DNA of 64,000 nt from a virus. A program made the translations under genes and the position numbers. The notes under the pieces are model-generated. The model was given only the letters and a program-made list of their open reading frames with translations. It was not told the origin of the DNA and searched no databases. How positions within the stretch are numbered: the stretch's first letter is position 1; every line of letters starts with the position of its first letter. Positions 1 to 64,000 of the stretch are shown here, piece by piece. Location of the stretch: the IMG/VR virus record IMGVR_UViG_3300036770_004732, positions 47,302 through 111,301 of that record; one strand, written 5' to 3'.

Positions 1-335
1 TCATCCGTAGAGTTCTGACGGTTTTTGGTATCCTGTCGGCGCAGGTCGGGCACAGGAATGTGATCAGTAATCAGATTAGTATCTGCATATCGTTGCGAAA
101 ATTCCTGGAATGTGAAGCTTCTATGGCGAAGAATTTGCGCCGCGATACCACGATTGGTTTCAATCTCAAGAGTCATAAATGCTTGCTCAAACACACTCCA
201 GTGATTGTGCTTGATACAATACGCAAGAAGTTTTGCGTAATTCTCATTAGTCTGATTTTTTGGATTCGATACTCTCGCAACATATGCCATTGTTTTCTCG
301 GCATCAGGAGTTACGCTAATTAGTTTTACACTCAT
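1..335 (-). CDS. thyX: Flavin-dependent thymidylate synthase ThyX, N-terminal part (cut by window edge)
   Basis: ThyX makes dTMP from dUMP using FAD and methylenetetrahydrofolate. The ATG is at 335 and the frame stays open to base 1, so about 111 N-terminal residues are present. The family signature [16 protein letters not shown] (RHR followed seven residues later by S) is visible around residues 75-90. ThyX is common in cyanophages, where nucleotide synthesis supports fast replication. It overlaps the upstream gene by TGA/ATG. The C-terminal half lies outside the window. Confidence 0.93.
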
Positions 336-505
336 TTCTTTCCAAATCCTTTCGATGTTTGCTCTTCTAATTCTTTAATTTGTTCTTTCACAGCACGGAG
401 TTGTGCTTTCATTTCTTGAATTTTGTCATCAGTATAAAGATGATCTTGTTTGATTAACCTTTCAAGAAGTTTTACAAGTTGCTTTGCTCTTGATGTTTCA
501 GTCAT
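332..505 (-). CDS. Small coiled-coil protein, unknown function
   Basis: A 57-residue acidic/basic helical protein begins METS-like ([17 protein letters not shown]) and ends GFGKK. Heptad-like spacing of L, I and K suggests a short coiled coil. Its stop overlaps the thyX start (ATGA) and its start overlaps the end of the next gene upstream, so it sits tightly in an operon with thyX. I do not recognise a function. Confidence 0.7.
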
Positions 506-671
506 CTAAATCAGAATCCTCAAATATTTCGTCGTAATCTAAGATTGGTCTTTTTCTCACATCTGGTTCTGTATATGAGTAGGCAGAAACATCAGAGTAT
601 ACTTCTGCTTTCAGAGAATCAACCAACAGTTCAAGATTACGGACGATAAGTTTTAGTTTTTCTTTGTCCAT
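498..671 (-). CDS. Small acidic hypothetical protein
   Basis: A 57-residue protein (MDKEKLKLIVRNLELL...) with an acidic C-terminus, [11 protein letters not shown]. The ATG at 671 is preferred over an upstream in-frame TTG because a purine-rich GAGAGAA stretch precedes it. It is the first gene after the composite terminator/promoter at 693-732. Function unknown. Confidence 0.65.
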   Translation of the reverse strand: MDKEKLKLIVRNLELLVDSLKAEVYSDVSAYSYTEPDVRKRPILDYDEIFEDSDLDD

Positions 672-692
672 AAGATACCATTCTCTCAACTC

Positions 693-732
693 ATTTTACA
701 CAAAAAAAGAGGGGTAGTCAACCCCCCCTGTT
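693..732 (-). promoter_or_regulatory. Composite terminator and sigma70-like promoter
   Basis: On the minus strand a GGGG..CCCC hairpin followed by seven T ends the 718-888 gene. The hairpin loop contains TTGACT (716-721) and, exactly 17 bp downstream, TAAAAT (693-698). The T-tract therefore serves as both terminator tail and promoter spacer. It would drive the 671-to-thyX genes. Confidence 0.7.
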
Positions 733-888
733 ATAAATTGGTTCAATAGATAGAATATCTTCAAACCATTCTCGTAAATGTATTCGGTAGCAAGACCAAT
801 ACTTACATCCCCTATAAGTTAGAAGATAGCAAGCAGGTGGTCTGCTTTCCTTATCCATGTCATCATGATGATAGACATAGTGTTGCAT
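718..888 (-). CDS. Small hypothetical protein rich in Tyr/His/Cys
   Basis: A 56-residue ORF, MQHYVYHHDDMDKESRPP..., whose stop codon lies within the terminator hairpin. It starts one base after the stop of the preceding 25-residue gene (TAAATG). Central YRGCKYWSCYRIHL is notable. Function unknown; it is supported mainly by context and tight packing. Confidence 0.5.
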   Translation of the reverse strand: MQHYVYHHDDMDKESRPPACYLLTYRGCKYWSCYRIHLREWFEDILSIEPIYNRGG

Positions 889-966
889 TTACTTACTCAG
901 TAAGATAACTTCAATATATATCAAAAAAATGAACGCTGTTGATGCACCTGCAATAGCTGCAATCAT
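889..966 (-). CDS. 25-residue membrane micro-protein
   Basis: MIAAIAGASTAFIFLIYIEV followed by ILLSK forms one hydrophobic segment. An AGGAAA ribosome-binding site lies upstream and the stop abuts the next ATG. It belongs to the micro-gene series downstream of the riboswitch. Function unknown. Confidence 0.5.
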   Translation of the reverse strand: MIAAIAGASTAFIFLIYIEVILLSK

Positions 967-971
967 GGCAA

Positions 972-1070
972 TCACTTTCCTGCTCCTGCATTTGCAAGTA
1001 ATGCTTGGTGACGGCGTTGCTCTTTTTCAATTTGTTCTTTAATCAATTGAAGAACATTGAGTTTCTTCAT
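972..1070 (-). CDS. 32-residue hypothetical micro-protein
   Basis: MKKLNVLQLIKEQIEKEQRR then HQALLANAGAGK is a predicted amphipathic helix. AGGAAAAGTG precedes the ATG, which overlaps the stop of the DUF4278-like gene (TGATG), suggesting translational coupling. Function unknown. Confidence 0.6.
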   Translation of the reverse strand: MKKLNVLQLIKEQIEKEQRRHQALLANAGAGK

Positions 1071-1204
1071 CACTTTTCCTCCTTTACAAACTTAACACCA
1101 CGATAGGTTTCGTTGTATGCTTGAGGTTGTTGCTGTTGTTGTGCCTGTTCTTGGCGACGAACTTCGGTGTCATATGCGACACCACGATATACTACACGGC
1201 TCAT
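1070..1204 (-). CDS. DUF4278/PirA-like short peptide
   Basis: A 44-residue protein with two YRGV copies, VVYRGVAYDTE near the N-terminus and TYRGVKF near the C-terminus, separated by a Gln-rich linker. This layout is typical of DUF4278 proteins. In cyanobacteria that family includes PirA, which binds PII and adjusts arginine synthesis; that role is family knowledge, not shown here. AAGGAG lies 9 nt before the ATG. The leader carries the candidate glutamine riboswitch at 1238-1342, which strengthens the link to nitrogen signalling. Confidence 0.75.
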   Translation of the reverse strand: MSRVVYRGVAYDTEVRRQEQAQQQQQPQAYNETYRGVKFVKEEK

Positions 1205-1237
1205 TGGTTTTGCTCCTTAGAAATGAGAGGTTTAATT

Positions 1238-1342
1238 CCCGTTCCTTCAGGCGGCGTTTCCGTTCGCTATTTGCAAATAGCGAATGAACGAATTTGCGTT
1301 CCGCGTCGTCTTACTTGCGTCCAGATTTTCTGGATGAACGAT
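1238..1342 (-). promoter_or_regulatory. Candidate glutamine-II (Downstream-peptide) riboswitch
   Basis: The minus-strand leader reads CGTTCATCC (1340-1332), then GGACGCAAGTAAG, a variable hairpin with a perfect CGCTATTTGCAAATAGCG palindrome, and finally CTGAAGGAACG. CGTTC pairs with GAACG as the closing stem. These blocks, in this order, match what I recall of the glnA/Downstream-peptide aptamer consensus, known in marine cyanobacteria and cyanophages. It begins at the predicted transcription start and ends about 35 nt before a short peptide ORF, as that class does. A covariance-model search has not been run. Confidence 0.75.
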
Positions 1343-1348
1343 AAGAGT

Positions 1349-1377
1349 ATTATACTCTCTTCGACCATATTTATCAA
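1349..1377 (-). promoter_or_regulatory. Sigma70-like promoter for the riboswitch/micro-gene operon
   Basis: TTGATA (1372-1377), 17-bp spacer, TATAAT (1349-1354) on the minus strand. Transcription would start about 1342, exactly at the riboswitch 5' end. Confidence 0.75.
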
Positions 1378-1461
1378 CTATGCATTGTATAATGTGATAC
1401 AGTTTTGGAAAATCTTAATAAGATAAATTTTTGCCGGAAATTTTTTACCCGATTTGACAAA

Positions 1462-1830
1462 TCACTTCCGCTTTTTGGTTTTAGGTGCCTGATAACCCCA
1501 AGTTTTTGGATTGAGTGTGCCAAATCCAAACTCAATACTCTTCAAGTTTTCACGAAACTTATCCCAATACATATCAAATAATTTAATTTTAGCTCCTCTT
1601 GTGAGATCAAAACAAATCTTGCCATCTACAAGATACTTGATAATATAAGCATCTCTTGGAGATTCCTTAGTGCATACCTCTTCATATGAACCATTTTCAA
1701 CAATGATATCACAACCATAGCGTGACTTACAGGTTTCTTTTTCTGCTGGTGTCCAGGAATCCATATGCTTTTCTTTGTTTTGTTCCTTTTCAATTACATT
1801 ACCAAGTTTACTCACGAACGACCCCCCCAT
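1462..1830 (-). CDS. Conserved-looking hypothetical protein, 122 aa
   Basis: Starts MGGSFVSKLGNVIEKEQ and ends in a basic tail PKTKKRK. Contains three Cys and a central YIIKYLVDGKICFDLTRG segment. It overlaps the previous gene by 19 nt, so the two are probably translationally coupled. No domain recognised. Confidence 0.7.
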   Translation of the reverse strand: MGGSFVSKLGNVIEKEQNKEKHMDSWTPAEKETCKSRYGCDIIVENGSYEEVCTKESPRDAYIIKYLVDGKICFDLTRGAKIKLFDMYWDKFRENLKSIEFGFGTLNPKTWGYQAPKTKKRK

Positions 1831-2408
1831 TGAATATTGGGGTATGCTTGACTTACAATTTCCTTGGTAATCTTATATTTTGTTTGTAATTTTTTATCTT
1901 TTACAAGACATAAAATCTCAGCTTCAAGTGGATGAAGTCCTTGAAGCATATTGATAAACATAGTTTCTCTACGAAGAGAACTTAATCCATCATTACCACC
2001 TTTAACGAAATTATAAAATTTTTGATATTCTTTACGAATTGATGATCTTCCTTGATCTTGAGATCCTAATGAACTAGAACCAAGTTCTTCCATTTTAGAA
2101 ACAGCATCAGTAATTTTTTCACTAACTGTTCCACTAAAAGAATTCTGATCTCCAACACTTGCGTATGGAACATCACCTTCTGGGATTACTGAAATAATAC
2201 TTTCATCAAAATTCCAAACAAATAATGTTTGAATAGATGGGTGAGAGTACTTTTGAAGTACTTCCACTTTCTTGGCATTACTTTTTTGTTTTGATGCTAA
2301 ATTAAAAACTTCAAACGCAAATGGATTTGCTGGTAGTTCAATATTTGTCGAAGTTCTTGTAGTCGTTTTAGGTTTCGTCGTCGTCTTCTTCTGTGTCGTT
2401 GTAGTCAT
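1812..2408 (-). CDS. DUF6433-like cyanophage protein
   Basis: A 198-residue protein with a Thr/Lys-rich start (MTTTTQKKTTTKPKTTTRTS) and a folded part containing FAFEVFNLASKQKSNAKKV, HPSIQTLFVWNFDES and HPLEAEILCLVKDKKL. I associate this pattern with a cyanophage family of unknown function (probably DUF6433). The ATG at 2408 is preferred; it lies inside the end of the upstream membrane-protein gene. Confidence 0.7.
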   Translation of the reverse strand: MTTTTQKKTTTKPKTTTRTSTNIELPANPFAFEVFNLASKQKSNAKKVEVLQKYSHPSIQTLFVWNFDESIISVIPEGDVPYASVGDQNSFSGTVSEKITDAVSKMEELGSSSLGSQDQGRSSIRKEYQKFYNFVKGGNDGLSSLRRETMFINMLQGLHPLEAEILCLVKDKKLQTKYKITKEIVSQAYPNIQWGGRS

Positions 2409-2601
2409 AATAGTTTTCAAAATTAAATGCAATTACCTCATCTGGAATTAAATTTCCTTGTCCATCAAACATTTCGGGGTGAGGTCTTGGGATTTCCCGA
2501 TAATTCATCATATATTCTCTAGCAACCCATCCACCTATAAGTCCCACTATAAGAAATAAAATTGTTAAAAATGAACCGAATACTAGACTAATTGCTAACA
2601 T
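2368..2601 (-). CDS. Single-pass membrane protein, 77 aa
   Basis: MLAISLVFGSFLTILFLIVG begins a single hydrophobic helix, followed by WVAREYMMNY, a proline-rich segment and an acidic tail ending DTEEDDDET. A CGGAGA ribosome-binding site precedes the ATG at 2601. The acidic C-terminus is probably cytoplasmic. Function unknown. Confidence 0.7.
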   Translation of the reverse strand: MLAISLVFGSFLTILFLIVGLIGGWVAREYMMNYREIPRPHPEMFDGQGNLIPDEVIAFNFENYYDYNDTEEDDDET

Positions 2602-2620
2602 TTTTTTCTCCGGGAAACTA

Positions 2621-2866
2621 CTACTTTTTCCTGATTTTAAAGGAAAATTCAAAATAAATGGTTACTTCCCGTCTTAGAAAGCAAACCATCTTTTCAAAGA
2701 TGATGTGGAAAGGATAAGTTTGCTTTCGTTTACCTCCATTAAGAATAAGTTCAACACCCCGATTGATCTCTGGGTTCTTATTTTTATTTATAGTATCATC
2801 AAACGATTTGCTGTTCTTTGAGGAATTTGATCGTGTCAACACACCCTCCCAATTTTTTAGTATCAC
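2621..2866 (-). CDS. Possible small protein downstream of glutaredoxin (start uncertain)
   Basis: The open frame from a GTG at 2866 runs through the end of the glutaredoxin gene and fills the otherwise empty 2602-2798 gap. Its C-terminal part, GGKRKQTYPFHIIFEKMVCF and then LRREVTIYFEF, looks like real protein. A late promoter at 2785-2792 lies inside it, so the true gene may start downstream of about 2772, but no good ATG is present. Low confidence. Confidence 0.35.
   Translation of the reverse strand: MILKNWEGVLTRSNSSKNSKSFDDTINKNKNPEINRGVELILNGGKRKQTYPFHIIFEKMVCFLRREVTIYFEFSFKIRKK
2785..2792 (-). promoter_or_regulatory. T4-type late promoter motif
   Basis: Exact TATAAATA on the minus strand immediately after the glutaredoxin stop. 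It would serve the small ORF and the membrane/DUF6433-like genes below. Confidence 0.55.
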
Positions 2867-3035
2867 AAATTACTTGTGGAAATGTAGATCCTTGACCAAA
2901 TTCAGAGTAAAACTCTTCCTTAGTGAAATCTTGATCTAAAATGTAAACAACATGCTTACACTCTGTTAATTCTAGCACTTGTTTTACTTTTGTGCAATAT
3001 GGACAATTTTCTTTTGAATAAACTGTAAAATTCAT
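2799..3035 (-). CDS. nrdC: Glutaredoxin
   Basis: A 78-residue single-domain glutaredoxin. The redox motif CPYC is at residues 11-14, followed by TFPQV (cis-Pro) near residue 54 and GG near residue 64. It supplies electrons to ribonucleotide reductase, and its company with thyX points to deoxynucleotide supply. ATG at 3035. The T4 homologue is nrdC. Confidence 0.9.
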   Translation of the reverse strand: MNFTVYSKENCPYCTKVKQVLELTECKHVVYILDQDFTKEEFYSEFGQGSTFPQVICDTKKLGGCVDTIKFLKEQQIV

Positions 3036-3109
3036 ACTTAACTTAACGATTTTTAATATATATCATAAATTCGCAGGAATAATTATCAATAAAATTATTA
3101 TCAAATATT

Positions 3110-5347
3110 TTATCCTTTATTAGAATTATCATATTCAATATCATTCACTCCCATTTTTTTAAGATTATCTATTATAGACCATCTATCCCCCTCATTCAAG
3201 TTATGGATGTTCAACATTTCAAAAAATATTGATTTTGATTCTTCAACTTTTCCCCACCACCATCCAGAAATCGCTTTTTGGAAAAGTAACCCATACTTTC
3301 CAGGGTATTCAACATCTGTTCTTAATGGTGAAAGATCAAAATCACAATTTAACAGACAAAGTTCGGAAGTTGAATAACAGTCTTGCCACCATTCGTTTTT
3401 AGCAGCATATCTTGCTAAAAGATAGTATGCTTCTGGACGATTTGGTAAGAACATCTGCGCTTGCCACAACATTCCCCGTCCACTTCCATCTCTTGTACCC
3501 TGTTTAAAATAACAAGATGATCCCCTTATCAAGGCCTCATATGCAAGATCAGGATCTAATTCAAAACCCCGTTCTGCACATCTTAGAAAATATGAAAGAG
3601 CTGGAGCAGTGTGTCCTTGAGTTTCATACCACAAACCTAAGTTAAAATTGTGCTCTGGATTTTCAGTATCCAGAGAATATAGTTCTAAAAGTTTCTCAAG
3701 TTCCGTCTTTTCAACAACCACTATTTCAGATTTTAAAACTTGTTTTTTAGATTTCCACATATTTAAAACTATATCATATGCAATTATATGATTATTTTTT
3801 TGTCCCCCCTTTACATCATCATCTTGATTTTCAAAGGTTGATTTAAAACTTACATTTTCAACAAACAAAGGAATCGTATATGTATTAACAAATGAAAAAA
3901 TTATATTTTCAATTAAGGGCATTATTTCTTTATTGGGAACTTCTAAAGAATAAACATCTTCAAAAATATAAGAGTCTATTATTTTCTTTGCTCCATTTCT
4001 AGTCAATATATAAGCAGTTGCCCCCCAATCATCCCAATATCTTGATCTCATTTCAAAAGTATCATAATGATTGCGTATTGTGAGAAGTTGCACACACTCT
4101 GCATCATCAGGGATTTTTTCAATGAACTCATTCCAAGTAAAATCCCAGTAATCTATCGTTTCCAAACTTAAATCATCTTCACAGAAAAATGCATATTCTT
4201 CGTCAGTATTATTATACCACTCTTTAATCATTTTTAAATGTGATACACAACATCCTTTTGTACCATCATTTAAAGTGTGTAGATATTTTCCAACTACTTT
4301 ATCATTAGACTCAGAATAACGCTTTGATATTAAAAATATCGGTTCTATACCATAATTATTAAATTGGGAAGTAAGTTCATGTCTTCTTTCTTGACACTCT
4401 TCGAGACTTACACAATAGACAGATGGAAATTCATCTATAATATTATTCGTCTTATCTTCAATTTCTACTGCATAATAATTTTGATCATTCAGTTGCGTAA
4501 TATTCCAATGACTTTTTGGTTCTATGTAATAATTGGTTATTTTTGAAAATCTATCTTTATTTACATTGACATGTTTTTCTGAAAGTGCATACTCAACTTG
4601 CCATTCTAATTCGTCACCATCATATGCTGAAGATAAATTTTCTCTAATTTTTTGTTCATATTCATCTTGACTTTCAAATCCTTTAAAATTTTCTGTTCTT
4701 TTTTTATCTGGATGTGGTAAATGAATGAAATAAAAATCCATTTCTAAGCATCTTTTTTTCAATCCATATAATTCCAATCTATTACAAATTTCTTCATCCT
4801 CAAAGGCATAACAGTCACCAAAATTTTCATTATACCCACCAACTACATCAAAATGTTCTTTCTTAACAAAAAGAATTCCAACTAAGTATCTAAAAATAGG
4901 TGAGTATGCATAAACATATTTTTTACGATTTTCTGAGGTAAAAAAATAACTATTATCTACATAATACTCTTTGGTATTTTCATCATAATATTCCGGATTA
5001 CTAAAATTTAAACTTCCACAAGTAAATTCATCATCTTTCGGAAAATACTTTTTTATACCATTATAGTATGAATTAAATATATGATCTGCATCAACTTTTA
5101 TAATATAATCTCCTGTTGCAATTTTTGCAGCAAGATTTAATGGCTTAGGTTGATTAAAATATTGCTTATCAGAAACACGTATTACTTTTATCCTAGGATC
5201 TATTTCTGTCAGATAATTTATTGGATCATCAGAATTCCAATCAGTTATAATAATTTCGTGAATTTCTTCAAAATTTAACCAAGACATCAAAGATATTTTG
5301 AGAGCATCAACTCTATTTTTACATGCAGTTATTAATGAAATTTTCAT
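3110..5347 (-). CDS. Multidomain glycosyltransferase: GT2-like + GT25 + TPR
   Basis: 745 residues in three parts. Residues 1-250 form a GT-A domain (MKISLITACKNR..., DADHIF as the DxD motif, and a receptor-like PHPDKKR). Residues about 310-510 form a GT25 (LPS glycosyltransferase) domain with VYCVSLEECQERR, GCCVSHLKM, FFCEDDLS and a WDDWGATAYIL end block. Residues about 555-735 are TPR-like helices (NPEHNFNLGLWYETQG, PEAYYLLARYAAK). It probably transfers sugars onto a surface glycan or a virion protein. Fusing two transferases with TPRs suggests a processive or scaffolded enzyme. Confidence 0.82.
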   Translation of the reverse strand: MKISLITACKNRVDALKISLMSWLNFEEIHEIIITDWNSDDPINYLTEIDPRIKVIRVSDKQYFNQPKPLNLAAKIATGDYIIKVDADHIFNSYYNGIKKYFPKDDEFTCGSLNFSNPEYYDENTKEYYVDNSYFFTSENRKKYVYAYSPIFRYLVGILFVKKEHFDVVGGYNENFGDCYAFEDEEICNRLELYGLKKRCLEMDFYFIHLPHPDKKRTENFKGFESQDEYEQKIRENLSSAYDGDELEWQVEYALSEKHVNVNKDRFSKITNYYIEPKSHWNITQLNDQNYYAVEIEDKTNNIIDEFPSVYCVSLEECQERRHELTSQFNNYGIEPIFLISKRYSESNDKVVGKYLHTLNDGTKGCCVSHLKMIKEWYNNTDEEYAFFCEDDLSLETIDYWDFTWNEFIEKIPDDAECVQLLTIRNHYDTFEMRSRYWDDWGATAYILTRNGAKKIIDSYIFEDVYSLEVPNKEIMPLIENIIFSFVNTYTIPLFVENVSFKSTFENQDDDVKGGQKNNHIIAYDIVLNMWKSKKQVLKSEIVVVEKTELEKLLELYSLDTENPEHNFNLGLWYETQGHTAPALSYFLRCAERGFELDPDLAYEALIRGSSCYFKQGTRDGSGRGMLWQAQMFLPNRPEAYYLLARYAAKNEWWQDCYSTSELCLLNCDFDLSPLRTDVEYPGKYGLLFQKAISGWWWGKVEESKSIFFEMLNIHNLNEGDRWSIIDNLKKMGVNDIEYDNSNKG

Positions 5348-5367
5348 AAGATTTTTTATTCAATAAC

Positions 5368-6126
5368 TTATATAGTAATCCAATCAGAACGGTATAAATC
5401 TTTAGTATTGTAATCTTTAAATTTTCCTGTTGGAGAAAACCACTGTTTAGGTGCAATTGTTTTTTTACTCTTTGCTAACCAGGATCCCCACCAACTAAAA
5501 GTGCTATTTGCAATAATATGATAAGTACATAAACTCATTAAACACAAATCAGAATAAGGATTTTCAAAAGACATTACAAAAAAATTATTTGAATTAAAAT
5601 GATTTTTACACCATTCAGGATCATCACTTATTACTAACACGGGAATATCTTTAGGAAAATATTCTAATGCTTTCATATAATAATCAATAGTAAGAACATC
5701 AAAGTTTACCTCACTAATATAATCAGTTCTTCTCACATGCAAAGATATAACTTCAACATTATAAAACATACTATTCATATAATGAATGACTGAATCATAT
5801 ATTTCTTTACGGAATGAAAAATCTTTTCTAATTTCACTTTCAATATTTTCGAAATATTTTTCACTCTGAAAAAATCCATCTAAATTAATATCATCTGGAC
5901 AATTATTAAATAGATTTTCATCAAATTCATATTTTTCCTCTAAAATATCATTTTCAAATTCATTTGTATAAGTAATTGGTATATTAAAACATTCTTTTAA
6001 TTCACAATTTCTTTGAGGTATTGAATACCAATATCCTTTGTTTCTAGATATTCCTTTTAAAGATGCATACTGAAACATTTGATTACCCAAACGTCCTTTA
6101 TATCCAAGATTTTTAAATGAGATCAT
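5368..6126 (-). CDS. GT11-family fucosyltransferase
   Basis: 252 residues. N-terminal GRLGNQMFQYASLKG is the GT11 opening motif; HVRRTDY near residue 135 is the GDP-fucose binding motif; ANSTFSWWGSWLAKSKKT near the C-terminus completes the family pattern. The family makes alpha-1,2-fucosyl linkages from GDP-L-fucose. The ATG at 6126 is used rather than the TTG two codons upstream. Two further GT11 genes lie at 48-49.6 kb beside the GDP-fucose genes. Confidence 0.9.
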   Translation of the reverse strand: MISFKNLGYKGRLGNQMFQYASLKGISRNKGYWYSIPQRNCELKECFNIPITYTNEFENDILEEKYEFDENLFNNCPDDINLDGFFQSEKYFENIESEIRKDFSFRKEIYDSVIHYMNSMFYNVEVISLHVRRTDYISEVNFDVLTIDYYMKALEYFPKDIPVLVISDDPEWCKNHFNSNNFFVMSFENPYSDLCLMSLCTYHIIANSTFSWWGSWLAKSKKTIAPKQWFSPTGKFKDYNTKDLYRSDWITI

Positions 6127-6232
6127 AATCAATTATTAAATAATTTTTGTATTTCTTTTGCGTTTCTCATATTTTACACCAATCTATAATTTCTGAGGGT
6201 TGTTATTATCTTCTGTTATAAAAATTATTTGA

Positions 6233-7219
6233 TTATTCATTTTTAAAAATATACTCCTTTACAAACTCTTTATTCACTCTCAAAAGATACGCCGCATTAT
6301 CTTGAAAACCGAAGGTAATCAAATAATCATCATTATATTCACACATACCAACAGCAAATTCTACTTCTGCTTCCAAAAAAGAAAATCTTTTTGATACTTT
6401 TACAATATTCCAATCTTTATCCCAAACTATAAATCGATGTCGATAAGTCCCGTCTTTTCTTCCAGCTGGACTTTTAAATAAAAATGTTTCATGATTTAGT
6501 GCAAATCGATGTTCACCAAATGGAATTACTTGAGATCCACCACGAAGATCAATACATCCCAAATCTTTCCAATCTCTTAGTGCAACTTGTGTTGTTTGAC
6601 CAGTGTGAATGTCATACTTCACAACTTCAGTACCGTTTGTCCATTTCACAAAATGATATGGCATGTCAAGAATTGGCATCCAATTTTTTTCACAATAAGA
6701 GTTATTATCCCCAGGAGTTGGAATACGATGTTGACTCAATTCTTTAACCTGCCCATTGTCAATTTCAACTTCACAAAGTTCCATTCTACCAGTACCAATA
6801 GTATCAAGATCTCTGCGAACACCACAAGTATAAAGTTTTCCTTCCCATCTAAAAATACGAGCATCTTCAAGTCCAACAAATTCCCACAATTCCTTATCAG
6901 GGTGTTTAGATGTATCAATATGGGTATGCCATTTGATTCTCATATTTTCGTCAAGTTCACCAATTACATTCCAAGTGCGAAGGCGTAAATCATTTTCTGG
7001 GTGAATATAAACTAATGGCCCCCAATGATGTTCAAACTTTTTCTTTTCCGAATGATAAAGGGTATAATTAATATTTCTAAGATTTACAATTAATTTACCA
7101 TTGTCATTGTAAATGGACGGGTTTGTGATTGCTGGTCCTTTTAGATCAGTCGAAGGGATAATAAGGGGATGGATAGATCCTCCATTTTCCAAAGCAAGTT
7201 TTACAAAATTTTCAGACAT
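6233..7219 (-). CDS. Beta-propeller glycosidase/phosphorylase-like protein
   Basis: 328 residues. Repeated blade-like strands and FVGLEDARIFRWEGKLYTCG, plus later RGGSQVIPF and EVEFAVGMCEY, resemble the five-bladed propellers of GH43/GH130-type enzymes. It may cleave or bind a glycan. It has its own promoter (7257-7285). Exact family and substrate cannot be set from the sequence alone. Confidence 0.6.
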   Translation of the reverse strand: MSENFVKLALENGGSIHPLIIPSTDLKGPAITNPSIYNDNGKLIVNLRNINYTLYHSEKKKFEHHWGPLVYIHPENDLRLRTWNVIGELDENMRIKWHTHIDTSKHPDKELWEFVGLEDARIFRWEGKLYTCGVRRDLDTIGTGRMELCEVEIDNGQVKELSQHRIPTPGDNNSYCEKNWMPILDMPYHFVKWTNGTEVVKYDIHTGQTTQVALRDWKDLGCIDLRGGSQVIPFGEHRFALNHETFLFKSPAGRKDGTYRHRFIVWDKDWNIVKVSKRFSFLEAEVEFAVGMCEYNDDYLITFGFQDNAAYLLRVNKEFVKEYIFKNE

Positions 7220-7256
7220 GTCTTAAATAAAAAATCCTATAGGATATTTGTTATCT

Positions 7257-7285
7257 ATACTAGCACAACTATTCAAATTTTTCAA
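7257..7285 (-). promoter_or_regulatory. Sigma70-like promoter
   Basis: TTGAAA (7280-7285), 17 bp, TAGTAT (7257-7262), about 40 nt upstream of the 7219 start. Confidence 0.55.
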
Positions 7286-7316
7286 CAAATAAATATCAAA
7301 ATAATGTTATAATTTT

Positions 7317-7895
7317 ATGAATGAATTTATTTCCAAAGGTTGGTATTATATTCCTAATATAATTACAAAAGAAGAAGCAATACAAATTAAATATAAAAAT
7401 TTAATGGGTGCTATAGGAGATCTTGGTAGTTTACAAACTCACTATGACCCAGAAAGAGGTAATGTATTAACCTGCTATGCTCCACCAGCATGTGCTTTTG
7501 TAATGAAAAGAATGCAACCAGTTCTTGAAGAACTTTTAGGAGAAGAACTTATTCCATCTTATTGGTTTTCTACAACATATCATAATAAAGGATGGATGAA
7601 TTGCCATACTGATAGACCATCTTGTGAAATATCCGTAACAATGAATATTTGTGGTGATGCTGCTTGGCCTATTAAACTTAAAGATTTAGAAGGAAACAAA
7701 CAATCTGTAGTTACACCTATAGGATGTGGACTTGCTTATCTTGGAATGAAGGTTCCCCATTGGAGAAGTCCATTGAGAACTCATCCAAATGACAGATTTA
7801 TGCAACTCTTTTTACACTTTGTAAGAAAAAATGGTTCTTGTGCAGAATATGCATATGATAAAAATCAAAAGTGTTATGAATTATTGAACAGGTGA
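7317..7895 (+). CDS. 2OG-Fe(II) oxygenase-like protein on the opposite strand
   Basis: 192 residues on the plus strand, divergent from its left neighbour and overlapping the convergent gene on its right by 15 bp. HTD in WMNCHTDRPSCEISVTMNI gives the HxD iron-binding pair, and the HW..PLR..RFMQLFLHFV end matches the distal strand of small phage dioxygenases. Probable hydroxylase; substrate unknown. Its orientation suggests independent acquisition. Confidence 0.65.
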   Translation: MNEFISKGWYYIPNIITKEEAIQIKYKNLMGAIGDLGSLQTHYDPERGNVLTCYAPPACAFVMKRMQPVLEELLGEELIPSYWFSTTYHNKGWMNCHTDRPSCEISVTMNICGDAAWPIKLKDLEGNKQSVVTPIGCGLAYLGMKVPHWRSPLRTHPNDRFMQLFLHFVRKNGSCAEYAYDKNQKCYELLNR

Positions 7896-8618
7896 TTCTT
7901 CTTCTGGAAGTGGTGAAAGAGGATCATTAATCATATTAATATTTCTTACTTGATCAAATGAATTTGTTAGTTTCATCAACTCTTTATTGTTTTGTAAACT
8001 AACTGGAAGTGATGGATATGAGGTTGGAAAAGTATCAGAATTTGGAAGTGTCCTTAATTCTTGCCTCCAAATTTTAAAATCTTCATCTAAGGTATTTCCT
8101 TGCTCTAATTCTTTTGTCACCATCCAATCAGTAAGTTCAAGCATTTTATCACGATTGACTCTAAGAATGTCATATCTCTTTTCTTTTTGACGATTATCAA
8201 AAAAAGTTATTTCATTATCCCATTGCTCTTGAGTCAGTATTGAAAGACCTTCAGATTCTTCAAGAACATAAGGTTCTCTATAAACTATATCATAAACTGT
8301 TACTATTTGAAAATCTCCAGTTGGTTGACCAGGAGATTCTGGATTTATAATTTCTTCTTTAACTTCTCTTTCAGTAGTACTTATAATAGTAATATTTGAA
8401 TTATTTTGATAATCTTTTAATTCATTACTACCTACTGTAATCTTATATTCGAAATATTCTGGAACATATGATAAGAAAAATGGAATGTCATTTTGATCTA
8501 TTAACTGATATTGAGTTTCCAACCCCTTAATATTTGGCATCATCAAACCAAAACGAGTGTCTGTTGCCCATGCACCAGTATCACGATTGATCCAATAATG
8601 CTTGACTAATTGAGACAT
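7881..8618 (-). CDS. Tail-fibre assembly/chaperone-like protein
   Basis: 245 residues. The C-terminal half holds DILRVNRDKMLELTDWMVTK and WRQELRTLPNSD, which resemble the phage tail-assembly-chaperone pattern (R..LL..TDW....W..YRQ.LR.LP). The N-terminal half is beta-rich. Location next to the kelch-like adhesins fits a folding or attachment role. Family assignment is by motif only. Confidence 0.6.
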   Translation of the reverse strand: MSQLVKHYWINRDTGAWATDTRFGLMMPNIKGLETQYQLIDQNDIPFFLSYVPEYFEYKITVGSNELKDYQNNSNITIISTTEREVKEEIINPESPGQPTGDFQIVTVYDIVYREPYVLEESEGLSILTQEQWDNEITFFDNRQKEKRYDILRVNRDKMLELTDWMVTKELEQGNTLDEDFKIWRQELRTLPNSDTFPTSYPSLPVSLQNNKELMKLTNSFDQVRNINMINDPLSPLPEEESPVQ

Positions 8619-8622
8619 GTTT

Positions 8623-9282
8623 TTAATAAACTTCTATACCATATTTATCGGCAATCTCTTTATCAACCTCATCCTTTGTCTTGAATCCTTTGACTCTCAT
8701 CCAAGTTACGAGAGTATAACGATTGCCAGAAATAACAGGTTCTACCATATGCGTATACCATCTTGATGAAGGAAAACAAACTAAAAGTCCTGGTTCTGGT
8801 TTAATCTTAATTCTTAAATCTGGGAAAGAAAAATATCCACCTTCAAAATCATCATTCAGGAAAAGAACGGTAGAGAGGTCTCTGTCTATTGTCTTCTTCC
8901 ATACTTGTGTTCCATCAGGATTCGTCCATAAACCTTCTCCATCATTATGAGGTTTATAGTGTCCTCCTGGACTATAGCAAAGTAATTGTGGTTCTTCACT
9001 ATCTCTTACTTCAAATCCATAAAAAGGATTAATGACATTTTTTACTACATTATCAAGTAAATCTTTAACTTGAGGAAAGACCGGAATTAAGTCAGCACAC
9101 TCTACATCTCTCACTGACTTATCTATTTTTGATTCTCTTTGTCTCGTTTTATCACTTTTTTCAGCATCAAAAACAGACATTCTCTCTTTGTGAGATTGTC
9201 TCATATAATCAGTTAAAAACTTTAATCCTTCTGGTGTAACAACTTTAGGTTGAATCAAAACATTAGCAAGAATATCATTCAT
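8623..9282 (-). CDS. Prolyl-4-hydroxylase-like 2OG-Fe(II) oxygenase
   Basis: 219 residues. HNDGEG near residue 113 gives the HxD pair, TVLFLNDDFEGGYFSFPD the central strand, and the distal H in WYTHMVEPVISGNRYTLVTWM with the R that binds 2-oxoglutarate. This matches the P4H superfamily common in cyanophages. The target may be proline or another residue of a fibre protein; inference only. It is transcribed with the fibre genes. Confidence 0.82.
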   Translation of the reverse strand: MNDILANVLIQPKVVTPEGLKFLTDYMRQSHKERMSVFDAEKSDKTRQRESKIDKSVRDVECADLIPVFPQVKDLLDNVVKNVINPFYGFEVRDSEEPQLLCYSPGGHYKPHNDGEGLWTNPDGTQVWKKTIDRDLSTVLFLNDDFEGGYFSFPDLRIKIKPEPGLLVCFPSSRWYTHMVEPVISGNRYTLVTWMRVKGFKTKDEVDKEIADKYGIEVY

Positions 9283-9308
9283 AATAGAATATTGTATATC
9301 GTTTTTAT

Positions 9309-11165
9309 TTAGTTTGAGTTTGAAAATCCAGTGTTCCCAATTCTAGATGGACTAAAACCTGTTCCAGTAAGACTTACATCTTCAGTTGAAAATTCAATCC
9401 TAACAATTTGAGATTGGGAAGGTCCCATATTTACATAACCATAAAAACTACTTGATGATCCAGAAGCGGATGCCAAAGTTGTTGGCATATTTTTTCCTGG
9501 ATTACTAAGTGTTTCATTTGAAAAATCAAGTCTTCTAATTGTACTAAATGCGAATGGACCGGGAGGACCATTACTACCACCACAAAAATATCCATATAGA
9601 TTATTTTGAACAGTTGTAGCATAATCTACACCCCTTGGAGACCAAGGAAAAGTGAGAGAAACTACTTCATTAGAATAATTTATCTTTAGTTGCTCTGATG
9701 GGAAAAAAAATCCATTATCTCGTACAATGTATCCATAAGATTTAGTAGAAACAGAAGAAGAATTTAGTAAAGGTGCTGATAGATTTTTTCCTGGATTATT
9801 CAATGTTTCACTAGAAAAATCAAGTCTTGTAATTGTAGTATAAGTCGCAAACGCTGGAAAAGTAGGAGTACCTCCAGTTTTATATCCACCATAAAAATAT
9901 CCATAATTATTCGAGTTAACAGAACCAACCTGAAGTACTGAATTTAATAAATTTTGTCCAGAGTCATTTGAAATTTCATTTGAAAAATCAAATCTAGTAA
10001 TTACAGTTGTACCTGATGGAGGTGGGCTTCCTGCAAAATAGTTATAATTGTTTGAAGTAACTGTTGCAATCAAATATCTTCCTGCTGGTAAATTTTTTCC
10101 AGGATCACTTAACGTTTCATTTGAAAAATCAAGTCTTGAGATTGTACTAATAGAAGAGGGAACGCTTCCACCACCAGCATAATAACCATAAGTCTTAAAT
10201 CCATTATTGCGGTAAACTGATTCCCCCCCTGAAACTGATGCCATACTAGATCTTGCTGTTGGTAAATTCTTTCCCGGATTACTTACAGTTTCGTTAGAGA
10301 AATCAAGTCTTGTTATGGTATTAATATATGTTGGTGTTGGAGTAAGACCACCACCATAATAACCATAAAAACTATCTGAAGTTGCTACTAAACCACCTCT
10401 TGATGTTGGTAAATTATTTCCAGGATCACTTAATGTCTCATTTGAGAAATCAAGTCTTGATATTGTACTAAATGAAGATGCTCCTGATTCACCTCCACCA
10501 AAATATCCATAAGAATTACTTGACGTTGCTTCTAAATAACTTTTTGCTGTTGGTAAATTTTTTCCAGGATCACTTAACGTTTCGTTTGAAAAATCAAGTC
10601 TTGATATTGTACTAATAGAAGAGGGAACGCTTCCACCACCAAAGTAACCATAAGAATTACTTGACGTTGCTGCTAAACTACTTCTTGCTGTTGGTAAATT
10701 ATTTCCAGGATTACTTACAGTTTCATTAGAGAAATCAAGTCTTGAGATTGTATTAACAAAAGGGGGAAGAGTACCGCCACCATAATAACCATAAGAATTA
10801 CTTGACGTTGCTGCTAAATTTTGAACAGATGCTGGTAAATTATTTCCAAGATCACTTAAAGTTTCATTAGAGTAATCAAGTCTTGATATTGTACTAATAG
10901 AAGAGGGAACGCTTCCACCACCAAAGTAACCATAAAAACTAGTTGATACTGCTGACAAAAAACCTCTTGCAGTTGGTAAATTATTTCCAGGATCACTTAC
11001 ACTTTCATTAAAGAAATCAAGTCTTGATATTGTATTAATAATTCCCGGCAATCCGCCGCCACCATAATAACCATAAGCAGCACCCTCTGGCCAACTTTCA
11101 AAATTATTATCCGTTACATTTTGAATTTGTAATTCTTTGACTTCTTGTAGAGAGAATATTGCCAT
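9309..11165 (-). CDS. Kelch-like 12-repeat adhesin/tail-fibre protein, copy A
   Basis: 618 residues built from twelve repeats of about 45 residues with the core YGYxGGG...ISRLDFSNETxSxPGxNLP. After repeat six there is an insert, SGGESVYRNNGFKT, dividing the protein into 6+6 repeats, which would suit two six-bladed propellers. The N-terminus shares NNFESWPE with copies B and C. It is probably a receptor-binding fibre component. Its ATG overlaps the sulfotransferase stop (TGATG). Confidence 0.75.
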   Translation of the reverse strand: MAIFSLQEVKELQIQNVTDNNFESWPEGAAYGYYGGGGLPGIINTISRLDFFNESVSDPGNNLPTARGFLSAVSTSFYGYFGGGSVPSSISTISRLDYSNETLSDLGNNLPASVQNLAATSSNSYGYYGGGTLPPFVNTISRLDFSNETVSNPGNNLPTARSSLAATSSNSYGYFGGGSVPSSISTISRLDFSNETLSDPGKNLPTAKSYLEATSSNSYGYFGGGESGASSFSTISRLDFSNETLSDPGNNLPTSRGGLVATSDSFYGYYGGGLTPTPTYINTITRLDFSNETVSNPGKNLPTARSSMASVSGGESVYRNNGFKTYGYYAGGGSVPSSISTISRLDFSNETLSDPGKNLPAGRYLIATVTSNNYNYFAGSPPPSGTTVITRFDFSNEISNDSGQNLLNSVLQVGSVNSNNYGYFYGGYKTGGTPTFPAFATYTTITRLDFSSETLNNPGKNLSAPLLNSSSVSTKSYGYIVRDNGFFFPSEQLKINYSNEVVSLTFPWSPRGVDYATTVQNNLYGYFCGGSNGPPGPFAFSTIRRLDFSNETLSNPGKNMPTTLASASGSSSSFYGYVNMGPSQSQIVRIEFSTEDVSLTGTGFSPSRIGNTGFSNSN

Positions 11166-11992
11166 CAGAGTCCAAAAATAGAATATCTTTGAGTTCCCCT
11201 TTTCCAGAACTCCATATGATTATATTTATTGATTACATATTCACTTAAGAACTTTGAATTATCACGATGTATTTTTTCTACTTTATCCCTTACCGTATGC
11301 ATATTTTCTAACTTATAAACCTCATCATTCTCATCAAATTTTGGTTTTATATTCTCAAAAGTATGAATAAATCTTGGAAGTTCTAAGAAGTCGTAGATTT
11401 TATTCAGTTCACCTTGCAGATTATTTACTAGATCATCATAATCAACTAATATCAAATACTTATCATTCCCTTTACGAAATGCTTCTGCGAGTGCATGATA
11501 AGATTGACCAATAATACCTTGAGGAGACATTAGGTAATCAGCACGATTATCATTACTAATTTCTATATTATTATTGATAAGTCCTTCATCAATAAATGAA
11601 GTTGTCTTGGAATGATAAATGAGATTTAAAAATGAAGATATAATGTCTTGTATGTCTCTGACTGGACAAATAATCTTTGGTTCTGGAGTGATGTAATCTT
11701 GAATATGCTGGATTTGGTTGACCCAACCTCTTGACTTATCAACAATAATATTTTGTGGAGTATTGAAGTAATAATTATGAGGTATAGATGATAATACTTT
11801 ATGAGCACATTCTGGTTTAGGATGTGCTTTGTATTGTTCGGAATTATATAAAAGATACTCTTCAGTATAATGGATTGTATCTAAAAGTGGTGAATTTGTA
11901 GATGCGTGTATTTCTGGATTTTGATTGAGTAGTGCTGTTAATAAAGTTGAACCTGATCTTGGAAGACCAGACATAAAATAAAATGTTTTCAT
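11165..11992 (-). CDS. Sulfotransferase
   Basis: 275 residues. The 5'-phosphosulfate-binding loop MSGLPRSGSTLLTALLNQNP is at the N-terminus, and a second PAPS site lies near residue 100 (ICPVRDIQDIISSFLN). Family enzymes transfer sulfate from PAPS to sugars or tyrosine. It sits between the remnant glycosyltransferase and kelch copy A, where the parallel module has an intact glycosyltransferase, so it seems to have replaced that gene. Confidence 0.85.
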   Translation of the reverse strand: MKTFYFMSGLPRSGSTLLTALLNQNPEIHASTNSPLLDTIHYTEEYLLYNSEQYKAHPKPECAHKVLSSIPHNYYFNTPQNIIVDKSRGWVNQIQHIQDYITPEPKIICPVRDIQDIISSFLNLIYHSKTTSFIDEGLINNNIEISNDNRADYLMSPQGIIGQSYHALAEAFRKGNDKYLILVDYDDLVNNLQGELNKIYDFLELPRFIHTFENIKPKFDENDEVYKLENMHTVRDKVEKIHRDNSKFLSEYVINKYNHMEFWKRGTQRYSIFGL

Positions 11993-11995
11993 AAT

Positions 11996-12133
11996 TTAGT
12001 TTGAGTTTTCAAAATTTCCCATATTAGAAAACCATAATCTTATACATGTTGTTCTTAGTTCCTTTCCAAGATTAAATAAAACTTTTTCACTCACAAGTCC
12101 ATCATAACAAGGTAAATCAATTAATAAAGACAT
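11996..12133 (-). pseudogene. Remnant of the 20218-19559 glycosyltransferase gene
   Basis: A 45-codon ORF starts MSLLIDLPCYDGLVSEKVLF and continues NLGKELR, nearly repeating the start of the intact glycosyltransferase at 19559-20218 (MSLLIALPCYGGIVSDKT...NLGKELR). It then degenerates into a tail ending NFENSN, which resembles the end of the kelch genes. It marks a duplicated module whose middle gene was lost. Confidence 0.8.
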
Positions 12134-12148
12134 AAAAAATTAATTATA

Positions 12149-13144
12149 CTATGTTATATATTTACCTGACAGAATAACTGCTAAAACATCAGTGGCAGAT
12201 GCTTCGGCAACAATACTATCATTTACAGCAAGATATGCAGGTTTGCCTAGTATCTCAATAACGCCATTTTTTGGAACTGTAAGATTATAAACCAAATATC
12301 CTAATCTTACTCCCGTTGCTAATGATCCACGATAAATTGAAATGGAAGCATCAATGTCAGTATTTAAATTATAATTACAGATTTTAATGGATTGTAACAT
12401 AGCGGGATTTGTTGATGCTTGGAATATTTGAGTTCCCGATGCAGTAGTTACTGTTGTTCCTATTCCAACGTAATCCGTATCATCTTTTGTAGAGTATATA
12501 ATCCATGCATCAAGTCCTCCATCAATACCTGTTGCAGTAGATCCTGTTCCGGAAAGTGCTTGGAACCTTAAGACATCTGATGGATTTGCAATAATTGGTT
12601 GATCTAAAAACTGAATTGCTCCCTGATAAGGAACAATGACTCTTTGTGCCAAAGGTACTTTAGATCCACCATTAAAATCATGTCTTCCTACAAAATATAA
12701 TTCATTAGAGAATGAATTAGAAATATGAATTGATTCAATTATATATTTCTTATCTACAGTTGATGGAAATGAATATGCAATTCCAGGACCAACAAAAATA
12801 TCATTTGTTTGAGAAGTATTTACACCAACACCAGAAGTTACAGAAACATAAATGGATGTTGTAATACCAGTATCAAATGTTCCAGAACCACCACTCCCAC
12901 CACTAGCATCAATAGTTACACTACCAGTGGAATCAGATATAGTAATATTAGTTCCAGCAACAATAGAAGTTACAATACCAGTTAAGTTTGATCCAGAACC
13001 ACTGAATGATGATGCAGTAATAGTTCCATTAACATCAAGTGTTGAAGTTGGTGATGTAGAGTTAATTCCAATCCTATCATTATTAATATCAACACTTATA
13101 ATATTTTCTGATGATAAATTACCAGTATTTCTAGGCCTTCCCAT
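12149..13144 (-). CDS. Virion structural/fibre protein, copy 1
   Basis: 331 residues. It starts MGRPRNTGNLSSENIISVDI, with a trimeric-fibre-like IGINSTSPTSTLDVNGTITA segment and Gly/Ser linkers. From about residue 90 onward it is nearly identical to the protein at 20234-21154 (shared GTFDTGITTSIYVSVTSGVG and YFVGRHDFNGGS). Probably a fibre or head-decoration protein. Part of the duplicated module. Confidence 0.7.
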   Translation of the reverse strand: MGRPRNTGNLSSENIISVDINNDRIGINSTSPTSTLDVNGTITASSFSGSGSNLTGIVTSIVAGTNITISDSTGSVTIDASGGSGGSGTFDTGITTSIYVSVTSGVGVNTSQTNDIFVGPGIAYSFPSTVDKKYIIESIHISNSFSNELYFVGRHDFNGGSKVPLAQRVIVPYQGAIQFLDQPIIANPSDVLRFQALSGTGSTATGIDGGLDAWIIYSTKDDTDYVGIGTTVTTASGTQIFQASTNPAMLQSIKICNYNLNTDIDASISIYRGSLATGVRLGYLVYNLTVPKNGVIEILGKPAYLAVNDSIVAEASATDVLAVILSGKYIT

Positions 13145-13206
13145 AATTTATGTTTTATACGTATTTAGATTAAACATCATCAACACAAGTTAAAAGATTT
13201 CATGAT

Positions 13207-15105
13207 TTAGTTTGTAACTCCGTGATCAGAAGTAATAGCTACAGGTACATTATTTCCACTATCAGTTGTAACTTCAGTAGAAAAATTTAATCTAAGTATA
13301 TTACTTGATGTTGTTGGTATAGATCCACCAACAATATATCCATAATAATCACTCGATAATGAAGCTGCAGATGAGGTAGTAACTGGTAGATTATTCGCTG
13401 GATTACTAACAGTTTCTGTAGAAAATGGAAATTTATATACCGTGTTAATATATGGAAAAGAACCTCCACATATGTATCCTTCAGAATTATTCTGAACCGC
13501 TGCGCGACCATCACATGTTGTTGGTGATACTGTACCAATTACTGAAGTAGTTTCACTTATAAAATCAAGTCTAGTTATAGTTGTAAACCAATCATCTGCT
13601 GGAGGATCATAATAATATCCACCCATAAAATAACCATATGAATTAGTAGAAAAATTTTGTCTATATCTACCTTTAAAAGGTAAATTTTTTCCAGTATCGG
13701 TTATAACTTCATTAGAAAAATCCATTCTGGTTATGTCGCTATATTCTTCGAAAGGAGGATATTGCCCACCGCAAAAATAACCATAGTTATTGTTCATGAC
13801 ATTTTGAGATGGAAAATATGCAATACCTAATAAACGTTTTTGGGAATCAGTCGCAGTTTCGTTAGAGAAATCAAATCTTACTATTGTAGAAATAGTGGAT
13901 GGTGTGGGAGTACCCCCACCAGTAAAATATCCATAATTATTATTAAATACAAATCCACATGTATTTGCACTTGCTGGATTAGTTGCACTTATAAGTTGAG
14001 AAGATTCACTAGATAAATCAAGTCTAATGTAAGATGTTCTCGTTTGTATGTATCCATAAGTCCTAAATCCTTTAGAACGATAAGTTGATGTTCCACCAGA
14101 GAATGCTGCTGTTCCTGATCTAATTGTCGGTAAATTATTTCCCGGATCACTTATAGTTTCAGTATTCAAATCAAGTTTAGTAATTGTATTAATTGGCGTA
14201 TTTGAAGAATTTCTACCTCCACAATAATACCCAAAAGAATTACTTGGAGTTCCAGACACTCCATCTCTTGCTGTTGGTAAATCATTTCCTGGACTACTTA
14301 CAGTTTCGCTGGAAAAATCAAGTCTTTCTATTCTACAATAATAAGTTCCAGAAGGTGTTCCTGGGGGTGGATATGTAAATCCTCCACCAAAATATCCATA
14401 AGAATTATTGGAAGTGGAAGCAAATCCATTTTTTGCCTCTAGCAAATTATTTCCAGGATCACCTATGGTTTCATTAGAAAAATCAAGTCGTGTTATTACA
14501 TTTAAAGATCCAAAAGGAGATGATGGATCACCGCCACCACCAAAATATCCATAAGAAATAGATTGGATACCACATGATCTAAATCTTCCCGAAGGTAAAT
14601 TATTTCCCGGATCACTTACGGTTTCATTGGAGAAATCTAATCTAGATACTGTATTAGTGGTTGGAGCCGGTGGAGTATCACTACCACTGGATAAGTATCC
14701 ATAAGAATTATTCGAAACTGTCGTCAAATTAAACTTTGATATCGGCAAATTATTTCCTGGATTGCTTACAGTTTCATTCGCAAAATCAAGTCTTGATATT
14801 GTATTGAAAAAAACAGATGGGGGAGTTGGAGCAAGTCCACCAATAATATAACCATATAAATTATTTGAAGTTGCTGCAATCCGCTCCTTTCCTTCAAGTA
14901 AATTATTTCCTGGATTATTTACCGTCTCATTGAAAAAATCAATTCTTGATATTGTATTGTAATCAATATTGGGTGGAGCAAATCCACCAATAATATAACC
15001 ATAAGTAGCACCTTCTGGCCAACTTTCAAAGTTGTTATCATCTACATTTTTTACTTGCCCATCATAAACAGAATTTAATCCAAATACAGATCCGACTACT
15101 GCCAT
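13207..15105 (-). CDS. Kelch-like 12-repeat adhesin/tail-fibre protein, copy B
   Basis: 632 residues, twelve YGY-type repeats, with the mid-insert SGGTSTYRSKGFRT after repeat six. More diverged than copies A and C, with Tyr-rich loops such as GGYYYDPPADD. N-terminal NNFESWPE is shared. The same 6+6 layout is kept despite divergence, so the architecture is probably structural. Confidence 0.75.
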   Translation of the reverse strand: MAVVGSVFGLNSVYDGQVKNVDDNNFESWPEGATYGYIIGGFAPPNIDYNTISRIDFFNETVNNPGNNLLEGKERIAATSNNLYGYIIGGLAPTPPSVFFNTISRLDFANETVSNPGNNLPISKFNLTTVSNNSYGYLSSGSDTPPAPTTNTVSRLDFSNETVSDPGNNLPSGRFRSCGIQSISYGYFGGGGDPSSPFGSLNVITRLDFSNETIGDPGNNLLEAKNGFASTSNNSYGYFGGGFTYPPPGTPSGTYYCRIERLDFSSETVSSPGNDLPTARDGVSGTPSNSFGYYCGGRNSSNTPINTITKLDLNTETISDPGNNLPTIRSGTAAFSGGTSTYRSKGFRTYGYIQTRTSYIRLDLSSESSQLISATNPASANTCGFVFNNNYGYFTGGGTPTPSTISTIVRFDFSNETATDSQKRLLGIAYFPSQNVMNNNYGYFCGGQYPPFEEYSDITRMDFSNEVITDTGKNLPFKGRYRQNFSTNSYGYFMGGYYYDPPADDWFTTITRLDFISETTSVIGTVSPTTCDGRAAVQNNSEGYICGGSFPYINTVYKFPFSTETVSNPANNLPVTTSSAASLSSDYYGYIVGGSIPTTSSNILRLNFSTEVTTDSGNNVPVAITSDHGVTN

Positions 15106-15111
15106 TGATTT

Positions 15112-15951
15112 TTACTCTATTTTAAGATCTTGATTAAATAATGATTGTGGAATTTGCTTTTGTTCTTGCTCTTCAACACCGCGAATAAGTTGTTGATCCA
15201 TTCCGGTAATTTCTTCAATGCCTGCAGAAACTGCTTGCTGAAGACTATTCAAAAAGTCCATAGGATTATTTGGATCACCAAAACTACCTTTGATACGATT
15301 GGCATCATCAGTCAATACTGTAGGGGCACTTGCACGCCTCATAGAACGAATATTTCCAGCATTCACACCAGTTCTCGCAGCAAGCAAATCATCAAGTGAC
15401 TGATTAGCGAGTCTACGTTCCCAGTAGTTTGGTTGATCTTCATTATATTGTTCTCTTGAAACTAATTTACCACCATTTAATTCAATCAAACGATTAATTA
15501 ATTTATCAAAACATTGAAGTTCTTCTACTGCTGCTTTAAATCCACGATTTAATCCTTCAAGCATACGATGAAAATGAAACTCATCGATATCATACCAACA
15601 TAGTTGTTCACCACCTTCACGAGTTTTCCACCAAATTGGTTGAGTCTTATCCTTTCCTTCCCACTTATAATTAAACTCTCTTGCTGCTCTCTTTGCTTCA
15701 ATGACTTGTTGTAAAAGACCTTCTGCTACACTTCTACGATTGATAAGTGCTGCCTTAAATGCTGATGGAATTGTAAAGTTGTCATGAATAATAAACTTTT
15801 CAATTTGGAAATCTGAACGACCTTGTGCAAGTTCAGTCTCACTTTCTTCCCAACGAGTTGCCTCTTGAAGAACCTTAAGCATAAATTCATTATTATCATC
15901 TAAAACTTCTTTAGATGTTGCAAGTGCAATTGCTTCATAATTGTTAGACAT
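15112..15951 (-). CDS. Hypothetical helical protein, 279 aa
   Basis: Mostly helical, with charged segments (EATRWEESETELAQGRSDF), WWKTREGGEQLCWYDIDEFH and a C-terminal QQLIRGVEEQEQKQIPQ. A late promoter lies 31 nt upstream. It sits between a glycosyltransferase and kelch copy B. I do not recognise a family; a virion or fibre accessory role is inferred from position only. Confidence 0.6.
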   Translation of the reverse strand: MSNNYEAIALATSKEVLDDNNEFMLKVLQEATRWEESETELAQGRSDFQIEKFIIHDNFTIPSAFKAALINRRSVAEGLLQQVIEAKRAAREFNYKWEGKDKTQPIWWKTREGGEQLCWYDIDEFHFHRMLEGLNRGFKAAVEELQCFDKLINRLIELNGGKLVSREQYNEDQPNYWERRLANQSLDDLLAARTGVNAGNIRSMRRASAPTVLTDDANRIKGSFGDPNNPMDFLNSLQQAVSAGIEEITGMDQQLIRGVEEQEQKQIPQSLFNQDLKIE

Positions 15952-15981
15952 ACTTATCCAATTAAATTAATAGTGTTGTTT

Positions 15982-15989
15982 TATTTATA
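15982..15989 (-). promoter_or_regulatory. T4-type late promoter motif
   Basis: Exact TATAAATA on the minus strand, overlapping the stop of the upstream glycosyltransferase gene and 31 nt before the 15951 start. Confidence 0.6.
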
Positions 15990-17691
15990 GTGCAAATCTT
16001 TGAGTAACGGCAAGAGATAATCTTCTATCAGCAACTTCTTTTCCCCACTTTTTACAGAAGTGACGATACAATTGTTCCGTTCTTGAGTCTTTTTCTTCTT
16101 TAGTTTCATTATCTAAAGTTCTATGAGAAAAATGAAGTAAATATGATTGATGATTGAACTTGGTTTCAAATCCAAGTTGTTCTGCTCTAAGTCCATAATC
16201 TATATCTTCTCCACCACCTTTTCCAAATTCCTCATCAAATAATCCAACCTTTGAACTGACTTCATGAGGAATATAAAAACAATAGAATGCTTTGATTAAG
16301 TTTGGTGCCACATTCTGGGGTTGTGTTGTAATTTGAGAAGCAATTTGATTGAGTGATTCTTCTTTACCAACAAATTCTTCAAGTTCCATTTCACCTTTTA
16401 TCCAATCACCTTGTAAGTGTTGGTTACATAAAGGAATAGAAACTGAATTTGAATCACCTAAATTTTGATTCCAGTTTTTTGTAAAAACAATATCATTATT
16501 CAGTCCAACAAAATCAGCACCATCCATAATTGCTTGCTTAAGAATGAAATTCATATTCTCAGCAAAAGACTTTGGCAAAACATTTGAGACTACTGTAATA
16601 TTTTCATAGTCCTTAGTAAATGATTTATCATTATCAATCAAGAAAAACTTATCTTGTTTTTTAAAAATACTATTTCTAAAAAATGTGTCTAGTGCAAGAT
16701 GTGTATATTTTTGAGAACACTTCATATCCACCATACAATAATATCTCGGTCTTTCTTGATCTTCTTTTGAAAGACCTTGTATTAAATTTTCCCAAACTAC
16801 TGCAATCCTTTTCCAATCATAAGTTTCTTTTGTGATTTGAGAAAGTTCTTTTGTTGCAGCATAAAATGTCTGAGGTTCTTTATCGAAGAAATCAAAACAT
16901 CTTGATAACTCTTGTGCAAATTCATTCACAAATTTTGGAGATGGTTCCCAACCAACTGGAGTATTTTTTCCAATCATAGGAATATACTTACCACGATTGA
17001 ATGAGACCTCTCTCAGTGCCCCTATATCGCTTGTAATTGGGTAGCATCCACATACCATTGCCTCTGCCATAGATACGCAGAATGTCTCCTCCCAGACGTT
17101 AGGATGCACAAAGAAAGCAGCATCTTGAATATGAGGAAAAAGTTGTTCTCGGTCAATACAAGGAGAATATTCCACACCAGGAAGAGACTTGAGTTCTTCA
17201 ATTGCCTCCAAGTGTTCTGGTATTTTGAAGTGTTGTTCATATTCTTCTCCGTAAAGATTATGAGAAGAAAATACTTTTAACTTTGCATCTGGATGATTTT
17301 TAATGACTTGTTTCCAGATTTTTGGAAGTGGTACAATGCCCTTATGGGGTCCAGAAAAGTAAATTGCTGTCTTGGATTTTGGTGATTTAGGATGAAAAAT
17401 ATCCGCAACACCATTCGGAATGACTACAATCTTCTCTGCAGGTGCTCGGTTGTATTTGATATATTGTTCTGCTTCCCAGTTTGATACACAGACAATTAAA
17501 TCAATCTGCGATACAAGTTCGGGGAGTCTTAAGAGTTGTGGTTGATCGCAATTGTCATGTGCCCACAGAATTTTATATTTCTTATTTGATTGTGCAAGTA
17601 CTTCTATACTTCTTGAAACTTCAACATTATTTGGAAAAGAATAATATTGATTGAGATAATAAAAAGAACTTTCAGTTGCTCCAGATTTCAT
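15985..17691 (-). CDS. Two-domain glycosyltransferase (GT4-like + GT2-like)
   Basis: 568 residues. The N-terminal GT-B domain shows IVVIPNGVADIFHP, the sugar-nucleotide-binding EETFCVSMAEAMVCGCYPI and EVSFNRGKYIP. The C-terminal part is GT-A-like (DGADFVGLNNDIVFTKNW, then GGGEDIDYGLRAEQLG). The GT4 N-terminus looks short, as it begins near the middle of the usual first Rossmann domain. Likely adds two sugars to a fibre or surface glycan. Confidence 0.8.
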   Translation of the reverse strand: MKSGATESSFYYLNQYYSFPNNVEVSRSIEVLAQSNKKYKILWAHDNCDQPQLLRLPELVSQIDLIVCVSNWEAEQYIKYNRAPAEKIVVIPNGVADIFHPKSPKSKTAIYFSGPHKGIVPLPKIWKQVIKNHPDAKLKVFSSHNLYGEEYEQHFKIPEHLEAIEELKSLPGVEYSPCIDREQLFPHIQDAAFFVHPNVWEETFCVSMAEAMVCGCYPITSDIGALREVSFNRGKYIPMIGKNTPVGWEPSPKFVNEFAQELSRCFDFFDKEPQTFYAATKELSQITKETYDWKRIAVVWENLIQGLSKEDQERPRYYCMVDMKCSQKYTHLALDTFFRNSIFKKQDKFFLIDNDKSFTKDYENITVVSNVLPKSFAENMNFILKQAIMDGADFVGLNNDIVFTKNWNQNLGDSNSVSIPLCNQHLQGDWIKGEMELEEFVGKEESLNQIASQITTQPQNVAPNLIKAFYCFYIPHEVSSKVGLFDEEFGKGGGEDIDYGLRAEQLGFETKFNHQSYLLHFSHRTLDNETKEEKDSRTEQLYRHFCKKWGKEVADRRLSLAVTQRFAL

Positions 17692-17715
17692 ATCAAAATG
17701 ATGTAGATGATTTAT

Positions 17716-19554
17716 TTAGTTTGAAAACCCAGAGGCCTCCAGTATCGTTTCGGTAAAATTTGTTGTAAGATTTAAATTATCAGTTGAAAAATCAATCCTA
17801 CTCATTTGAGTTGCTAACCCGGGATTTATGTATCCATAAAAACTACTTGATGATGCTGATGAAATTGATGTGGTTGTTGGTAAATTATTTCCCGGATTAC
17901 TAAAAGTTTCACTGGAGAAATCAAGTCTTGAAATTGTATTATATGCTAATGGACCGGGAGGACCATTACTACCACCACAAAAATATCCATATAAATTATT
18001 TTGAACTGTCGATGCACTATCTTTTCCGCGCGGCGACCAAAATCCAGTCAAGGAAATCACTTCAGTTGAAAAATTTATCTTTAGTTGCTGTGATGGCAAA
18101 AAAAGTCCATTATCTCGCCCAATGTATCCATAAAGTTTGGTAGAAACTCCAGAACCACCTATTGCGGCAGATGGAGTATTTTTTCCCGGATTGCTTGAAG
18201 TTTCATTTGAAAAATCAAGTCTCATAACTGTATTAGACGAGGTAAATGGTGGGGATGTAGGAGATCCACCAAAAAAATACCCATAATTGCAAGACTCAGT
18301 AGATCCACCAGGATTGAGACTCAATGATAAATTTTTTCCAGGATTGCTTGAAGTTTCATTTGAAAAATCAAGTCTAGTAATTGTATTTGTGGCTGGCGAA
18401 TTGCCCCCAAAATAACTATAATTGTTATTAGTAACTGTATTTGATTTATATCTTGGTGAGGTTAAATTTTTTGCAGGTGAACTCAATAATTCTGTAGAAA
18501 AATCTAATCTTGTGACTGTACTACTATTTCCTGGAATAGATGGTCTAAGTCCTCCAGCAAAATATCCATAAGTCTTAAATCCTTTGGCACGATAGAATGA
18601 TGTTCCACCAGATACTGCCGATAACCCAGATCTTGCCGTTGGTAAATTATTTCCTGGATCACTTACTGTTTCATTGGAAAAATCAAGTCTTGATATGGTG
18701 TTAATAAATGGTGGAGAATAACCACCACCAAAATAACCATAAGAATCACTTGAAGTTGCCGATAATCCAGATCTTGTCGTTGGAAAATTATTTCCTGGAT
18801 CACTTACTGTTTCATTGGAAAAATCAAGTCTTGTTATGGTGGTAGCAATAGGTGGTGAACCTGGAGGAGAATAACCGCCACCAAAATAACCATATGAGTT
18901 ATTTGATGTTCCCTTCAAATTAGATCTTTCTGTTGGTAAATTATTTCCAGGATTACTTACGGTTTCATTTGAAAAATCAAGTCTTGATATTATACTAAGA
19001 CCGGTTCCACCACCATAATATCCATAAGAATTACTGGATAGACTTCCTAATAAAGTTCTTGCCGTTGGTAAATTATTTCCAGGATCACTTACGGTTTCAT
19101 TGGAAAGATCAAGTCTTGTGATGGTGCTAATACTTGTTGGAGTATCACCACCACCAAAATAACCATAAGAATCACTTGAAGTTACTCCCATCGAAGATCT
19201 TGCCGTTGGTAAATTATTTCCAGGATCACTTACGGTTTCATTGGAAAGATCAAGTCTTGTTATGGTACTAATATATGTTGGAATAAGACCACCACCAAAA
19301 TAACCATAAAAATTATTTGATGTTCCTTCAAAACCAGATCTTCCTGTTGGTAAATTATTTCCAGGATTACTTATAGTTTCATTTGAAAAATCAAGTCTTG
19401 TTATGGTATTGAGATACGTTGCTGGTGGAGAACTAAATCCTCCACCATAATATCCATAAGTAGCACTTTCTGGCCAACTTTCAAAATTATTATCAGTTAC
19501 GTTTTGAACTTGCTTCTTATAAACTTTGAGAAGACCAAAGACTCCAGATGTCAT
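17716..19554 (-). CDS. Kelch-like 12-repeat adhesin/tail-fibre protein, copy C
   Basis: 612 residues, twelve repeats of about 45 residues, insert SGGTSFYRAKGFKT after repeat six. Closely similar to copy A across the C-terminal six repeats, including YGYIGRDNGLFLPSQQLKI and CGGSNGPPGP, which suggests recent duplication or gene conversion. Probable receptor-binding propeller protein. Confidence 0.75.
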   Translation of the reverse strand: MTSGVFGLLKVYKKQVQNVTDNNFESWPESATYGYYGGGFSSPPATYLNTITRLDFSNETISNPGNNLPTGRSGFEGTSNNFYGYFGGGLIPTYISTITRLDLSNETVSDPGNNLPTARSSMGVTSSDSYGYFGGGDTPTSISTITRLDLSNETVSDPGNNLPTARTLLGSLSSNSYGYYGGGTGLSIISRLDFSNETVSNPGNNLPTERSNLKGTSNNSYGYFGGGYSPPGSPPIATTITRLDFSNETVSDPGNNFPTTRSGLSATSSDSYGYFGGGYSPPFINTISRLDFSNETVSDPGNNLPTARSGLSAVSGGTSFYRAKGFKTYGYFAGGLRPSIPGNSSTVTRLDFSTELLSSPAKNLTSPRYKSNTVTNNNYSYFGGNSPATNTITRLDFSNETSSNPGKNLSLSLNPGGSTESCNYGYFFGGSPTSPPFTSSNTVMRLDFSNETSSNPGKNTPSAAIGGSGVSTKLYGYIGRDNGLFLPSQQLKINFSTEVISLTGFWSPRGKDSASTVQNNLYGYFCGGSNGPPGPLAYNTISRLDFSSETFSNPGNNLPTTTSISSASSSSFYGYINPGLATQMSRIDFSTDNLNLTTNFTETILEASGFSN

Positions 19555-19558
19555 TTAC

Positions 19559-20218
19559 TTATCCTTCCTGAAATACGTGTGATCCCACATGTGCAAGTCT
19601 AATATTAGTATTTAACCAAGCAATATATCCAACACTCTTTGCTCGTTCAAAAAATGAAAAATCTTCTGGCAAATAACTCATATCTTTTTTAAGTTCTAGA
19701 AAATAATGATACGAGTTATGATATTCTTTTTCTGTCGGTGGATAATTACTATTATTAGTTGGGGGATAATATTTTAGTTCTTCACCATATCTTTTTGAAA
19801 TATCTTCAAATACTTTTCTTTTAATCATTGCAAAACCAAAACCAATATTTTCAATTTTTATCAATTCTCCATCTACAACTTCTGGTTTTGAAATGTTGTA
19901 ATTATATCTTAACGGAATAGATTTCATTGGATATGCGCCACAAACAATATCTTTATCACGCTTTAAAAGACTGAAAACATCTTCTGGAGTGAATCCAACA
20001 TCAGAATCAATGAATAAAATTCTTTCATACTCAGTATTGTTCATAAAGAAATTAACCATCTTAGAACGGCCCTGTGTAATCAGACTTTCATTTGCCATCA
20101 TCAACAAACCGTGATCTATACCTGCTGATCTTAGTTCCTTTCCAAGATTAAACAAACCTTTTGCAGTTTTATCACTTACGATTCCACCGTAGCAAGGCAA
20201 TGCAATTAATAAAGACAT
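19559..20218 (-). CDS. GT-A-type glycosyltransferase
   Basis: 219 residues. MSLLIALPCYGGIVSDKT opens the fold, LFIDSDVGF near residue 72 holds the DxD metal site, and CGAYPMKSIPLRY and SFFERAKSVGYIAWLNT match the ANP1/GT-A-like phage transferases. Lies between the structural protein and kelch copy C. A truncated copy is found at 11996-12133. Confidence 0.75.
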   Translation of the reverse strand: MSLLIALPCYGGIVSDKTAKGLFNLGKELRSAGIDHGLLMMANESLITQGRSKMVNFFMNNTEYERILFIDSDVGFTPEDVFSLLKRDKDIVCGAYPMKSIPLRYNYNISKPEVVDGELIKIENIGFGFAMIKRKVFEDISKRYGEELKYYPPTNNSNYPPTEKEYHNSYHYFLELKKDMSYLPEDFSFFERAKSVGYIAWLNTNIRLAHVGSHVFQEG

Positions 20219-20233
20219 AAAAAATTAATTATA

Positions 20234-21154
20234 CTATGTTATATATTTACCCGAAAGAGTGACTCCCAAAACATTCGCAACAGATGCTCCACCAACAATA
20301 CTATCACTTACAGGAAGATATTTTGGTTTTTCTAATATTTCAATTACACTATTTTTTGGAATTGTAAGATTATAAACCAAATATCCCAATCTTACTCCCG
20401 TCGCTAATGATCCACGATAAATTGAAATGGAAGCATCAATATCAATATTCAAACTATAATTACAAAGTTTGATGGACTGTAGCATTGCTGGATTTGTAGA
20501 TGCTTGAAATATTTGAGTTCCTGATGCGGTAGTTACTGTTTTTCCTGTTCCAACATAATCAGTATCATCTTTTGTAGAGTATGTAATCCATGCATCAAGT
20601 CCGTTAATAATACCTGTTGCAGTAGATCCTGTTCCGGAAAGTGCTTGGAACCTTAAGACATCTGATGGATTTGCTACAATTGGTTGATTTAAGAATTCAG
20701 TTGCACCTTGATATGGAATAATCACTCTTTGTGCTAAAGGAACATTTGATCCGCCATTAAAATCATGTCTTCCTACAAAATATAATTCATTAGAGAATGA
20801 ATTAGAAATATGAATAGACTCGATTACATACTTTTTACCTGATGTTGATGGAAATGAATATGCAATGCCAGGACCAACAAAAATATCATTTGTTTCTGCA
20901 GTGTTTGTACCAACACCAGAAGTTACAGAAACATAAATGGATGTTGTAATACCAGTATCAAATGTTCCAGAACCACCACCACCACTAGTAAACTCTACAC
21001 CTGCCTGATATAAAGTTCCAGAAAAATTAATATCTCCACCAACGTCTAATGTATATCCAGGAGAAGTGCTAGTTATGCCAATCCTATCATTGCTGACATC
21101 AACACTTATAATATTCTCTGCAGATATGTTAGAAGTATTTCTAGTCTTTCCCAT
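20234..21154 (-). CDS. Virion structural/fibre protein, copy 2
   Basis: 306 residues, paralogue of the 12149-13144 protein. It keeps the N-terminal MGKTRNTSNISAENIISVDV and the large C-terminal domain but has a shorter linker (FSGTLYQAGVEFTSGGGG instead of the longer Ser/Gly stretch). Part of the first copy of the duplicated module. Confidence 0.7.
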   Translation of the reverse strand: MGKTRNTSNISAENIISVDVSNDRIGITSTSPGYTLDVGGDINFSGTLYQAGVEFTSGGGGSGTFDTGITTSIYVSVTSGVGTNTAETNDIFVGPGIAYSFPSTSGKKYVIESIHISNSFSNELYFVGRHDFNGGSNVPLAQRVIIPYQGATEFLNQPIVANPSDVLRFQALSGTGSTATGIINGLDAWITYSTKDDTDYVGTGKTVTTASGTQIFQASTNPAMLQSIKLCNYSLNIDIDASISIYRGSLATGVRLGYLVYNLTIPKNSVIEILEKPKYLPVSDSIVGGASVANVLGVTLSGKYIT

Positions 21155-21181
21155 GACTTATATTTTAGAAGTATTTATCAT

Positions 21182-21856
21182 CTACGGTACATGCAATCTA
21201 AGGCAAGGTCTATAAGATCTTGTTGATGAAGCAGTATCGGTTACAAGATATGTGCCAGCACTATCTGTCCAAGTATAATACATAGTACCTGTATTACTAA
21301 TTCTTGATATTCCAGAAGAACTGTAATTTGTGGGGCATTGTCCCCATGCAAATATAAATCCTAATGCACTTTCACCATCATATACAAAATTACTACTAAA
21401 AGAAATGGTAATATATGTGTTAGTTGAACTTGGATTGAAACTATGTTGACTTCTTACTGTAGTAAAGTCTGCTCTACCCGATCCTGATAGTGTTGGATTT
21501 GTAGAAGAAGTACTACCCGAAGGCATATGCATCATCGCAACTGCATAATTTGGTAATGGTCGATATACTGGTGCATTAGTTTGATAAAATGATAATGCAT
21601 TTATCGTTCCACCACCCGCAAGCGCATTTGTTCCATTAGCAGTTATTTCATTATAAGTATAAGTAAATCCAAGTATTGTTCTCCTAAAGAAGATATTAGT
21701 AACATTGGTTGAATTAGATGCATTAAGTGAAGTACTGGTATCAGGAAACGGTCCATATATTCCCGTTGGAGCTGGAGGTAGTGTTGTTTCACCACTAGAA
21801 ACTAATATACTTGAAGAACCACCACCAAGTCCTATTAAACCTTTTATTGGTGTCAT
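21182..21856 (-). CDS. Putative fibre-tip protein, unknown
   Basis: 224 residues, Ser/Thr/Asn-rich and beta-rich, starting MTPIKGLIGLGGGSSSILVS. The compact C-terminal part has HMPSGSTSSTNPT, ALGFIFAWGQCPT and ends SYRPCLRLHVP. Placed directly after the giant collagen-like fibre gene with a 4-bp gap. Position suggests a tip or attachment protein; no family recognised. Confidence 0.55.
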   Translation of the reverse strand: MTPIKGLIGLGGGSSSILVSSGETTLPPAPTGIYGPFPDTSTSLNASNSTNVTNIFFRRTILGFTYTYNEITANGTNALAGGGTINALSFYQTNAPVYRPLPNYAVAMMHMPSGSTSSTNPTLSGSGRADFTTVRSQHSFNPSSTNTYITISFSSNFVYDGESALGFIFAWGQCPTNYSSSGISRISNTGTMYYTWTDSAGTYLVTDTASSTRSYRPCLRLHVP

Positions 21857-21860
21857 ACTA

Positions 21861-24800
21861 TTATGCGAAGTTTACTAAGTTTGCTAGTACAACAAATGTT
21901 GCACTTCCAGTTTTAATTATACTATATGAATAAACATCATATCCACCAGAACCACCTGTAGTTGGTGCAGAACCACCTAACCATTCTTCAGTCACTGCAG
22001 AACCATCAATAGTCAATTCTGCAGAATATCCTGCTGCGGCCGCCGTTGTTATAATGGTAATAGATATACTTTCACCAGTATCCATTTTAGAATCTAAAGA
22101 ATTGGAAGCATCATATCTAATGTTTGGCGTTGATGTTGTAGTTTCAGTAGTGGTAAATAAATGAACCATTCCATTTGCAAGATCAATATTAGTATTATCA
22201 CTTAATTTACCTGCAGTAATATTTACAGACTCTTTAAGAAGTGCAGAAACATCTAATGCACCAGATAATGTTGTTGCAGTTACAATACCAGTAACATTAA
22301 AATTACCAGTTCCAGTAATATCTTTACTATTAAGATCTAAATTACCACCAAGTTGTGGAGTGGTGTCATCAACAACATCTGCAAGTCCACTTAATTGTGC
22401 AATAGATATTCCATCATAAGCAACAGTTTCAACAATATCATCAGTTGATGCTCCAGTTGTTAATGTTACACTAGTTCCATTTGATGCAGCATATTCTGTA
22501 TTATCAAGTTTTACACCATTTAAATATACATCAATGTATCCAACAGTATACGACAATCCAGTAAATTCAGTCTGATCATTTGTTGCTGTAAAACTAGTTA
22601 CAGTTCTTGTTGTAGTTGGAATAGTAATATCAGTGACAGATCCATCATCTGCCATTGTAATTCCCGTACCAACAAAGTTTAGTGTTGATGCACTTGCAGT
22701 AATTTCAGTTCCACCAGACTGAATTCCAATTGCTCCACCACCGCCAGAAATAGTAACTGTAGCAATACCAGTAGAATAAGTAGCAGCAACTCCAGAACCA
22801 ACAAAATTAAATGTTGTTGCAGCAGTACCTATAATAATACCTTCATCCTTTACGGTAATATCAGATCCACCTCCTCCACTACTAATCGTTACAGTTACTT
22901 CAGAATTATTTCCAGTAGCAGCAACTCCAGAACCAACAAAATTAATACTAGTTACTGCAGTACCAAGAACACTTCCTTCATCTTTGATTGTAACTGATCC
23001 TCCACCTTCACCAGATCCAGCAGGTCCTTGAACACCTTGGAGACCTTGAAGTCCTTGAGCACCTTGAGCACCTTGAGCACCTTGAGCACCTTGAGCACCT
23101 TGAGCACCTTGAAGTCCTTGGAGACCTTGTAAAGAATTAGCAGTTAAATCTCTAATAGAAACAGTTCCACCCATTCCAGAGTGAACTTCACAATAGTAAT
23201 AAATTGTGCTTGGAGAATCATAAGGAACGACAAATGTTGCTAATCCATCACTTCCAGCAGTTCCAGAATAAGTCCATCCAGAAGTGTATTGTGTTCCAGC
23301 ATTATGTGTACCATCACTAGTAGTTGATAATGCAAAAGGATGACCACTGTTAGAAGCATCTGATTGATCAAAATTATATTTTTGACCTCTTAATAAACTA
23401 ATCGTATCTTGTTGAACTCCATCAACATAAAATACTCCACCAGAAACAGTAATTGTGTAAGTTTTTGCAGTTATTTGTTCCCCAATTAGTCCCTGAAGAC
23501 CTTGAGTTCCCTGAAGACCTTGAGTTCCCTGAAGACCTTGTAGTCCCTGAAGACCTTGAGTTCCCTGATCACCTTGAAGACCTTGAAGACCTTGAAGACC
23601 TTGAGTTCCCTGAAGACCTTGAGTTCCCTGATCACCTTGTAGTCCCTGAAGACCTTGAGTTCCTTGGAGACCTTGAGTTCCTTGGAGACCTTGAGTTCCT
23701 TGGAGACCTTGAGTACCTTGATCACCTTGAAGACCTTGGAGACCCTGTGTTCCTTGATCACCTTGAAGACCTTGGAGACCTTGAGTTCCTTGAAGTCCTT
23801 GAAGTCCTTGAAGACCTTGAGTTCCCTGATCACCTTGAAGACCTTGAGTTCCTTGAAGACCTTGTAGACCTTGAAGTCCTTGAAGTCCTTGAGTTCCTTG
23901 ATCACCTTGAAGTCCTTGAGCACCTTGTGATCCTGTTGATCCAATACCTATAATTCCTTGAAGACCTTGGAGACCTTGAAGACCTTGAGCACCTTGAGTA
24001 CCTTGATCTCCCTGAAGTCCTTGAGAACCTTGAAGTCCTTGAATACCTTGAAGTCCTTGAATACCTTGAAGTCCTTGAATACCTTGATCTCCCTGAAGTC
24101 CTTGAGAACCTTGAAGACCTTGAAGACCTTGAGTTCCTTGGAGACCTTGAGTTCCTTGATCACCTTGAAGTCCTTGGAGACCTTGAGTTCCTTGATCACC
24201 TTGAAGTCCTTGGAGACCTTGAGTTCCTTGGAGACCTTGAGTTCCTTGGAGACCCTGCAATCCTTGAAGACCCTGAGTTCCTTGGAGACCTTGGAGACCT
24301 TGAAGTCCTTGAGTACCTTGAATGCCTTGAAGACCTTGAAGTCCTTGAAGTCCTTGAGTTCCTTGATCACCTTGAAGACCTTGAGCACCTTGTAAACCAG
24401 CATCATAAGGATCTGTCCAAGAAACTCCAGTGCCAGTAGAAACAAGTATCTGTCCAGAACCACCTTTCTGATGATCACTATCATAAAATCCACCATGAAC
24501 ATCGAGATCACCACCAACTGATAATGCAGTGCCTTGTTCCATATGGGTAATACCAATACCCATACCATAATTGGTTAACCAAGCATCTGTTCCAAGTCCA
24601 GAGAAAGTACCAGACTTAAACCACATAATCTTCTTATATGTTGCTGGTAATGTTTCAATTCCTGCAACATTCAAAGTTATTAATGGAGATCCTTCTGTAG
24701 ATGCAATTGCAATACCACCATGATTTGCAGTTGTATCGTTAGAAATATCATTAAGATTTGCATCCGTTCTAACTCCAAGGATCAGATCAGGATCAGAAAC

Positions 24801-27800
24801 TTTTAAGGTTTCTGCAAATATAGTCGCAGAAGTTCCGCCAATAGTTACATTTCCATCAACATACAAGTTACGTACAACAGTTAAGTCTCTACCAACTGTT
24901 AAATCATTACCATCGAAAGTTAAATTAGAAGATCCTGCTGGATTATTTGATCCATCTTTATAAACAACTTCACCAGCAAGTCCTGCCACTGGGCCAGTAG
25001 TTCCTTGAAGTCCTTGAAGTCCTTGAGTTCCTTGAAGACCTTGTAGACCTTGAAGTCCTTGAGTTCCTTGAAGTCCTTGAAGACCTTGAGTTCCCTGATC
25101 ACCTTGAAGACCTTGAGTTCCTTGAAGACCTTGTAGACCTTGGAGACCTTGAGTTCCTTGAAGTCCTTGAAGTCCTTGAAGACCTTGAGTTCCTTGAAGT
25201 CCTTGAAGTCCTTGAAGTCCTTGAAGTCCTTGAGTTCCTTGATCACCTTGAAGACCTTGAGCACCTTGTGATCCTGTTGATCCGATACCTATAATACCTT
25301 GAGTTCCTTGAAGACCTTGTAGACCTTGAAGTCCTTGAGTTCCTTGAAGACCTTGTAGACCTTGGAGACCTTGAGTTCCTTGAAGTCCTTGAAGTCCTTG
25401 AAGACCTTGAGTTCCCTGATCACCTTGAAGACCTTGAGTTCCTTGAAGACCTTGTAGACCTTGAAGTCCTTGAAGTCCTTGAGTTCCTTGATCACCTTGA
25501 AGACCTTGAGCACCTTGTGATCCTGTTGATCCGATACCTATGATTCCTTGAGTTCCTTGAAGACCTTGTAGACCTTGAAGACCTTGAGTTCCCTGATCAC
25601 CTTGAAGACCTTGGAGACCTTGAGTTCCTTGAAGTCCTTGAAGACCCTGAGTTCCTTGAAGACCTTGAAGACCTTGTAGACCTTGAAGTCCTTGAGTTCC
25701 TTGATCACCTTGAAGACCTTGAGCACCTTGTGATCCTGTTGATCCGATACCTATAATACCTTGAGTTCCTTGAAGACCTTGTAGACCTTGAAGTCCTTGA
25801 GTTCCTTGAAGACCTTGTAGACCTTGAAGTCCTTGAGTTCCTTGAAGACCTTGAAGACCTTGAGTTCCTTGAAGTCCTTGAGTTCCCTGATCACCTTGAA
25901 GACCTTGGAGACCTTGAGTTCCTTGAAGACCTTGAAGACCTTGAGTTCCTTGAAGACCTTGAATTCCTTGAAGACCTTGAGTACCTTGGAGACCCTGAGT
26001 TCCTTGAAGTCCTTGAGTTCCTTGATCACCTTGAAGACCTTGAGCACCTTGTGATCCTGTTGATCCGATACCTATAATACCTTGAGTACCTTGGAGACCC
26101 TGAGTTCCTTGAAGACCTTGGAGACCTTGAAGACCCTGAGTTCCTTGAAGACCTTGAAGACCTTGAAGACCTTGAGTACCTTGGAGACCTTGAAGACCTT
26201 GAAGACCTTGAGTTCCTTGATCACCTTGGAGACCTTGAGCACCTTGTGATCCTGTTGATCCAATACCTATAATTCCTTGAAGACCTTGGAGACCCTGAGT
26301 TCCTTGAAGACCTTGGAGACCTTGAAGACCTTGAGTTCCTTGATCACCTTGAAGACCTTGAAGACCTTGAGTTCCTTGATCACCTTGAAGACCTTGAAGA
26401 CCTTGAACTCCTTGAAGTCCTTGAGTGCCTTGAAGACCTTGAGTACCTTGAAGACCTTGAGTTCCTTGATCACCTTGAAGACCTTGGAGACCTTGGAGAC
26501 CTTGAAGACCTTGAAGACCTTGAGTACCTTGAAGACCTTGAGTTCCTTGATCACCTTGAAGACCTTGAGTACCTTGGAGACCTTGGAGACCTTGGAGACC
26601 TTGAGTTCCTTGATCACCTTGAAGACCTTGAAGACCTTGAGTACCTTGAAGACCTTGGAGACCTTGGAGACCTTGAAGACCTTGAGTTCCTTGAAGACCT
26701 TGAGTTCCTTGGAGACCTTGAGTTCCTTGATCACCTTGAAGACCTTGGAGACCCTGAGTTCCTTGATCTCCTTGGAGACCCTGAAGACCTTGAAGTCCTT
26801 GGAGACCTTGAGTTCCTTGATCTCCTTGGAGACCCTGAGTTCCTTGTCCACCACCACCCTGAAGACCTTGTAAACCTTGAGTTCCTTGAGTTCCTTGAGG
26901 GCCTCTAACACTACCAACATTATTCCAGTCTGCTCCATCATAAACCCATAGATTTCCGGTATTACTATCAATAACACCATCACCAGAACCAGCAGAGGGA
27001 AATGCATTATCAAGTTCAGTTTGTTCATTTCCCTCACTTAATGCTAGAGAACCAATAATAGTAATAGATGTTCCATCATCACCTTTATCTCCCTTTGGTC
27101 CAAGAAGACCTTGAGTACCCTGAAGTCCTTGAGTACCTTGATCACCTTGAAGACCCTGAGTTCCTTGATCACCTTGAAGACCTTGGAGACCTTGAGTTCC
27201 TTGATGACCTTGAGTTCCTTGATCACCTTGAAGACCTTGAGTTCCTTGATCACCCTGGAGACCTTGAAGACCTTGAGTTCCTTGATCACCCTGGAGACCT
27301 TGGAGACCTTGAGTTCCTTGATCACCTTGAAGACCTTGAAGACCTTGAGTACCTTGAAGACCTTGGAGACCTTGAGTTCCTTGATCACCTTGGAGACCTT
27401 GGAGACCTTGAAGACCTTGAGTTCCTTGAAGACCTTGAGTTCCTTGGAGACCTTGAGTTCCTTGATCACCTTGAAGACCTTGGAGACCCTGAGTTCCTTG
27501 ATCACCTTGAAGTCCTTGGAGACCTTGAGTTCCTTGATCACCTTGGAGACCTTGGAGACCTTGAAGACCTTGAGTTCCTTGAAGACCTTGAGTTCCTTGG
27601 AGACCTTGAGTTCCTTGATCACCTTGAAGACCTTGGAGACCCTGAGTTCCTTGATCACCTTGAAGTCCTTGGAGACCTTGAAGACCTTGAGTTCCTTGAT
27701 CACCTTGAAGACCTTGAGTTCCTTGATCACCTTGAAGACCTTGAGTTCCTTGTGATCCTGTTGATCCGATACCTATGATTCCTTGAGTTCCTTGAAGACC

Positions 27801-28799
27801 TTGAAGACCTTGGAGACCTTGAATTCCTTGATCACCTTGAAGACCTTGGGCACCTTGAGATCCTGTTGATCCGATACCTATGATTCCTTGAGTTCCTTGA
27901 AGACCTTGAGTACCTTGAGTACCTTGAGTACCTTGAAGTCCTTGAGTACCTTGAGTTCCTTGGAGACCTTGAGTTCCTTGATCACCTTGAAGTCCTTGGA
28001 GACCTTGAGTTCCTTGAAGACCTTGAGCACCTTGTGATCCTGTTGATCCTATACCTATAATTCCTTGAAGACCTTGGAGACCTTGAAGACCTTGGGCACC
28101 TTGAGATCCTGTTGATCCTATACCTATAATTCCTTGGAGACCTTGAGTTCCTTGATCACCTTGAAGACCTTGAAGACCTTGAAGACCTTGAGTTCCTTGA
28201 TCACCTTGGAGACCTTGGAGACCTTGAGTTCCTTGATCACCTTGAAGACCTTGGGCACCTTGAGATCCTGTTGATCCTATACCTATAATTCCTTGGAGAC
28301 CTTGAAGACCTTGAGTTCCTTGATCACCTTGAAGACCTTGGAGACCTTGGAGACCTTGAAGACCTTGAGTACCTTGAAGACCTTGAGTTCCTTGATCACC
28401 TTGAAGACCTTGGGCACCTTGAGATCCTGTTGATCCTATACCTATAATTCCTTGGAGACCTTGGAGACCTTGAGTTCCTTGATGACCTTGAGTTCCTTGA
28501 TCACCTTGAAGACCTTGAGTACCTTGATCACCTTGAAGACCTTGGAGACCTTGAGTTCCTTGATCACCTTGAAGTCCTTGAGCACCTTGTGATCCTGTTG
28601 ATCCAATACCTATAATTCCTTGAAGACCTTGGAGACCTTGAGTTCCTTGAAAATTACTTAATGATCCTTGCGTTCCTTGTCCACCTAAAATACCATCAGA
28701 TCCTCTAGATCCTTGAAGACCTTGTGTTCCCTGTGTTCCAGAGGTACTAGAAATTACTTTTATACTATCTTCTTGGCCTACTCTAACTCTTATAGACAT
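21861..28799 (-). CDS. Giant collagen-like tail fibre with embedded cupredoxin-like domain
   Basis: 2312 residues. Most of residues 10-1780 are Gly-X-Gln triplets (GLQ, GTQ, GDQ), broken more than a dozen times by IIGIGSTGSQGAQ. Three folded inserts interrupt the triplets: about 566-635 (GSLALSEGNEQTELDNAF, WVYDGADW), about 1269-1468 (fibre-type domain with LKVSDPDLILGVRTDANLND), and about 1774-1885, a cupredoxin-like domain with NSGHPF and YYYCEVHSGMGG. The last 400 residues are beta-rich fibre sequence ending in VVLANLVNFA. A late promoter precedes it. Almost no Pro occurs in the triplets, unlike animal collagen. Probably a long adhesive fibre. Confidence 0.85.
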   Translation of the reverse strand: MSIRVRVGQEDSIKVISSTSGTQGTQGLQGSRGSDGILGGQGTQGSLSNFQGTQGLQGLQGIIGIGSTGSQGAQGLQGDQGTQGLQGLQGDQGTQGLQGDQGTQGHQGTQGLQGLQGIIGIGSTGSQGAQGLQGDQGTQGLQGTQGLQGLQGLQGLQGDQGTQGLQGLQGIIGIGSTGSQGAQGLQGDQGTQGLQGLQGDQGTQGLQGLQGLQGDQGTQGLQGIIGIGSTGSQGAQGLQGLQGLQGIIGIGSTGSQGAQGLQGTQGLQGLQGDQGTQGLQGTQGTQGLQGTQGTQGTQGLQGTQGIIGIGSTGSQGAQGLQGDQGIQGLQGLQGLQGTQGIIGIGSTGSQGTQGLQGDQGTQGLQGDQGTQGLQGLQGLQGDQGTQGLQGLQGDQGTQGLQGTQGLQGTQGLQGLQGLQGDQGTQGLQGLQGDQGTQGLQGLQGDQGTQGLQGTQGLQGTQGLQGLQGLQGDQGTQGLQGLQGTQGLQGLQGDQGTQGLQGLQGDQGTQGLQGLQGDQGTQGLQGDQGTQGHQGTQGLQGLQGDQGTQGLQGDQGTQGLQGTQGLLGPKGDKGDDGTSITIIGSLALSEGNEQTELDNAFPSAGSGDGVIDSNTGNLWVYDGADWNNVGSVRGPQGTQGTQGLQGLQGGGGQGTQGLQGDQGTQGLQGLQGLQGLQGDQGTQGLQGLQGDQGTQGLQGTQGLQGTQGLQGLQGLQGLQGTQGLQGLQGDQGTQGLQGLQGLQGTQGLQGDQGTQGLQGTQGLQGLQGLQGLQGLQGDQGTQGLQGTQGLQGTQGLQGVQGLQGLQGDQGTQGLQGLQGDQGTQGLQGLQGLQGTQGLQGLQGIIGIGSTGSQGAQGLQGDQGTQGLQGLQGLQGTQGLQGLQGLQGTQGLQGLQGLQGTQGLQGTQGIIGIGSTGSQGAQGLQGDQGTQGLQGTQGLQGTQGLQGIQGLQGTQGLQGLQGTQGLQGLQGDQGTQGLQGTQGLQGLQGTQGLQGLQGLQGTQGLQGLQGLQGTQGIIGIGSTGSQGAQGLQGDQGTQGLQGLQGLQGLQGTQGLQGLQGTQGLQGLQGDQGTQGLQGLQGLQGTQGIIGIGSTGSQGAQGLQGDQGTQGLQGLQGLQGLQGTQGLQGDQGTQGLQGLQGLQGTQGLQGLQGLQGTQGLQGLQGLQGTQGIIGIGSTGSQGAQGLQGDQGTQGLQGLQGLQGLQGTQGLQGLQGLQGTQGLQGLQGLQGTQGLQGDQGTQGLQGLQGTQGLQGLQGLQGTQGLQGLQGTTGPVAGLAGEVVYKDGSNNPAGSSNLTFDGNDLTVGRDLTVVRNLYVDGNVTIGGTSATIFAETLKVSDPDLILGVRTDANLNDISNDTTANHGGIAIASTEGSPLITLNVAGIETLPATYKKIMWFKSGTFSGLGTDAWLTNYGMGIGITHMEQGTALSVGGDLDVHGGFYDSDHQKGGSGQILVSTGTGVSWTDPYDAGLQGAQGLQGDQGTQGLQGLQGLQGIQGTQGLQGLQGLQGTQGLQGLQGLQGTQGLQGTQGLQGLQGDQGTQGLQGLQGDQGTQGLQGTQGLQGLQGSQGLQGDQGIQGLQGIQGLQGIQGLQGSQGLQGDQGTQGAQGLQGLQGLQGIIGIGSTGSQGAQGLQGDQGTQGLQGLQGLQGLQGTQGLQGDQGTQGLQGLQGLQGTQGLQGLQGDQGTQGLQGLQGDQGTQGLQGTQGLQGTQGLQGTQGLQGLQGDQGTQGLQGTQGLQGLQGLQGDQGTQGLQGLQGLQGTQGLQGTQGLQGLIGEQITAKTYTITVSGGVFYVDGVQQDTISLLRGQKYNFDQSDASNSGHPFALSTTSDGTHNAGTQYTSGWTYSGTAGSDGLATFVVPYDSPSTIYYYCEVHSGMGGTVSIRDLTANSLQGLQGLQGAQGAQGAQGAQGAQGAQGLQGLQGVQGPAGSGEGGGSVTIKDEGSVLGTAVTSINFVGSGVAATGNNSEVTVTISSGGGGSDITVKDEGIIIGTAATTFNFVGSGVAATYSTGIATVTISGGGGAIGIQSGGTEITASASTLNFVGTGITMADDGSVTDITIPTTTRTVTSFTATNDQTEFTGLSYTVGYIDVYLNGVKLDNTEYAASNGTSVTLTTGASTDDIVETVAYDGISIAQLSGLADVVDDTTPQLGGNLDLNSKDITGTGNFNVTGIVTATTLSGALDVSALLKESVNITAGKLSDNTNIDLANGMVHLFTTTETTTSTPNIRYDASNSLDSKMDTGESISITIITTAAAAGYSAELTIDGSAVTEEWLGGSAPTTGGSGGYDVYSYSIIKTGSATFVVLANLVNFA
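23480..28720 (-). repeat. 5-kb low-complexity repeat coding for collagen-like triplets
   Basis: Near-tandem 9-bp units (minus strand GGTCTTCAA, GGAACTCAA, GGTGATCAA variants) interrupted at 24.40-24.99 kb and 26.89-27.10 kb by unique sequence. The short identical units make it prone to recombination and misassembly. Many spurious open frames occur in all other frames because the 9-bp unit lacks stops. Confidence 0.9.
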
Positions 28800-28850
28800 T
28801 ATGGTATTCTAAAAAAAATTTAGAGATCTTACACAAAGACCTATTTTCTA

Positions 28851-28858
28851 TATTTATA
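28851..28858 (-). promoter_or_regulatory. T4-type late promoter motif for the giant fibre
   Basis: Exact TATAAATA on the minus strand, 52 nt upstream of the fibre ATG. The flanking 28859-28935 stretch holds only a 13-codon ORF of doubtful value. Confidence 0.65.
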
Positions 28859-28935
28859 AGAAGCTAAAACAAGTAATTTTTATTGTTTCCACCAAACAAA
28901 TCCAACAATAATATAGTTCATCAATTAAAGTTATT

Positions 28936-29127
28936 TTATCGTTTATTTTTTTTCTCACAAGCACTTCTTGCCCAAGCACGACTTAAACTATTTACATAAG
29001 AACAAGGTTTTTGTTTTTTACCACAATGAGGACAAACAGCATCTGGAGGATCTTTAATGTATCCCTCAGGAGTATACATTTTTTTCTTTTTTTGATTTTC
29101 TGTTTGTTTTCTTTTTCTATGGTTCAT
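28936..29127 (-). CDS. Small basic zinc-binding-like protein
   Basis: 63 residues with a Lys/Arg-rich start (MNHRKRKQTENQKKKK), then CPHCGKKQKPC and a later Cys, suggesting a small zinc knuckle. ATG overlaps the stop of the upstream gene. Function unknown. Confidence 0.65.
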   Translation of the reverse strand: MNHRKRKQTENQKKKKMYTPEGYIKDPPDAVCPHCGKKQKPCSYVNSLSRAWARSACEKKNKR

Positions 29128-29417
29128 ACAATCACAGGATCTCCTGCACCTTCAGAAAGTTTTTTAACATAAGGTCTAAGTTGATCAACTTTACCAGCAG
29201 GCAGTCCAATTTGTCCAGGAAGTTGGTTATCAGTCGTTGAAGTTATATCAATCACTTGATCCATAATAAAACGATGACGACTATAAGAGCGATTATGAGG
29301 ATCAAAACTAACCATCATAATTGCATCATTAATATCTCCACAATGAGAAATAACTCTTCCTGTTCTATTCTCTGTTACGATCCAATATTCGTTCATCATT
29401 TTCATTCTTTTTACCAT
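29124..29417 (-). CDS. Hypothetical protein, up to 97 aa
   Basis: Core NEYWIVTENRTGRVISHCGD followed by INDAIMMVSFDPHNRSYSRHRFIMDQVIDI. Several possible starts (29417, 29405, 29399, 29396); the last two reduce overlap with the 29365-29505 ORF. Function unknown; tight overlap with the zinc-knuckle gene suggests an operon. Confidence 0.65.
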   Translation of the reverse strand: MVKRMKMMNEYWIVTENRTGRVISHCGDINDAIMMVSFDPHNRSYSRHRFIMDQVIDITSTTDNQLPGQIGLPAGKVDQLRPYVKKLSEGAGDPVIV

Positions 29418-29505
29418 TATAAATTATATAAGGTTTTCTGTAAAGTCCAGGCCAAGTATCTCTAATAATTTCTGCAAGTTTATAAGAAGTTTCAGATGTA
29501 ATCAT
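29365..29505 (-). CDS. Small hypothetical protein, 46 aa
   Basis: MITSETSYKLAEIIRDTWPG begins the ORF, which ends DERILDRNRE. ATG overlaps the stop of the metallophosphatase gene. Its 3' end overlaps the next gene by 30-50 nt depending on that gene's start. Function unknown. Confidence 0.55.
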   Translation of the reverse strand: MITSETSYKLAEIIRDTWPGLYRKPYIIYNGKKNENDERILDRNRE

Positions 29506-30209
29506 TTATATTTTTCTAGTGAGTAAATTCCATTTTTTTCCACAATCGCAGAGCAAGTATCCACAAAATCTCCACAACACATATAAGTGATTTTACCAAA
29601 GTTGCGTATATTTGCCGAGTGTATATGCCCACAAATCACACCAGAATATTTTTTGTCTCTTTGAGCACAATAGGAGGCAATATCAGTCTCATATTGATTG
29701 ATATAATTTTTTCCCCTTACACTATTCTTCAAGGCATAGACTAATGAAAATTTGAAAAATCTTTCCAACCACAAACTCAGTGGTGTGATAATTTCATAAC
29801 CCTTGTTGAATATTAATTGTTTCCAAGACCCAGAAGAAAACTCAGAATACTTATCTCCATGAACACAAAAAAACTTATTCCCATTTGAATCTTCGTGAAT
29901 ATACTCATCCACCATTCGGAAATTCTTATGTTTGAAATCACAATACCGACGAATCTGACCTTCATGATTTCCAAGAATATAAACAATCTCTGTGCCTTTC
30001 TTAGCAAGATTTAGAAGTTGATGGACACACTCAGTATGCTCCTTTGTCCAACGAGTATTATATTTTTCCATACAATAGATATCAATAATATCACCTACCA
30101 TTACTAACTTTTTGGTTTTTAGATTTTTAATAAAGTTATAAAATCTTTTAGTATCACATCTAGGAGTTCCTAGGTGAACATCAGAAATAAAAACTGCATC
30201 GTAAGTCAT
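29502..30209 (-). CDS. LpxH-like metallophosphatase
   Basis: 235 residues with the full calcineurin-like metal-site series: SDVHLG near the N-terminus, VGDIIDIY, LGNHEGQ, VHGDKYSEF and CGHIHSANIR. This layout is closest to UDP-2,3-diacylglucosamine hydrolases, which act in lipid A synthesis. Whether the phage enzyme acts on lipid A, another diphosphate or a nucleic acid cannot be decided here. ATG at 30209 chosen over an upstream TTG. Confidence 0.8.
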   Translation of the reverse strand: MTYDAVFISDVHLGTPRCDTKRFYNFIKNLKTKKLVMVGDIIDIYCMEKYNTRWTKEHTECVHQLLNLAKKGTEIVYILGNHEGQIRRYCDFKHKNFRMVDEYIHEDSNGNKFFCVHGDKYSEFSSGSWKQLIFNKGYEIITPLSLWLERFFKFSLVYALKNSVRGKNYINQYETDIASYCAQRDKKYSGVICGHIHSANIRNFGKITYMCCGDFVDTCSAIVEKNGIYSLEKYK

Positions 30210-30211
30210 AA

Positions 30212-30373
30212 TCAATATCTTGATGGTGTGTAGTCAAGGTCTCCTATAATATCTTCCAACATTTCTCCATATTCTTTAAATCTTCTATCGCCAGCAATAA
30301 AGCATCTTTGACGCATCCATACCGCATCGGCAAGAAGTTTTACTTGATCTTCTGTGAGGGTTAGGGTTTTCAT
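30212..30373 (-). CDS. Small hypothetical protein, 53 aa
   Basis: MKTLTLTEDQVKLLADAVWM leads into RQRCFIAGDRRFKEYGEMLEDI. The pattern of a short helix-turn-helix-like small protein is common in T4-like phages. ATG at 30373 avoids overlap with the HNH gene. Function unknown. Confidence 0.7.
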   Translation of the reverse strand: MKTLTLTEDQVKLLADAVWMRQRCFIAGDRRFKEYGEMLEDIIGDLDYTPSRY

Positions 30374-30407
30374 TTTTAGTATTGCAACTCTTATATGTAT
30401 AAAATTG

Positions 30408-30779
30408 TCAATATCTAATATTTTTTCTTGGTCTATATGCATAAAGATTTGTTGGTTTGAGTGGAGTCATCCACTCTTCTATAATATTAAATTTCTCTTC
30501 ACAATAAAAATCTTGCTGCACGTACCACAACTTCCAATGTTCATGTCCTTTTGATTGATTACAAGGTTTGCAACAACACACTACATTTCTTGTTATATCT
30601 AGTCCACCTTTAGATTGTGGAATAACGTGGTCCAAAGTCAAATCTTCTTCTGAATCACAGTAAGCACATTTATGATTCCAACTTTCTTTTATTTGTTTTC
30701 TCCATAATCGTTTTGCTTCTGACTGACTTGTTGCTTGAAGATTGAACAAGTATTCTTGAGGCGACTGGAGAGGTCCCAT
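30408..30779 (-). CDS. Free-standing HNH endonuclease
   Basis: 123 residues. CAYCDSEEDLTLDHVIPQSK supplies the Cys pair and the DH of the HNH core; NVVCCCKPCNQSKG gives the N and the second Cys pair. Such genes behave as free-standing homing endonucleases in T4-like phages. It sits between the aldolase and a small gene, with 24 bp to the aldolase stop. Confidence 0.88.
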   Translation of the reverse strand: MGPLQSPQEYLFNLQATSQSEAKRLWRKQIKESWNHKCAYCDSEEDLTLDHVIPQSKGGLDITRNVVCCCKPCNQSKGHEHWKLWYVQQDFYCEEKFNIIEEWMTPLKPTNLYAYRPRKNIRY

Positions 30780-30802
30780 AAGTGCTTGCGACTTATGGTT
30801 AT

Positions 30803-31468
30803 TTATTTCACAAAGTACATGCGGCGGCGATACTGTTCACCTGGACAGTTTTCTAGATGCTCAATCTCCTCATCTGGAAGGAAGTTCACACCACCAAGAA
30901 GTTTAGCACCAATAAAGATTTCTGCAGATTTTTCACACATCAAAGTCGCAGATGCACAATCCTTTTGATAAGGCGATGCAGTGATAATACCATGATTCTC
31001 TAGAAGAATCAACTTGGGAAAGTAACCGTGTTGATCTACAAACTCACCCACATACTTCTCTACATTTTGAAGTAGTCGAGCACCAGGAGGAGCATAAGGA
31101 ACCAAACAAGATATTGCGCCGTTTCTTACAATCTGGTCTGGAAACCAACGTTGTACAGCGAAATCATTAGCCGCAGGAGAGCAGAGTATCTGTGTAGTCT
31201 TTGGTGGATGTGTATGTGCAATATAATTGATTTCTGGGAAATGCTTCATAATCCAAGCATGGAAAAGCACTTCAATACTTGGTTTCTTATGAGATAATTC
31301 TATTTGTGCTCCATTAGTATTACACAAAGTCAAATCTTCTTCTGATAGTGTATGAAGACTTGTGCCACTTGCTTTGATTAGAAAAGTATCTTCTGTTTGT
31401 CTCTCTGATACATTACCTTCACCACAGATAGTATAGTCAGCAATCGTGTGTGCTAAGTCTAGAAGCAT
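30803..31468 (-). CDS. Class II aldolase/adducin-family protein
   Basis: 221 residues. GEGNVSER near residue 18, IKASGT, the metal-binding HTHP at about residue 92, and a later ENHGII match class II aldolases such as fuculose-1-phosphate aldolase. With GDP-fucose genes elsewhere in the window, sugar-phosphate metabolism is plausible, but the substrate is not shown. The extra C-terminal NCPGEQYRRRMYF is unusual. Confidence 0.82.
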   Translation of the reverse strand: MLLDLAHTIADYTICGEGNVSERQTEDTFLIKASGTSLHTLSEEDLTLCNTNGAQIELSHKKPSIEVLFHAWIMKHFPEINYIAHTHPPKTTQILCSPAANDFAVQRWFPDQIVRNGAISCLVPYAPPGARLLQNVEKYVGEFVDQHGYFPKLILLENHGIITASPYQKDCASATLMCEKSAEIFIGAKLLGGVNFLPDEEIEHLENCPGEQYRRRMYFVK

Positions 31469-31544
31469 CGTTAAGTATTGTAAAATTGTATTTAGAAATT
31501 GTATCAGATATTCAAAAAAGTTTTGTTGTGATTTCTACAAATAG

Positions 31545-31625
31545 TTAATAATGATAATGGTCTGTGAGTGATAGAAAAAACAAAAAGAAACCGAATGCTA
31601 TGAAGAATATTAGAATTGGGAGCAT
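31545..31625 (-). CDS. 26-residue membrane micro-protein
   Basis: MLPILIFFIAFGFFLFFLSL then TDHYHY. A single very hydrophobic helix between the endonuclease and the aldolase genes. No strong ribosome-binding site, so support is moderate. Confidence 0.4.
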   Translation of the reverse strand: MLPILIFFIAFGFFLFFLSLTDHYHY

Positions 31626-31626
31626 T

Positions 31627-32055
31627 TTATTGGTGCTTTTGTAGGTATTTAATCATTTCTTCTAAAAGATTTGCATTGTCTCCAACTTGACCCAGAACCA
31701 TATTACAATTTCTACAAAGCAATTGCCTAACTTTACCTGTCTTATGGTCGTGGTCTACACACAATTTCTTCCATTTACCATCACCTTCACCTTTACAAAT
31801 AGCACAAACTCCATTCTGGTTCTTATACATTTCCTGATGTTCTTGAAGAGTTATACCATAATTCCTCTTCAAGTCATTATTTCGTGTTCGTTCTGGATTT
31901 GCTTGATGTCTTGCTTTTACTCTTGCCTTATCACATTCTTTACAAGCAGAGTGCCTCCTACCTGTTTTCTTATCACGCATATAAAACTCTGTAATCTGCT
32001 TTTCAACACCACAGGTCATACAGGTTCTATACAGGTCGGAGTATAGTTTAGTCAT
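31627..32055 (-). CDS. Free-standing endonuclease VII-like HNH endonuclease downstream of psbA
   Basis: 142 residues. N-terminal CMTCGVEKQITEF and CKECDKARV form a zinc ribbon; the C-terminal CAICKGEG, LCVDHDHKTGKVRQLLCRNC and NANLLEEMIKYL match recombination endonuclease VII-type HNH proteins. An endonuclease gene beside psbA is also known in phage S-PM2, where it acts with an ORF-less psbA intron. A late promoter (32080-32087) drives it separately from psbA. It probably helps intron 3 to spread. Confidence 0.88.
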   Translation of the reverse strand: MTKLYSDLYRTCMTCGVEKQITEFYMRDKKTGRRHSACKECDKARVKARHQANPERTRNNDLKRNYGITLQEHQEMYKNQNGVCAICKGEGDGKWKKLCVDHDHKTGKVRQLLCRNCNMVLGQVGDNANLLEEMIKYLQKHQ

Positions 32056-32079
32056 TTCGTGCTTTCTTTCGTGCTTAAA

Positions 32080-32087
32080 TATTTATA
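32080..32087 (-). promoter_or_regulatory. T4-type late promoter for the endonuclease
   Basis: Exact TATAAATA on the minus strand, 25 nt before the endonuclease ATG and overlapping the T-tract of the psbA terminator. Confidence 0.7.
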
Positions 32088-32113
32088 AAAAAAGGAACTC
32101 CGAAGAGTTCCCC
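32087..32113 (-). terminator. psbA rho-independent terminator
   Basis: GGAACTC-TTCG-GAGTTCC hairpin (32094-32111) with a stable TTCG tetraloop followed by seven T, 12 nt after the psbA stop. Confidence 0.92.
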
Positions 32114-32122
32114 TTTATTATA

Positions 32123-35000
<2,878 letters not shown>

Positions 35001-35165
35001 TTTACTTTAAAAAGAAATAAGTATGAGTATAGGGATTACTCGTTTACTGATTTCCTTCACTACCCTCAAGTGAAGGTAAGATGAGGGATGCTTTACTTCT
35101 CATGATCCCGGTTAGAGAAGACAACGTTAAGATTCTGTAACAGTTCTTAACTTGTTGTTGTATTT

Positions 35166-35194
35166 ATCATAACACTGTTAGGAAATTCTGTCAA
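35166..35194 (-). promoter_or_regulatory. psbA sigma70 promoter with structured leader
   Basis: TTGACA (35189-35194), 17 bp, TATGAT (35166-35171). The leader of about 155 nt (35001-35158) holds two hairpins: GTTAAGA/TCTTAAC and CCTTCACT/AGTGAAGG. The hairpins may steady the message or control translation. The start codon has only a weak purine-rich upstream site. Confidence 0.85.
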
Positions 35195-35269
35195 TAGATT
35201 CAATTTGGAAAAAGAGAGATAATAAATAAGAACCTTTTTACTAAATATTTTGTGTTATAAGTACCACTA

Positions 35270-35383
35270 ATGTCCAAGTCACCCAATAAAGGAAAGAAGG
35301 GTTCTGCTGGTGGAAAGCAATCCAAACAAAATCAAGGTAATGCGACTGCGAAAAAGGCAAAGAATGGAGGTAAGAAAAAATGA
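35270..35383 (+). CDS. Highly basic 37-residue peptide
   Basis: MSKSPNKGKKGSAGGKQSKQ, then NQGNATAKKAKNGGKKK: 14 Lys, no acidic residues. It resembles a disordered nucleic-acid-binding tail. Plus strand, first of five overlapping or closely spaced small genes; its stop overlaps the next ATG. CTAAATA upstream may act as a late-type promoter. Confidence 0.6.
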   Translation: MSKSPNKGKKGSAGGKQSKQNQGNATAKKAKNGGKKK

Positions 35384-35592
35384 TGCCTTTACTTCTTGCT
35401 TCGATTTACACAGCAACTCCATTAGGACCAGGAACTGTTCCTTATTTTGGAAGGCAATGTGATCGTATTCGTATCTATGATAAGTCATTAGATAAGAATT
35501 GGATACTGTGTATCAATGGTGTCTATGAGTTTCCTAAAAAAGGAAAACCAGTAGACAGAAGTTTACCTCAACATAAAACACCATTGATATGA
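35380..35592 (+). CDS. Small hypothetical protein, 70 aa
   Basis: MMPLLLASIYTATPLGPGTV leads into PYFGRQCDRIRIYDKSLDKNWILCINGVYEFPKK. A short hydrophobic N-terminus and two Cys. Overlaps the basic peptide gene by ATGA. Function unknown. Confidence 0.65.
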   Translation: MMPLLLASIYTATPLGPGTVPYFGRQCDRIRIYDKSLDKNWILCINGVYEFPKKGKPVDRSLPQHKTPLI

Positions 35593-35598
35593 GGTTTT

Positions 35599-35790
35599 AT
35601 GCCACGAGAATGGAATACTCCACATCGTGAAAAGTGGAATGCTCCTATACACCAAATTCTAAAAGCAATTGATAATCACACTCACGAATACTTCAAGAGT
35701 GGTGATTTGTGGCATCTAGAAAAAGCAGATATATTAAGAAAATACTTAGACGAATTAAAAACCTGGATTCATAAAGAAGAAGGAAGATGA
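35599..35790 (+). CDS. Small hypothetical protein, 63 aa
   Basis: MPREWNTPHREKWNAPIHQI and YLDELKTWIHKEEGR suggest a helical soluble protein. Its end overlaps the start of the next gene (ATGA). Function unknown. Confidence 0.65.
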   Translation: MPREWNTPHREKWNAPIHQILKAIDNHTHEYFKSGDLWHLEKADILRKYLDELKTWIHKEEGR

Positions 35791-35924
35791 ATGAAGTAGT
35801 TTGGTCAGTAATTATTATGCTGAGTGTTGGAATGATTGGCGTAGGTTGGATAATTTATAAAATATTATGGATTGCAAATCAAGAATTAAAGGAAAAAGAA
35901 AATGAAAGGTCTCAAATTACTTGA
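35787..35924 (+). CDS. Single-pass membrane micro-protein, 45 aa
   Basis: MNEVVWSVIIMLSVGMIGVG begins a membrane helix that is followed by a charged tail ELKEKENERSQIT. Overlaps both neighbours. Function unknown; the size and charge pattern would fit a spanin- or holin-like accessory but nothing proves this. Confidence 0.55.
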   Translation: MNEVVWSVIIMLSVGMIGVGWIIYKILWIANQELKEKENERSQIT

Positions 35925-36147
35925 TAAGCTAATTGTTTTGATTGTTGTTGGTACAGTTGGTTATGTTGGTGTAACTTTTGCCAATTGCAACTTTATGATT
36001 CCAGGTTCTATGGAAAGAGCAGATGCATTGGGAGGTTTAGTAAATCCTCCACCCTTAGACTGTAAGGAGTCTGAGAGTAGAGGATATAATGCTTTGTTTA
36101 CTTTATTTACGGCATTGCTTGGACTAAAAGCAAAGATGGAAGATTAG
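35902..36147 (+). CDS. Small membrane/exported protein, 81 aa
   Basis: Hydrophobic N-terminal helix (LIVLIVVGTVGYVGVTFANC), a short loop with two Cys, and a second hydrophobic stretch ALFTLFTALLGLKAK. It ends the plus-strand island. Two possible membrane segments are compatible with a holin-like topology, but no family is recognised. Confidence 0.65.
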   Translation: MKGLKLLDKLIVLIVVGTVGYVGVTFANCNFMIPGSMERADALGGLVNPPPLDCKESESRGYNALFTLFTALLGLKAKMED

Positions 36148-36167
36148 TCCTGATATTCTTGAATCTC

Positions 36168-36192
36168 AAAAGGTGCCTAAAAGACACCCCTT
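36168..36192. terminator. Shared terminator between convergent genes
   Basis: GGTGCC/GACACC hairpin (36172-36188) between the plus-strand island and the minus-strand lysozyme; flanked by T-rich sequence on the minus strand and usable in both directions. Confidence 0.6.
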
Positions 36193-36220
36193 CTACCTAT
36201 AATGCGACCTACAGGCATTT

Positions 36221-36856
36221 TTATTTATTCAGTTTATTAAGACCTTCCGTCCACAATTTCCCTTCAGCAATTCTCCTTCTCCTCAATCCTACCTCAACTT
36301 TTGTTCCGGGATTTCTATAAAGTTCTAATGTTTTGGGAATTGCTTTCCAATCCTTTTCTCTTAAGTTTTTAGAAATAGTATTGAAACCATCGGCATTATA
36401 AAAACCGGCACCTAAATTATATGCGAATGATAATAAACTTCCTCTCATTTCATCATTCATTTCATTCCAATAAGGAATTTTTTGAAGAGCAGAAAGAAAT
36501 TCTTTTTTTAATTGAAAATACAAAAGATCGTCTGCTTCTTCCTGAGTGATCTTATTTCCAATTAAAAACCTTGATCCATCTTTTCTACGAGTGCTTCCCC
36601 AACCGATAGTGATTGGAAGTCCACCAGTTAAGGGGTCATAATATGCTTTGAGATGGCATCCCTCAAACTCTTTGATTAATTTAATACCTGATTCTGAAAG
36701 ACCTTCAAAAGTTGGTTCTACTTTTTGATTTCTGAAGCGTCTTGCAAACTCATCAAGAACTTCTTTATGAACAGTCGCTTGAAGAAATTCCCAAGCATCA
36801 ATTTGATGTGGAAGATCTTTATGATGTTTTACAGCGTCAATAAATTTGATAGTCAT
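36221..36856 (-). CDS. GH24 lysozyme (endolysin-type)
   Basis: 211 residues. The catalytic stretch LIKEFEGCHLKAYYDPLTGG with PITIGWGST supplies the Glu...Asp...Thr triad of phage lysozymes, around residues 62-90. An N-terminal 50-residue extension is not part of the catalytic domain. It cleaves murein. Directly follows the C39-like peptidase gene by a 4-bp overlap, so the two probably work together at lysis or entry. Confidence 0.9.
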   Translation of the reverse strand: MTIKFIDAVKHHKDLPHQIDAWEFLQATVHKEVLDEFARRFRNQKVEPTFEGLSESGIKLIKEFEGCHLKAYYDPLTGGLPITIGWGSTRRKDGSRFLIGNKITQEEADDLLYFQLKKEFLSALQKIPYWNEMNDEMRGSLLSFAYNLGAGFYNADGFNTISKNLREKDWKAIPKTLELYRNPGTKVEVGLRRRRIAEGKLWTEGLNKLNK

Positions 36857-37545
36857 GAAAAAATTCTACCCCAACCAGTTTTATCCTTATTTTTCTCTAA
36901 CCAACGATATTTAAGAACTTCAACAGGATAAACGACACCTTTACCTTTATTTACTGGTGTAGTATATCCCGTCATTAAATCCCCATATGGATCATTACAG
37001 ATATAAGATTTTCCATCAAGACCTTTTCCTATTACACAAAGCATATGCCCACCAGTAGGTGCAGATAAAGGACCGCGATGAAGGATCCCGATAACAACAG
37101 GTCTCCCAGCGGCAAGCTCCCTATCAAGATCAGCAAAAGTAAGATTGTAACTAAATCGTGACTTAATACCATAACCTTGTAGAACACGGGTCTGAACCGC
37201 GTGATCTGTCGTATCACCGATTGTAAATACTTTGCGAATGTAAGAATCATCACCCTTAGGCCCCTGAAGTGTTCCTGGTTTAAAATACTCTAAACACATT
37301 GCACAGGCAGATGAGTTGCAGGTTCTCTGTGCGTCTCTATAATTATCTGTCTGTGGAAACCAAGGAAAGTTTGGAAGAATGTTTGATTTTGGATGTTCTA
37401 CTTTTGAGCGATAGACCTTCACCCACTCAGAATCATCCTGCATAAACGTGTTAGGCAGAGTATCCTCAAGAATCTGAACTGCTCTAACGTGATTTGGATT
37501 TTTTTCGTCGTAAAATTTAAAAAAGTTATGAAGATCTATTTTCAT
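36853..37545 (-). CDS. C39-like papain-fold peptidase
   Basis: 230 residues. RTCNSSACAMCLEYF holds the probable catalytic Cys with an adjacent Ser/Ala-rich turn; GGHMLCVIG the His; NDPYG the Asn/Asp. FPWFPQTDNYRDA before the Cys matches peptidase_C39_2 proteins. It may cleave peptide cross-links or a fusion partner. ATG at 37545 is preferred to the TTG four codons upstream. Confidence 0.8.
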   Translation of the reverse strand: MKIDLHNFFKFYDEKNPNHVRAVQILEDTLPNTFMQDDSEWVKVYRSKVEHPKSNILPNFPWFPQTDNYRDAQRTCNSSACAMCLEYFKPGTLQGPKGDDSYIRKVFTIGDTTDHAVQTRVLQGYGIKSRFSYNLTFADLDRELAAGRPVVIGILHRGPLSAPTGGHMLCVIGKGLDGKSYICNDPYGDLMTGYTTPVNKGKGVVYPVEVLKYRWLEKNKDKTGWGRIFS

Positions 37546-37568
37546 CTTTGTTCTCAATAAAATCCTAT

Positions 37569-37727
37569 TTATCTAGCATACTCTTCTATTTTGTCCAATA
37601 CTTTGTTAAGATACAAATGAGCAAGTCCTTTAGGATCTGATACCCGAGTTGTGTCTTGATCTAATTGATGCTTATAAGTCAACAATATTCTCTTCATTTC
37701 TTCTTTCGTCAAACTTCCTCTTGGCAT
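37569..37727 (-). CDS. Small hypothetical protein, 52 aa
   Basis: MPRGSLTKEEMKRILLTYKH starts a predicted helical protein ending LDKIEEYAR. It lies between the hli cluster and the peptidase. Function unknown, though its length and charge pattern look like a genuine cyanophage gene. Confidence 0.7.
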   Translation of the reverse strand: MPRGSLTKEEMKRILLTYKHQLDQDTTRVSDPKGLAHLYLNKVLDKIEEYAR

Positions 37728-37771
37728 ATATTAAAAAACTCTACCTTATTTAGAAGACAGAGTAAATATAT

Positions 37772-37897
37772 TTACTTTTTAACATAAACTGGTTGAAGTT
37801 TTCCACCACTTTGATCGTCATCATCAGGTGGTTGTGATAATTTCCATAAAATCAAAACAACCCACAAAACTAAAAGTATTTGTGGTAAAGAAATCAT
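37772..37897 (-). CDS. 41-residue membrane micro-protein after hli
   Basis: MISLPQILLVLWVVLILWKL, then an acidic QPPDDDDQSGG and a basic tail. Starts two bases after the hli stop. One membrane helix; perhaps a thylakoid-targeted partner of the hli proteins, which is only a guess from position. Confidence 0.6.
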   Translation of the reverse strand: MISLPQILLVLWVVLILWKLSQPPDDDDQSGGKLQPVYVKK

Positions 37898-37898
37898 C

Positions 37899-38018
37899 TC
37901 ACCATACTCCCGGAATAATTTGCCCGCTGACCAAATAAGCACCAACAGCGGCAACGAATCCAATCATCGCGGCACGTCCATTCAGGCGCTCTGCTGCTTC
38001 AGTAAAAATTTTGTCCAT
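37899..38018 (-). CDS. hli: High-light-inducible protein (short)
   Basis: 39 residues: MDKIFTEAAERLNGRAAMIG and FVAAVGAYLVSGQIIPGVW. ERLNGRAAMIGF is the chlorophyll-binding ExxNGRxAM signature of the CAB/Hli family. It protects photosystems from excess light. ATTAAGGAG precedes the ATG. Too short for many gene finders. Confidence 0.95.
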   Translation of the reverse strand: MDKIFTEAAERLNGRAAMIGFVAAVGAYLVSGQIIPGVW

Positions 38019-38029
38019 TGTTTTTCTCC

Positions 38030-38116
38030 TTAATAAGTTTCAGAAAGTTTGTTTACAGAGTGTGCGAGAAGCACAAAGAAAGTAATGCTTGTAAGTGTAA
38101 AAACTAATTCAGTCAT
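38030..38116 (-). CDS. 28-residue membrane micro-protein between hli genes
   Basis: MTELVFTLTSITFFVLLAHS then VNKLSETY. One hydrophobic helix. Starts by TGATG overlap with the upstream hli gene and ends 11 nt before the next hli ATG, so all three are one transcript. Possibly a small photosystem-associated subunit. Confidence 0.65.
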   Translation of the reverse strand: MTELVFTLTSITFFVLLAHSVNKLSETY

Positions 38117-38310
38117 CAGAAAATGCCGAAGAAGAACTTACCAGTTGCTGCATAGGAAATAAATCCGGCAATAATTCCCATCATTGCCCAGCGTCCATTG
38201 TAAGTCTCCTTAATTTCGTTAGGGGAATACATACCGTAGTTTTCATAATACATCGTGGGTTCTTTAGCAAACATATTTTGCTGACCCCTCTCATTGGTTG
38301 TGACCGTCAT
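38116..38310 (-). CDS. hli: High-light-inducible protein
   Basis: 64 residues. The C-terminal half holds EIKETYNGRWAMMGIIAGFI, the Hli chlorophyll-binding helix, and ends AATGKFFFGIF. The N-terminal tail is hydrophilic. Promoter at 38338-38366. Works with phage D1 to protect the reaction centre. Confidence 0.95.
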   Translation of the reverse strand: MTVTTNERGQQNMFAKEPTMYYENYGMYSPNEIKETYNGRWAMMGIIAGFISYAATGKFFFGIF

Positions 38311-38337
38311 TTTTGTTTTATTAAGAACTGTTACATA

Positions 38338-38366
38338 ATTATATAGGAAATGTTAAGGAAAGTCAA
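38338..38366 (-). promoter_or_regulatory. hli-cluster sigma70 promoter
   Basis: TTGACT (38361-38366), 17 bp, TATAAT (38338-38343), about 20 nt of leader before the hli ATG. Confidence 0.85.
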
Positions 38367-38404
38367 GGATTTTTGTTGGGGTCTCCTAACATTAATGAGT
38401 ATTT

Positions 38405-39202
38405 TTACTTGCCTTCCCAACCTGGTGGAAGTGTCCCATAATAAGGATCATATTCAAATATTTTATTCCAATCTTCTACATTGGTTGCATCAACTTTCCA
38501 AAAATTCCATAAACTTTCATATGTGTTTTTATGAAAAGTATCAATATGATCAGTATGAATAGATGATCCCAATTCAATCTTATAAAGAAACAATGGAATT
38601 GCAAAAGTATTTCCAGAGTTATAAATCAAGTCATCGGCAACTGCTCTTGGTTTAACTCCGTTATCAATTTTATATTTTTCACCACGAACATGAAGATTAA
38701 TTAATTTTTGTGCATGATGTCGTGTAATTAAATAACATGCAGTAGAAAAATCATTCACAAATCTACGATGAAGATTTAAATGAACTGGAGTAGTGCTAAT
38801 AATTGCAAGTTGAACTACATCATAAGCATATGGGACTTTTCCATAAAAATCCTTCCAAGTGAAAGGCCAATACTGAACTGTACTTAAATCACAGTCATCT
38901 TCCATGATTAAAGCACAAGGATCATTAGTATTTTCCAAAAAATGACATATTGCTTTAAGATGTGAAGTGGTACATCCAACTTCACCAGAACTCATATTAT
39001 CTGGATATCTACCCTTCAAAATATCTCCAAGATCATTACCATCTCTACCATCATAAGCAGAAATTCTTGTGTAATTTTCTATTTCCCAATATTTAAATTG
39101 GTCTTCCATGTATTGCTTTCTTTCTGGTTGACCATCTATATTCAAATAATAAATGGGTGGAAGACCTTTAAGTTTGTATGTAGATTTGTTTTTATCCATC
39201 AT
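38405..39202 (-). CDS. GT25-family glycosyltransferase
   Basis: 265 residues. PIYYLNIDGQPERKQYM opens the domain, VGCTTSHLKAICHFLE is the GT25 SH motif, and CALIMEDDCDLS the metal site. Ends with aromatic YDPYYGTLPPGWEG. LPS-type sugar transfer is the usual family role. Last gene of the minus-strand sugar locus. Confidence 0.85.
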   Translation of the reverse strand: MMDKNKSTYKLKGLPPIYYLNIDGQPERKQYMEDQFKYWEIENYTRISAYDGRDGNDLGDILKGRYPDNMSSGEVGCTTSHLKAICHFLENTNDPCALIMEDDCDLSTVQYWPFTWKDFYGKVPYAYDVVQLAIISTTPVHLNLHRRFVNDFSTACYLITRHHAQKLINLHVRGEKYKIDNGVKPRAVADDLIYNSGNTFAIPLFLYKIELGSSIHTDHIDTFHKNTYESLWNFWKVDATNVEDWNKIFEYDPYYGTLPPGWEGK

Positions 39203-39203
39203 C

Positions 39204-39932
39204 TTATGCAAAAGAGTTTAATATGAAATAAAGAACTTCTACTTTTTTAGACTTTTCAGATGTATTATAATTATTATGCCAAGAGCAAGCGTTCCTAAAG
39301 TGTAGGAACTTCTGATCTAAATGAAGTTCAAATCCATATCCATCATCATTTTCAAGTAAATTTATACCATTAAAAGTATCAGGATACTCTACTTCCGATG
39401 GTTTAAATGCCAACTCTTTAAGAAGGAAATAAGTTCCCCCTCCGGTATCAAGTTGCTCACCTTCAATAGTACAAGGAAGAAAGTTAAATGAAATATTTTT
39501 AACCTTAGAAATATTCAGAATAGTAAGACCTGGCCAAACATAATTAATATGTCCTCTTGATTGAGAACAACCAGAGATATCAAATCCTTCCATATATTCT
39601 TCAAGATTGAATTCATCAATCAAAAACATATCATGATCAACAAGAAGAACATAGTCGTTAAGACATTTTTTTATCATCACATTTTCATATGCCCATGTAA
39701 CAGATAAACCATGATAAAAACTTGGACTTAAATTATCTTCAGACTTATGTGAGTAAAAAGACACTTTCTCTTCCTCACACAGTTGTTTAAATTGATTTAA
39801 ATACTTATCATCCCTATAATCACAGACTGCATTGAATTGATATTCACCAACAAAATATTTTTTAAAAAACTCTATCTGTTTTTTAAACAGATCTGGTCTA
39901 TTAAATACAAAGATAAAAATCTGTGTCTTCAT
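39204..39932 (-). CDS. GT-A-type glycosyltransferase-like protein
   Basis: 242 residues. MKTQIFIFVFNRPDLFKKQI resembles the opening of GT2-like enzymes, and YVLLVDHDMFLID supplies the DxD motif. ATG at 39932 overlaps the end of the epimerase gene. Exact family unclear. Confidence 0.65.
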   Translation of the reverse strand: MKTQIFIFVFNRPDLFKKQIEFFKKYFVGEYQFNAVCDYRDDKYLNQFKQLCEEEKVSFYSHKSEDNLSPSFYHGLSVTWAYENVMIKKCLNDYVLLVDHDMFLIDEFNLEEYMEGFDISGCSQSRGHINYVWPGLTILNISKVKNISFNFLPCTIEGEQLDTGGGTYFLLKELAFKPSEVEYPDTFNGINLLENDDGYGFELHLDQKFLHFRNACSWHNNYNTSEKSKKVEVLYFILNSFA

Positions 39933-40828
39933 AATTGTGCAGAAATCCAATTTTCGAGTTTCATAGTAGGTTCCCAACCAAAAGTCTTACGAAGTTTTTG
40001 ATTATTAGCAAGACTAACTCTTGCTTCTCCTGGACGCGGAGCAATATTTACAGTATGATTAGAAATCATTTTTGCAATTTGATTAACTGAATAATTTGTT
40101 CCAGTGCCAACATTATAAAGTTGTCCAAAAGCATTATCATCAACTTCTCGGATTGCTGCCAAAATATTCGCTTGGCAAACATCTCCAACATAAGTAAAAT
40201 CTCTACGCTGATTTCCATCACCAACAATCGTCAGAGGTTCATTATCTCCTCTTTGGCGTAGAAAAATTCCAATTACAGGAGCATATTGACCCTTAAGAGG
40301 TTGACGCTCACCATAGACATTAAAATATCTAAAAGCAATGGTTGGAAGTCCATAAAGTCTTGTATACATTTTACAAAGTTTTTCGCCATTGACTTTTGAA
40401 ACTGAATAAGGATTCAAACAATCATCAATTTGAGTCTCAACATTTGGAGGTTCATTCATTCCATACCCTGAAGATGTGGAAGAATAGATTACGCGCTTTA
40501 CACCTGCTTCACGAGCACATTGAAGAACAGTTACCGTACCAACCGAGTTAATACTTACTGCTTCAATAGGATTATGAATTGCTGGTTGAATTCGTGCTTC
40601 TGCAGCAATATGAAAAACATAATCTACACCATCATAAAGAGGGCGAGTGTTTTTATAGTCACGAATATCATACTTATAATTTTGTGCTTTATCGTTCCAA
40701 TAAAAGTGATCATGAACATCAGAATATTCATTATCAATCACAACAACTTCATGTCCAAGATCAATCAAACGATCAACAAGATTGGAACCGATAAATCCAG
40801 CACCACCAGTAACTAGTGATTTAGTCAT
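39929..40828 (-). CDS. NAD-dependent sugar epimerase (GalE/SDR type)
   Basis: 299 residues. GGAGFIGSNLVDRL is the Rossmann GxxGxxG site; YSSTSSGYG, and YSVSK as the catalytic YxxxK, follow; RYFNVYGERQP and RRDFTYVGDV bind the nucleotide sugar. Most like UDP-glucose/UDP-glucuronate 4-epimerases. Supplies an activated sugar to the neighbouring transferases. TGATG-type overlap with the upstream gene. Confidence 0.88.
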   Translation of the reverse strand: MTKSLVTGGAGFIGSNLVDRLIDLGHEVVVIDNEYSDVHDHFYWNDKAQNYKYDIRDYKNTRPLYDGVDYVFHIAAEARIQPAIHNPIEAVSINSVGTVTVLQCAREAGVKRVIYSSTSSGYGMNEPPNVETQIDDCLNPYSVSKVNGEKLCKMYTRLYGLPTIAFRYFNVYGERQPLKGQYAPVIGIFLRQRGDNEPLTIVGDGNQRRDFTYVGDVCQANILAAIREVDDNAFGQLYNVGTGTNYSVNQIAKMISNHTVNIAPRPGEARVSLANNQKLRKTFGWEPTMKLENWISAQL

Positions 40829-41469
40829 ACAACTCTCTCAGGTAAAAAATAGTTTTTATTGTAATTAAAGCATTCTTCAGTCGGATAACTTGTCAATGGA
40901 TTCACAGTTCCATGATATCCACTTGTTTGATAGAAGAATGGATCATCAAAAGTATAGACATTAAACCAACGCTGTATCTCAGCAAATCCAATGTCTTGAT
41001 AATCTTCAATTATGTATCCAGCGTGATACGTTATCCTTTGGCACATTCTAACATACTCATCAGTTAGATACAAGACTGAATGTCCACCCAACATATTATA
41101 AGTTCGATACAGATCATCCTTTATATGCTCATATTGAACATATGGTCCAGAATGACCGTTCATTCTCCCCCAAGATGAAATACCAAGATAAACAGCATCA
41201 GCATCATCAGGAACTTCAATCTCTGGACGGAAGTTCTTGATCATACAATCATCTTCAAAAAGAATGAATGGTGGATCAATCTCAGATAATCCCTTATGGT
41301 GAGCAGCAGAGCATCCAGCAACAGGACGATCAGGGCGAGGAACACCCTCTACACGAATAATAGTCTTGAACCCACACTCTTTAAGAATATTTTGCATATT
41401 CTCGTTCTTTTCAGTGTGCTGTTCAAGATTCATATAAACAGCAGGAATTTCTCTAAGATCTAAGTTCAT
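40825..41469 (-). CDS. GT25-like glycosyltransferase
   Basis: 214 residues. IPAVYMNLEQHTEKNENMQN opens, GCSAAHHKGLSEI replaces the usual SH block, and PFILFEDDCMI carries the acidic metal site. Shorter than typical GT25. It overlaps both neighbours. Confidence 0.75.
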   Translation of the reverse strand: MNLDLREIPAVYMNLEQHTEKNENMQNILKECGFKTIIRVEGVPRPDRPVAGCSAAHHKGLSEIDPPFILFEDDCMIKNFRPEIEVPDDADAVYLGISSWGRMNGHSGPYVQYEHIKDDLYRTYNMLGGHSVLYLTDEYVRMCQRITYHAGYIIEDYQDIGFAEIQRWFNVYTFDDPFFYQTSGYHGTVNPLTSYPTEECFNYNKNYFLPERVV

Positions 41470-42148
41470 TGTGATTCTTTTTCAAAGCAATAATTTTTGG
41501 TTCATAAGGATACTGAGGATTATTCATTTGCTCCTCAGCGAAACAGTATGAAGGAGTTAGACTCAATGTAGGTGGGTTATCAATTAGATAACGATTCATT
41601 TGAGATTCATCGTGCCAAAGTGCAATCACATTATTTTCAAGATCCTTTGTTACACGATCAGCAAGAACTTCTGCCATTTCAAGAAATCTTTTGGTAGAAC
41701 CACCGTTGAACCCACCAGCATAATAATGCTCACCTTCTTCACCCACAGGAACATATGCTAACGATTTTGGATTTCTATCATAAGATCTTTCTTCCTTTGG
41801 ATAGAAAGATTGATATGGGTGCATTGTTGCGACCAAATCACTCAAAACTTCATCACCAACTTTATCAACAAGACCCATATCTACATCGAAGTAGAAGCAG
41901 TAATCAAACTGAGAGATAAACTCCTTCTCCTTTACAAAGTAATTGTATCTTTTTAAAGTCGGCATTGGCCAGGGTTCGTGTTCGATCTGACAAACTCTTA
42001 CATTATCAGATGTTTCTACTTCATGGTCTGTAAAAAATAGACATTCAATGTCATGCCCGTTGAGGAAGTTTTCTTCGATATTATCAAGAAGTCTCTCAAC
42101 AAACTGAATATACTTATTTGTTGCGATTGTTAAAATACAGATTTTCAT
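41453..42148 (-). CDS. GT6-family glycosyltransferase (ABO-type fold)
   Basis: 231 residues. MKICILTIATNKYIQFVERL, YCFYFDVDMGLVD (DxD motif), GGFNGGSTKRFLEM and ALWHDESQMNRYLI match the GT6 family of animal blood-group enzymes. GT6 members are rare in bacteria and have been described in a cyanophage. Here DVD is intact. ATG at 42148 chosen. Confidence 0.82.
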   Translation of the reverse strand: MKICILTIATNKYIQFVERLLDNIEENFLNGHDIECLFFTDHEVETSDNVRVCQIEHEPWPMPTLKRYNYFVKEKEFISQFDYCFYFDVDMGLVDKVGDEVLSDLVATMHPYQSFYPKEERSYDRNPKSLAYVPVGEEGEHYYAGGFNGGSTKRFLEMAEVLADRVTKDLENNVIALWHDESQMNRYLIDNPPTLSLTPSYCFAEEQMNNPQYPYEPKIIALKKNHNELRS

Positions 42149-42855
42149 TTTTGAACCAAAATCCAAGTTTGCGATTGGCAATGTTCTACATTTTCAATTA
42201 TATCATTAGTCATAACATCTCTAGTGTTTGGCCAACCAAAATGCGTAAAGATATGATTAATGTATGATAAATTTCCCCAATATCCACATTCAAGAACATT
42301 AAATCCAACACTTACACTCAAAGAACAAAGTCCACTTGGAGTGATACCCCAAAAATGAAATGGAACTTGATGAGGAATATTAATTGTAGGAACAGTTGTA
42401 TAAAGATAACCACCAGGTTTAAGGTGATTATATAAATTTTTCATACTGACGAAAGGATTATACAAATGCTCCAAAGTTTGATTAAAAATAATCATATCAT
42501 AATCTTTATCATCTAGATTCATAGTATGAAGATCATATTTCTGGTCTATGAGATAATCACAAACTGTAATACTATCATACTCAATATGTTCCAATTCACA
42601 ATCGGTTGCACAAGTTGATAGTAATTTACCTACATGTTTTAAATTATATTTTTCAATCCATTCCTTATAGTCAAATAAAGATGCTAATCGCGGAAAGTCT
42701 GCAGGAAACCACCTTGCTTTTTCATCATCAGAAAGTTTATGATATTCATCATTTGCTTTTCTAAAGTATTCTTCAGGTTTAACAACATGCTTTTTATAAA
42801 GTTCGTCAATTTCATCAATCGACAAAAGGTTAACTTCAAAATAATGTTTTTTCAT
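42145..42855 (-). CDS. SAM-dependent methyltransferase (class I)
   Basis: 236 residues. MIIFNQTLEHLYNPFVSMKN and LKPGGYLYTTVP are motifs of Methyltransf_11/23-type enzymes; the usual GxGxG loop is weak (KLLSTCATDCELEHIEY). It probably methylates a sugar or is a degraded variant. ATGA overlap with the next gene. Confidence 0.75.
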   Translation of the reverse strand: MKKHYFEVNLLSIDEIDELYKKHVVKPEEYFRKANDEYHKLSDDEKARWFPADFPRLASLFDYKEWIEKYNLKHVGKLLSTCATDCELEHIEYDSITVCDYLIDQKYDLHTMNLDDKDYDMIIFNQTLEHLYNPFVSMKNLYNHLKPGGYLYTTVPTINIPHQVPFHFWGITPSGLCSLSVSVGFNVLECGYWGNLSYINHIFTHFGWPNTRDVMTNDIIENVEHCQSQTWILVQK

Positions 42856-43466
42856 TTCTTTTTAATATAAAGTGCATCTCCCCAAGTATCTCCCTGCCAA
42901 CTTACTTCAACTCTTTTCATATTATATTCCAAAAGAAAATCATCTATTTCTTGTATATATGCATTATTTTCATAGACTTCATCACGGTTAACTTCACAGT
43001 AAACATAATCTATATACTCCAATGTTTTTTTTGCACCCTTTAAAACTTCCAGTTCATAACCTTGAACATCCATATTTAAAAAATTAAAATTTTTATAATT
43101 ATAACTATCTAATGTTTTTAGTTCTACACTTTCTTTTACATTAAAAGTAATATCTCTATATTGAGTTAAATGCTTTTTTGGTTTTAAAATAGAACTGCTC
43201 AACCCTTTATTACTACTAACATACATGTCAACAGTTCCTTCTGTAGAACCAAGAGCAACTTGATGTCCCCAAATATTAGCATTTAAATTGCGAACATTTC
43301 TTTCAAGAGTAGTAAAATTATTCACCAATGGTTCAAAAATTGCAATATTTTGAATTCCAGTTTCAACATATTCACAAATTTCTTCGCCAAAATGACCACC
43401 AACGTGGATTATACCACTTATATCCATTTTGTAATTATTTTTTATTTGAGTAAAACTAATTAACAT
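42852..43466 (-). CDS. FkbM-family methyltransferase
   Basis: 204 residues. IIHVGGHFGEEICEYV is the SAM-binding loop, FEPL the acidic site, FLNMDVQGYELEVLKGA the FkbM signature, and YVYCEVNRDEVY the end block. O-methylates sugars in surface polysaccharides. Confidence 0.88.
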   Translation of the reverse strand: MLISFTQIKNNYKMDISGIIHVGGHFGEEICEYVETGIQNIAIFEPLVNNFTTLERNVRNLNANIWGHQVALGSTEGTVDMYVSSNKGLSSSILKPKKHLTQYRDITFNVKESVELKTLDSYNYKNFNFLNMDVQGYELEVLKGAKKTLEYIDYVYCEVNRDEVYENNAYIQEIDDFLLEYNMKRVEVSWQGDTWGDALYIKKK

Positions 43467-44347
43467 TTTTTACAAATCCTATTTGCTATAGTATTTAAAC
43501 ATCCATCCCAGGTTAAGTATTTCTCATAAACTTGTTGCCCATAATCAATCATATCTTGATATTTACCACTCTCCAATAAGTCATCAACTTTCTTCGGAAT
43601 AGATTTGATTTGATCTTCATTAATTAATAAAGAAACTTTATCCCATTCAATAACATCACTAAATGGTAACCAAAATTCATCACTAATATAAATTGGAATA
43701 CATTGCATCTGAATTGCCTCATACATTCTATAAGACGCTGGACCATACCCTCTAGGAGAAAGAGCAAAAACAGAATTATAGAGTATTTCTCTAAATTTTT
43801 GAGTTCTATTTGGATCGTGTGAATTGATAAAAAATTCATATCCATCCAAACCATTAAGACACTCATACATTTTTTTACGTATAGGGTGTGTTTCTACACC
43901 CGCAAATCCTACTTTATTTTGTCTAATTTCCTTTGGTGTACCACTATGAGGATCGCACAAGAGTGGTATTGGTTCATATACTGAATTTTTACCAAGAGGA
44001 GAATTAAAATTCCCCGAAGACCCAAATATTAAACAATCATCTATTGGAATCAGTGTTCCACCATCATATTGAACGATAGTAAAAAACTTTTCATCTGGAT
44101 ATTTTTGAATTACTCCATTACAAAAATCAACCAAAGGTTGAATATTTTGACCATATTCACCCCCAGGATTAATGTGCCAAGAAGTCCACTGAATCGGTAT
44201 ATAAATGTAATCAGATTCTAATTCCATTTTAGTAGAAAAAAAGTTATATGCTCTTTCTTCTATCATAGGATTCCATCCCTGGTGGGGTGGATATACTACC
44301 GGCATTTTGGGTAAAAATTTTTCTGGGGTATCTAAAATACGTATCAT
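43460..44347 (-). CDS. Exostosin-like (GT47) glycosyltransferase
   Basis: 295 residues. The C-terminal half FALSPRGYGPASYRMYEAIQ and CIPIYISDEFWLPFSDVIEW is the exostosin-family signature. The N-terminal PPHQGWNPMIEERAYNFF is family-typical. Such proteins are found in cyanophage sugar loci. Overlaps both neighbours by 4-7 bp. Confidence 0.88.
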   Translation of the reverse strand: MIRILDTPEKFLPKMPVVYPPHQGWNPMIEERAYNFFSTKMELESDYIYIPIQWTSWHINPGGEYGQNIQPLVDFCNGVIQKYPDEKFFTIVQYDGGTLIPIDDCLIFGSSGNFNSPLGKNSVYEPIPLLCDPHSGTPKEIRQNKVGFAGVETHPIRKKMYECLNGLDGYEFFINSHDPNRTQKFREILYNSVFALSPRGYGPASYRMYEAIQMQCIPIYISDEFWLPFSDVIEWDKVSLLINEDQIKSIPKKVDDLLESGKYQDMIDYGQQVYEKYLTWDGCLNTIANRICKKC

Positions 44348-45093
44348 AAGTCTAAAATTAAATTTTGATAATAATCAACAGATTTCTGCGAATTTCCTCC
44401 ACAAGAGTGCCAATTGCTATCTTGGCGAAGTCTATGATTATGACGAAGTTTATCAACCACTTTGAATTCGCCACCATTCTTTAACCAAAAATAATAACAG
44501 GCAGCAGTATCTGCATGAAGCAAAGGAATAGAGGTATCTTGAAAAGGTTTTTCTAAGAAATCAAGATATGTTTGACGATTAAAAATATAATTACCACTAT
44601 TCAAAAACCATCCAAACCATTTTGTTTTTTTAATTAAAGCATCCTTTGATTCTTCGATTCCTATGGTTTCATATTTAAAACTATAATCGGAAATTGTTTC
44701 ATAGTCAACATTATTATCAGTTTTACAAAACAATTGACGTGGAGAATAACAAATTAAAGGGTTATCATCTGAAATTGTTCTAATAATCTGATATGTTTCT
44801 TCAAAGGGGTGATTATCACTATCCAACATATAAATCCAATCATTGGCACAATTTTTAACAGTAACATACTTATTTCTAAATGCTCCAAGATTTAATTTAT
44901 TTCTAAACAATTTAATTTTATTCGAGTTCAAATTGTCAATAATTTCTATTAGTTTTTGAAAATGATATTCATTCGAACAGTCATCATTAACAACAATTTC
45001 AGAAACAAAATCATCATCAATGGCATATTTAATACAATCAGTAAAATACTGAGATGTATTATAAAAAGGAATTGCAAGAGTAACGTTTTTCAT
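44344..45093 (-). CDS. GT2 glycosyltransferase
   Basis: 249 residues. VTLAIPFYNTSQYFTDCIKY, EIVVNDDCSNE and WIYMLDSDNHPFEE (DxD) are GT2 motifs. ATGA overlaps on both sides put it in the main sugar operon. Confidence 0.9.
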   Translation of the reverse strand: MKNVTLAIPFYNTSQYFTDCIKYAIDDDFVSEIVVNDDCSNEYHFQKLIEIIDNLNSNKIKLFRNKLNLGAFRNKYVTVKNCANDWIYMLDSDNHPFEETYQIIRTISDDNPLICYSPRQLFCKTDNNVDYETISDYSFKYETIGIEESKDALIKKTKWFGWFLNSGNYIFNRQTYLDFLEKPFQDTSIPLLHADTAACYYFWLKNGGEFKVVDKLRHNHRLRQDSNWHSCGGNSQKSVDYYQNLILDL

Positions 45094-45941
45094 AAAACTT
45101 TTCCAAAGAACTCAATAACATGGTCAATATTTGGTGATTTACTGAATGTTGGTGCATTCAAAATTTTTTGGGCAAGAATATCATCCTGATCAACTTGAAT
45201 CACTCTTTCAACCAAAGTATCAATAGATTCGAAATCTTTCAAATTAATACAACATTCGGGATTAAACTCTAATCCCCAAACTTCATTATCAGAATGATAA
45301 ATTGGAATATTACCTGCAATTCTTGCGTGCATAAGTTTTTCAGTGTACCAACCCGGATGAATTGTTCCCTCATAGCAAATAGAAAATTTATAATCAGAAA
45401 TTACTTCTAATTTATGATGCTCACCATCAGGAATTCGGTTACTTGCCCCATAAGTATCAACTGTTTTATATTGACTCAATTTTGCAATTGTATCCAATCT
45501 GTTCTGAAATGGACTATTAAACATTATAGCACAGAACTTATTTTTTGGTTTTGATGAATAAGGATTTGGCCGATCAAAATAATCCAAAGGAATTAACCAG
45601 TCTGGATTATCATAAGATCCTACATTAAACCAATCCACATAAAAATACCATAGAGGTATTCTGAAGTTGCGTCCATTATAGTCATCATAGTCAGAACAGA
45701 GACTATATTCTGCCTGATCATAACGACCCGTAGGACGATTGTTTTCCCCAATAAAACAAAACTTTCGACAATTATATTGACGATGAGAGTCTCCAAACTC
45801 ACCGTAAATAATCAAATCTGCTTCATGTGGTCCGGTAACTTGAACATTCTCCTTTGCTTTTTTAATGCAATGAATTAGAAAATTATTATATGGGTTAAAT
45901 GCCTTAGGTGCTCCCCAAAAATCAATAAATGCTATTTTCAT
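45090..45941 (-). CDS. GT10 alpha-1,3-fucosyltransferase-like
   Basis: 283 residues. FSICYEGTIHPGWYTEKLMH followed by ARIAGNIPIYHSD is the GT10 GDP-fucose-binding region. The N-terminal half is the variable acceptor domain. It would use GDP-fucose made by the gmd/fcl pair at 50.7-52.7 kb. Confidence 0.87.
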   Translation of the reverse strand: MKIAFIDFWGAPKAFNPYNNFLIHCIKKAKENVQVTGPHEADLIIYGEFGDSHRQYNCRKFCFIGENNRPTGRYDQAEYSLCSDYDDYNGRNFRIPLWYFYVDWFNVGSYDNPDWLIPLDYFDRPNPYSSKPKNKFCAIMFNSPFQNRLDTIAKLSQYKTVDTYGASNRIPDGEHHKLEVISDYKFSICYEGTIHPGWYTEKLMHARIAGNIPIYHSDNEVWGLEFNPECCINLKDFESIDTLVERVIQVDQDDILAQKILNAPTFSKSPNIDHVIEFFGKVL

Positions 45942-45942
45942 T

Positions 45943-46599
45943 TTAACCTTGAATTGTACTTCTATACATAGAATTTTGCGTTGCTAGTGGCGGTTCAAAC
46001 CAATAATTTTTAAGTGAGTATTTAATTATAGCATAATTATAATAAAAGTCAGAAGCCTCAGAAGTATTTTTTAGATCTTGTAAAATAATATTTGCTCCTT
46101 TCTTACTTAAAATATAACAGTGAGTGCAACGAGAGTAATCTTTAGAATATATTTTTTGTCCTTCAACATACTGATCTCGATGATAATGATACAAACTTAA
46201 ATTACAACAATCTCCCACCCAACCAACATCCCAGTCTTCGGGCATTTCAGCAATATATTCTTGAAGTTGAGATAAAAAATTATCACATAAGACAACATCA
46301 TCTTCCAAAATAAGTCCATAAAAATCATCACTTTTTGCAATTTGTTCGATAATGTAACAATGTTTAAGAAGTAAAGATATTTCAGAGTGTTTTAAATGCC
46401 TTCTCGTAGGATTCCAACGATTACCTGGAGTAAGTCCAAATACATTTGGATACTCTTTTTCTATTTCTTCCCTGTCCCAAGTTTCCACATCATAAGATTC
46501 AACCCATTCAACATCAGAAAATCCTTGTGCTTCTAGCACTGGAAGAAGATTATTTTTTCGTTCTACAAGTTTAGACCAATGACATACATAAGTTTTCAT
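45943..46599 (-). CDS. GT25-like glycosyltransferase
   Basis: 218 residues. YVCHWSKLVERKNNLLPVLE opens, HSEISLLLKHCYIIEQIAK, and YGLILEDDVVLCDNF (acidic site). CTHCYILSKKGANIILQD is the family end block. ATG at 46599 is used rather than a TTG five codons earlier. Confidence 0.8.
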   Translation of the reverse strand: MKTYVCHWSKLVERKNNLLPVLEAQGFSDVEWVESYDVETWDREEIEKEYPNVFGLTPGNRWNPTRRHLKHSEISLLLKHCYIIEQIAKSDDFYGLILEDDVVLCDNFLSQLQEYIAEMPEDWDVGWVGDCCNLSLYHYHRDQYVEGQKIYSKDYSRCTHCYILSKKGANIILQDLKNTSEASDFYYNYAIIKYSLKNYWFEPPLATQNSMYRSTIQG

Positions 46600-46604
46600 A
46601 ATAT

Positions 46605-47237
46605 CTACATCCAATTTCCAATTTTTAAATTAGGTATTTTACTCAATTGTTCTACGAGAATGTTATGATCATAATCTCCAATCAAAAGATTATTATTATC
46701 ATGCCATTCAATATAAATTTCATCAATTAAGTTTATGGTATTTTCTTTAAGCAATTTAGGAATAATTTCAAACTCTGCACCTTCAATATCCATTTTACAA
46801 ATTACATAATCTTCTTTGGATACATTTTTAGTCAAAAAGTCAGAAAAATCAATACACTCAACTTCCATATCATTAGATAACCAATTGTCTTGAATCCAAT
46901 GAGGTCTTCTCCATTTATCGCCCATAATATTAGAAGCACCCCCTGCCTTTAAATCATATCCAAGGTGCTCTCCAGTATGCATACATATATATTCTCCAGT
47001 AAAAGACTCTAGAGTAAGTATTTTTTTACATTCTTCAACCCACAATGCAACTTCATGAAAAATAATAGTATAATTTTTAAATTTCTCATCAGAAAATCGT
47101 TTTTTTGAATAGTCTAAAGCGTGTGGATTTGGTTCAAAGCAATGAATTTCAAAAGTATCATTTATCAATTCTCTCGAAATAAATTGATTTAAACCTTGCC
47201 CCAAATTAGTACCACAATCTAAAAAAATATTTTTCAT
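46605..47237 (-). CDS. FkbM-family methyltransferase, second copy
   Basis: 210 residues. IFLDCGTNLGQGLNQF, HCFEPNPHALDYSKKRF, and ICKMDIEGAEFEIIPKLL match FkbM. Separate lineage from the 42.8-kb copy (only motif-level similarity). Confidence 0.88.
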   Translation of the reverse strand: MKNIFLDCGTNLGQGLNQFISRELINDTFEIHCFEPNPHALDYSKKRFSDEKFKNYTIIFHEVALWVEECKKILTLESFTGEYICMHTGEHLGYDLKAGGASNIMGDKWRRPHWIQDNWLSNDMEVECIDFSDFLTKNVSKEDYVICKMDIEGAEFEIIPKLLKENTINLIDEIYIEWHDNNNLLIGDYDHNILVEQLSKIPNLKIGNWM

Positions 47238-47992
47238 TTTTCAAACCACCTTTTTCTCCATTTCTGACCACCGGCAAAATGACGAATAATTACATCATTT
47301 GGTTTAACATAATTAATCAAAAAATCACATCCGGATTCACCTGGAAGTTCAGTGACATTCCATTCTGTCGGTAAAAGTTGCACATTTTGATAAAGTTCTT
47401 CTAAAGAATAAACCGTCCAGTTATTCTTATCGGTGTGCCAACCAAAATTGGGAAGTTCCCAAAAAGGAATATCAGAATGTCTTTTAATACCGGCAAGAGA
47501 ATACCAAGATGCTTGATCATAAAAAACTTCCCAAAAACTACTATAAGTTCCAAATCTTTCATGAATAGTTAATTGATTATGAAGATTATTATATCTTTCT
47601 TCATCTACAATTAGATCAAACAATTTACGAGTCCAATCGTTTACGCGGACAGAATATGAACCCATACAATGAGTATTTCCAGAGTCAATAGAATAAGCAA
47701 AAGATTTTCCCTCATCTGGAACATATAACATGTCTCTTTTAACAATGGCCATATCCGCATCTAAACAAGTTAGAATATCACCTTCTTTAAGTGTTGATTT
47801 TAATAATTCCTGAACTTTAAACGGTTTAATCCACCCAACTTTACCTCTTACAGGATCCAATTTTTCAGTAATTTCAACATATTCGAATCCATGAATTTGA
47901 CAGTACTCTTTATTTCTCGGAGACATATAAGTCTCAAAGAATTCTTGTCTCCAATCTGGATAACTAGCAATAACCATTAAATATTTTTTCAT
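47234..47992 (-). CDS. Glycosyltransferase, GMA12/MNN10-like
   Basis: 252 residues. KKYLMVIASYPDWRQEFFET, ILTCLDADMAIVKRDML (DxD), a central HERFGTYSSFWEVFYDQASW and terminal NDVIIRHFAGGQKWRKRWF resemble the GT34-like galactosyl/mannosyl transferases. ATG at 47992 avoids overlap with the upstream GT11 gene. Confidence 0.68.
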   Translation of the reverse strand: MKKYLMVIASYPDWRQEFFETYMSPRNKEYCQIHGFEYVEITEKLDPVRGKVGWIKPFKVQELLKSTLKEGDILTCLDADMAIVKRDMLYVPDEGKSFAYSIDSGNTHCMGSYSVRVNDWTRKLFDLIVDEERYNNLHNQLTIHERFGTYSSFWEVFYDQASWYSLAGIKRHSDIPFWELPNFGWHTDKNNWTVYSLEELYQNVQLLPTEWNVTELPGESGCDFLINYVKPNDVIIRHFAGGQKWRKRWFEK

Positions 47993-47996
47993 GTGA

Positions 47997-48806
47997 TTAA
48001 AAAGGTTCGTAACGTAAAATTTTCCAATTTGATCTATATAGGTCTTCCATACTAATATTTTCATACCAAGGCCAAGGAGCAATTGTTTTCTTACTATTTG
48101 CTAACCAGGATCCCCACCAACTAAAAGAACTATTAGATATTATATGATAAGTACACAAAGATTGTAGACAAAGATCTACAGAAGTTGAATTATTTTCAGA
48201 ATAATGGAATCTTTCTTGTTTAAAAAACTCCTGATCTTTACACCATTCAATATCATCAGAGACTAGCATTACTGGAAGATCCTCATCAAAATTTTGTAGG
48301 GCATCTTTCGCATATTCAACACCATAAGGTCTATGCGTTTCACTATAAAGAAGATAATCAGTTCTGCGGATATGTAATGAAATAACAGGATCGTCTCCAA
48401 AAGTAGAACTGAAAAATTCATTTACTGGTTCTTGAATCTCGTCAACGAAAGTAAATGCCTTTCTAATCTCTTCTTCAATATGTTTGAAATATTTTTCAGT
48501 CTGAAAATATCCATATAAATTTATATTATCTGGACAATTATTCCATAAATTTTCATCTAGAAAAAAATTTTTTGCCTCCATATACTTTGGAAAATTTGTA
48601 ATATGTCTTGGAGCATCAGATAACTTAAATGTTTCAAATATTGTAGTATCAGAATTTCTACAACGTTCATCTCTGGTTGCTACAATTTCTCTTGGTGGAA
48701 GACAATAATCGTAACCATGTTTTGTAGCAAGACCTCTTAAAGAGGCATACTGAAACATTTGATTTCCTAGTCTTCCTAAATTTCCTAAATCATCATTTGA
48801 TAGCAT
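47997..48806 (-). CDS. GT11-family fucosyltransferase
   Basis: 269 residues. GRLGNQMFQYASLRGLA, HIRRTDYL and SNSSFSWWGSWLANSKKT. More like the 5.4-kb copy than like its immediate neighbour at the C-terminus. Likely alpha-1,2-fucosyl transfer. Confidence 0.92.
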   Translation of the reverse strand: MLSNDDLGNLGRLGNQMFQYASLRGLATKHGYDYCLPPREIVATRDERCRNSDTTIFETFKLSDAPRHITNFPKYMEAKNFFLDENLWNNCPDNINLYGYFQTEKYFKHIEEEIRKAFTFVDEIQEPVNEFFSSTFGDDPVISLHIRRTDYLLYSETHRPYGVEYAKDALQNFDEDLPVMLVSDDIEWCKDQEFFKQERFHYSENNSTSVDLCLQSLCTYHIISNSSFSWWGSWLANSKKTIAPWPWYENISMEDLYRSNWKILRYEPF

Positions 48807-48814
48807 AAATTACC

Positions 48815-49603
48815 TCATATTATTTTCCAGTGTAACAGGTACAGATCACTTGTATTATAATTTATACAATCTCCAGAAAACCATTTTTTAGGAGCAGTTA
48901 CATTTTTACTATCCGCTAACCATGCCCCCCACCAACTAAAAGTACTATTGCAAATAATATGATAATCACACTGACTCATAATGTATAAATCAAAATATGC
49001 ATTTTCAGTTTCTGATATTAAAAATCTGTCGTCCGAAAACATTTCTTGTTTTTTACACCAGTCAATATCATCGGAAAAAACAAGAACAGGTAGATCTTGA
49101 GGAAATTGCTCAAGAGCATCAATATAATATTGATTACTTTGTACGGGATGATTGGGGTTTGTTACAAAATCATTACGTCGAATGTGAAGTGCTATTGATC
49201 CTTTATACTCCTGAACTATTTCTCGACATTCTTCTTGTATATCTTTTTTAAAAACAAAATCAACAGAACGCAATTCTTCCTCTATATCTTTAAAGTATTT
49301 TTCAGATTGAAAAAACCCTACAAAATTATGATTCCCTTGAATATTATTAATTAAATCTTGATCATAATGAAAGTATTTTTCATGAATGTTCGGATACTGT
49401 TTCATTTCTCTATTACATTCAATATCAAAACATTCATCTATATTACTAAAAAGTCTTTGATAATAAAATTTGCCAAATACTTCTTTTGGAGGTATGCAAA
49501 AAGTTGCATTATATTTTTTTGCAACTGCCTTTATGAATGCATATTGAAACATTTGGTTTCCCAAATGTCCATTATTACCCAATTCATTTATAGAAAATTC
49601 CAT
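48815..49603 (-). CDS. GT11-family fucosyltransferase
   Basis: 262 residues. GHLGNQMFQYAFIKAVAKK, HIRRNDFV (N replaces the usual T) and CNSTFSWWGAWLADSKNV. Adjacent to the preceding GT11 gene with an 8-bp gap, so a duplicated and diverged pair. Confidence 0.92.
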   Translation of the reverse strand: MEFSINELGNNGHLGNQMFQYAFIKAVAKKYNATFCIPPKEVFGKFYYQRLFSNIDECFDIECNREMKQYPNIHEKYFHYDQDLINNIQGNHNFVGFFQSEKYFKDIEEELRSVDFVFKKDIQEECREIVQEYKGSIALHIRRNDFVTNPNHPVQSNQYYIDALEQFPQDLPVLVFSDDIDWCKKQEMFSDDRFLISETENAYFDLYIMSQCDYHIICNSTFSWWGAWLADSKNVTAPKKWFSGDCINYNTSDLYLLHWKII

Positions 49604-50758
49604 TTAAAAAACACTCTCAAGTAACCTTAATTCTTTTTCATTAACAAAGTGATTATTTCCAAGATATATTCCATTATTATGAATAAACTCAATAGTTAAC
49701 GTATCTTTATTAGTTATTATATCATAACCTTTTAGAAAAGGTTGCTTTAGCAAATTACCACTAATAATTGGTCTATACTCAATACCAATCTCTGCAAATT
49801 TTTGTTTTAAATCATCTGCAATCTCTTTTGTTTTACATAACAAAGGAAAGCAAAAATTACTACAAGTTGGATAATACTTTGGTGTAATAAATTTATCTGG
49901 ATATTTTTTTACCAATTCTATAAAATTTAGGTAATTTTTATTTCTAATTTCTATATACTTATCAAGTCTTTTTAGTTGTGATAATCCAATTACTGCACAA
50001 AGTTCATGATTTCTAAAGTTATATCCATCTGTTATAAACAAAAATTCATTTGATATATCTGGATACTGATCCACATATTCTTTATATCTAGTAGATTCTC
50101 TTGCTAATCCATGACTCCTTTTCATGCGCATCAGGTCATACAATTCATAATTATTAGTGGATACCATTCCACCTTCAATTGTTGACATATGATGTCCAAA
50201 ATAAAAACTAAAAGTAGCACCTAAACTATCAGATCCCCTTTTAGATCCATCTGGAGATTTGCACCCATGAGATTCGCATATATCATCTAAAATTAAAGCA
50301 TTGGGGAAAAGAGTACGACATTTTTCAGTGTTAGCAGAAAATCCAATTAAATGTGTAACAAATATCAATTTAATATCAGGATGTTTTTCTGCAATATATT
50401 CAAGATCTTCTTCACAAAAACTAAAGTTTTTTATATTAATGTCACAAAATATAGGAGTAAAACCTAATTGGATAACTGGTCCAACATTAGTTACCCAAGT
50501 ACAAGAAGGAACTAAAACTTTATCACCATCATTCAATCCATAAAGTTCTTTTACTGATGCCAAAAGTAAATAATTTGCCGTGCTTCCAGAAGAAACATAT
50601 AAAGAATACTTTGAACCTAACCAATCATTCCATTTAGATTCAAATTCTCTAACTTTTTTACCATTAGTAAAACGATCAGAAGTTAAAACAAATTTAGCAA
50701 GATTAAATCTATCACTTAAAGTGATATTATTTTTCATCAAAGGCCATTTAAATTTCAT
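49604..50758 (-). CDS. ColD-like PLP sugar 3-dehydratase
   Basis: 384 residues of the DegT/DnrJ/EryC1/StrS fold. YFGHHMSTIEGGMVST is at the PLP site; a His stands where aminotransferases have the Schiff-base Lys. That His swap is known from GDP-4-keto-6-deoxymannose 3-dehydratase (ColD) and the E1 3-dehydratase, so the enzyme would remove the 3-hydroxyl rather than add an amine. LYVSSGSTANYLLLASVKEL binds PLP phosphate. It sits next to fcl and gmd, which supply exactly the ColD substrate. Confidence 0.83.
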   Translation of the reverse strand: MKFKWPLMKNNITLSDRFNLAKFVLTSDRFTNGKKVREFESKWNDWLGSKYSLYVSSGSTANYLLLASVKELYGLNDGDKVLVPSCTWVTNVGPVIQLGFTPIFCDINIKNFSFCEEDLEYIAEKHPDIKLIFVTHLIGFSANTEKCRTLFPNALILDDICESHGCKSPDGSKRGSDSLGATFSFYFGHHMSTIEGGMVSTNNYELYDLMRMKRSHGLARESTRYKEYVDQYPDISNEFLFITDGYNFRNHELCAVIGLSQLKRLDKYIEIRNKNYLNFIELVKKYPDKFITPKYYPTCSNFCFPLLCKTKEIADDLKQKFAEIGIEYRPIISGNLLKQPFLKGYDIITNKDTLTIEFIHNNGIYLGNNHFVNEKELRLLESVF

Positions 50759-51677
50759 TTTTTTTATACCATTCGTAAGTTGTTTTAATACCTTCAAACA
50801 AAGAAATTTTAGGATTCCATCCTAAAAATTTAATTTTATCAACATTTAATAATTTTTTAGGAGTTCCATTTGGTTTAAGTGTATTCCAAATAATTTCTCC
50901 ATTATATCCAACAACATCACAAATAATTTCTGCAAGTTTTTTAATACTTATATCTTCACCGGTTCCAACATTAATATGATCTGGACTATCATACATTTTC
51001 ATACAGGTATAGCAAGATTCAGCAAGATCATCAACGTGTAAAAATTCCCTCATGGGGGTTCCATCACCCCAACATTCAACATAAGGAAGATTCATTTTTT
51101 TTGCCTTATGAAATTTTGATATAAATCCAGGCAATACATGTGAAGTTTCTGGATTAAAATTATCATTAGGGCCATAAAGATTTGTTGGCATTAATGATAT
51201 GGCATTAAATCCATATTGTTGATGATATGCTTGACACATTTTTACTCCTACAATTTTTGCCAAGGCATACGCATCATTTGTTGGTTCTAAAGTACCAGTC
51301 ATTAACTGATTTTCTGTGATTGGTTGAGTTGCAAACTTAGGATAAATGCAGGAGGATCCAAGAAATAAAAGTTTTTCTACGCCCCAACGATATGCAGAAT
51401 CAATAATATTAGTTTGAATACGTAAATTTTCAGTTAGAAAATCTGCTTTATAGTTATTGTTTGCCATAATACCTCCAACTTTGGCTGCAGCAACAAAAAC
51501 ATACTCAGGTTTTTTAAGTTTAAAGAAGGTATCAGTTGCTTCTTGATCTGTAAAATCTACGAATTGACGAGTGCCTTTGATTATGTTAGTATATCCTTTA
51601 TCTTCAAGGTTCCTCACAATTGCCGAACCAACCATTCCATTAGCACCAGCAACTAATATCTTAGAATCACTGTCCAT
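50748..51677 (-). CDS. fcl: GDP-L-fucose synthase
   Basis: 309 residues. [19 protein letters not shown] binds [23 protein letters not shown] and YALAK form the catalytic Ser/Tyr/Lys region; [20 protein letters not shown] follows. It converts GDP-4-keto-6-deoxy-mannose to GDP-L-fucose. ATG at 51677 overlaps the gmd stop by 11 bp, so the two are coupled. A colitose route would need a ColC-type variant; this one looks like true Fcl. Confidence 0.93.
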
Positions 51678-52668
51678 AAACGCACATATCCTCAACTAAT
51701 TGTTCAAATGAAATTTTAGGTTCCCAACCTAATTTTTGTTTTGCCTTAGTGGCATCACCTAATAAGGTCTCTACTTCAGCAGGTCGAAAATATTTAGGAC
51801 TCACTCTTACAACCTCTCTTCTAGTAAGTTTATCAACACCAACCTCATTTAATCCCTCACCTTCCCAAACAATATTCATACCAAAATAAGGTGCTGCTGC
51901 CTCAACAAATTCACGAACTGAGTACTGCTCTCCTGTGGCGATTACATAATCATCTGGTTCATCCTGTTGAAGCATTAACCACATTGCTTCAACAAAATCT
52001 TTGGCATGTCCCCAATCACGTTTTGCATTCAAATTCCCGAGATATAATATATCTTGTTGCCCAGTTGAAATAGATGATAATCCTCTAGTGATTTTTCTTG
52101 TGACAAAAGTTTCTCCTCTTCTAGGGGATTCGTGATTGAAAAGAATTCCAGAACTTGCGTGTAATCCATAAGACTCTCTGTAGTTTTTAACAATCCAGTA
52201 TCCATAAAGTTTTGCAACTCCATATGGTGAACGAGGATAAAATGGTGTTGTTTCTTTTTGTGGAATTTCTTGAACTAGTCCATAAAGTTCGGAAGTAGAT
52301 GCTTGATATATTCGAGTTTTCTTTTCCATTCCCAAAAGACGAACTGCTTCAAGAATACGAAGAGTTCCTAATCCATCAGTTTGTCCAGTATACTCAGGTA
52401 TTTCAAAAGATACTTTTACATGACTTTGAGCACCTAAGTTATAAATTTCATCAGGTTGAACTTGTTGAATAACTCTTACAAGATTAGTAGAATCGGTAAG
52501 ATCTCCATAATGCAATTTAATGTTGTTGTAAATATGATCAATTCTATCAGTATTAATAAGAGAACTCCTCCTAACAATACCGTGAACTTCATAACCTTTT
52601 TCCAAAAGTAATTCGGCAAGATAAGATCCATCTTGCCCTGTAATACCTGTAATTAATGCTACTTTCAT
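51667..52668 (-). CDS. gmd: GDP-mannose 4,6-dehydratase
   Basis: 333 residues. [20 protein letters not shown] at the N-terminus, [24 protein letters not shown] as YxxxK, and [18 protein letters not shown] are hallmark GMD motifs. It makes GDP-4-keto-6-deoxy-mannose, the shared substrate of Fcl and ColD. The leader has a pseudoknotted RNA, a terminator and a promoter, suggesting regulation of the whole sugar operon. Confidence 0.95.
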
Positions 52669-52688
52669 AGAGTATAGTACTTTTTATC

Positions 52689-52719
52689 ATTATAATAAAA
52701 AAAAGAGGTTTATGCAACC
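52689..52719 (-). promoter_or_regulatory. Terminator/attenuator with embedded promoter before gmd
   Basis: AGAGGTT-GCAT-AAACCTCT hairpin followed by eight T on the minus strand. TTGCAT in the hairpin (52712-52717) is 17 bp from TATAAT (52689-52694). It could act as riboswitch attenuator, gene-end terminator and gmd promoter. Confidence 0.7.
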
Positions 52720-52740
52720 TCTCTTCAATAACTCAGGCTC

Positions 52741-52860
52741 GCCACTTATTTTTTATCTAGAAATAAGAAACTAGGCGGGGTTTCCCCATCCACACCAGTC
52801 GGCATATTTAATGTCCAATCCGACGAGGACATAAAGGGTCATTGACTCCACCACCTAGTT
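52741..52860 (-). ncRNA. Pseudoknotted leader RNA, wcaG-motif-like
   Basis: A 10-bp closing stem (minus AACTAGGTGG 52860-52851 with CCGCCTAGTT 52778-52769, one G-U pair that would be C-A on the plus strand) encloses an H-type pseudoknot: ATGTCC (52832-52827) pairs GGACAT (52816-52811), and GTCGG (52824-52820) pairs CCGAC (52802-52798). A GGGG-AAA-CCCC hairpin follows inside. It precedes the terminator and gmd-fcl. The wcaG RNA motif, reported in cyanophages upstream of exopolysaccharide or high-light genes, is the leading candidate. Identity not tested. Confidence 0.7.
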
Positions 52861-53088
52861 TTGCTTAACTAGGAAAAGTTGGATTAGTTTTGGAATTTCT
52901 ATAGCAGCATAAAAACCACATAAAAAAAGAATATCCCAAAACTTATATTTGATTGCAAAGGGAACAACAAAGATGTTACCAATACATTTTACAAATAATC
53001 CAAGTTTCATATCCCCCCATAACAGAAAAAAGTATCCTGATAAGAGAAGAATGTTACCAATGTATCTGAATACATTAGACTTTTTCAT
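52855..53088 (-). CDS. Small membrane protein, 77 aa
   Basis: MKKSNVFRYIGNILLLSGYF and two further hydrophobic stretches (GLFVKCIGNIFVVPFAIKY, WDILFLCGFYAAIEI) suggest three membrane helices. Resembles conserved cyanophage small membrane proteins of unknown role. Lies just upstream of the structured RNA. Confidence 0.72.
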   Translation of the reverse strand: MKKSNVFRYIGNILLLSGYFFLLWGDMKLGLFVKCIGNIFVVPFAIKYKFWDILFLCGFYAAIEIPKLIQLFLVKQN

Positions 53089-53133
53089 AAAGGGGTTGCT
53101 CTCGACCAGGGCTAATTTATAGTCTTACTGAGA

Positions 53134-53349
53134 CTATGCAACTTCAACAGACTCAAGATCGCTTTCCAAATATTCCATTAACATTTCATAATCATCAAGA
53201 GGTTCTCCAGAAAATACTACACCTTCGTTTTGATAGTAACGAAAGACCTTTTTATAAAGTTTCGGATTCTTTACATCAAGGTAGATTTCCCCGTTAGCAG
53301 CAAGACGAAGAGTGCTAACATCTTTCTTGAATTTTTCGATCAGAGACAT
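53134..53349 (-). CDS. Small acidic hypothetical protein, 71 aa
   Basis: MSLIEKFKKDVSTLRLAANG, then EIYLDVKNPKLYKKVFRYYQ and an acidic tail ESDLESVEVA. Driven by the promoter at 53373-53401. Function unknown. Confidence 0.72.
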   Translation of the reverse strand: MSLIEKFKKDVSTLRLAANGEIYLDVKNPKLYKKVFRYYQNEGVVFSGEPLDDYEMLMEYLESDLESVEVA

Positions 53350-53372
53350 TGTTATGTTTGAATTACTCAGAT

Positions 53373-53401
53373 ATTATAAGTGTTTGACTGAATTTAGTCA
53401 A
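53373..53401 (-). promoter_or_regulatory. Sigma70-like promoter
   Basis: TTGACT (53396-53401), 17 bp, TATAAT (53373-53378), about 17 nt of leader plus a spacer to the 53349 start. Just downstream of tRNA-Pro. Confidence 0.8.
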
Positions 53402-53426
53402 GTGTGCCAGTGAAGTAACTGGCAAG

Positions 53427-53500
53427 TCGGGCATAGAGGATTTGAACCTCTGGCCTTTCCGCCCCAAACGGAACGCGCTACCAAACTGCGCTAATGCCCG
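53427..53500 (-). tRNA. tRNA-Pro (anticodon TGG)
   Basis: Seven-bp acceptor stem CGGGCAT/ATGCCCG, D arm GCGC..GCGC, anticodon stem TTCCG/CGGAA around TTTGGGG, T arm AGAGG-TTCAAAT-CCTCT. The stop of the HNH remnant lies in its 5' end. Confidence 0.95.
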
Positions 53501-53640
53501 AAGTGTTCTATTTGATGACAATTAGAACAAAGAACTTCACATTTATTTGCTTCTTTCTTTATACTTTCAAGACACATACTTTTTCTTACCATATCTGCGA
53601 CATTGTGTTTTTTGTCGCTAAGGCACAAGTGTAATATACC
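53491..53640 (-). pseudogene. C-terminal remnant of an HNH endonuclease
   Basis: An open frame of 49 codons ending DKKHNVADMVRK...SIKKEANKCEVLCSNCHQIEH matches the C-terminal part of cyanophage/bacterial HNH proteins (DPxxKxF..., KCxxLCxNCHxxxH). The N-terminal half with the first Cys pair and catalytic His is absent and no good start is seen. It ends inside tRNA-Pro, marking an old insertion beside that tRNA. Confidence 0.6.
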
Positions 53641-53666
53641 TCATAAGGGCATAACAGGGACTTGTG
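53624..53666 (-). ncRNA. Conserved two-stem hairpin element, copy 1
   Basis: Minus strand: outer stem CACAAGT/ACTTGTG, inner stem ATGCC/GGTAT, loop CTTATGA, with CTGTT in the internal loop. Copy 2 at 58745-58789 keeps loops almost unchanged but changes stem bases on both sides. It starts about 10 nt after a consensus promoter. Confidence 0.6.
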
Positions 53667-53679
53667 CTCTGTCTTACTA

Positions 53680-53708
53680 ATTATAAGACTTTTTACACAC
53701 TTTGTCAA
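53680..53708 (-). promoter_or_regulatory. Consensus sigma70 promoter before element 1 and tRNA-Pro
   Basis: TTGACA (53703-53708), 17 bp, TATAAT (53680-53685). The TGA inside TTGACA is the stop codon of the 53705-54148 gene. Confidence 0.88.
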
Positions 53709-54148
53709 GTAACTGCTACAGTTAGAGTACCTCCTTTTGAGTACAGCGGAGAATAAGTATTATCATAATTATAAATTAAACTATATTTTGCACTGTTTAA
53801 ATTATAAGTTGCTCCACTATCCCCATTCGTAAGCATATCAGTCCAAGTCCTATTGAAATCCATAATATTTTCATAAAACTTTTGATTCCAAATATCCATA
53901 CTTAATCCAGAAGATGGGTGTTGCCCTGCTGGACTTGTAGATCTCCAAGTAACATATTGAACACCACTTCCATCATATCCATTTACTGATGAAACTGTAA
54001 ATAAACTGGGCAAACTAGGTGTCGTAGCACTAATAGAAAATCCAGTTATGGTGTTAATTGCTGTTGCATCATCGGCGGTAAATTGAACTTCCCAAGCACT
54101 TCCCTCAGTAGGAGTTGCAAGTGTTAGTGTTATTGTTGCTGACGCCAT
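53705..54148 (-). CDS. Structural-like hypothetical protein, 147 aa
   Basis: MASATITLTLATPTEGSAWE and later TVSSVNGYDGSGVQYVTWRS, with mostly beta sequence, ending GGTLTVAVT. Composition resembles virion decoration or tail proteins. No family recognised. Confidence 0.65.
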   Translation of the reverse strand: MASATITLTLATPTEGSAWEVQFTADDATAINTITGFSISATTPSLPSLFTVSSVNGYDGSGVQYVTWRSTSPAGQHPSSGLSMDIWNQKFYENIMDFNRTWTDMLTNGDSGATYNLNSAKYSLIYNYDNTYSPLYSKGGTLTVAVT

Positions 54149-54158
54149 ATTTTGTTCT

Positions 54159-54281
54159 TTATTTTTTATCTATATTATGTATAAAAGAAATTCCCATTAT
54201 AGGGACTACAATTATACCAAACCCACAAAGACCCAACCATATTGGACTTGCTGCTAGTGTCTCTACAATATGGAAAATCAT
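54159..54281 (-). CDS. 40-residue membrane micro-protein
   Basis: MIFHIVETLAASPIWLGLCG, then FGIIVVPIMGISFIHNIDKK. One hydrophobic helix, GAGGAG close to the ATG, and ATGA overlap with the upstream gene. Confidence 0.55.
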   Translation of the reverse strand: MIFHIVETLAASPIWLGLCGFGIIVVPIMGISFIHNIDKK

Positions 54282-54463
54282 ACTCCTCTCCAATTCTTAT
54301 ATTCATAATGAAAATATTGGTCTACTGTGTCGTCTAATGGTGCATCAACATTCCATTCAGACCATTCTTTACAAAACTGTTTTATATGTTCATTGTTTAA
54401 AACTCGTCTACCATATGACCTTACAAAACAGGTCATCGCAAATTTATATCTTTCTTTATCCAT
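54278..54463 (-). CDS. Small hypothetical protein, 61 aa
   Basis: MDKERYKFAMTCFVRSYGRR followed by VLNNEHIKQFCKEWSEWNVDAPLDD. Start at 54463 lies inside the end of the previous micro-gene. An upstream in-frame ATG at 54499 is also possible. Function unknown. Confidence 0.6.
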   Translation of the reverse strand: MDKERYKFAMTCFVRSYGRRVLNNEHIKQFCKEWSEWNVDAPLDDTVDQYFHYEYKNWRGV

Positions 54464-54539
54464 ATGCGTGAGTGAGTCCCCATTGAATGAGTAAAGCAAT
54501 TGTCGAAAAAAGTAAAATAGCAGATACAGAAGTTTTCAT
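54456..54539 (-). CDS. 27-residue membrane micro-protein
   Basis: MKTSVSAILLFSTIALLIQW then GLTHAYG. AGGAATGT precedes the ATG, which overlaps the stop of the next upstream gene (TAATG). Confidence 0.5.
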   Translation of the reverse strand: MKTSVSAILLFSTIALLIQWGLTHAYG

Positions 54540-54661
54540 TACATTCCTCCGTTTCTAAAACCGACTATGTAACCAATAATGAGACCACACATAAAGGATA
54601 CGAACATATACAAAATGTGTGAGACAAACTCAATGAATATCAACCAGTCCGTCGTAGTCAT
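54539..54661 (-). CDS. 40-residue membrane micro-protein
   Basis: MTTTDWLIFIEFVSHILYMF then VSFMCGLIIGYIVGFRNGGM. One or two hydrophobic helices. Its start overlaps the upstream acidic gene by 32 nt in another frame. Confidence 0.55.
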   Translation of the reverse strand: MTTTDWLIFIEFVSHILYMFVSFMCGLIIGYIVGFRNGGM

Positions 54662-54755
54662 CGTCTTCGTAAGTAGATGGTTCTTCAAAGAGTTCTTCCA
54701 TTTTTTGTTGTAAAACTCTTTCTTGTAGTTCTTTTAAATCGTCCTCTGTAATCAT
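54630..54755 (-). CDS. Acidic 41-residue hypothetical protein
   Basis: MITEDDLKELQERVLQQKME leads into an acidic ELFEEPSTYEDDDYDG tail. Overlaps the following membrane micro-gene and has ATGA coupling with the one before. Confidence 0.55.
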   Translation of the reverse strand: MITEDDLKELQERVLQQKMEELFEEPSTYEDDDYDGLVDIH

Positions 54756-54931
54756 TTGTCCTTTAAAAGTTCTTCTATTCTTTTACGCATATTTGTGCTG
54801 TCTTGTTTCATATAGTCACGCAAAGAATAACCACGCTGATTTCTCATAATACAAGTTCCTTGATAGAACATTGTGGAGGCAAATACCAATAATAAGACAA
54901 TGCCGATTATTTCAGGGTAATGTCTAACCAT
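54752..54931 (-). CDS. 59-residue membrane protein
   Basis: MVRHYPEIIGIVLLLVFAST is a membrane helix, followed by a charged tail SLRDYMKQDSTNMRKRIEEL. Overlaps both neighbours. Confidence 0.6.
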   Translation of the reverse strand: MVRHYPEIIGIVLLLVFASTMFYQGTCIMRNQRGYSLRDYMKQDSTNMRKRIEELLKDK

Positions 54932-55110
54932 GGGAATATGGGAGGAATAACACCTACAAGTCTTAAAAGTCCCTCAGCAAATAAAGCAAGAACAACCCAA
55001 CCAACACACATAGAAATAATGGAAGCATTCCGATTGTGCCTTCGTATAGCAGCATCAATCATCTCCTGAACTTCATACCTACTCACTAATTCATTATGAT
55101 CATGAATCAT
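54907..55110 (-). CDS. 67-residue membrane protein
   Basis: N-terminal charged helix MIHDHNELVSRYEVQEMIDA and a hydrophobic IISMCVGWVVLALFAEGLLR with a Pro-rich C-terminus. ATG overlaps the stop of the upstream gene. Confidence 0.65.
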   Translation of the reverse strand: MIHDHNELVSRYEVQEMIDAAIRRHNRNASIISMCVGWVVLALFAEGLLRLVGVIPPIFPWLDITLK

Positions 55111-55256
55111 TTTTCATCTCCAAGAAACTTTGCGAGAGGATCTCTTCTGGTCTTTACAATTTCAACTGCTCTCTTATAGAACATATTATTTGTGTTCCCA
55201 GAGGCTTCGAAAGTCTCCTTGATCTTCACCCAATTATCATAGGTGTGTTGATCCAT
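55107..55256 (-). CDS. 49-residue hypothetical protein
   Basis: MDQHTYDNWVKIKETFEASG then NTNNMFYKRAVEIVKTRRDPLAKFLGDEK. First gene after the promoter at 55284-55311 and head of the micro-gene operon to 54159. Function unknown. Confidence 0.6.
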   Translation of the reverse strand: MDQHTYDNWVKIKETFEASGNTNNMFYKRAVEIVKTRRDPLAKFLGDEK

Positions 55257-55283
55257 AAGAATTTGAGTTGAATACTACTAGTT

Positions 55284-55311
55284 AGTCTAGTAAGTGCTTT
55301 CAACTTGTCAA
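55284..55311 (-). promoter_or_regulatory. Sigma70-like promoter for the micro-gene operon
   Basis: TTGACA (55306-55311), 16 bp, TAGACT (55284-55289). The only promoter here with a 16-bp rather than 17-bp spacer. Confidence 0.6.
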
Positions 55312-55323
55312 GTTTGTGTTGAT

Positions 55324-55358
55324 ACAAAAACATAGATTAAGAAAATCTATGTTTTTGT
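55324..55358 (-). terminator. Strong terminator after tRNA-Ser
   Basis: ACAAAAACATAGATT / AATCTATGTTTTTGT, a 15-bp perfect stem just after tRNA-Ser. A/T-rich arms make it nearly symmetrical, so it may act in both directions. Confidence 0.8.
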
Positions 55359-55371
55359 AATATTTTTAAAC

Positions 55372-55457
55372 GGAGGAAAGGCGAGTCGAACGCCTAAGGG
55401 CTTTAACACCTCAACGCTTTTCAAGAGCGGTTCCGTCACCAATCGGATTGTTCCTCC
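55372..55457 (-). tRNA. tRNA-Ser (anticodon TGA)
   Basis: 86 nt with the long variable arm of class II tRNAs; acceptor GGAGGAA/TTCCTCC, anticodon loop CTTGAAA, T arm GGCG-TTCGACT-CGCC. Confidence 0.95.
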
Positions 55458-55467
55458 AATAAAGTCC

Positions 55468-55725
55468 TTAACGGACTTCAAAATCTAATCGTCTTACTTT
55501 ACGTTGACGACGTGCTTCTTGCCAAGCAATATCTTCACTTGTAAGAACACCAGATTTTATTTTATTATGATAAGAGTTTAGTATAATAACTTGTGATAAG
55601 TCAACTGCTGAAATCTTATCTCCACGAATCGTTGCCATATTTGAACAACCACATGTTACTGTTTTATTTCGATGCCCTTCTATTTCCTTTCCACAGGAGC
55701 GACATCTTATTTTCAAATTTTCCAT
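55468..55725 (-). CDS. Zinc-ribbon-like small protein, 85 aa
   Basis: CRSCGKEIEGHRNKTVTCGC gives two Cys pairs near the N-terminus; the C-terminal half is helical and basic (EARRQRKVRRLDFEVR). Common in cyanophages; function unknown. Confidence 0.7.
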   Translation of the reverse strand: MENLKIRCRSCGKEIEGHRNKTVTCGCSNMATIRGDKISAVDLSQVIILNSYHNKIKSGVLTSEDIAWQEARRQRKVRRLDFEVR

Positions 55726-55731
55726 TTTAAT

Positions 55732-56166
55732 TCATTCAGTAAAAGATCTTAACATCCAAATAAATTTTCCGTGTGCTTCATTTAAGTCATCAATAAGATT
55801 AGTAGTTCCTCTTGATTTTTGTAATTCTGCTTCTTCAGCAACTTCTCCCAAAAGTCTAACTAGAGTTTCATTATCAGAAATAAGATCTCTTACCATTCCC
55901 ATATCATCCAATTTATTATTTGTTTCAAGAACATGAGAAACCTCAGTAATTCTAGTAAGAGTACTGACAGGTTTAATTTTTAAATATCTCATATGTTCAG
56001 TAAGACGATCAATTTCTTCAAACATTGCTTCATATTGTTCTCCAAAAACTTTATGAAATTGATAAAACTCAGATCCTACAACATTCCAATGATAAACCCA
56101 AGTTTTTTGAAACAACATGAACAGGGTTGCTTGAGTATCTGAAAGTAATTTATAAAGTTTTTCCAT
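55732..56166 (-). CDS. Dps-like ferritin-fold protein
   Basis: 144 residues. FQKTWVYHWNVVGSEFYQFH and EAMFEEIDRLTEHMRYL supply the His, His, Asp and Glu of the Dps ferroxidase site. Dps proteins oxidise and store iron and bind DNA. A phage Dps could limit iron-driven damage during photosynthesis. Late promoter 18 nt upstream. Confidence 0.85.
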   Translation of the reverse strand: MEKLYKLLSDTQATLFMLFQKTWVYHWNVVGSEFYQFHKVFGEQYEAMFEEIDRLTEHMRYLKIKPVSTLTRITEVSHVLETNNKLDDMGMVRDLISDNETLVRLLGEVAEEAELQKSRGTTNLIDDLNEAHGKFIWMLRSFTE

Positions 56167-56183
56167 TATACCAGTTTTTTAGA

Positions 56184-56191
56184 TATTTATA
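56184..56191 (-). promoter_or_regulatory. T4-type late promoter for dps-like gene
   Basis: Exact TATAAATA on the minus strand between tRNA-Val and the Dps-like ATG. Confidence 0.65.
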
Positions 56192-56193
56192 AT

Positions 56194-56265
56194 GGGCAAT
56201 CACAGATTCGAACTGTGGACTTTCTGCGTGTAAAGCAGACACTCTAACCGCTGAGTTAATCGCCC
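56194..56265 (-). tRNA. tRNA-Val (anticodon TAC)
   Basis: 72 nt; acceptor GGGCGAT/ATTGCCC, anticodon stem TCTGC/GCAGA with loop TTTACAC, T arm CACAG-TTCGAAT-CTGTG. Confidence 0.95.
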
Positions 56266-56275
56266 TGAAATTTAT

Positions 56276-56434
56276 TCAGTCTAACATATACTCTACTGTA
56301 TTTGCAACATCACTCATAGCATCACGAAGATTTTCTCTTTGACCCGATTCTTGTTTAACAATTGGGCGATGATCATCGACAAGAGTCCAACGCCATTGAT
56401 TTAGTTCTTTACAAAACCACAAATTAATTTTCAT
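56276..56434 (-). CDS. Small hypothetical protein, 52 aa
   Basis: MKINLWFCKELNQWRWTLVD then DHRPIVKQESGQRENLRDAMSDVANTV. The pattern W..W.L.D of a small beta-alpha protein is seen in other cyanophage genomes. Overlaps the upstream gene by 11 nt. Confidence 0.7.
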   Translation of the reverse strand: MKINLWFCKELNQWRWTLVDDHRPIVKQESGQRENLRDAMSDVANTVEYMLD

Positions 56435-56582
56435 TCTTATAATGCTCTAATTCTACCCAGCGAAGAAGAGTATTAAAAGCATAAATTGATGCTTCTGTAC
56501 AGTTATCTTCTTTGAGTTTCTGGATATAATACTCAAGTGCCTCAATGACCATTTCACGGTCTTTCTGGGAAATAAGAGACAT
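56424..56582 (-). CDS. Small hypothetical protein, 52 aa
   Basis: MSLISQKDREMVIEALEYYI then QKLKEDNCTEASIYAFNTLLRWVEL. Strong GGAGG ribosome-binding site. First gene after the composite terminator/promoter at 56604-56640. Confidence 0.7.
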   Translation of the reverse strand: MSLISQKDREMVIEALEYYIQKLKEDNCTEASIYAFNTLLRWVELEHYKNEN

Positions 56583-56603
56583 AAACCTCCTAACTCGTTA
56601 CTT

Positions 56604-56640
56604 ATAATACAATAAAAAGGGGGTTTCGTCAACCCCCTTC
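56604..56640 (-). promoter_or_regulatory. Porin terminator with embedded promoter
   Basis: AAGGGGGTT-GACG-AAACCCCCTT stem followed by T-rich tail ends the porin gene. TTGACG in the stem-loop (56627-56632) is 17 bp from TATTAT (56604-56609), which would drive the 56582 gene. Confidence 0.8.
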
Positions 56641-56662
56641 GTTATAACTATGTAGTTGCGGA

Positions 56663-58159
56663 TCAGAAAGTAAACTTCGCCTGAATTACACCACCAAAGT
56701 TATCGGTAGCATTACGGAAAGACTGGTTGTTGGAAACATAGAAGATCGCAGGAGTCACACTGATGTTGTCGCTCACACGATACTTATAGAATACTTCCCA
56801 CATCGTTGCGTTCGCAGGCAGTCCTTGAGCGTTGCCTGGTTGTCCCACAGCACCACCAAAAGAATTACCCTTTGCAAACACATCACTCCATTGAAGTCCA
56901 GTGAACCAAGACTGAGAGTTGGTAGCACCGTTTGCGTTAGGTAGAGGAGCACCACTCACATAGTTCCAACCATAAGCAGCAGAGATGGAAGGAACCCAAC
57001 CACTCTGCAGAGGTTGCCAGTAAGCATTCAGAGCATAACCATTTGAACCTTGTCCGTTGGTAAGAGCACCACTACCACCACCAAGAGCGTTGAAGGTGCG
57101 AACACGAGTGCCCCGAGTACCGTAACGATAACCGAAAGCAACACCCCAGTTAGGAGCTTTATAACCAATCTGAGCAAGAGTATTCAGTCCACCAGATTCA
57201 TTGAAGACACCAGTCTGACTGTTGTTACCGTTTTCGGCAACATAGTTCAAACCAGCAACGATTCCACCTTTCTTTCCAGGTTGAACATACTGAACGCCAA
57301 AACCAGCACCAGTTGCCTTGTTATAGACACCAGGAGCGCCAGCAACAGCAAAGAAGTCAAGAATTTCTGAGCGATATGCCGAAGGAATCCATGCCATCTC
57401 AGTGTTACGAACCAGAGCACCAGCAGTCAGAGTTACACCCTTGCTAACTGGGAACTGATAGTAAAGACGATCCAACCAAACATTGCTGTTAGTTCCAGTG
57501 CCTTGTGATTGTTCTGCCTTATCCAGTTTGAACAGAGAACGTGAAGAACCAAAAGGTTGAGCACTGAAGTTACCACTACGCAGACGGGTACGAAGCAAGT
57601 CCTTACCAGTGAACGAAGTATCAAAATTCAGACGGAGATCATAGTTGAAAGTTGTGTTTCCAGATTGGTTTCCGTTTGTGAGGTAAGCATTATTAACGCC
57701 ACCCAGAACAAAATTAACTTCACCTTTCAGTTTGGTTGTGGTGGAGAATTGTTGTGCTTCCAGAACACCAACTTTGGTTTCCAGACCATCAACACGACCT
57801 TTGAGAACTGCAAGTTCTGCTTGGAACTCGTTCATCAGACGACGAAGTTCATCGGTGACTTCAGAGACACGATCAAGGCAAGCATTCAAAAGTGCTGCTG
57901 CCTCAAAACGAGTCATTGCCTTACCACCACCAAAGGTGCCGTTAGGATAACCAGCAACGCAACCATAACGCTCTACGAGGTTGCTGAGTGCTTGATATGC
58001 CCAGTCGGTAGGACGAACATCAGAGAATTGAGTAATGCTTGTAACTTGACTCTCAGAGTATTGATTGACCGCACCCATATTAAGTTCTGCGGCATTCGCA
58101 GCAACAGGAGCAACCATACCCAGAGCAACAGGTGCAAGCATCAGTTGATTGAGTTTCAT
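56663..58159 (-). CDS. Cyanobacterial-type SLH-domain porin (Som/OprB family)
   Basis: 498 residues. Signal peptide MKLNQLMLAPVALGMVAPVA ending ANAAE, then an SLH domain with FSDVRPTDWAYQALSNLVER and YPNGTFGGGKAMTRFEAAAL, a coiled coil (DELRRLMNEFQAELAVLKGR), then a beta-barrel with alternating strands ending in VIQAKFTF, a C-terminal Phe as outer-membrane proteins need. This is the major outer-membrane porin type of marine Synechococcus/Prochlorococcus. Codon and base use look more GC-rich than in its neighbours, hinting at host origin. It has its own promoter and terminator. Confidence 0.92.
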   Translation of the reverse strand: MKLNQLMLAPVALGMVAPVAANAAELNMGAVNQYSESQVTSITQFSDVRPTDWAYQALSNLVERYGCVAGYPNGTFGGGKAMTRFEAAALLNACLDRVSEVTDELRRLMNEFQAELAVLKGRVDGLETKVGVLEAQQFSTTTKLKGEVNFVLGGVNNAYLTNGNQSGNTTFNYDLRLNFDTSFTGKDLLRTRLRSGNFSAQPFGSSRSLFKLDKAEQSQGTGTNSNVWLDRLYYQFPVSKGVTLTAGALVRNTEMAWIPSAYRSEILDFFAVAGAPGVYNKATGAGFGVQYVQPGKKGGIVAGLNYVAENGNNSQTGVFNESGGLNTLAQIGYKAPNWGVAFGYRYGTRGTRVRTFNALGGGSGALTNGQGSNGYALNAYWQPLQSGWVPSISAAYGWNYVSGAPLPNANGATNSQSWFTGLQWSDVFAKGNSFGGAVGQPGNAQGLPANATMWEVFYKYRVSDNISVTPAIFYVSNNQSFRNATDNFGGVIQAKFTF

Positions 58160-58233
58160 AAAAGTGTTTTAGTACTAAACGACATATTGAGTAACTTTGC
58201 AAATAGTTGCGGCATCGTCACATCACGGTATTT

Positions 58234-58262
58234 ATCTTAACAGTTTCTTTGGGATCAGTCAA
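58234..58262 (-). promoter_or_regulatory. Porin sigma70 promoter
   Basis: TTGACT (58257-58262), 17 bp, TAAGAT (58234-58239), leaving a leader of about 70 nt before the porin ATG. TAAGATAAATA also carries a late-like AAATA. Confidence 0.75.
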
Positions 58263-58291
58263 GCCCTTTACGGGTTTTACGATTTTTATAA

Positions 58292-58361
58292 GCGAATGAC
58301 GGGGATCGAACCCGTGACACCAACTTGGAAGGATGGGATGTTACCGCTACACCACATTCGC
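58292..58361 (-). tRNA. tRNA-Gly (anticodon TCC)
   Basis: 70 nt; acceptor GCGAATG/CATTCGC, anticodon loop CTTCCAA, T arm ACGGG-TTCGATC-CCCGT. One mismatch in the anticodon stem. Confidence 0.93.
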
Positions 58362-58411
58362 AAAAGTGGGAGATTTCTCTCCCAGCACATTCCCTTCACA
58401 CGGATAAGGAA

Positions 58412-58440
58412 ATTATATAACAAACTTAAAAGTTTGTCAA
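58412..58440 (-). promoter_or_regulatory. Consensus promoter between tRNA-Thr and tRNA-Gly
   Basis: TTGACA (58435-58440), 17 bp, TATAAT (58412-58417), perfect at both hexamers. Confidence 0.85.
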
Positions 58441-58512
58441 GCCCCCGACAAGACTTGAACTTGCGACAACCGCTTTACAAAAGCGGTGCTCTACCAACTG
58501 AGCTACAAGGGC
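58441..58512 (-). tRNA. tRNA-Thr (anticodon TGT)
   Basis: 72 nt; acceptor GCCCTTG/CGGGGGC with two G-T pairs, anticodon stem CCGCT/AGCGG with loop TTTGTAA, T arm GCAAG-TTCAAGT-CTTGT. Confidence 0.94.
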
Positions 58513-58665
58513 GAAAGGTGATGAGTGCCCATCACCAGCGGAAGACACTCTCCGCAACGAGAGGGGGTGATCAAATCCCCGACCTAAGAAAACTTAGGAT
58601 TTAGTGAGTCGGATATGATGATCCCGACTCTTATGGAAGACGCAGACATTTCCAGACCTTCCAAC
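58513..58665 (-). other. Hairpin-rich spacer between tRNA-Asn and tRNA-Thr
   Basis: No ORF of worth. On the minus strand four hairpins stand in series: GAGTCGG/CCGACTC, CCTAAG/CTTAGG, CTCTC/GAGAG and GGTGATG/CATCACC. GGGG-ATTTGATCA-CCCC resembles a T arm with a changed T-loop. It may be RNA-processing structure or a decayed tRNA. Confidence 0.45.
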
Positions 58666-58738
58666 TCCCGTTGCTGGGATCGAACCAGCGACATTCGGAT
58701 TAACAGTCCAACGCAACTACCAACTGTGCTAAACGGGA
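58666..58738 (-). tRNA. tRNA-Asn (anticodon GTT)
   Basis: 73 nt; acceptor TCCCGTT/AACGGGA, anticodon stem TTGGA/TCCGA with loop CTGTTAA, T arm GCTGG-TTCGATC-CCAGC. Confidence 0.95.
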
Positions 58739-58744
58739 ATGATG

Positions 58745-58789
58745 GAGTAAGTGTGATATATCTCATAAGGATATAACAGTGACTTACCC
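58745..58789 (-). ncRNA. Conserved two-stem hairpin element, copy 2
   Basis: Minus strand: outer stem GGGTAAGT/ACTTACTCC, inner stem ATATC/GATAT, loop CTTATGA, internal CTGTT. Differs from copy 1 (53624-53666) by paired changes in both stems. Starts about 8 nt after a promoter and leads into tRNA-Asn. Confidence 0.6.
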
Positions 58790-58803
58790 TCTATCACTTT
58801 TAT

Positions 58804-58832
58804 ATATTAGACTAATTTTGAGTTTATGTCAA
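58804..58832 (-). promoter_or_regulatory. Sigma70-like promoter before element 2 and tRNA-Asn
   Basis: TTGACA (58827-58832), 17 bp, TAATAT (58804-58809). The TGA inside TTGACA is the stop codon of the HNH gene. Confidence 0.82.
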
Positions 58833-59299
58833 GTCCAAAGATTATGGTCATATTCCCAATGACAGTTTGGACACAAAGGCATTATATTTTCTTTTGAATT
58901 TATAACACTAATCATAATATCTTCACTAAAAGAAGATATTGGTTTAATGTGAGCAATTTCTATATGTTTATTATAACCACACTTTGTACATTCAGTAAAT
59001 CCAAGTTTTTTAGCAAAAGATCTTGCTCGTGTTCTAACTAATGCGAAAGCAGAAGATCTATGATGTTTTTCATATATCGCTTCTCTAAGCGTCATATCTC
59101 TTACTTCTCTTTCTTTCATCCATAACAAATAATGTTCTTTACAGCGAGAACGATTTGCTGTTATTGCTTCTCCACAATCAATACATTTATGTTCTGGTTT
59201 TCTTTTTGGTGCTATTTTATTATTATATGAGGCAGCACAACTTCTCCCACAAAACTTTGGATTTTTTGTTTCTCCTTCACAGAATAAACATTTATTCAT
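58829..59299 (-). CDS. HNH homing endonuclease in tRNA cluster
   Basis: 156 residues. Two N-terminal zinc motifs (CLFCEG...CGRSC, CIDCGEAITANRSRC) and a C-terminal HNH core CTKCGYNKHIEIAHIKPISS with NIMPLCPNCHWEYDH. Free-standing between tRNA-Arg and tRNA-Asn. Late promoter 23 nt upstream. It may cut near the intron site of tRNA-Arg, which lies just upstream. Confidence 0.9.
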   Translation of the reverse strand: MNKCLFCEGETKNPKFCGRSCAASYNNKIAPKRKPEHKCIDCGEAITANRSRCKEHYLLWMKEREVRDMTLREAIYEKHHRSSAFALVRTRARSFAKKLGFTECTKCGYNKHIEIAHIKPISSFSEDIMISVINSKENIMPLCPNCHWEYDHNLWT

Positions 59300-59321
59300 A
59301 ATCGAACCTTTTAGTTATTAT

Positions 59322-59329
59322 TATTTATA
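59322..59329 (-). promoter_or_regulatory. T4-type late promoter for HNH gene
   Basis: Exact TATAAATA on the minus strand, 23 nt before the HNH ATG. Confidence 0.7.
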
Positions 59330-59350
59330 ATACTCTAAGGTTCAAAAAGC

Positions 59351-59625
59351 GTCTCAGGAGGGACTCGAACCCCCGACCAACTGCTTAGCTTACCACTACG
59401 AATTTCTCCGCCATTTCTGTTTGTGGTCTGGACTTTCTCTTTACCATATCCCAAAGGACTTAGGCACTTCCCGTAAAGTCTCTACACCTTCATCTAACGA
59501 TGCTTGGCTCGGGATTGCCATTTTAAAGGGTTCCCCGAATTTGAGAAGTTACATTCATAAAGTTTCCTTTATGACGCTCCATTTATGTTTAAGGCAGATG
59601 CTCTATTCCACTGAGCTACTGAGAC
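59351..59625 (-). tRNA. tRNA-Arg (anticodon TCT) interrupted by a group I intron
   Basis: Exon 1 is 59625-59591 (acceptor GTCTCAG, D arm, stem TCTGC, CTT); exon 2 is 59388-59351 (CTAA, GCAGT, T arm GGGGG-TTCGAGT-CCCTC, acceptor CTGAGAC). Joined they make 73 nt with anticodon loop CTTCTAA. The intron lies between U34 and C35 of the anticodon. Unspliced, the anticodon loop is destroyed. Confidence 0.92.
59389..59590 (-). ncRNA. Group I intron (IC3-like) in tRNA-Arg, 202 nt
   Basis: Minus strand: AAATTCGGGG, GGCAATCCCGAGCCAAG (P/Q), GGTGTAGAGACTTTACGGGA (R) and AGAAAGTCCAGACC (S), ending GTGGTAAG. These blocks match cyanobacterial tRNA-Leu-type introns (group IC3) rather than the three psbA introns (GATATAGTCC type). 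It has no ORF. 5' exon ends in T and intron ends in G, as required. Confidence 0.9.
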
Positions 59626-59652
59626 AGTATGGAAGAACAAAATCTTCCAAGT

Positions 59653-59723
59653 AGGACTGGAGGGAATTGAACCCTCTTCACACCGTTATAAGCAGTGGGC
59701 CTTAACCAATAGGCGACAGTCCC
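59653..59723 (-). tRNA. tRNA-Ile (anticodon TAT)
   Basis: 71 nt; acceptor GGGACTG/CAGTCCT, anticodon stem CACTG/CGGTG with loop CTTATAA, T arm GAGGG-TTCAATT-CCCTC. UAU is the rare AUA decoder; useful in AT-rich phage genes. Confidence 0.93.
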
Positions 59724-59809
59724 AGAGACCCTCCTGTTTGTGCTTCTATGAGAGGCATGGAGGGGGAGGGTCTTATGGAAGGGTTGGAACCTCGCCTGCC
59801 CATGAGAGT

Positions 59810-59838
59810 ATTATAAGGTGCTAGAACCTACCCGTCAA
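59810..59838 (-). promoter_or_regulatory. Promoter for tRNA-Ile/tRNA-Arg
   Basis: TTGACG (59833-59838), 17 bp, TATAAT (59810-59815). The TGA in TTGACG is the stop of the 59835-60026 gene. The 59724-59809 leader has no ORF. Confidence 0.82.
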
Positions 59839-60026
59839 GCCTTTGCTGCTTTACGAGCGTTCTTCTCCTCAGAAATCTCCAACCTACGCGCCTTGACGAG
59901 TTTTGAAAGTTCCTGAAGTGCTTTGCGTGCTCTTGTACCTGCGGCACTATTTCCACCTACAAACTTTTCATCTTCAGTTTGCCAAGTAGTTACCGCATCG
60001 GTGATTTGTTGTACTGTAGTAGACAT
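59835..60026 (-). CDS. Small histone-H1-like basic protein, 63 aa
   Basis: MSTTVQQITDAVTTWQTEDE, then GTRARKALQELSKLVKARRLEISEEKNARKAAKA. The basic Ala/Lys tail resembles histone-H1-like DNA-binding proteins. ATG at 60026 is preferred to an upstream alternative at 60077. DNA compaction is a reasonable guess. Confidence 0.7.
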   Translation of the reverse strand: MSTTVQQITDAVTTWQTEDEKFVGGNSAAGTRARKALQELSKLVKARRLEISEEKNARKAAKA

Positions 60027-60067
60027 AATAATCTCCAAAAAATAAGATATGTTTATATATAACACTT

Positions 60068-60478
60068 TTAAAAACAATTTTCAACCCAAGGAGCACAAAT
60101 TCTCATTGGTGGTGCAAGTTTCTTACATTCTTCAGTATAACACAAAGTCTCATCGTTTCTTTCTTCTAGATATTTTTGTCTATGTTTTTTATCATAATCG
60201 GAAATAATCCGATTATATTCCGAATTTACATCACGAATTGCTCGATCAACATCCCTTTCAACTCTACGATTTATTTTGTTAGGATCTTTAAGTATAACTT
60301 CATTAATAATAGTTTGTGGGAAAAATTCTCTTTGAATTTCGTCCAGTAAGTCCCAAAGTGCATTTTCAGATACCTTAGTACATTGTGAAAGTGCTGCAAT
60401 AATAGTTGATAATATAATCCCTACAATTATAAGTTGTTTTTTATCTGGTTTTTTATTTCCAAACTTAAATTTAAACAT
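60068..60478 (-). CDS. Hypothetical membrane-anchored protein, 136 aa
   Basis: N-terminal signal-anchor LIIVGIILSTIIAALSQC followed by a charged helical domain (NRRVERDVDRAIRDVNSEYN, then RIISDYDKKHRQK) and a Cys-rich end CYTEECKKLAPPMRICAPW. The C after AALSQ suggests a possible lipoprotein site. Function unknown. Confidence 0.7.
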   Translation of the reverse strand: MFKFKFGNKKPDKKQLIIVGIILSTIIAALSQCTKVSENALWDLLDEIQREFFPQTIINEVILKDPNKINRRVERDVDRAIRDVNSEYNRIISDYDKKHRQKYLEERNDETLCYTEECKKLAPPMRICAPWVENCF

Positions 60479-60481
60479 AAA

Positions 60482-60502
60482 GGGGAGTAAGTAGCACTCC
60501 CC
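60482..60502 (-). terminator. Terminator after the tail-lysozyme gene
   Basis: GGGGAGT/ACTCCCC hairpin followed by TTTATGTTT, 7 nt after the stop. Its tail runs into the start of the 60478 gene. Confidence 0.8.
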
Positions 60503-60509
60503 TTATATA

Positions 60510-61148
60510 TCAAACTTCTACCACGATCAGTCTGGAAGCATAATCATGAGCATACGAAGTGCGAGCACCATGATGCCCCCAACCAATCCAATCATACGCA
60601 TAGTCCATGTAACGATTGATAGACTTACCAGGAGTTTTCATCCTGTCCTCAATCTCTTTCCATTGAACTTCATTTGTTAGATAACGAAGTTGCGTGTGAA
60701 GTGATGATGGAGAACCACCATACCTCTTAGCAAAATCACCCAATCCATAATAACGATTGGCAGATGTCCATTGAATCAGTCCGTAACCACGTCCGCAGTT
60801 ACTCCAACTGGTTCTGCTACCACCTTCACAAATGTTAGGAATAAACGTAGATTCCTGACGAATATTGCCCATGATGGTAGCAAGGGCGTTTCTGTCTTTA
60901 ATACCACGATCCTGGAAAAATGCCAGGGTAGCATTCTCATATTCATTACACCCTTTACAAATTAACCTTTTCTCTTTTGGCTTTTCGGGAGCAACCTTGC
61001 GGATTGCTGTCTTTGATGTAGGCTCCTCTGGAACAATCGCAAAAGGTGGATTATTCACTGGTGGAGGAGGAAACACTTGAGGCAGTGTTGCCGTTGTAGT
61101 TGTAACCGTTGCCAGGAGAGGCAAGGATACTGTAAAGAAGTTTTGCAT
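60510..61148 (-). CDS. Tail-lysozyme-like murein hydrolase with exported N-terminus
   Basis: 212 residues. N-terminal hydrophobic start MQNFFTVSLPLLATVTTTTA resembles a signal peptide, then a Pro-rich linker, CKGCNEYENATLAFFQDRG, and the phage tail lysozyme domain: NALATIMGNIRQESTFIPN, GYGLIQWTSANRYYGL, and an aromatic DYAYDWIGWGHHG. The Glu in RQES is the probable catalytic acid. ATG at 61148 is preferred; the leader has a CCCCTT-GAGA-AAGGGG hairpin at 61192-61207. Export by signal peptide would be unusual for a virion enzyme. Confidence 0.82.
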   Translation of the reverse strand: MQNFFTVSLPLLATVTTTTATLPQVFPPPPVNNPPFAIVPEEPTSKTAIRKVAPEKPKEKRLICKGCNEYENATLAFFQDRGIKDRNALATIMGNIRQESTFIPNICEGGSRTSWSNCGRGYGLIQWTSANRYYGLGDFAKRYGGSPSSLHTQLRYLTNEVQWKEIEDRMKTPGKSINRYMDYAYDWIGWGHHGARTSYAHDYASRLIVVEV

Positions 61149-61279
61149 TAAAATTAATTGAACTCTACATCCGTATAGGCAAAGGAGAAGTTCCCCTTTC
61201 TCAAGGGGCAGTGCCCACGGCTCTAAATCACAGTCAAAGTCACATGACAAAAAACCCTACTCATAACAGGGATTTTTAC

Positions 61280-61308
61280 ATAATAAGTTAATATTTAGGT
61301 TTTGTCAA
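61280..61308 (-). promoter_or_regulatory. Promoter of the tail-lysozyme gene
   Basis: TTGACA (61303-61308), 17 bp, TATTAT (61280-61285). A CCCTGTTATGAGTAGGG hairpin with a T run lies at the transcript start; its CTGTTATGAG echoes the two-stem elements. Confidence 0.82.
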
Positions 61309-61323
61309 GTTTTGTAAGGTAAA

Positions 61324-61506
61324 TCAATTTTCTCCAATAAACTCCAAAGATAATACATCATGCTCGGCAATATCAGGATTCATCCATTCACTGAATTCCA
61401 ATTGAATTGCATAAGCATTATCATTTTCCTTTAGTTCACAAAGAAAATGGATTCGATCAACTGCCCAATCATGTGAATTACGAAGAGTCAGTTCAAGGGT
61501 GGTCAT
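61324..61506 (-). CDS. Small hypothetical protein, 60 aa
   Basis: MTTLELTLRNSHDWAVDRIH begins the ORF, followed by AIQLEFSEWMNPDIAEHDVLSLEFIG. Beta-rich; the length and pattern resemble other conserved cyanophage micro-proteins. Own promoter at 61532-61560. Confidence 0.68.
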   Translation of the reverse strand: MTTLELTLRNSHDWAVDRIHFLCELKENDNAYAIQLEFSEWMNPDIAEHDVLSLEFIGEN

Positions 61507-61531
61507 AATCATCGGAGTTGTTTAGAACCAT

Positions 61532-61560
61532 ACTATACCACCCTCAACCCGACAATGCAA
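61532..61560 (-). promoter_or_regulatory. Sigma70-like promoter
   Basis: TTGCAT (61555-61560), 17 bp, TATAGT (61532-61537), 26 nt before the 61506 start. Confidence 0.65.
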
Positions 61561-61590
61561 GTCTAAATACCAACACTATAAGATAATTTT

Positions 61591-62016
61591 ATGAGTTGGC
61601 AATACAATGGAGAAATCTTTACCGATGTTCCCAAAGGAATGGAAGGATTTGTTTATATTATTACCAACTTAACAAATAATAAAAAGTATATTGGTAAAAA
61701 ACATTTTTGGACAAGGCAAAAGAATAAAAAGACGGGAAGAAGAAAAACAGAAGAATCTGATTGGAAAAATTACTTTGGTTCTTGCGATGAACTTAATGAA
61801 GATGTAAAAAAAATAGGTAAAGAACATTTCCTTAGAGAAATTCTTTACCTGTGTCCTCATAAGAAATCTATGAGTTATTATGAAACTTATGAACAATTTA
61901 ACCGTAATGTATTAATGAGTGAAGAGTATTATAATACAAATATTGGTGGAACCTTTTATATGAGTGAATCTCAAAGAATTTATGGTGTGGTTCTTAAGTC
62001 TTCTAAGATTAGCTAA
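61591..62016 (+). CDS. GIY-YIG-type homing endonuclease on the plus strand
   Basis: 141 residues. GFVYIITNLTNNKKYIGKKH is the GIY-YIG motif; the Arg-rich RQKNKKTGRRKTEESDWKNY and a following EHFLREILYLC block with catalytic Glu fit the T4 Seg-like group. It lies in reverse direction between a composite terminator/promoter and the gene it would serve, so it looks inserted. CTAAATA on the plus strand upstream may be its own late promoter. Confidence 0.85.
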   Translation: MSWQYNGEIFTDVPKGMEGFVYIITNLTNNKKYIGKKHFWTRQKNKKTGRRKTEESDWKNYFGSCDELNEDVKKIGKEHFLREILYLCPHKKSMSYYETYEQFNRNVLMSEEYYNTNIGGTFYMSESQRIYGVVLKSSKIS

Positions 62017-62043
62017 AGCCTCATCTTCAACCGGGACAAAGGT

Positions 62044-62078
62044 AGTCTAGACAAAAAAAGGGGACTTGTCAAGCCCCC
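62044..62078 (-). promoter_or_regulatory. Composite terminator/promoter after the 63741 gene
   Basis: GGGGGCTTGACAAGTCCCC hairpin and seven T end the 62101-63741 gene. TTGACA in the loop (62067-62072) is 17 bp from TAGACT (62044-62049). Its transcript would run antisense through the GIY-YIG gene. Confidence 0.75.
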
Positions 62079-62100
62079 TTTGAGTGTTGTTATAATTGAA

Positions 62101-63741
62101 TCAATCGTTATCCCAAGTTCCTCTACTCATGGCATCTCTATCTCTTCCTCTTTGTTCATCAGCATCTCTTTCTCTTTGTGCCTGTTTTTTATCATGTAAC
62201 ATTTGAGAATATTTACCTGTAGAACTTAAAGTTTTTTGTCCTCTTTTTTTCTTGGTTTTTCTGGTAAAAGGATGCATATGTCCAATTGTACCTCTTTCAA
62301 TTCTTGCTGTTCTCTTTTCATCATCTGTTTTGTCATCATCAATTTTTGCTTCAGTTACATAATACTTAATGATGTCATCCCATGTATACTCTGAAAGATC
62401 ATATCCTTCCTCTACAAGACCATCTACCCACTCAGAAACTTCGTTTACAAGTAAACAATACTCATAATCCTCAACAATAGATCCAATAGTTTCAACATCC
62501 ATCTCCATCATTACATAATGTGCCTCAGTAAGACTTTCAACTTGTTCAGTACCAATTAAATACTCAAGAACAATGTCATATGCTTCCTTAGTAGTGCTTG
62601 CAGTTTCTGCTGCCTTTTTCTTTAATCTTTCTTGCTCTTTTTTAAGATCGGCTTCAACTGCTTTAGTATCAATCTTTGCTTCTGGTTTTCCAATAGTTGG
62701 AGTTTGATCCTGCTTTTCATTAGGTCCTGGTTTGTCCCTCTTTGCGGATATTTCTTCATATCCAGATTGTCCAGGTTTTACTTTGGCGGCAAGGGTTGGA
62801 TGAAGTCTTGCCCACTTTTGCATAGGAGTTTCACCTTTTGGACCTTCTTCAGGTTTTTTAGGTGCTGGTGCTGATGGTTTTTTAGATGCTGGTGTTGAAG
62901 TACCGCCAGAACCTGTAGAAGGTCTTACTGGATCTCTCATCACAGTTCCTCCTCCACCTCCTGATCCTCCAGATGGAGTTTCTTGTGATGGTGATGAAGC
63001 TTCTGGTCTTCCACCACCTTGTATTCCACCTTTATCACCTGAACCCATTTTGGCACCCATATAACCACCAAGAACGCCAAGACCACCTGCAAGTGCCATT
63101 TTAGCACCACTCTTTAGTCCTTGAATTGCTCTTGCAGTTCTTGCTTGCTTGAGTAATTCTGTCGATTGTTTTGGTGTTAATGCTCCTTGAGGAACTGTTA
63201 TACCCGCTTTTGTTGCTTTATTCTTAGCAATTTTCTCTACCGCTGCTGTAGTTCTTGAGGGATCTGTGCTTTTGACAAACTGCTTTCCAACTCTTCTTTC
63301 AACACCCGCTTCCGCTGCTTTAGTTACACCTTTTTTAACTGCACCTTTAGTTGCTTTTGCACCTGCTTTAATTCCACTAGCAGCAGCTTTAACACCTCTA
63401 CCTAAAAGTTTGATTAATCCAGCAACTTCAAGAAGTTCAAGTTGCTCTTCAACAAAATCATTATGAATAGTCTCCTCAGAAATAAAAGTTACATCAGTCG
63501 TTAAATATTTTTCTAAAATATCTTCTTCGTTAGAATTTGCTAAAAACTTAATAAAAGTTTCTGCAGTGTATCCCTCAGAAAACATTGTCAATGCTAAAGA
63601 AAGAACAATATCTTCCGCCAATTCTGCAGTTTCTTCTTCATAATACTCAGATTCTTCATTTAAAAAATCTTGATCCTTTATGTGTATATTCTCATATAAA
63701 GAACCAAGATCGTTAATGAAGTCTTGCGAAATTTTAGACAT
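62101..63741 (-). CDS. Large structural-like protein, 546 aa
   Basis: The N-terminal acidic region (YYEEETAELAEDIVLSLALT), a basic Ala/Lys-rich middle (KAAASGIKAGAKATKGAVKK), a Gly/Ser/Pro linker at about residues 230-330, and a C-terminal EAYDIVLEYLIGTEQVESLT with a basic end. Modular and disordered in the middle. Similar late-promoted proteins occur in cyanophage virions; virion location is an inference. The N-terminal helix has YENIHIKDQDF. Confidence 0.7.
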   Translation of the reverse strand: MSKISQDFINDLGSLYENIHIKDQDFLNEESEYYEEETAELAEDIVLSLALTMFSEGYTAETFIKFLANSNEEDILEKYLTTDVTFISEETIHNDFVEEQLELLEVAGLIKLLGRGVKAAASGIKAGAKATKGAVKKGVTKAAEAGVERRVGKQFVKSTDPSRTTAAVEKIAKNKATKAGITVPQGALTPKQSTELLKQARTARAIQGLKSGAKMALAGGLGVLGGYMGAKMGSGDKGGIQGGGRPEASSPSQETPSGGSGGGGGTVMRDPVRPSTGSGGTSTPASKKPSAPAPKKPEEGPKGETPMQKWARLHPTLAAKVKPGQSGYEEISAKRDKPGPNEKQDQTPTIGKPEAKIDTKAVEADLKKEQERLKKKAAETASTTKEAYDIVLEYLIGTEQVESLTEAHYVMMEMDVETIGSIVEDYEYCLLVNEVSEWVDGLVEEGYDLSEYTWDDIIKYYVTEAKIDDDKTDDEKRTARIERGTIGHMHPFTRKTKKKRGQKTLSSTGKYSQMLHDKKQAQRERDADEQRGRDRDAMSRGTWDND

Positions 63742-63771
63742 GGTTATAGATTTAATACCTTTTTATAAAGG

Positions 63772-63779
63772 TATTTATA
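63772..63779 (-). promoter_or_regulatory. T4-type late promoter
   Basis: Exact TATAAATA on the minus strand, 31 nt upstream of the 63741 ATG. Confidence 0.7.
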
Positions 63780-63783
63780 AAAA

Positions 63784-64000
63784 TCACTTACCAGGAAGTG
63801 CCTTTACTCCAAGTGCTTTATTGCGAGCAACGTCAGACTGTCTTGCTTTTTGAAGTGCTTGTTGAGCCTTAGCAGCGTCAGATTTCTTATATGCACCAGC
63901 AAATAAAGATCTTCCAATTCTTTCTAATGGATTAGAAGAAGTCTTAGCAAGTGATTGAGCACTTGGTCCTGCTTTATAAACAGCTTTACCACCTTTATAT
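63784..64000 (-). CDS. C-terminal end of a basic protein (cut by window edge)
   Basis: At least 71 residues open to the window end, YKGGKAVYKAGPSAQSLAKT to NKALGVKALPGK. Ala/Lys/Gln-rich, similar in style to the next gene. Start lies outside the window. Confidence 0.75.
   Translation of the reverse strand, partial: YKGGKAVYKAGPSAQSLAKTSSNPLERIGRSLFAGAYKKSDAAKAQQALQKARQSDVARNKALGVKALPGK

Follow-up and report, generated by a model that had tools for sequence, protein, structure and literature searches.

The window analysed here, a stretch of 64,000 nucleotides belonging to a 111,301-base record of a virus of cyanobacteria, carries within its phage tRNA array the gene of a predicted outer-membrane porin of cyanobacterial type (Table 1). 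The contig is close to the isolated Synechococcus phage S-SRM01, whose locus shares the tRNA-Gly, the porin, the tRNA-Val, the Dps gene and further genes with the window. The S-SRM01 porin (QPX48248.1) is 83% identical to the one described here and, with the same place in the tRNA array, the same promoter, Dps downstream and no pstS, shows no difference of substance from it. A first-pass annotation of this DNA had given the porin an extent of 56663-58262, of which the open reading frame accounts for 56663-58159; position 58262 marks where the promoter begins on its 5' side.

Table 1. Features of the porin locus, in window positions.
Feature	Position	Strand	Basis or remark
SLH-OprB (Som/SomB-type) porin CDS, 498 aa, ATG start	56663..58159	-	ORF, Pfam, NCBIfam, AlphaFold2, Foldseek
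Signal peptide, residues 1-23, predicted cut after ANA	58091..58159	-	Inspection; kept across the phage family
SLH domain, residues 45-88, presumed cell-wall anchor	57896..58027	-	Pfam PF00395, 40.7 bits
Predicted 16-strand barrel, residues 141-498	56666..57739	-	AlphaFold2, pLDDT mostly 70-96
Promoter TTGACT-N17-TAAGAT, no Pho box ahead	58234..58262	-	Identical in S-SRM01-type relatives
5' UTR element GCCGCAACTATTTGC	58198..58220	-	Loop of a covarying stem-loop in relatives, stem degraded here
TGTCGTTTAGTAC, just before the start codon	58172..58184	-	Conserved, about half of distinct phage porin leaders
Intrinsic terminator-like hairpin and T run	56616..56640	-	
tRNA-Gly (TCC), directly upstream of the porin	58291..58361	-	
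tRNA-Val (TAC), downstream side of the tRNA array	56193..56265	-	
Dps/ferritin-like gene, conserved neighbour in S-SRM01-type phages	55732..56166	-	PF00210, 61.5 bits

By its full-length profile match and its two domains, the encoded protein is assigned to the SLH-OprB (Som/SomB) porin family NF033921. This NCBIfam profile, entitled 'iron uptake porin' (por_somb), is covered from 1 to 485 of its 485 positions with 287 bits against a cut-off of 100, and the OprB domain (PF04966) scores 57.6 bits, so that both it and the SLH domain exceed the Pfam cut-offs. The N-terminus, MKLNQLMLAPVALGMVAPVAANA|A, reads by inspection as a signal peptide, a coiled coil accompanies the signal peptide, SLH domain and barrel, and the chain ends in KFTF, with a terminal Phe. 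The AlphaFold2 model from 79 homologues (mean pLDDT 78.9), which supersedes a weak earlier model from 29 sequences (pLDDT 58), consists of a long helix followed by 16 strands. Its best PDB matches in Foldseek are OprB (4gey, E 7e-12) and the SLH porin OmpM1 (8bym, E 8e-12), with OmpF and the phosphate porin OprP also among the matches. The description of the gene in the first-pass annotation as an intact, full-length SLH-OprB porin with signal peptide and terminal Phe is borne out by these results, and a broken barrel, which it had left for modelling to settle, is ruled out by the 16-strand model and the matches to OprB and OmpM1. The gene is also more GC-rich than its neighbours, as had been remarked: its GC content is 46.4%, with a GC3 of 0.353 against a mean of 0.185 (sd 0.051) in 33 other genes of the window.

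That the porin belongs to the phage, as likewise claimed at first sight, is confirmed by its position between phage tRNA genes, by its presence in isolated S-SRM01 and by the at least 258 IMG/VR contigs that encode a relative of it. Among 50,697 GenBank phage records, a full-length copy was found only in S-SRM01 (two records), and PHROGs holds no family for the protein. Two further proteins, both of marine cyanophages, the 'iron uptake porin' of S-CREM1 (L003:3935-4813) and the 'S-layer protein' of S-PM2 (L004:2932-3771), were rejected as full porins, having in Pfam an SLH domain and no detectable OprB domain; both names may mislead.

The phylogeny with host porins, proposed earlier as a check, places the phage proteins in a single clade (SH-aLRT 100) in a tree with 39 host porins. 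When the tree is enlarged to 77 host porins and 42 representatives of the phage porins, 37 of the latter again form a single, long-lived clade (100), nested within Cyanobium-type host porins, and the remaining ones represent two further captures, L152 and L138/L140/L144/L145; these viral porins beyond the main clade came from an alignment query, exact peptide patterns from single host porins having given none. The four porins of the second of these captures belong to a different host branch, yet they occupy the same genomic slots as the main clade, after a glycosyltransferase gene or between lysozyme-like and DUF7695-like genes, which points to a slot that persists while its porin gene is exchanged. 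The window porin has about 60-65% identity to the best host copies and 70-85% to those of other phages, and main-clade phage porins average 498 aa, as against 520-554 in the two host branches, the larger of which stands at 554. Between the window and S-SRM01 porins dN is 0.124 and dS 0.549, and pairs across the phage family have a median dN/dS of 0.24, values that point to purifying selection with an omega of about 0.2. The SLH domain has the lowest dN/dS of all regions (0.112), followed by the turns (0.14), and by L2 and L3 (0.16; L3 by itself 0.156); the strands stand at 0.196. The outer loops range from 0.15 to 0.51, L6 being the least constrained (0.51); no diversifying selection was seen in them at these values, which are region-wide averages that can hide single sites. 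Carried by phages, derived from a host and maintained by selection, the window porin is a phage auxiliary metabolic gene.

Promoter- and terminator-type sites were not commoner in our scan than in shuffled sequences, and the window promoter is credible because the identical sequence recurs upstream of the porins of close relatives. The earlier claim that the gene has its own promoter and terminator thus holds in so far as both are present and the promoter recurs; the scan alone does not rise above chance. Many phage porin leaders contain a stem-loop in which the loop reads C(N)CAACTA(Y)TY and the stems vary in sequence but stay complementary. Of this element the window leader retains the loop, together with TGTCGTTTAGTAC, and not the stem. 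This CAACTA stem-loop is found in about a quarter of 112 distinct leaders (e.g., L081, L022, and L153), and other phage porin leaders have unrelated hairpins at the same position. The T4-like late motif ATAAATA occurs in 31 of 112 porin upstream regions (8 expected); as it is not general, and overlaps the -10 element in the window, a late T4-like promoter is not claimed.

In the relatives of the window phage, the porin is recurrently followed by pstS. Among 95 distinct viral porin loci (duplicates removed, each with at least 2 kb of downstream sequence), taken from the best-matching 80 loci per search and thus not a census, 39 have a pstS gene on the same strand within 2.5 kb downstream of the porin. 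Within this same best-matching sample the order porin-pstS is seen in 18 of 46 loci of S-SRM01-like background, in 20 of 39 in which the background comprises glycosyltransferase, petF and peroxiredoxin genes, and in 1 of 10 in the remaining backgrounds. A reverse search from viral pstS, again restricted to the best-matching 80 loci per search, found a porin upstream in 52 of the 53 distinct loci with enough upstream sequence, the median gap in these 52 being 146 bp. Where present, pstS lies between the porin and the tRNA-Val, and in seven long records the sole pstS stands at the porin locus. In over half of the distinct porin loci of viruses no pstS adjoins the porin, and the gene is absent from the 111 kb contig of the window and from the complete S-SRM01 genome. 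The phage pstS tree consists of one main clade and one separate capture beside porin-linked host pstS. In the viral pstS locus without a porin (L274), there is a signal-peptide protein of 124 aa ending in Phe (L274:2994-3368), possibly a small outer-membrane barrel, and in L026-L029 a gene for S-adenosylhomocysteine hydrolase stands between porin and pstS.

Many phage porin promoters in turn contain the sequence CTTAACCW-N3-CTTA(A/G)TTGACA, in which two half sites 11 bp apart abut the -35 element. This tandem CTTA motif fits YTTAAYYW, the half site of the cyanobacterial Pho box (PMC10976474). In its strict form (CTTA-N7-CTTA-N-TTGAC) it is present in 30 of 112 distinct phage porin upstream regions, and of its 57 occurrences on both strands of 3.17 Mb of viral loci, 49 immediately precede a porin; the remaining eight are mostly found just past the porin, several of them right before pstS. 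The strict motif is not enriched with pstS, being found for 12 of 41 porins with pstS against 18 of 71 without. It was not found as a strict consensus upstream of host porins, several host pstS genes having degenerate copies of the box with an 11-bp period about 25-75 bp upstream, and no Pho box was found in the promoter of the window porin. Cyanophage pstS can be controlled by the host PhoBR system, and predicted Pho boxes in phages have been judged unreliable in one study (PMC10976474). In the relatives, the porin, and pstS where it follows, may be under Pho-box-like control.

The same gene pair exists in hosts. Seven distinct porins (G001, G031, G046, G073, G082, G083, and G107) are paired with pstS on the same strand in the 31 host genomes analysed from the Cyanobium-Synechococcus family. 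All seven belong to the branch that includes the main phage clade, which has 16 host porins, and none of 61 to the other branch, a split with a value of 4.8e-6 if rows are assumed to be independent, which they are not; the host porins were moreover chosen for their resemblance to the window protein, a sampling that may favour the former branch. The best reading of the tree is that the main phage clade descends from a host branch that includes pstS-linked, putatively phosphate-scavenging porins. The barrels differ in charge as well, the mean net charge being +4.4 in the main phage clade, -2.7 in the pstS-related host branch and -8.5 in the other host branch, with overlapping ranges between the host groups and related sequences that are not independent; the window porin reaches +11 and that of S-SRM01 +8. 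Within the host porins, those linked to pstS differ in net charge from the rest at no more than marginal significance (p 0.05-0.08). All porins of the phage clade and of the pstS-related host branch have K214 and R354, residues that are uncommon in the other host branch. A positively charged barrel with K214 and R354 is compatible with a preference for anions.

Taken together, we favour, with moderate confidence, the reading of the porin as a host phosphate-scavenging protein retained as the outer-membrane component of a phage module for phosphate import, which probably aids phosphate uptake by the infected cell while the virus multiplies. The porin would be made from a host-type promoter during infection, exported by Sec and BAM and inserted in the outer membrane, where the SLH domain would tie it to the cell wall and the barrel would raise the permeability to phosphate, probably to other small ions too. 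More phosphate could then enter, and Pst transport would supply phosphorus for phage DNA. Phage-encoded PstS would be the periplasmic partner of the porin in many relatives, and in the window phage, which has no pstS of its own, the porin would feed the PstS of the host. Because both pstS and a Pho box are missing here, the role in the window phage is read from its relatives; that the gene is expressed, that the protein enters the membrane, that phosphate is the solute that matters and that the phage benefits are inferences. A wider model, which we regard as evenly poised between right and wrong, is that a widespread cyanophage lineage has a two-gene phosphate import module that extends to the outer membrane, made up of an SLH porin with a positively charged barrel and of PstS; phages would have captured it from loci by which hosts scavenge phosphate, would often run it from a phage copy of the host Pho box and would re-fill it with other host porins when the first one is replaced, the window carrying the porin-only form.

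The first-pass annotation had proposed a role in nutrient entry, naming iron, phosphate or ions in general. Three findings make phosphate a likelier solute than iron: the recurrent pairing of porin and pstS, Pho-box-like promoters in the relatives, and the porin-pstS pairs of related hosts. A general or iron-type porin, through which iron and other inorganic ions would keep entering the cell while the Dps encoded next to it would store the iron, seems to us unlikely, even with NF033921 curated as an 'iron uptake porin', with an effect on iron uptake of Slr1908, an SLH/OprB protein of Synechocystis (PMC8707739), and with a Dps-like gene downstream of the porin in both the window and S-SRM01. 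Dps was seen beside the porin in one background alone, the S-SRM01-like block, while in both of them the porin can be followed by pstS. The Dps gene also occurs irrespective of pstS, and its proximity may therefore be plain synteny. Slr1908 bears on another alternative, since its loss leads to hypervesiculation (PMC8707739): the SLH domain, the most conserved part of the porin, might, late in infection, anchor the outer membrane to the wall and delay leakage or vesiculation, transport being secondary. We hold such envelope stabilization to be improbable, as L3 and the strands are strongly conserved too, which together with the pstS linkage implies selection on the channel function.

Between these two in likelihood, and still doubtful, stands a change of the cell surface, in which the phage porin would displace host porins or alter the surface and so block the adsorption of other phages. 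The temperate coliphage PA-2 also encodes a porin, Lc/NmpC, of an unrelated sequence class, that bars other phages from adsorbing (superinfection exclusion). The window porin is of a surface-exposed kind, the phage proteins are shorter than those of the larger host branch, consistent with shorter outer loops, and evolution is faster in the outer loops L1 and L4-L7 than in the barrel. No loop, however, exceeds a dN/dS of 0.51, conservation is among the highest in the constriction loop and the SLH anchor, and the recurrent partner is a phosphate-binding protein and not an immunity gene. Receptor replacement, as first suggested, is therefore disfavoured, the outer loops lacking diversifying selection and the signals of the locus pointing elsewhere, and for porin left on lysis debris, another early suggestion, we found no support. 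That the gene is a recent host contaminant or a passenger useless to the phage is very improbable: its GC3 stands above that of its neighbours, but it is nearer to the porins of other phages than to the best host copies, isolated S-SRM01 has it, it is under purifying selection, and its phage promoter and tRNA-array context recur in other contigs. Contamination by host DNA as such is rejected by the separate phage clade, the isolated phage, and selection.

The protein family and the existence of phage nutrient genes are already known, and the linkage of porin and pstS in related viruses, with the corresponding host pairs and the Pho-box-like repeat in phage porin promoters, is what appears to be new here. 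To our knowledge, phage nutrient genes mostly act in the cytoplasm, the inner membrane or the periplasm. Cyanobacterial SLH-OprB porins (NF033921; Slr1908 and Slr1841 of Synechocystis, Som of Synechococcus) have the same domain order, length class, terminal Phe and predicted 16-strand barrel, and the window porin is set apart from them by its phage-borne clade, its sequence divergence and its shorter mean length. Veillonella OmpM1 is likewise an SLH-bearing porin for outer-membrane attachment, cellular and 13% identical to the window porin. The pstS auxiliary gene of cyanophages (Kyanoviridae; PMC10976474) shares the proposed pathway and adjoins the porin in relatives, some of whose porin promoters have Pho-box-like sites; the porin would act at the outer-membrane step and has full-length GenBank phage copies only in S-SRM01. 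Prochlorococcus PhoE, which rises with PstS on phosphate starvation, has the same proposed role in outer-membrane phosphate entry alongside PstS (PMC3349580); the window porin differs in being phage-encoded. A virus-borne porin paired with a nutrient uptake gene has been published in the glnK-amtB-OmpL cluster (PMC8115048), which differs in its flavobacterial origin, its ammonium genes, its unrelated viruses and its few contigs. We agree with the first-pass annotation that phage porins are seldom described: this OmpL pair is the one published case that we found of a viral porin beside a nutrient transporter, the gene annotated 'porin' in the GenBank entry of S-SRM01 goes undiscussed in the genome paper, in which the word porin is absent (PMC8557907), and we found no report of a porin-pstS module in cyanophages in the literature searched, which covered few subscription papers. 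If a common and selected phage porin is indeed paired with PstS, outer-membrane permeability can limit infections, at least where phosphorus is scarce. The phosphate reading would assign a function to a gene of hundreds of viral contigs that is absent from PHROGs, and is directly testable with cultured S-SRM01 and its host.

Other features of the window deserve mention. Upstream of the porin, a group I intron (59407-59601, minus strand; Rfam RF00028, 64.6 bits) splits a tRNA after anticodon base 34; the joined anticodon loop, CTTCTAA, identifies it as tRNA-Arg (UCU), which is unsplit at this site in S-SRM01, and the intron is followed by an HNH endonuclease gene (ORF 58829-59299, minus strand). 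The abiF RNA family is matched just upstream of tRNA-Ile (59728-59764, minus strand; RF03085, 44.7 bits, gathering threshold 37). On the other side of the porin, a long run of genes on the minus strand (39000-52700) includes a GDP-mannose dehydratase (51667-52668) and, by similarity to S-SRM01, a GDP-fucose synthase.

Follow-up and report, generated by a model that had tools for sequence, protein, structure and literature searches.

A cyanophage tRNA-Arg(UCU) gene (minus strand, 59625–59351 of the window, the 64,000-nucleotide stretch of DNA analysed here) is split in its anticodon, between U34 and C35, by a 202-nt group I intron, and is adjoined by a gene for a free-standing HNH endonuclease. 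We read the intron as a functional, IC3-like element that most likely spreads together with the adjacent HNH gene by collaborative homing, and assign this reading a probability of roughly 0.7. The split gene, the fold, the empty sites, the linkage, the identity of the cassette and the covariation between guide and anticodon are direct observations; splicing, cleavage and homing we infer.

The split tRNA-Arg gene and its empty counterparts

The window is part of a 111-kb cyanophage record. ARAGORN, run in intron mode, calls a tRNA-Arg(tct) with a 202-nt intron 3' of U34 (Table 1), and the exons give a complete tRNA apart from a U27–U43 mismatch that was read directly in the anticodon stem. The 5' exon ends in UU, with a U at the 5' splice site, and the 3' end of the intron reads AAG. 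An initial annotation, made from the letters of this DNA, had proposed both the split at this position and a group I intron with recognizable core blocks. All of this holds: the intron matches Rfam RF00028 over its full length (64.6 bits, E 4.3e-14), and the core blocks are present. The accompanying statement that gene finders miss the tRNA is true of ARAGORN in default mode, which did not call the split gene in the window, but not of its intron mode.

The splice sites are fixed by comparison, because the cultured cyanophages S-SZBM1 and S-SRM01 carry intronless tRNA-Arg genes. In the former, the anticodon arm is identical, letter for letter, to that of the spliced window gene. The Synechococcus phage S-SRM01, the nearest named relative (~80% identity over 35% of the 22 kb searched), is syntenic. 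The minus strand of the window reads tRNA-Ile, split tRNA-Arg(UCU), HNH gene, tRNA-Asn, tRNA-Thr and tRNA-Gly, and the corresponding place in S-SRM01 has an abiF-like RNA, an unsplit tRNA-Arg(UCU) and then tRNA-Asn, tRNA-Thr and tRNA-Gly in the same order, without the intron, the HNH gene or tRNA-Ile.

In the long ORFs of the window, 65% of arginine is encoded by AGA or AGG. Therefore, the tRNA is likely to be useful to the phage, and its exact splicing should be under selection.

Table 1. Features of the tRNA-Arg(UCU) locus, with positions in the window
Feature	Positions	Strand	Basis or remark
tRNA-Ile(UAU), upstream neighbour	59651..59723	-	missing here in S-SRM01 and several relatives
5' exon of tRNA-Arg(UCU), 3' end = U34	59591..59625	-	ARAGORN intron mode; anticodon arm same in intronless S-SZBM1
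Group I intron, 202 nt, without ORF, terminal G	59389..59590	-	Rfam RF00028, 64.6 bits; covariation-supported P1–P10 model
Internal guide AUG-GAG	59577..59582	-	GAG pairs C32-U33-U34 (P1); upstream triplet is the P10 guide
P3 (59549–59543 with 59472–59466), encloses P4–P6	59466..59549	-	two-sided changes in 6 of 7 pairs
P7 guanosine-binding helix (59480–59476 with 59435–59431), encloses P8; predicted	59431..59480	-	fully paired in 24 sequences
3' exon of tRNA-Arg(UCU), first base C35	59351..59388	-	ARAGORN intron mode
HNH endonuclease gene, free-standing (156 aa), on the tRNA strand and 51 bp downstream	58829..59299	-	Pfam HNH_2, 9e-8; PHROG HNH families
Putative mobile cassette comprising the split tRNA-Arg and the HNH gene	58740..59626	-	identity tract
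tRNA-Asn(GUU), downstream neighbour and cassette edge	58664..58739	-	

Intron fold

A model of P1–P10 and the anticodon stem was written on an alignment of 24 related phage genes (A1). It pairs 93.6% of the cells, with two-sided changes in 34 of the 53 pairs, and its covariation score is 0.506; shuffled alignments give 0.157, with none of 500 as high, and sliding the partners gives no more than 0.131. P1, in which CUU faces GAG with a U.G at the splice site, is invariant in all 24 sequences. P3, P4, P6, P7 and P8 are paired, covariation is seen in P3, P4, P7 and P8, and four sequences swap UA for AU in P7. GAAA loops cap P2 and the P9 hairpin; P5 as drawn is paired poorly (55%). When compared by features alone, the short size, the GAAA loops and the site in the anticodon loop match IC3 introns. 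Judged from this alignment, the element is a small tRNA-type, IC3-like group I intron, for which a catalytic core with a guanosine site in P7 is predicted.

Such a fold suggests how splicing would proceed. In the pre-tRNA, the anticodon stem would pair and the intron would fold, GAG would pair with C32-U33-U34 to form P1, and guanosine would attack 3' of U34. Joining of the exons would then yield a working tRNA that reads AGA and AGG.

The P10 guide follows the anticodon

Across 53 distinct phage introns inserted at site 34/35, the triplet upstream of the constant GAG complements the 3' exon at tRNA bases 35–37. The guides are AUU-GAG in tRNA-Leu, mostly UAG-GAG in tRNA-Arg, and UAG-GAG, UCG-GAG, UGC-GAG and UAC-GAG in tRNA-Lys, -Gln, -Ala and -Thr, respectively. 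P10 pairs total 126, against a shuffled mean of 64 and maximum of 93 (0/5000 as high); these shuffles do not remove relatedness, and the Lys, Gln, Ala and Thr matches stand as separate cases. Cyanobacterial tRNA-Leu introns mostly have no such match.

The guide of the window intron, AUG-GAG, keeps one of the three P10 pairs (C35–G), and its close relatives are equally weak. Judging by its title, Zaug et al. 1993 (cited in PMC3984707) reports that the Anabaena intron requires exon pairing in the anticodon stem, so that a short P10 need not block splicing. With its one P10 pair, the window intron may lean on the tRNA stem for the second splicing step.

The single P10 pair and the U27–U43 mismatch could also be signs that the intron has decayed and the tRNA-Arg gene is dead. 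We consider this very improbable, given that the core helices are intact with strong covariation, that the exons are otherwise those of a complete tRNA and that near-identical copies occur in many phages.

Related introns in many phage tRNA genes

IMG/VR was scanned with core and exon patterns, and matches were re-read by the rule that the exon ends in U and the intron in G. Such pattern scans favour close relatives, and the counts from the matches listed (at least 119 in two scans) are not a prevalence. Among the matches listed, the introns lie mostly in tRNA-Leu(UAA) and tRNA-Arg(UCU) genes and less often in tRNA-Lys, -Ala, -Gln, -Thr and -Asn genes. Among the contigs, some are short and a few from IMG/VR may be bacterial; several intron contigs bear phage genes, namely one for a baseplate hub near L104, one for a tail fibre near L123 and rIIA near L204. 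The type is thus present in many phage tRNA genes, and the initial annotation's view of phage tRNA introns as rare has to be given up.

The nearest relatives of the window intron are other phage introns, with near-identical copies in many phages. Outside the Arg set, the closest among the matches listed is the tRNA-Leu(UAA) intron of L104 (85%), whose exons show 99% identity to a tRNA-Leu that is intronless in cultured cyanophages, S-TIM5 among them. The type also occurs, unannotated, in a tRNA-Leu(UAA) gene of the cultured jumbo Agrobacterium phage Atu_ph07 (MF403008; L596:1494-1855; 278-nt intron), and the huge phage LR756501 likewise has an unannotated tRNA-Leu(UAA) intron.

Several other matches were set aside or stand by themselves. 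Some ARAGORN labels (Tyr-AUA, Ser-AGA, His-AUG and Phe) proved to be slips of a few bases on Leu-UAA or other genes. The capsid introns of pelagiphages (HTVC120P, KM23-C739) have a similar core but lie inside protein genes and were rejected; related-core group I introns are found in pelagiphage-type capsid genes at L004:1446-1626 and 2155-2335 and in L003 at about 1440-1650, and KM23-C739 has two within one gene region. In L420 (G123:C1), a tRNA-Leu(UAA) with a 383-nt intron sits among tRNA-Tyr, tRNA-Phe and tRNA-Pro on a contig from a cyanobacterial genome of 2.1 Mb; this may be a phage contig. Conversely, L207:3451-3721 is a permuted tmRNA in an IMG/VR contig, which suggests that this member of the viral collection is bacterial.

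Origin of the intron

Bacterial IC3 tRNA introns are known from cyanobacterial tRNA-Leu(UAA) and tRNA-fMet and from proteobacterial tRNA-Arg(CCU) and tRNA-Ile(CAU). The window intron shares with them a small core, insertion in the anticodon loop, a U.G at the 5' splice site and a terminal G, and with the tRNA-Leu(UAA) introns also the 34/35 site; the initial annotation had pointed out that those, too, sit in the anticodon. It differs in residing in a phage tRNA-Arg(UCU) and in grouping with phage introns rather than with those of cyanobacterial tRNA-Leu.

The same annotation had matched the core blocks to cyanobacterial tRNA-Leu(UAA) introns and not to the psbA introns nearby. In 292 cyanobacterial genomes, however, the best matches were tRNA-fMet introns, with identities reaching 77% (E 3e-34), and tRNA-Leu introns, at 72–73% identity to the window intron, scored lower. 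Trees were built on about 200 columns, one of 179 cores and a careful one of 60. In the former, the cyanobacterial tRNA-Leu introns form a single clade on a long stem (SH-aLRT 100), and the window intron falls in a group of phage introns plus one bacterial row (SH-aLRT 86). In the tree of 60, a single clade of phage tRNA-Arg introns is rejected (AU p=0.0003), and movement of the intron from tRNA to tRNA among phages is therefore supported.

Two host sources have to be weighed against a phage lineage. First, the intron could derive directly from a host tRNA-Leu(UAA) intron, the anticodon having changed upon entry into the phage. The two lineages share the 34/35 insertion and the CUU/GAG P1, and a sister relation between the window clade and cyanobacterial tRNA-Leu introns is not rejected in the tree of 60 (AU p=0.37). 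The best trees, however, do not group them; the host tRNA-Leu introns are one distant clade in which P10 is mostly absent, phage tRNA-Leu introns are nearer, and even among host introns those of tRNA-fMet are closer. We regard this origin as improbable. Of the initial proposal that a host-tRNA intron had moved to a phage tRNA with another anticodon, movement between anticodons thus survives; a recent move from host tRNA-Leu is disfavoured by the position of the window intron among phage introns, L104 included. The phylogeny with host introns that was called for places Leu as a distant clade and leaves either host relation unrejected, and the intron may have an ancient host origin.

Second, the source could be host tRNA-fMet introns, some of which, in cyanobacteria, hold an ORF upstream of the core. 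They provide the top cyanobacterial BLAST matches (L404, 77%, 1e-34; L405, 74%, 1e-27), and the cores are 83% identical in a gapped alignment. Their insertion site is a different one, read here as after U33, and they form a group apart; joining them to the window clade carries a cost of 30 log units, but the AU test does not reject it (p=0.115). We give this origin a similarly small chance.

In the longer term, introns of this type have probably moved from one phage tRNA gene with a U34 anticodon to another, the P10 letters being re-matched at each new site. A bolder version of the proposal is that a phage-own intron family hops between tRNAs by rewriting its three-letter guide to bases 35–37 and travels, at tRNA-Arg(UCU), with a dedicated HNH nuclease, so that it could invade or damage the tRNA genes of competitors during co-infection. 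For this version we see the odds as even.

The HNH gene and the cassette

The adjacent nuclease gene was absent from the initial annotation, and it is probably the key to the mobility of the intron. Its product scores above the curated cut-offs for PF13391 (32.3 bits against 21) and PF01844 (22.8 against 21.4). Pfam gives HNH_2 and HNH only, with no domain of the Endo VII type (the DHHRN family of F-CphI), and a search against solved structures returned none that was close (best E 0.63).

An IMG/VR protein search yielded 77 relatives. For 66 of them a tRNA-Arg(UCU) gene, intron-bearing in 28 cases, is no more than 600 bp away; nine others have a different tRNA call within that distance, and two have no tRNA call. 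At 79% identity or more, relatives mostly share the strand of an intron-bearing tRNA-Arg and lie 45–50 bp downstream of it, and those at 56–72% adjoin intronless tRNA-Arg genes, downstream or upstream, where fragments are found too. With near-identical sequences removed, intron-bearing tRNA-Arg genes comprise 15 with HNH, 8 without, 1 with a fragment and 1 unclear, and intronless ones 16, 46, 10 and 6, respectively; these tallies come from targeted scans, and no association test is claimed for them. All four combinations occur (L076, for example, has the intron without HNH, and L482 and L483 have HNH without the intron), so the HNH–intron link is not strict.

The cassette, 58740–59626, is 87–96% identical between phages, and its flanks are mostly 68–85% identical or else not alignable or unrelated. 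Our preferred explanation is that the ORF-less intron most likely spreads at the DNA level with the adjacent free-standing nuclease. During co-infection, HNH would cut tRNA-Arg(UCU) in a phage that lacks the intron, repair would copy exons, intron and HNH gene together, and the carrier would be safe, its cut site being split by the intron. L482 and L483, the HNH-positive intronless genes nearest to the window nuclease, differ in tRNA sequence; this fits with resistance and proves nothing.

It could be argued instead that the two elements are independent residents of tRNA-Arg(UCU), that HNH homes alone with the intron as a passive passenger, and that their linkage reflects shared ancestry. The occurrence of all four combinations is in keeping with this, as are the distant HNH relatives beside intronless genes, some of them upstream of the tRNA and some decayed to fragments, and turnover of homing endonuclease genes beside introns has been proposed (PMC10448857). 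Against it, intron and HNH lie in one high-identity tract across diverged phages, as if copied together. We consider independence unlikely and retain joint spread as the preferred reading.

HNH ORFs also directly adjoin further phage tRNA genes with introns, Leu-UAA and Arg-UCU (L091:3475-3939 and, weakly, L048:2824-3183), hinting that nuclease partners recur at phage tRNA introns.

Relation to known systems

In cyanophage S-PM2, F-CphI and the psbA intron exemplify collaborative homing: once a free-standing nuclease has cut the gene that lacks the intron, both elements are copied in by repair, and the intron guards its carrier (PMC6083498). The present locus is alike in that a cyanophage group I intron adjoins a free-standing endonuclease gene and relatives lack both. 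It is unlike in that the presumed target is a tRNA gene and that the nuclease is HNH by Pfam and not DHHRN. By analogy, the facts match collaborative homing as defined there. Nuclease turnover may also place an independent homing endonuclease gene beside an intron (PMC10448857). SegB of T4-like phages, a homing endonuclease of the tRNA region (cited in PMC10448857, studied in PMC13096335), is likewise free-standing and acts at phage tRNA genes, but it is of the GIY-YIG family and involves no intron.

As for introns in phage tRNAs, a 2014 review placed all then-known phage introns in protein-coding genes despite the many phage tRNA genes (PMC3984707). The single later report in the literature covered, by Devoto et al. 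2019 on Lak megaphages (PMC6784885), describes tRNA introns as enigmatic in its main text and states that none had been reported earlier in phage tRNAs. Those introns, too, lie in phage tRNA genes and vary between related phages, but that main text gives no group I structure, guide or nuclease; the main text of a huge-phage study does not mention introns (PMC7162821). The literature covered, which took in few subscription papers, described neither phage tRNA genes with group I introns nor guide retargeting, and no HNH family associated with a tRNA gene. The components are known, and the combination and the guide rule appear to be new.

Several consequences follow. tRNA introns of one type are available in many phages, including the growable isolate Atu_ph07. 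The match between guide and anticodon makes it testable how group I introns reach new sites. With its members adjoining one tRNA gene, in some cases with the intron and in others without it, the nuclease family amounts to a natural experiment on the origin of collaborative homing. In addition, phage tRNA catalogues made at default settings can overlook such genes.

Other elements and unusual tRNA genes

Rfam finds three further group I introns at 32–35 kb of the window, presumably in psbA, where the initial annotation placed them. It also matches a PhotoRC-II RNA (35040-35134), a wcaG RNA (52731-52832) and an abiF RNA (59728-59764); the abiF-like element precedes tRNA-Arg in S-SRM01 as well. 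A SegE-like GIY-YIG endonuclease (61591-62016, plus strand; Pfam 8.4e-39) is a second free-standing homing gene near the tRNA cluster.

On a 543-kb phage contig, L026:3113-3423 is a tRNA-Tyr(GUA) with an RF00028 match of 84.7 bits, which, by its tRNA and the size of the genome, may be of the kind called enigmatic in Lak phages; megablast of this region against named phages gave no match. Finally, in L490 (2820-2970) and L487, an HNH relative lies beside a tRNA-Arg whose anticodon loop has an insertion of ~47 nt holding a T-arm-like hairpin, perhaps a repair scar.
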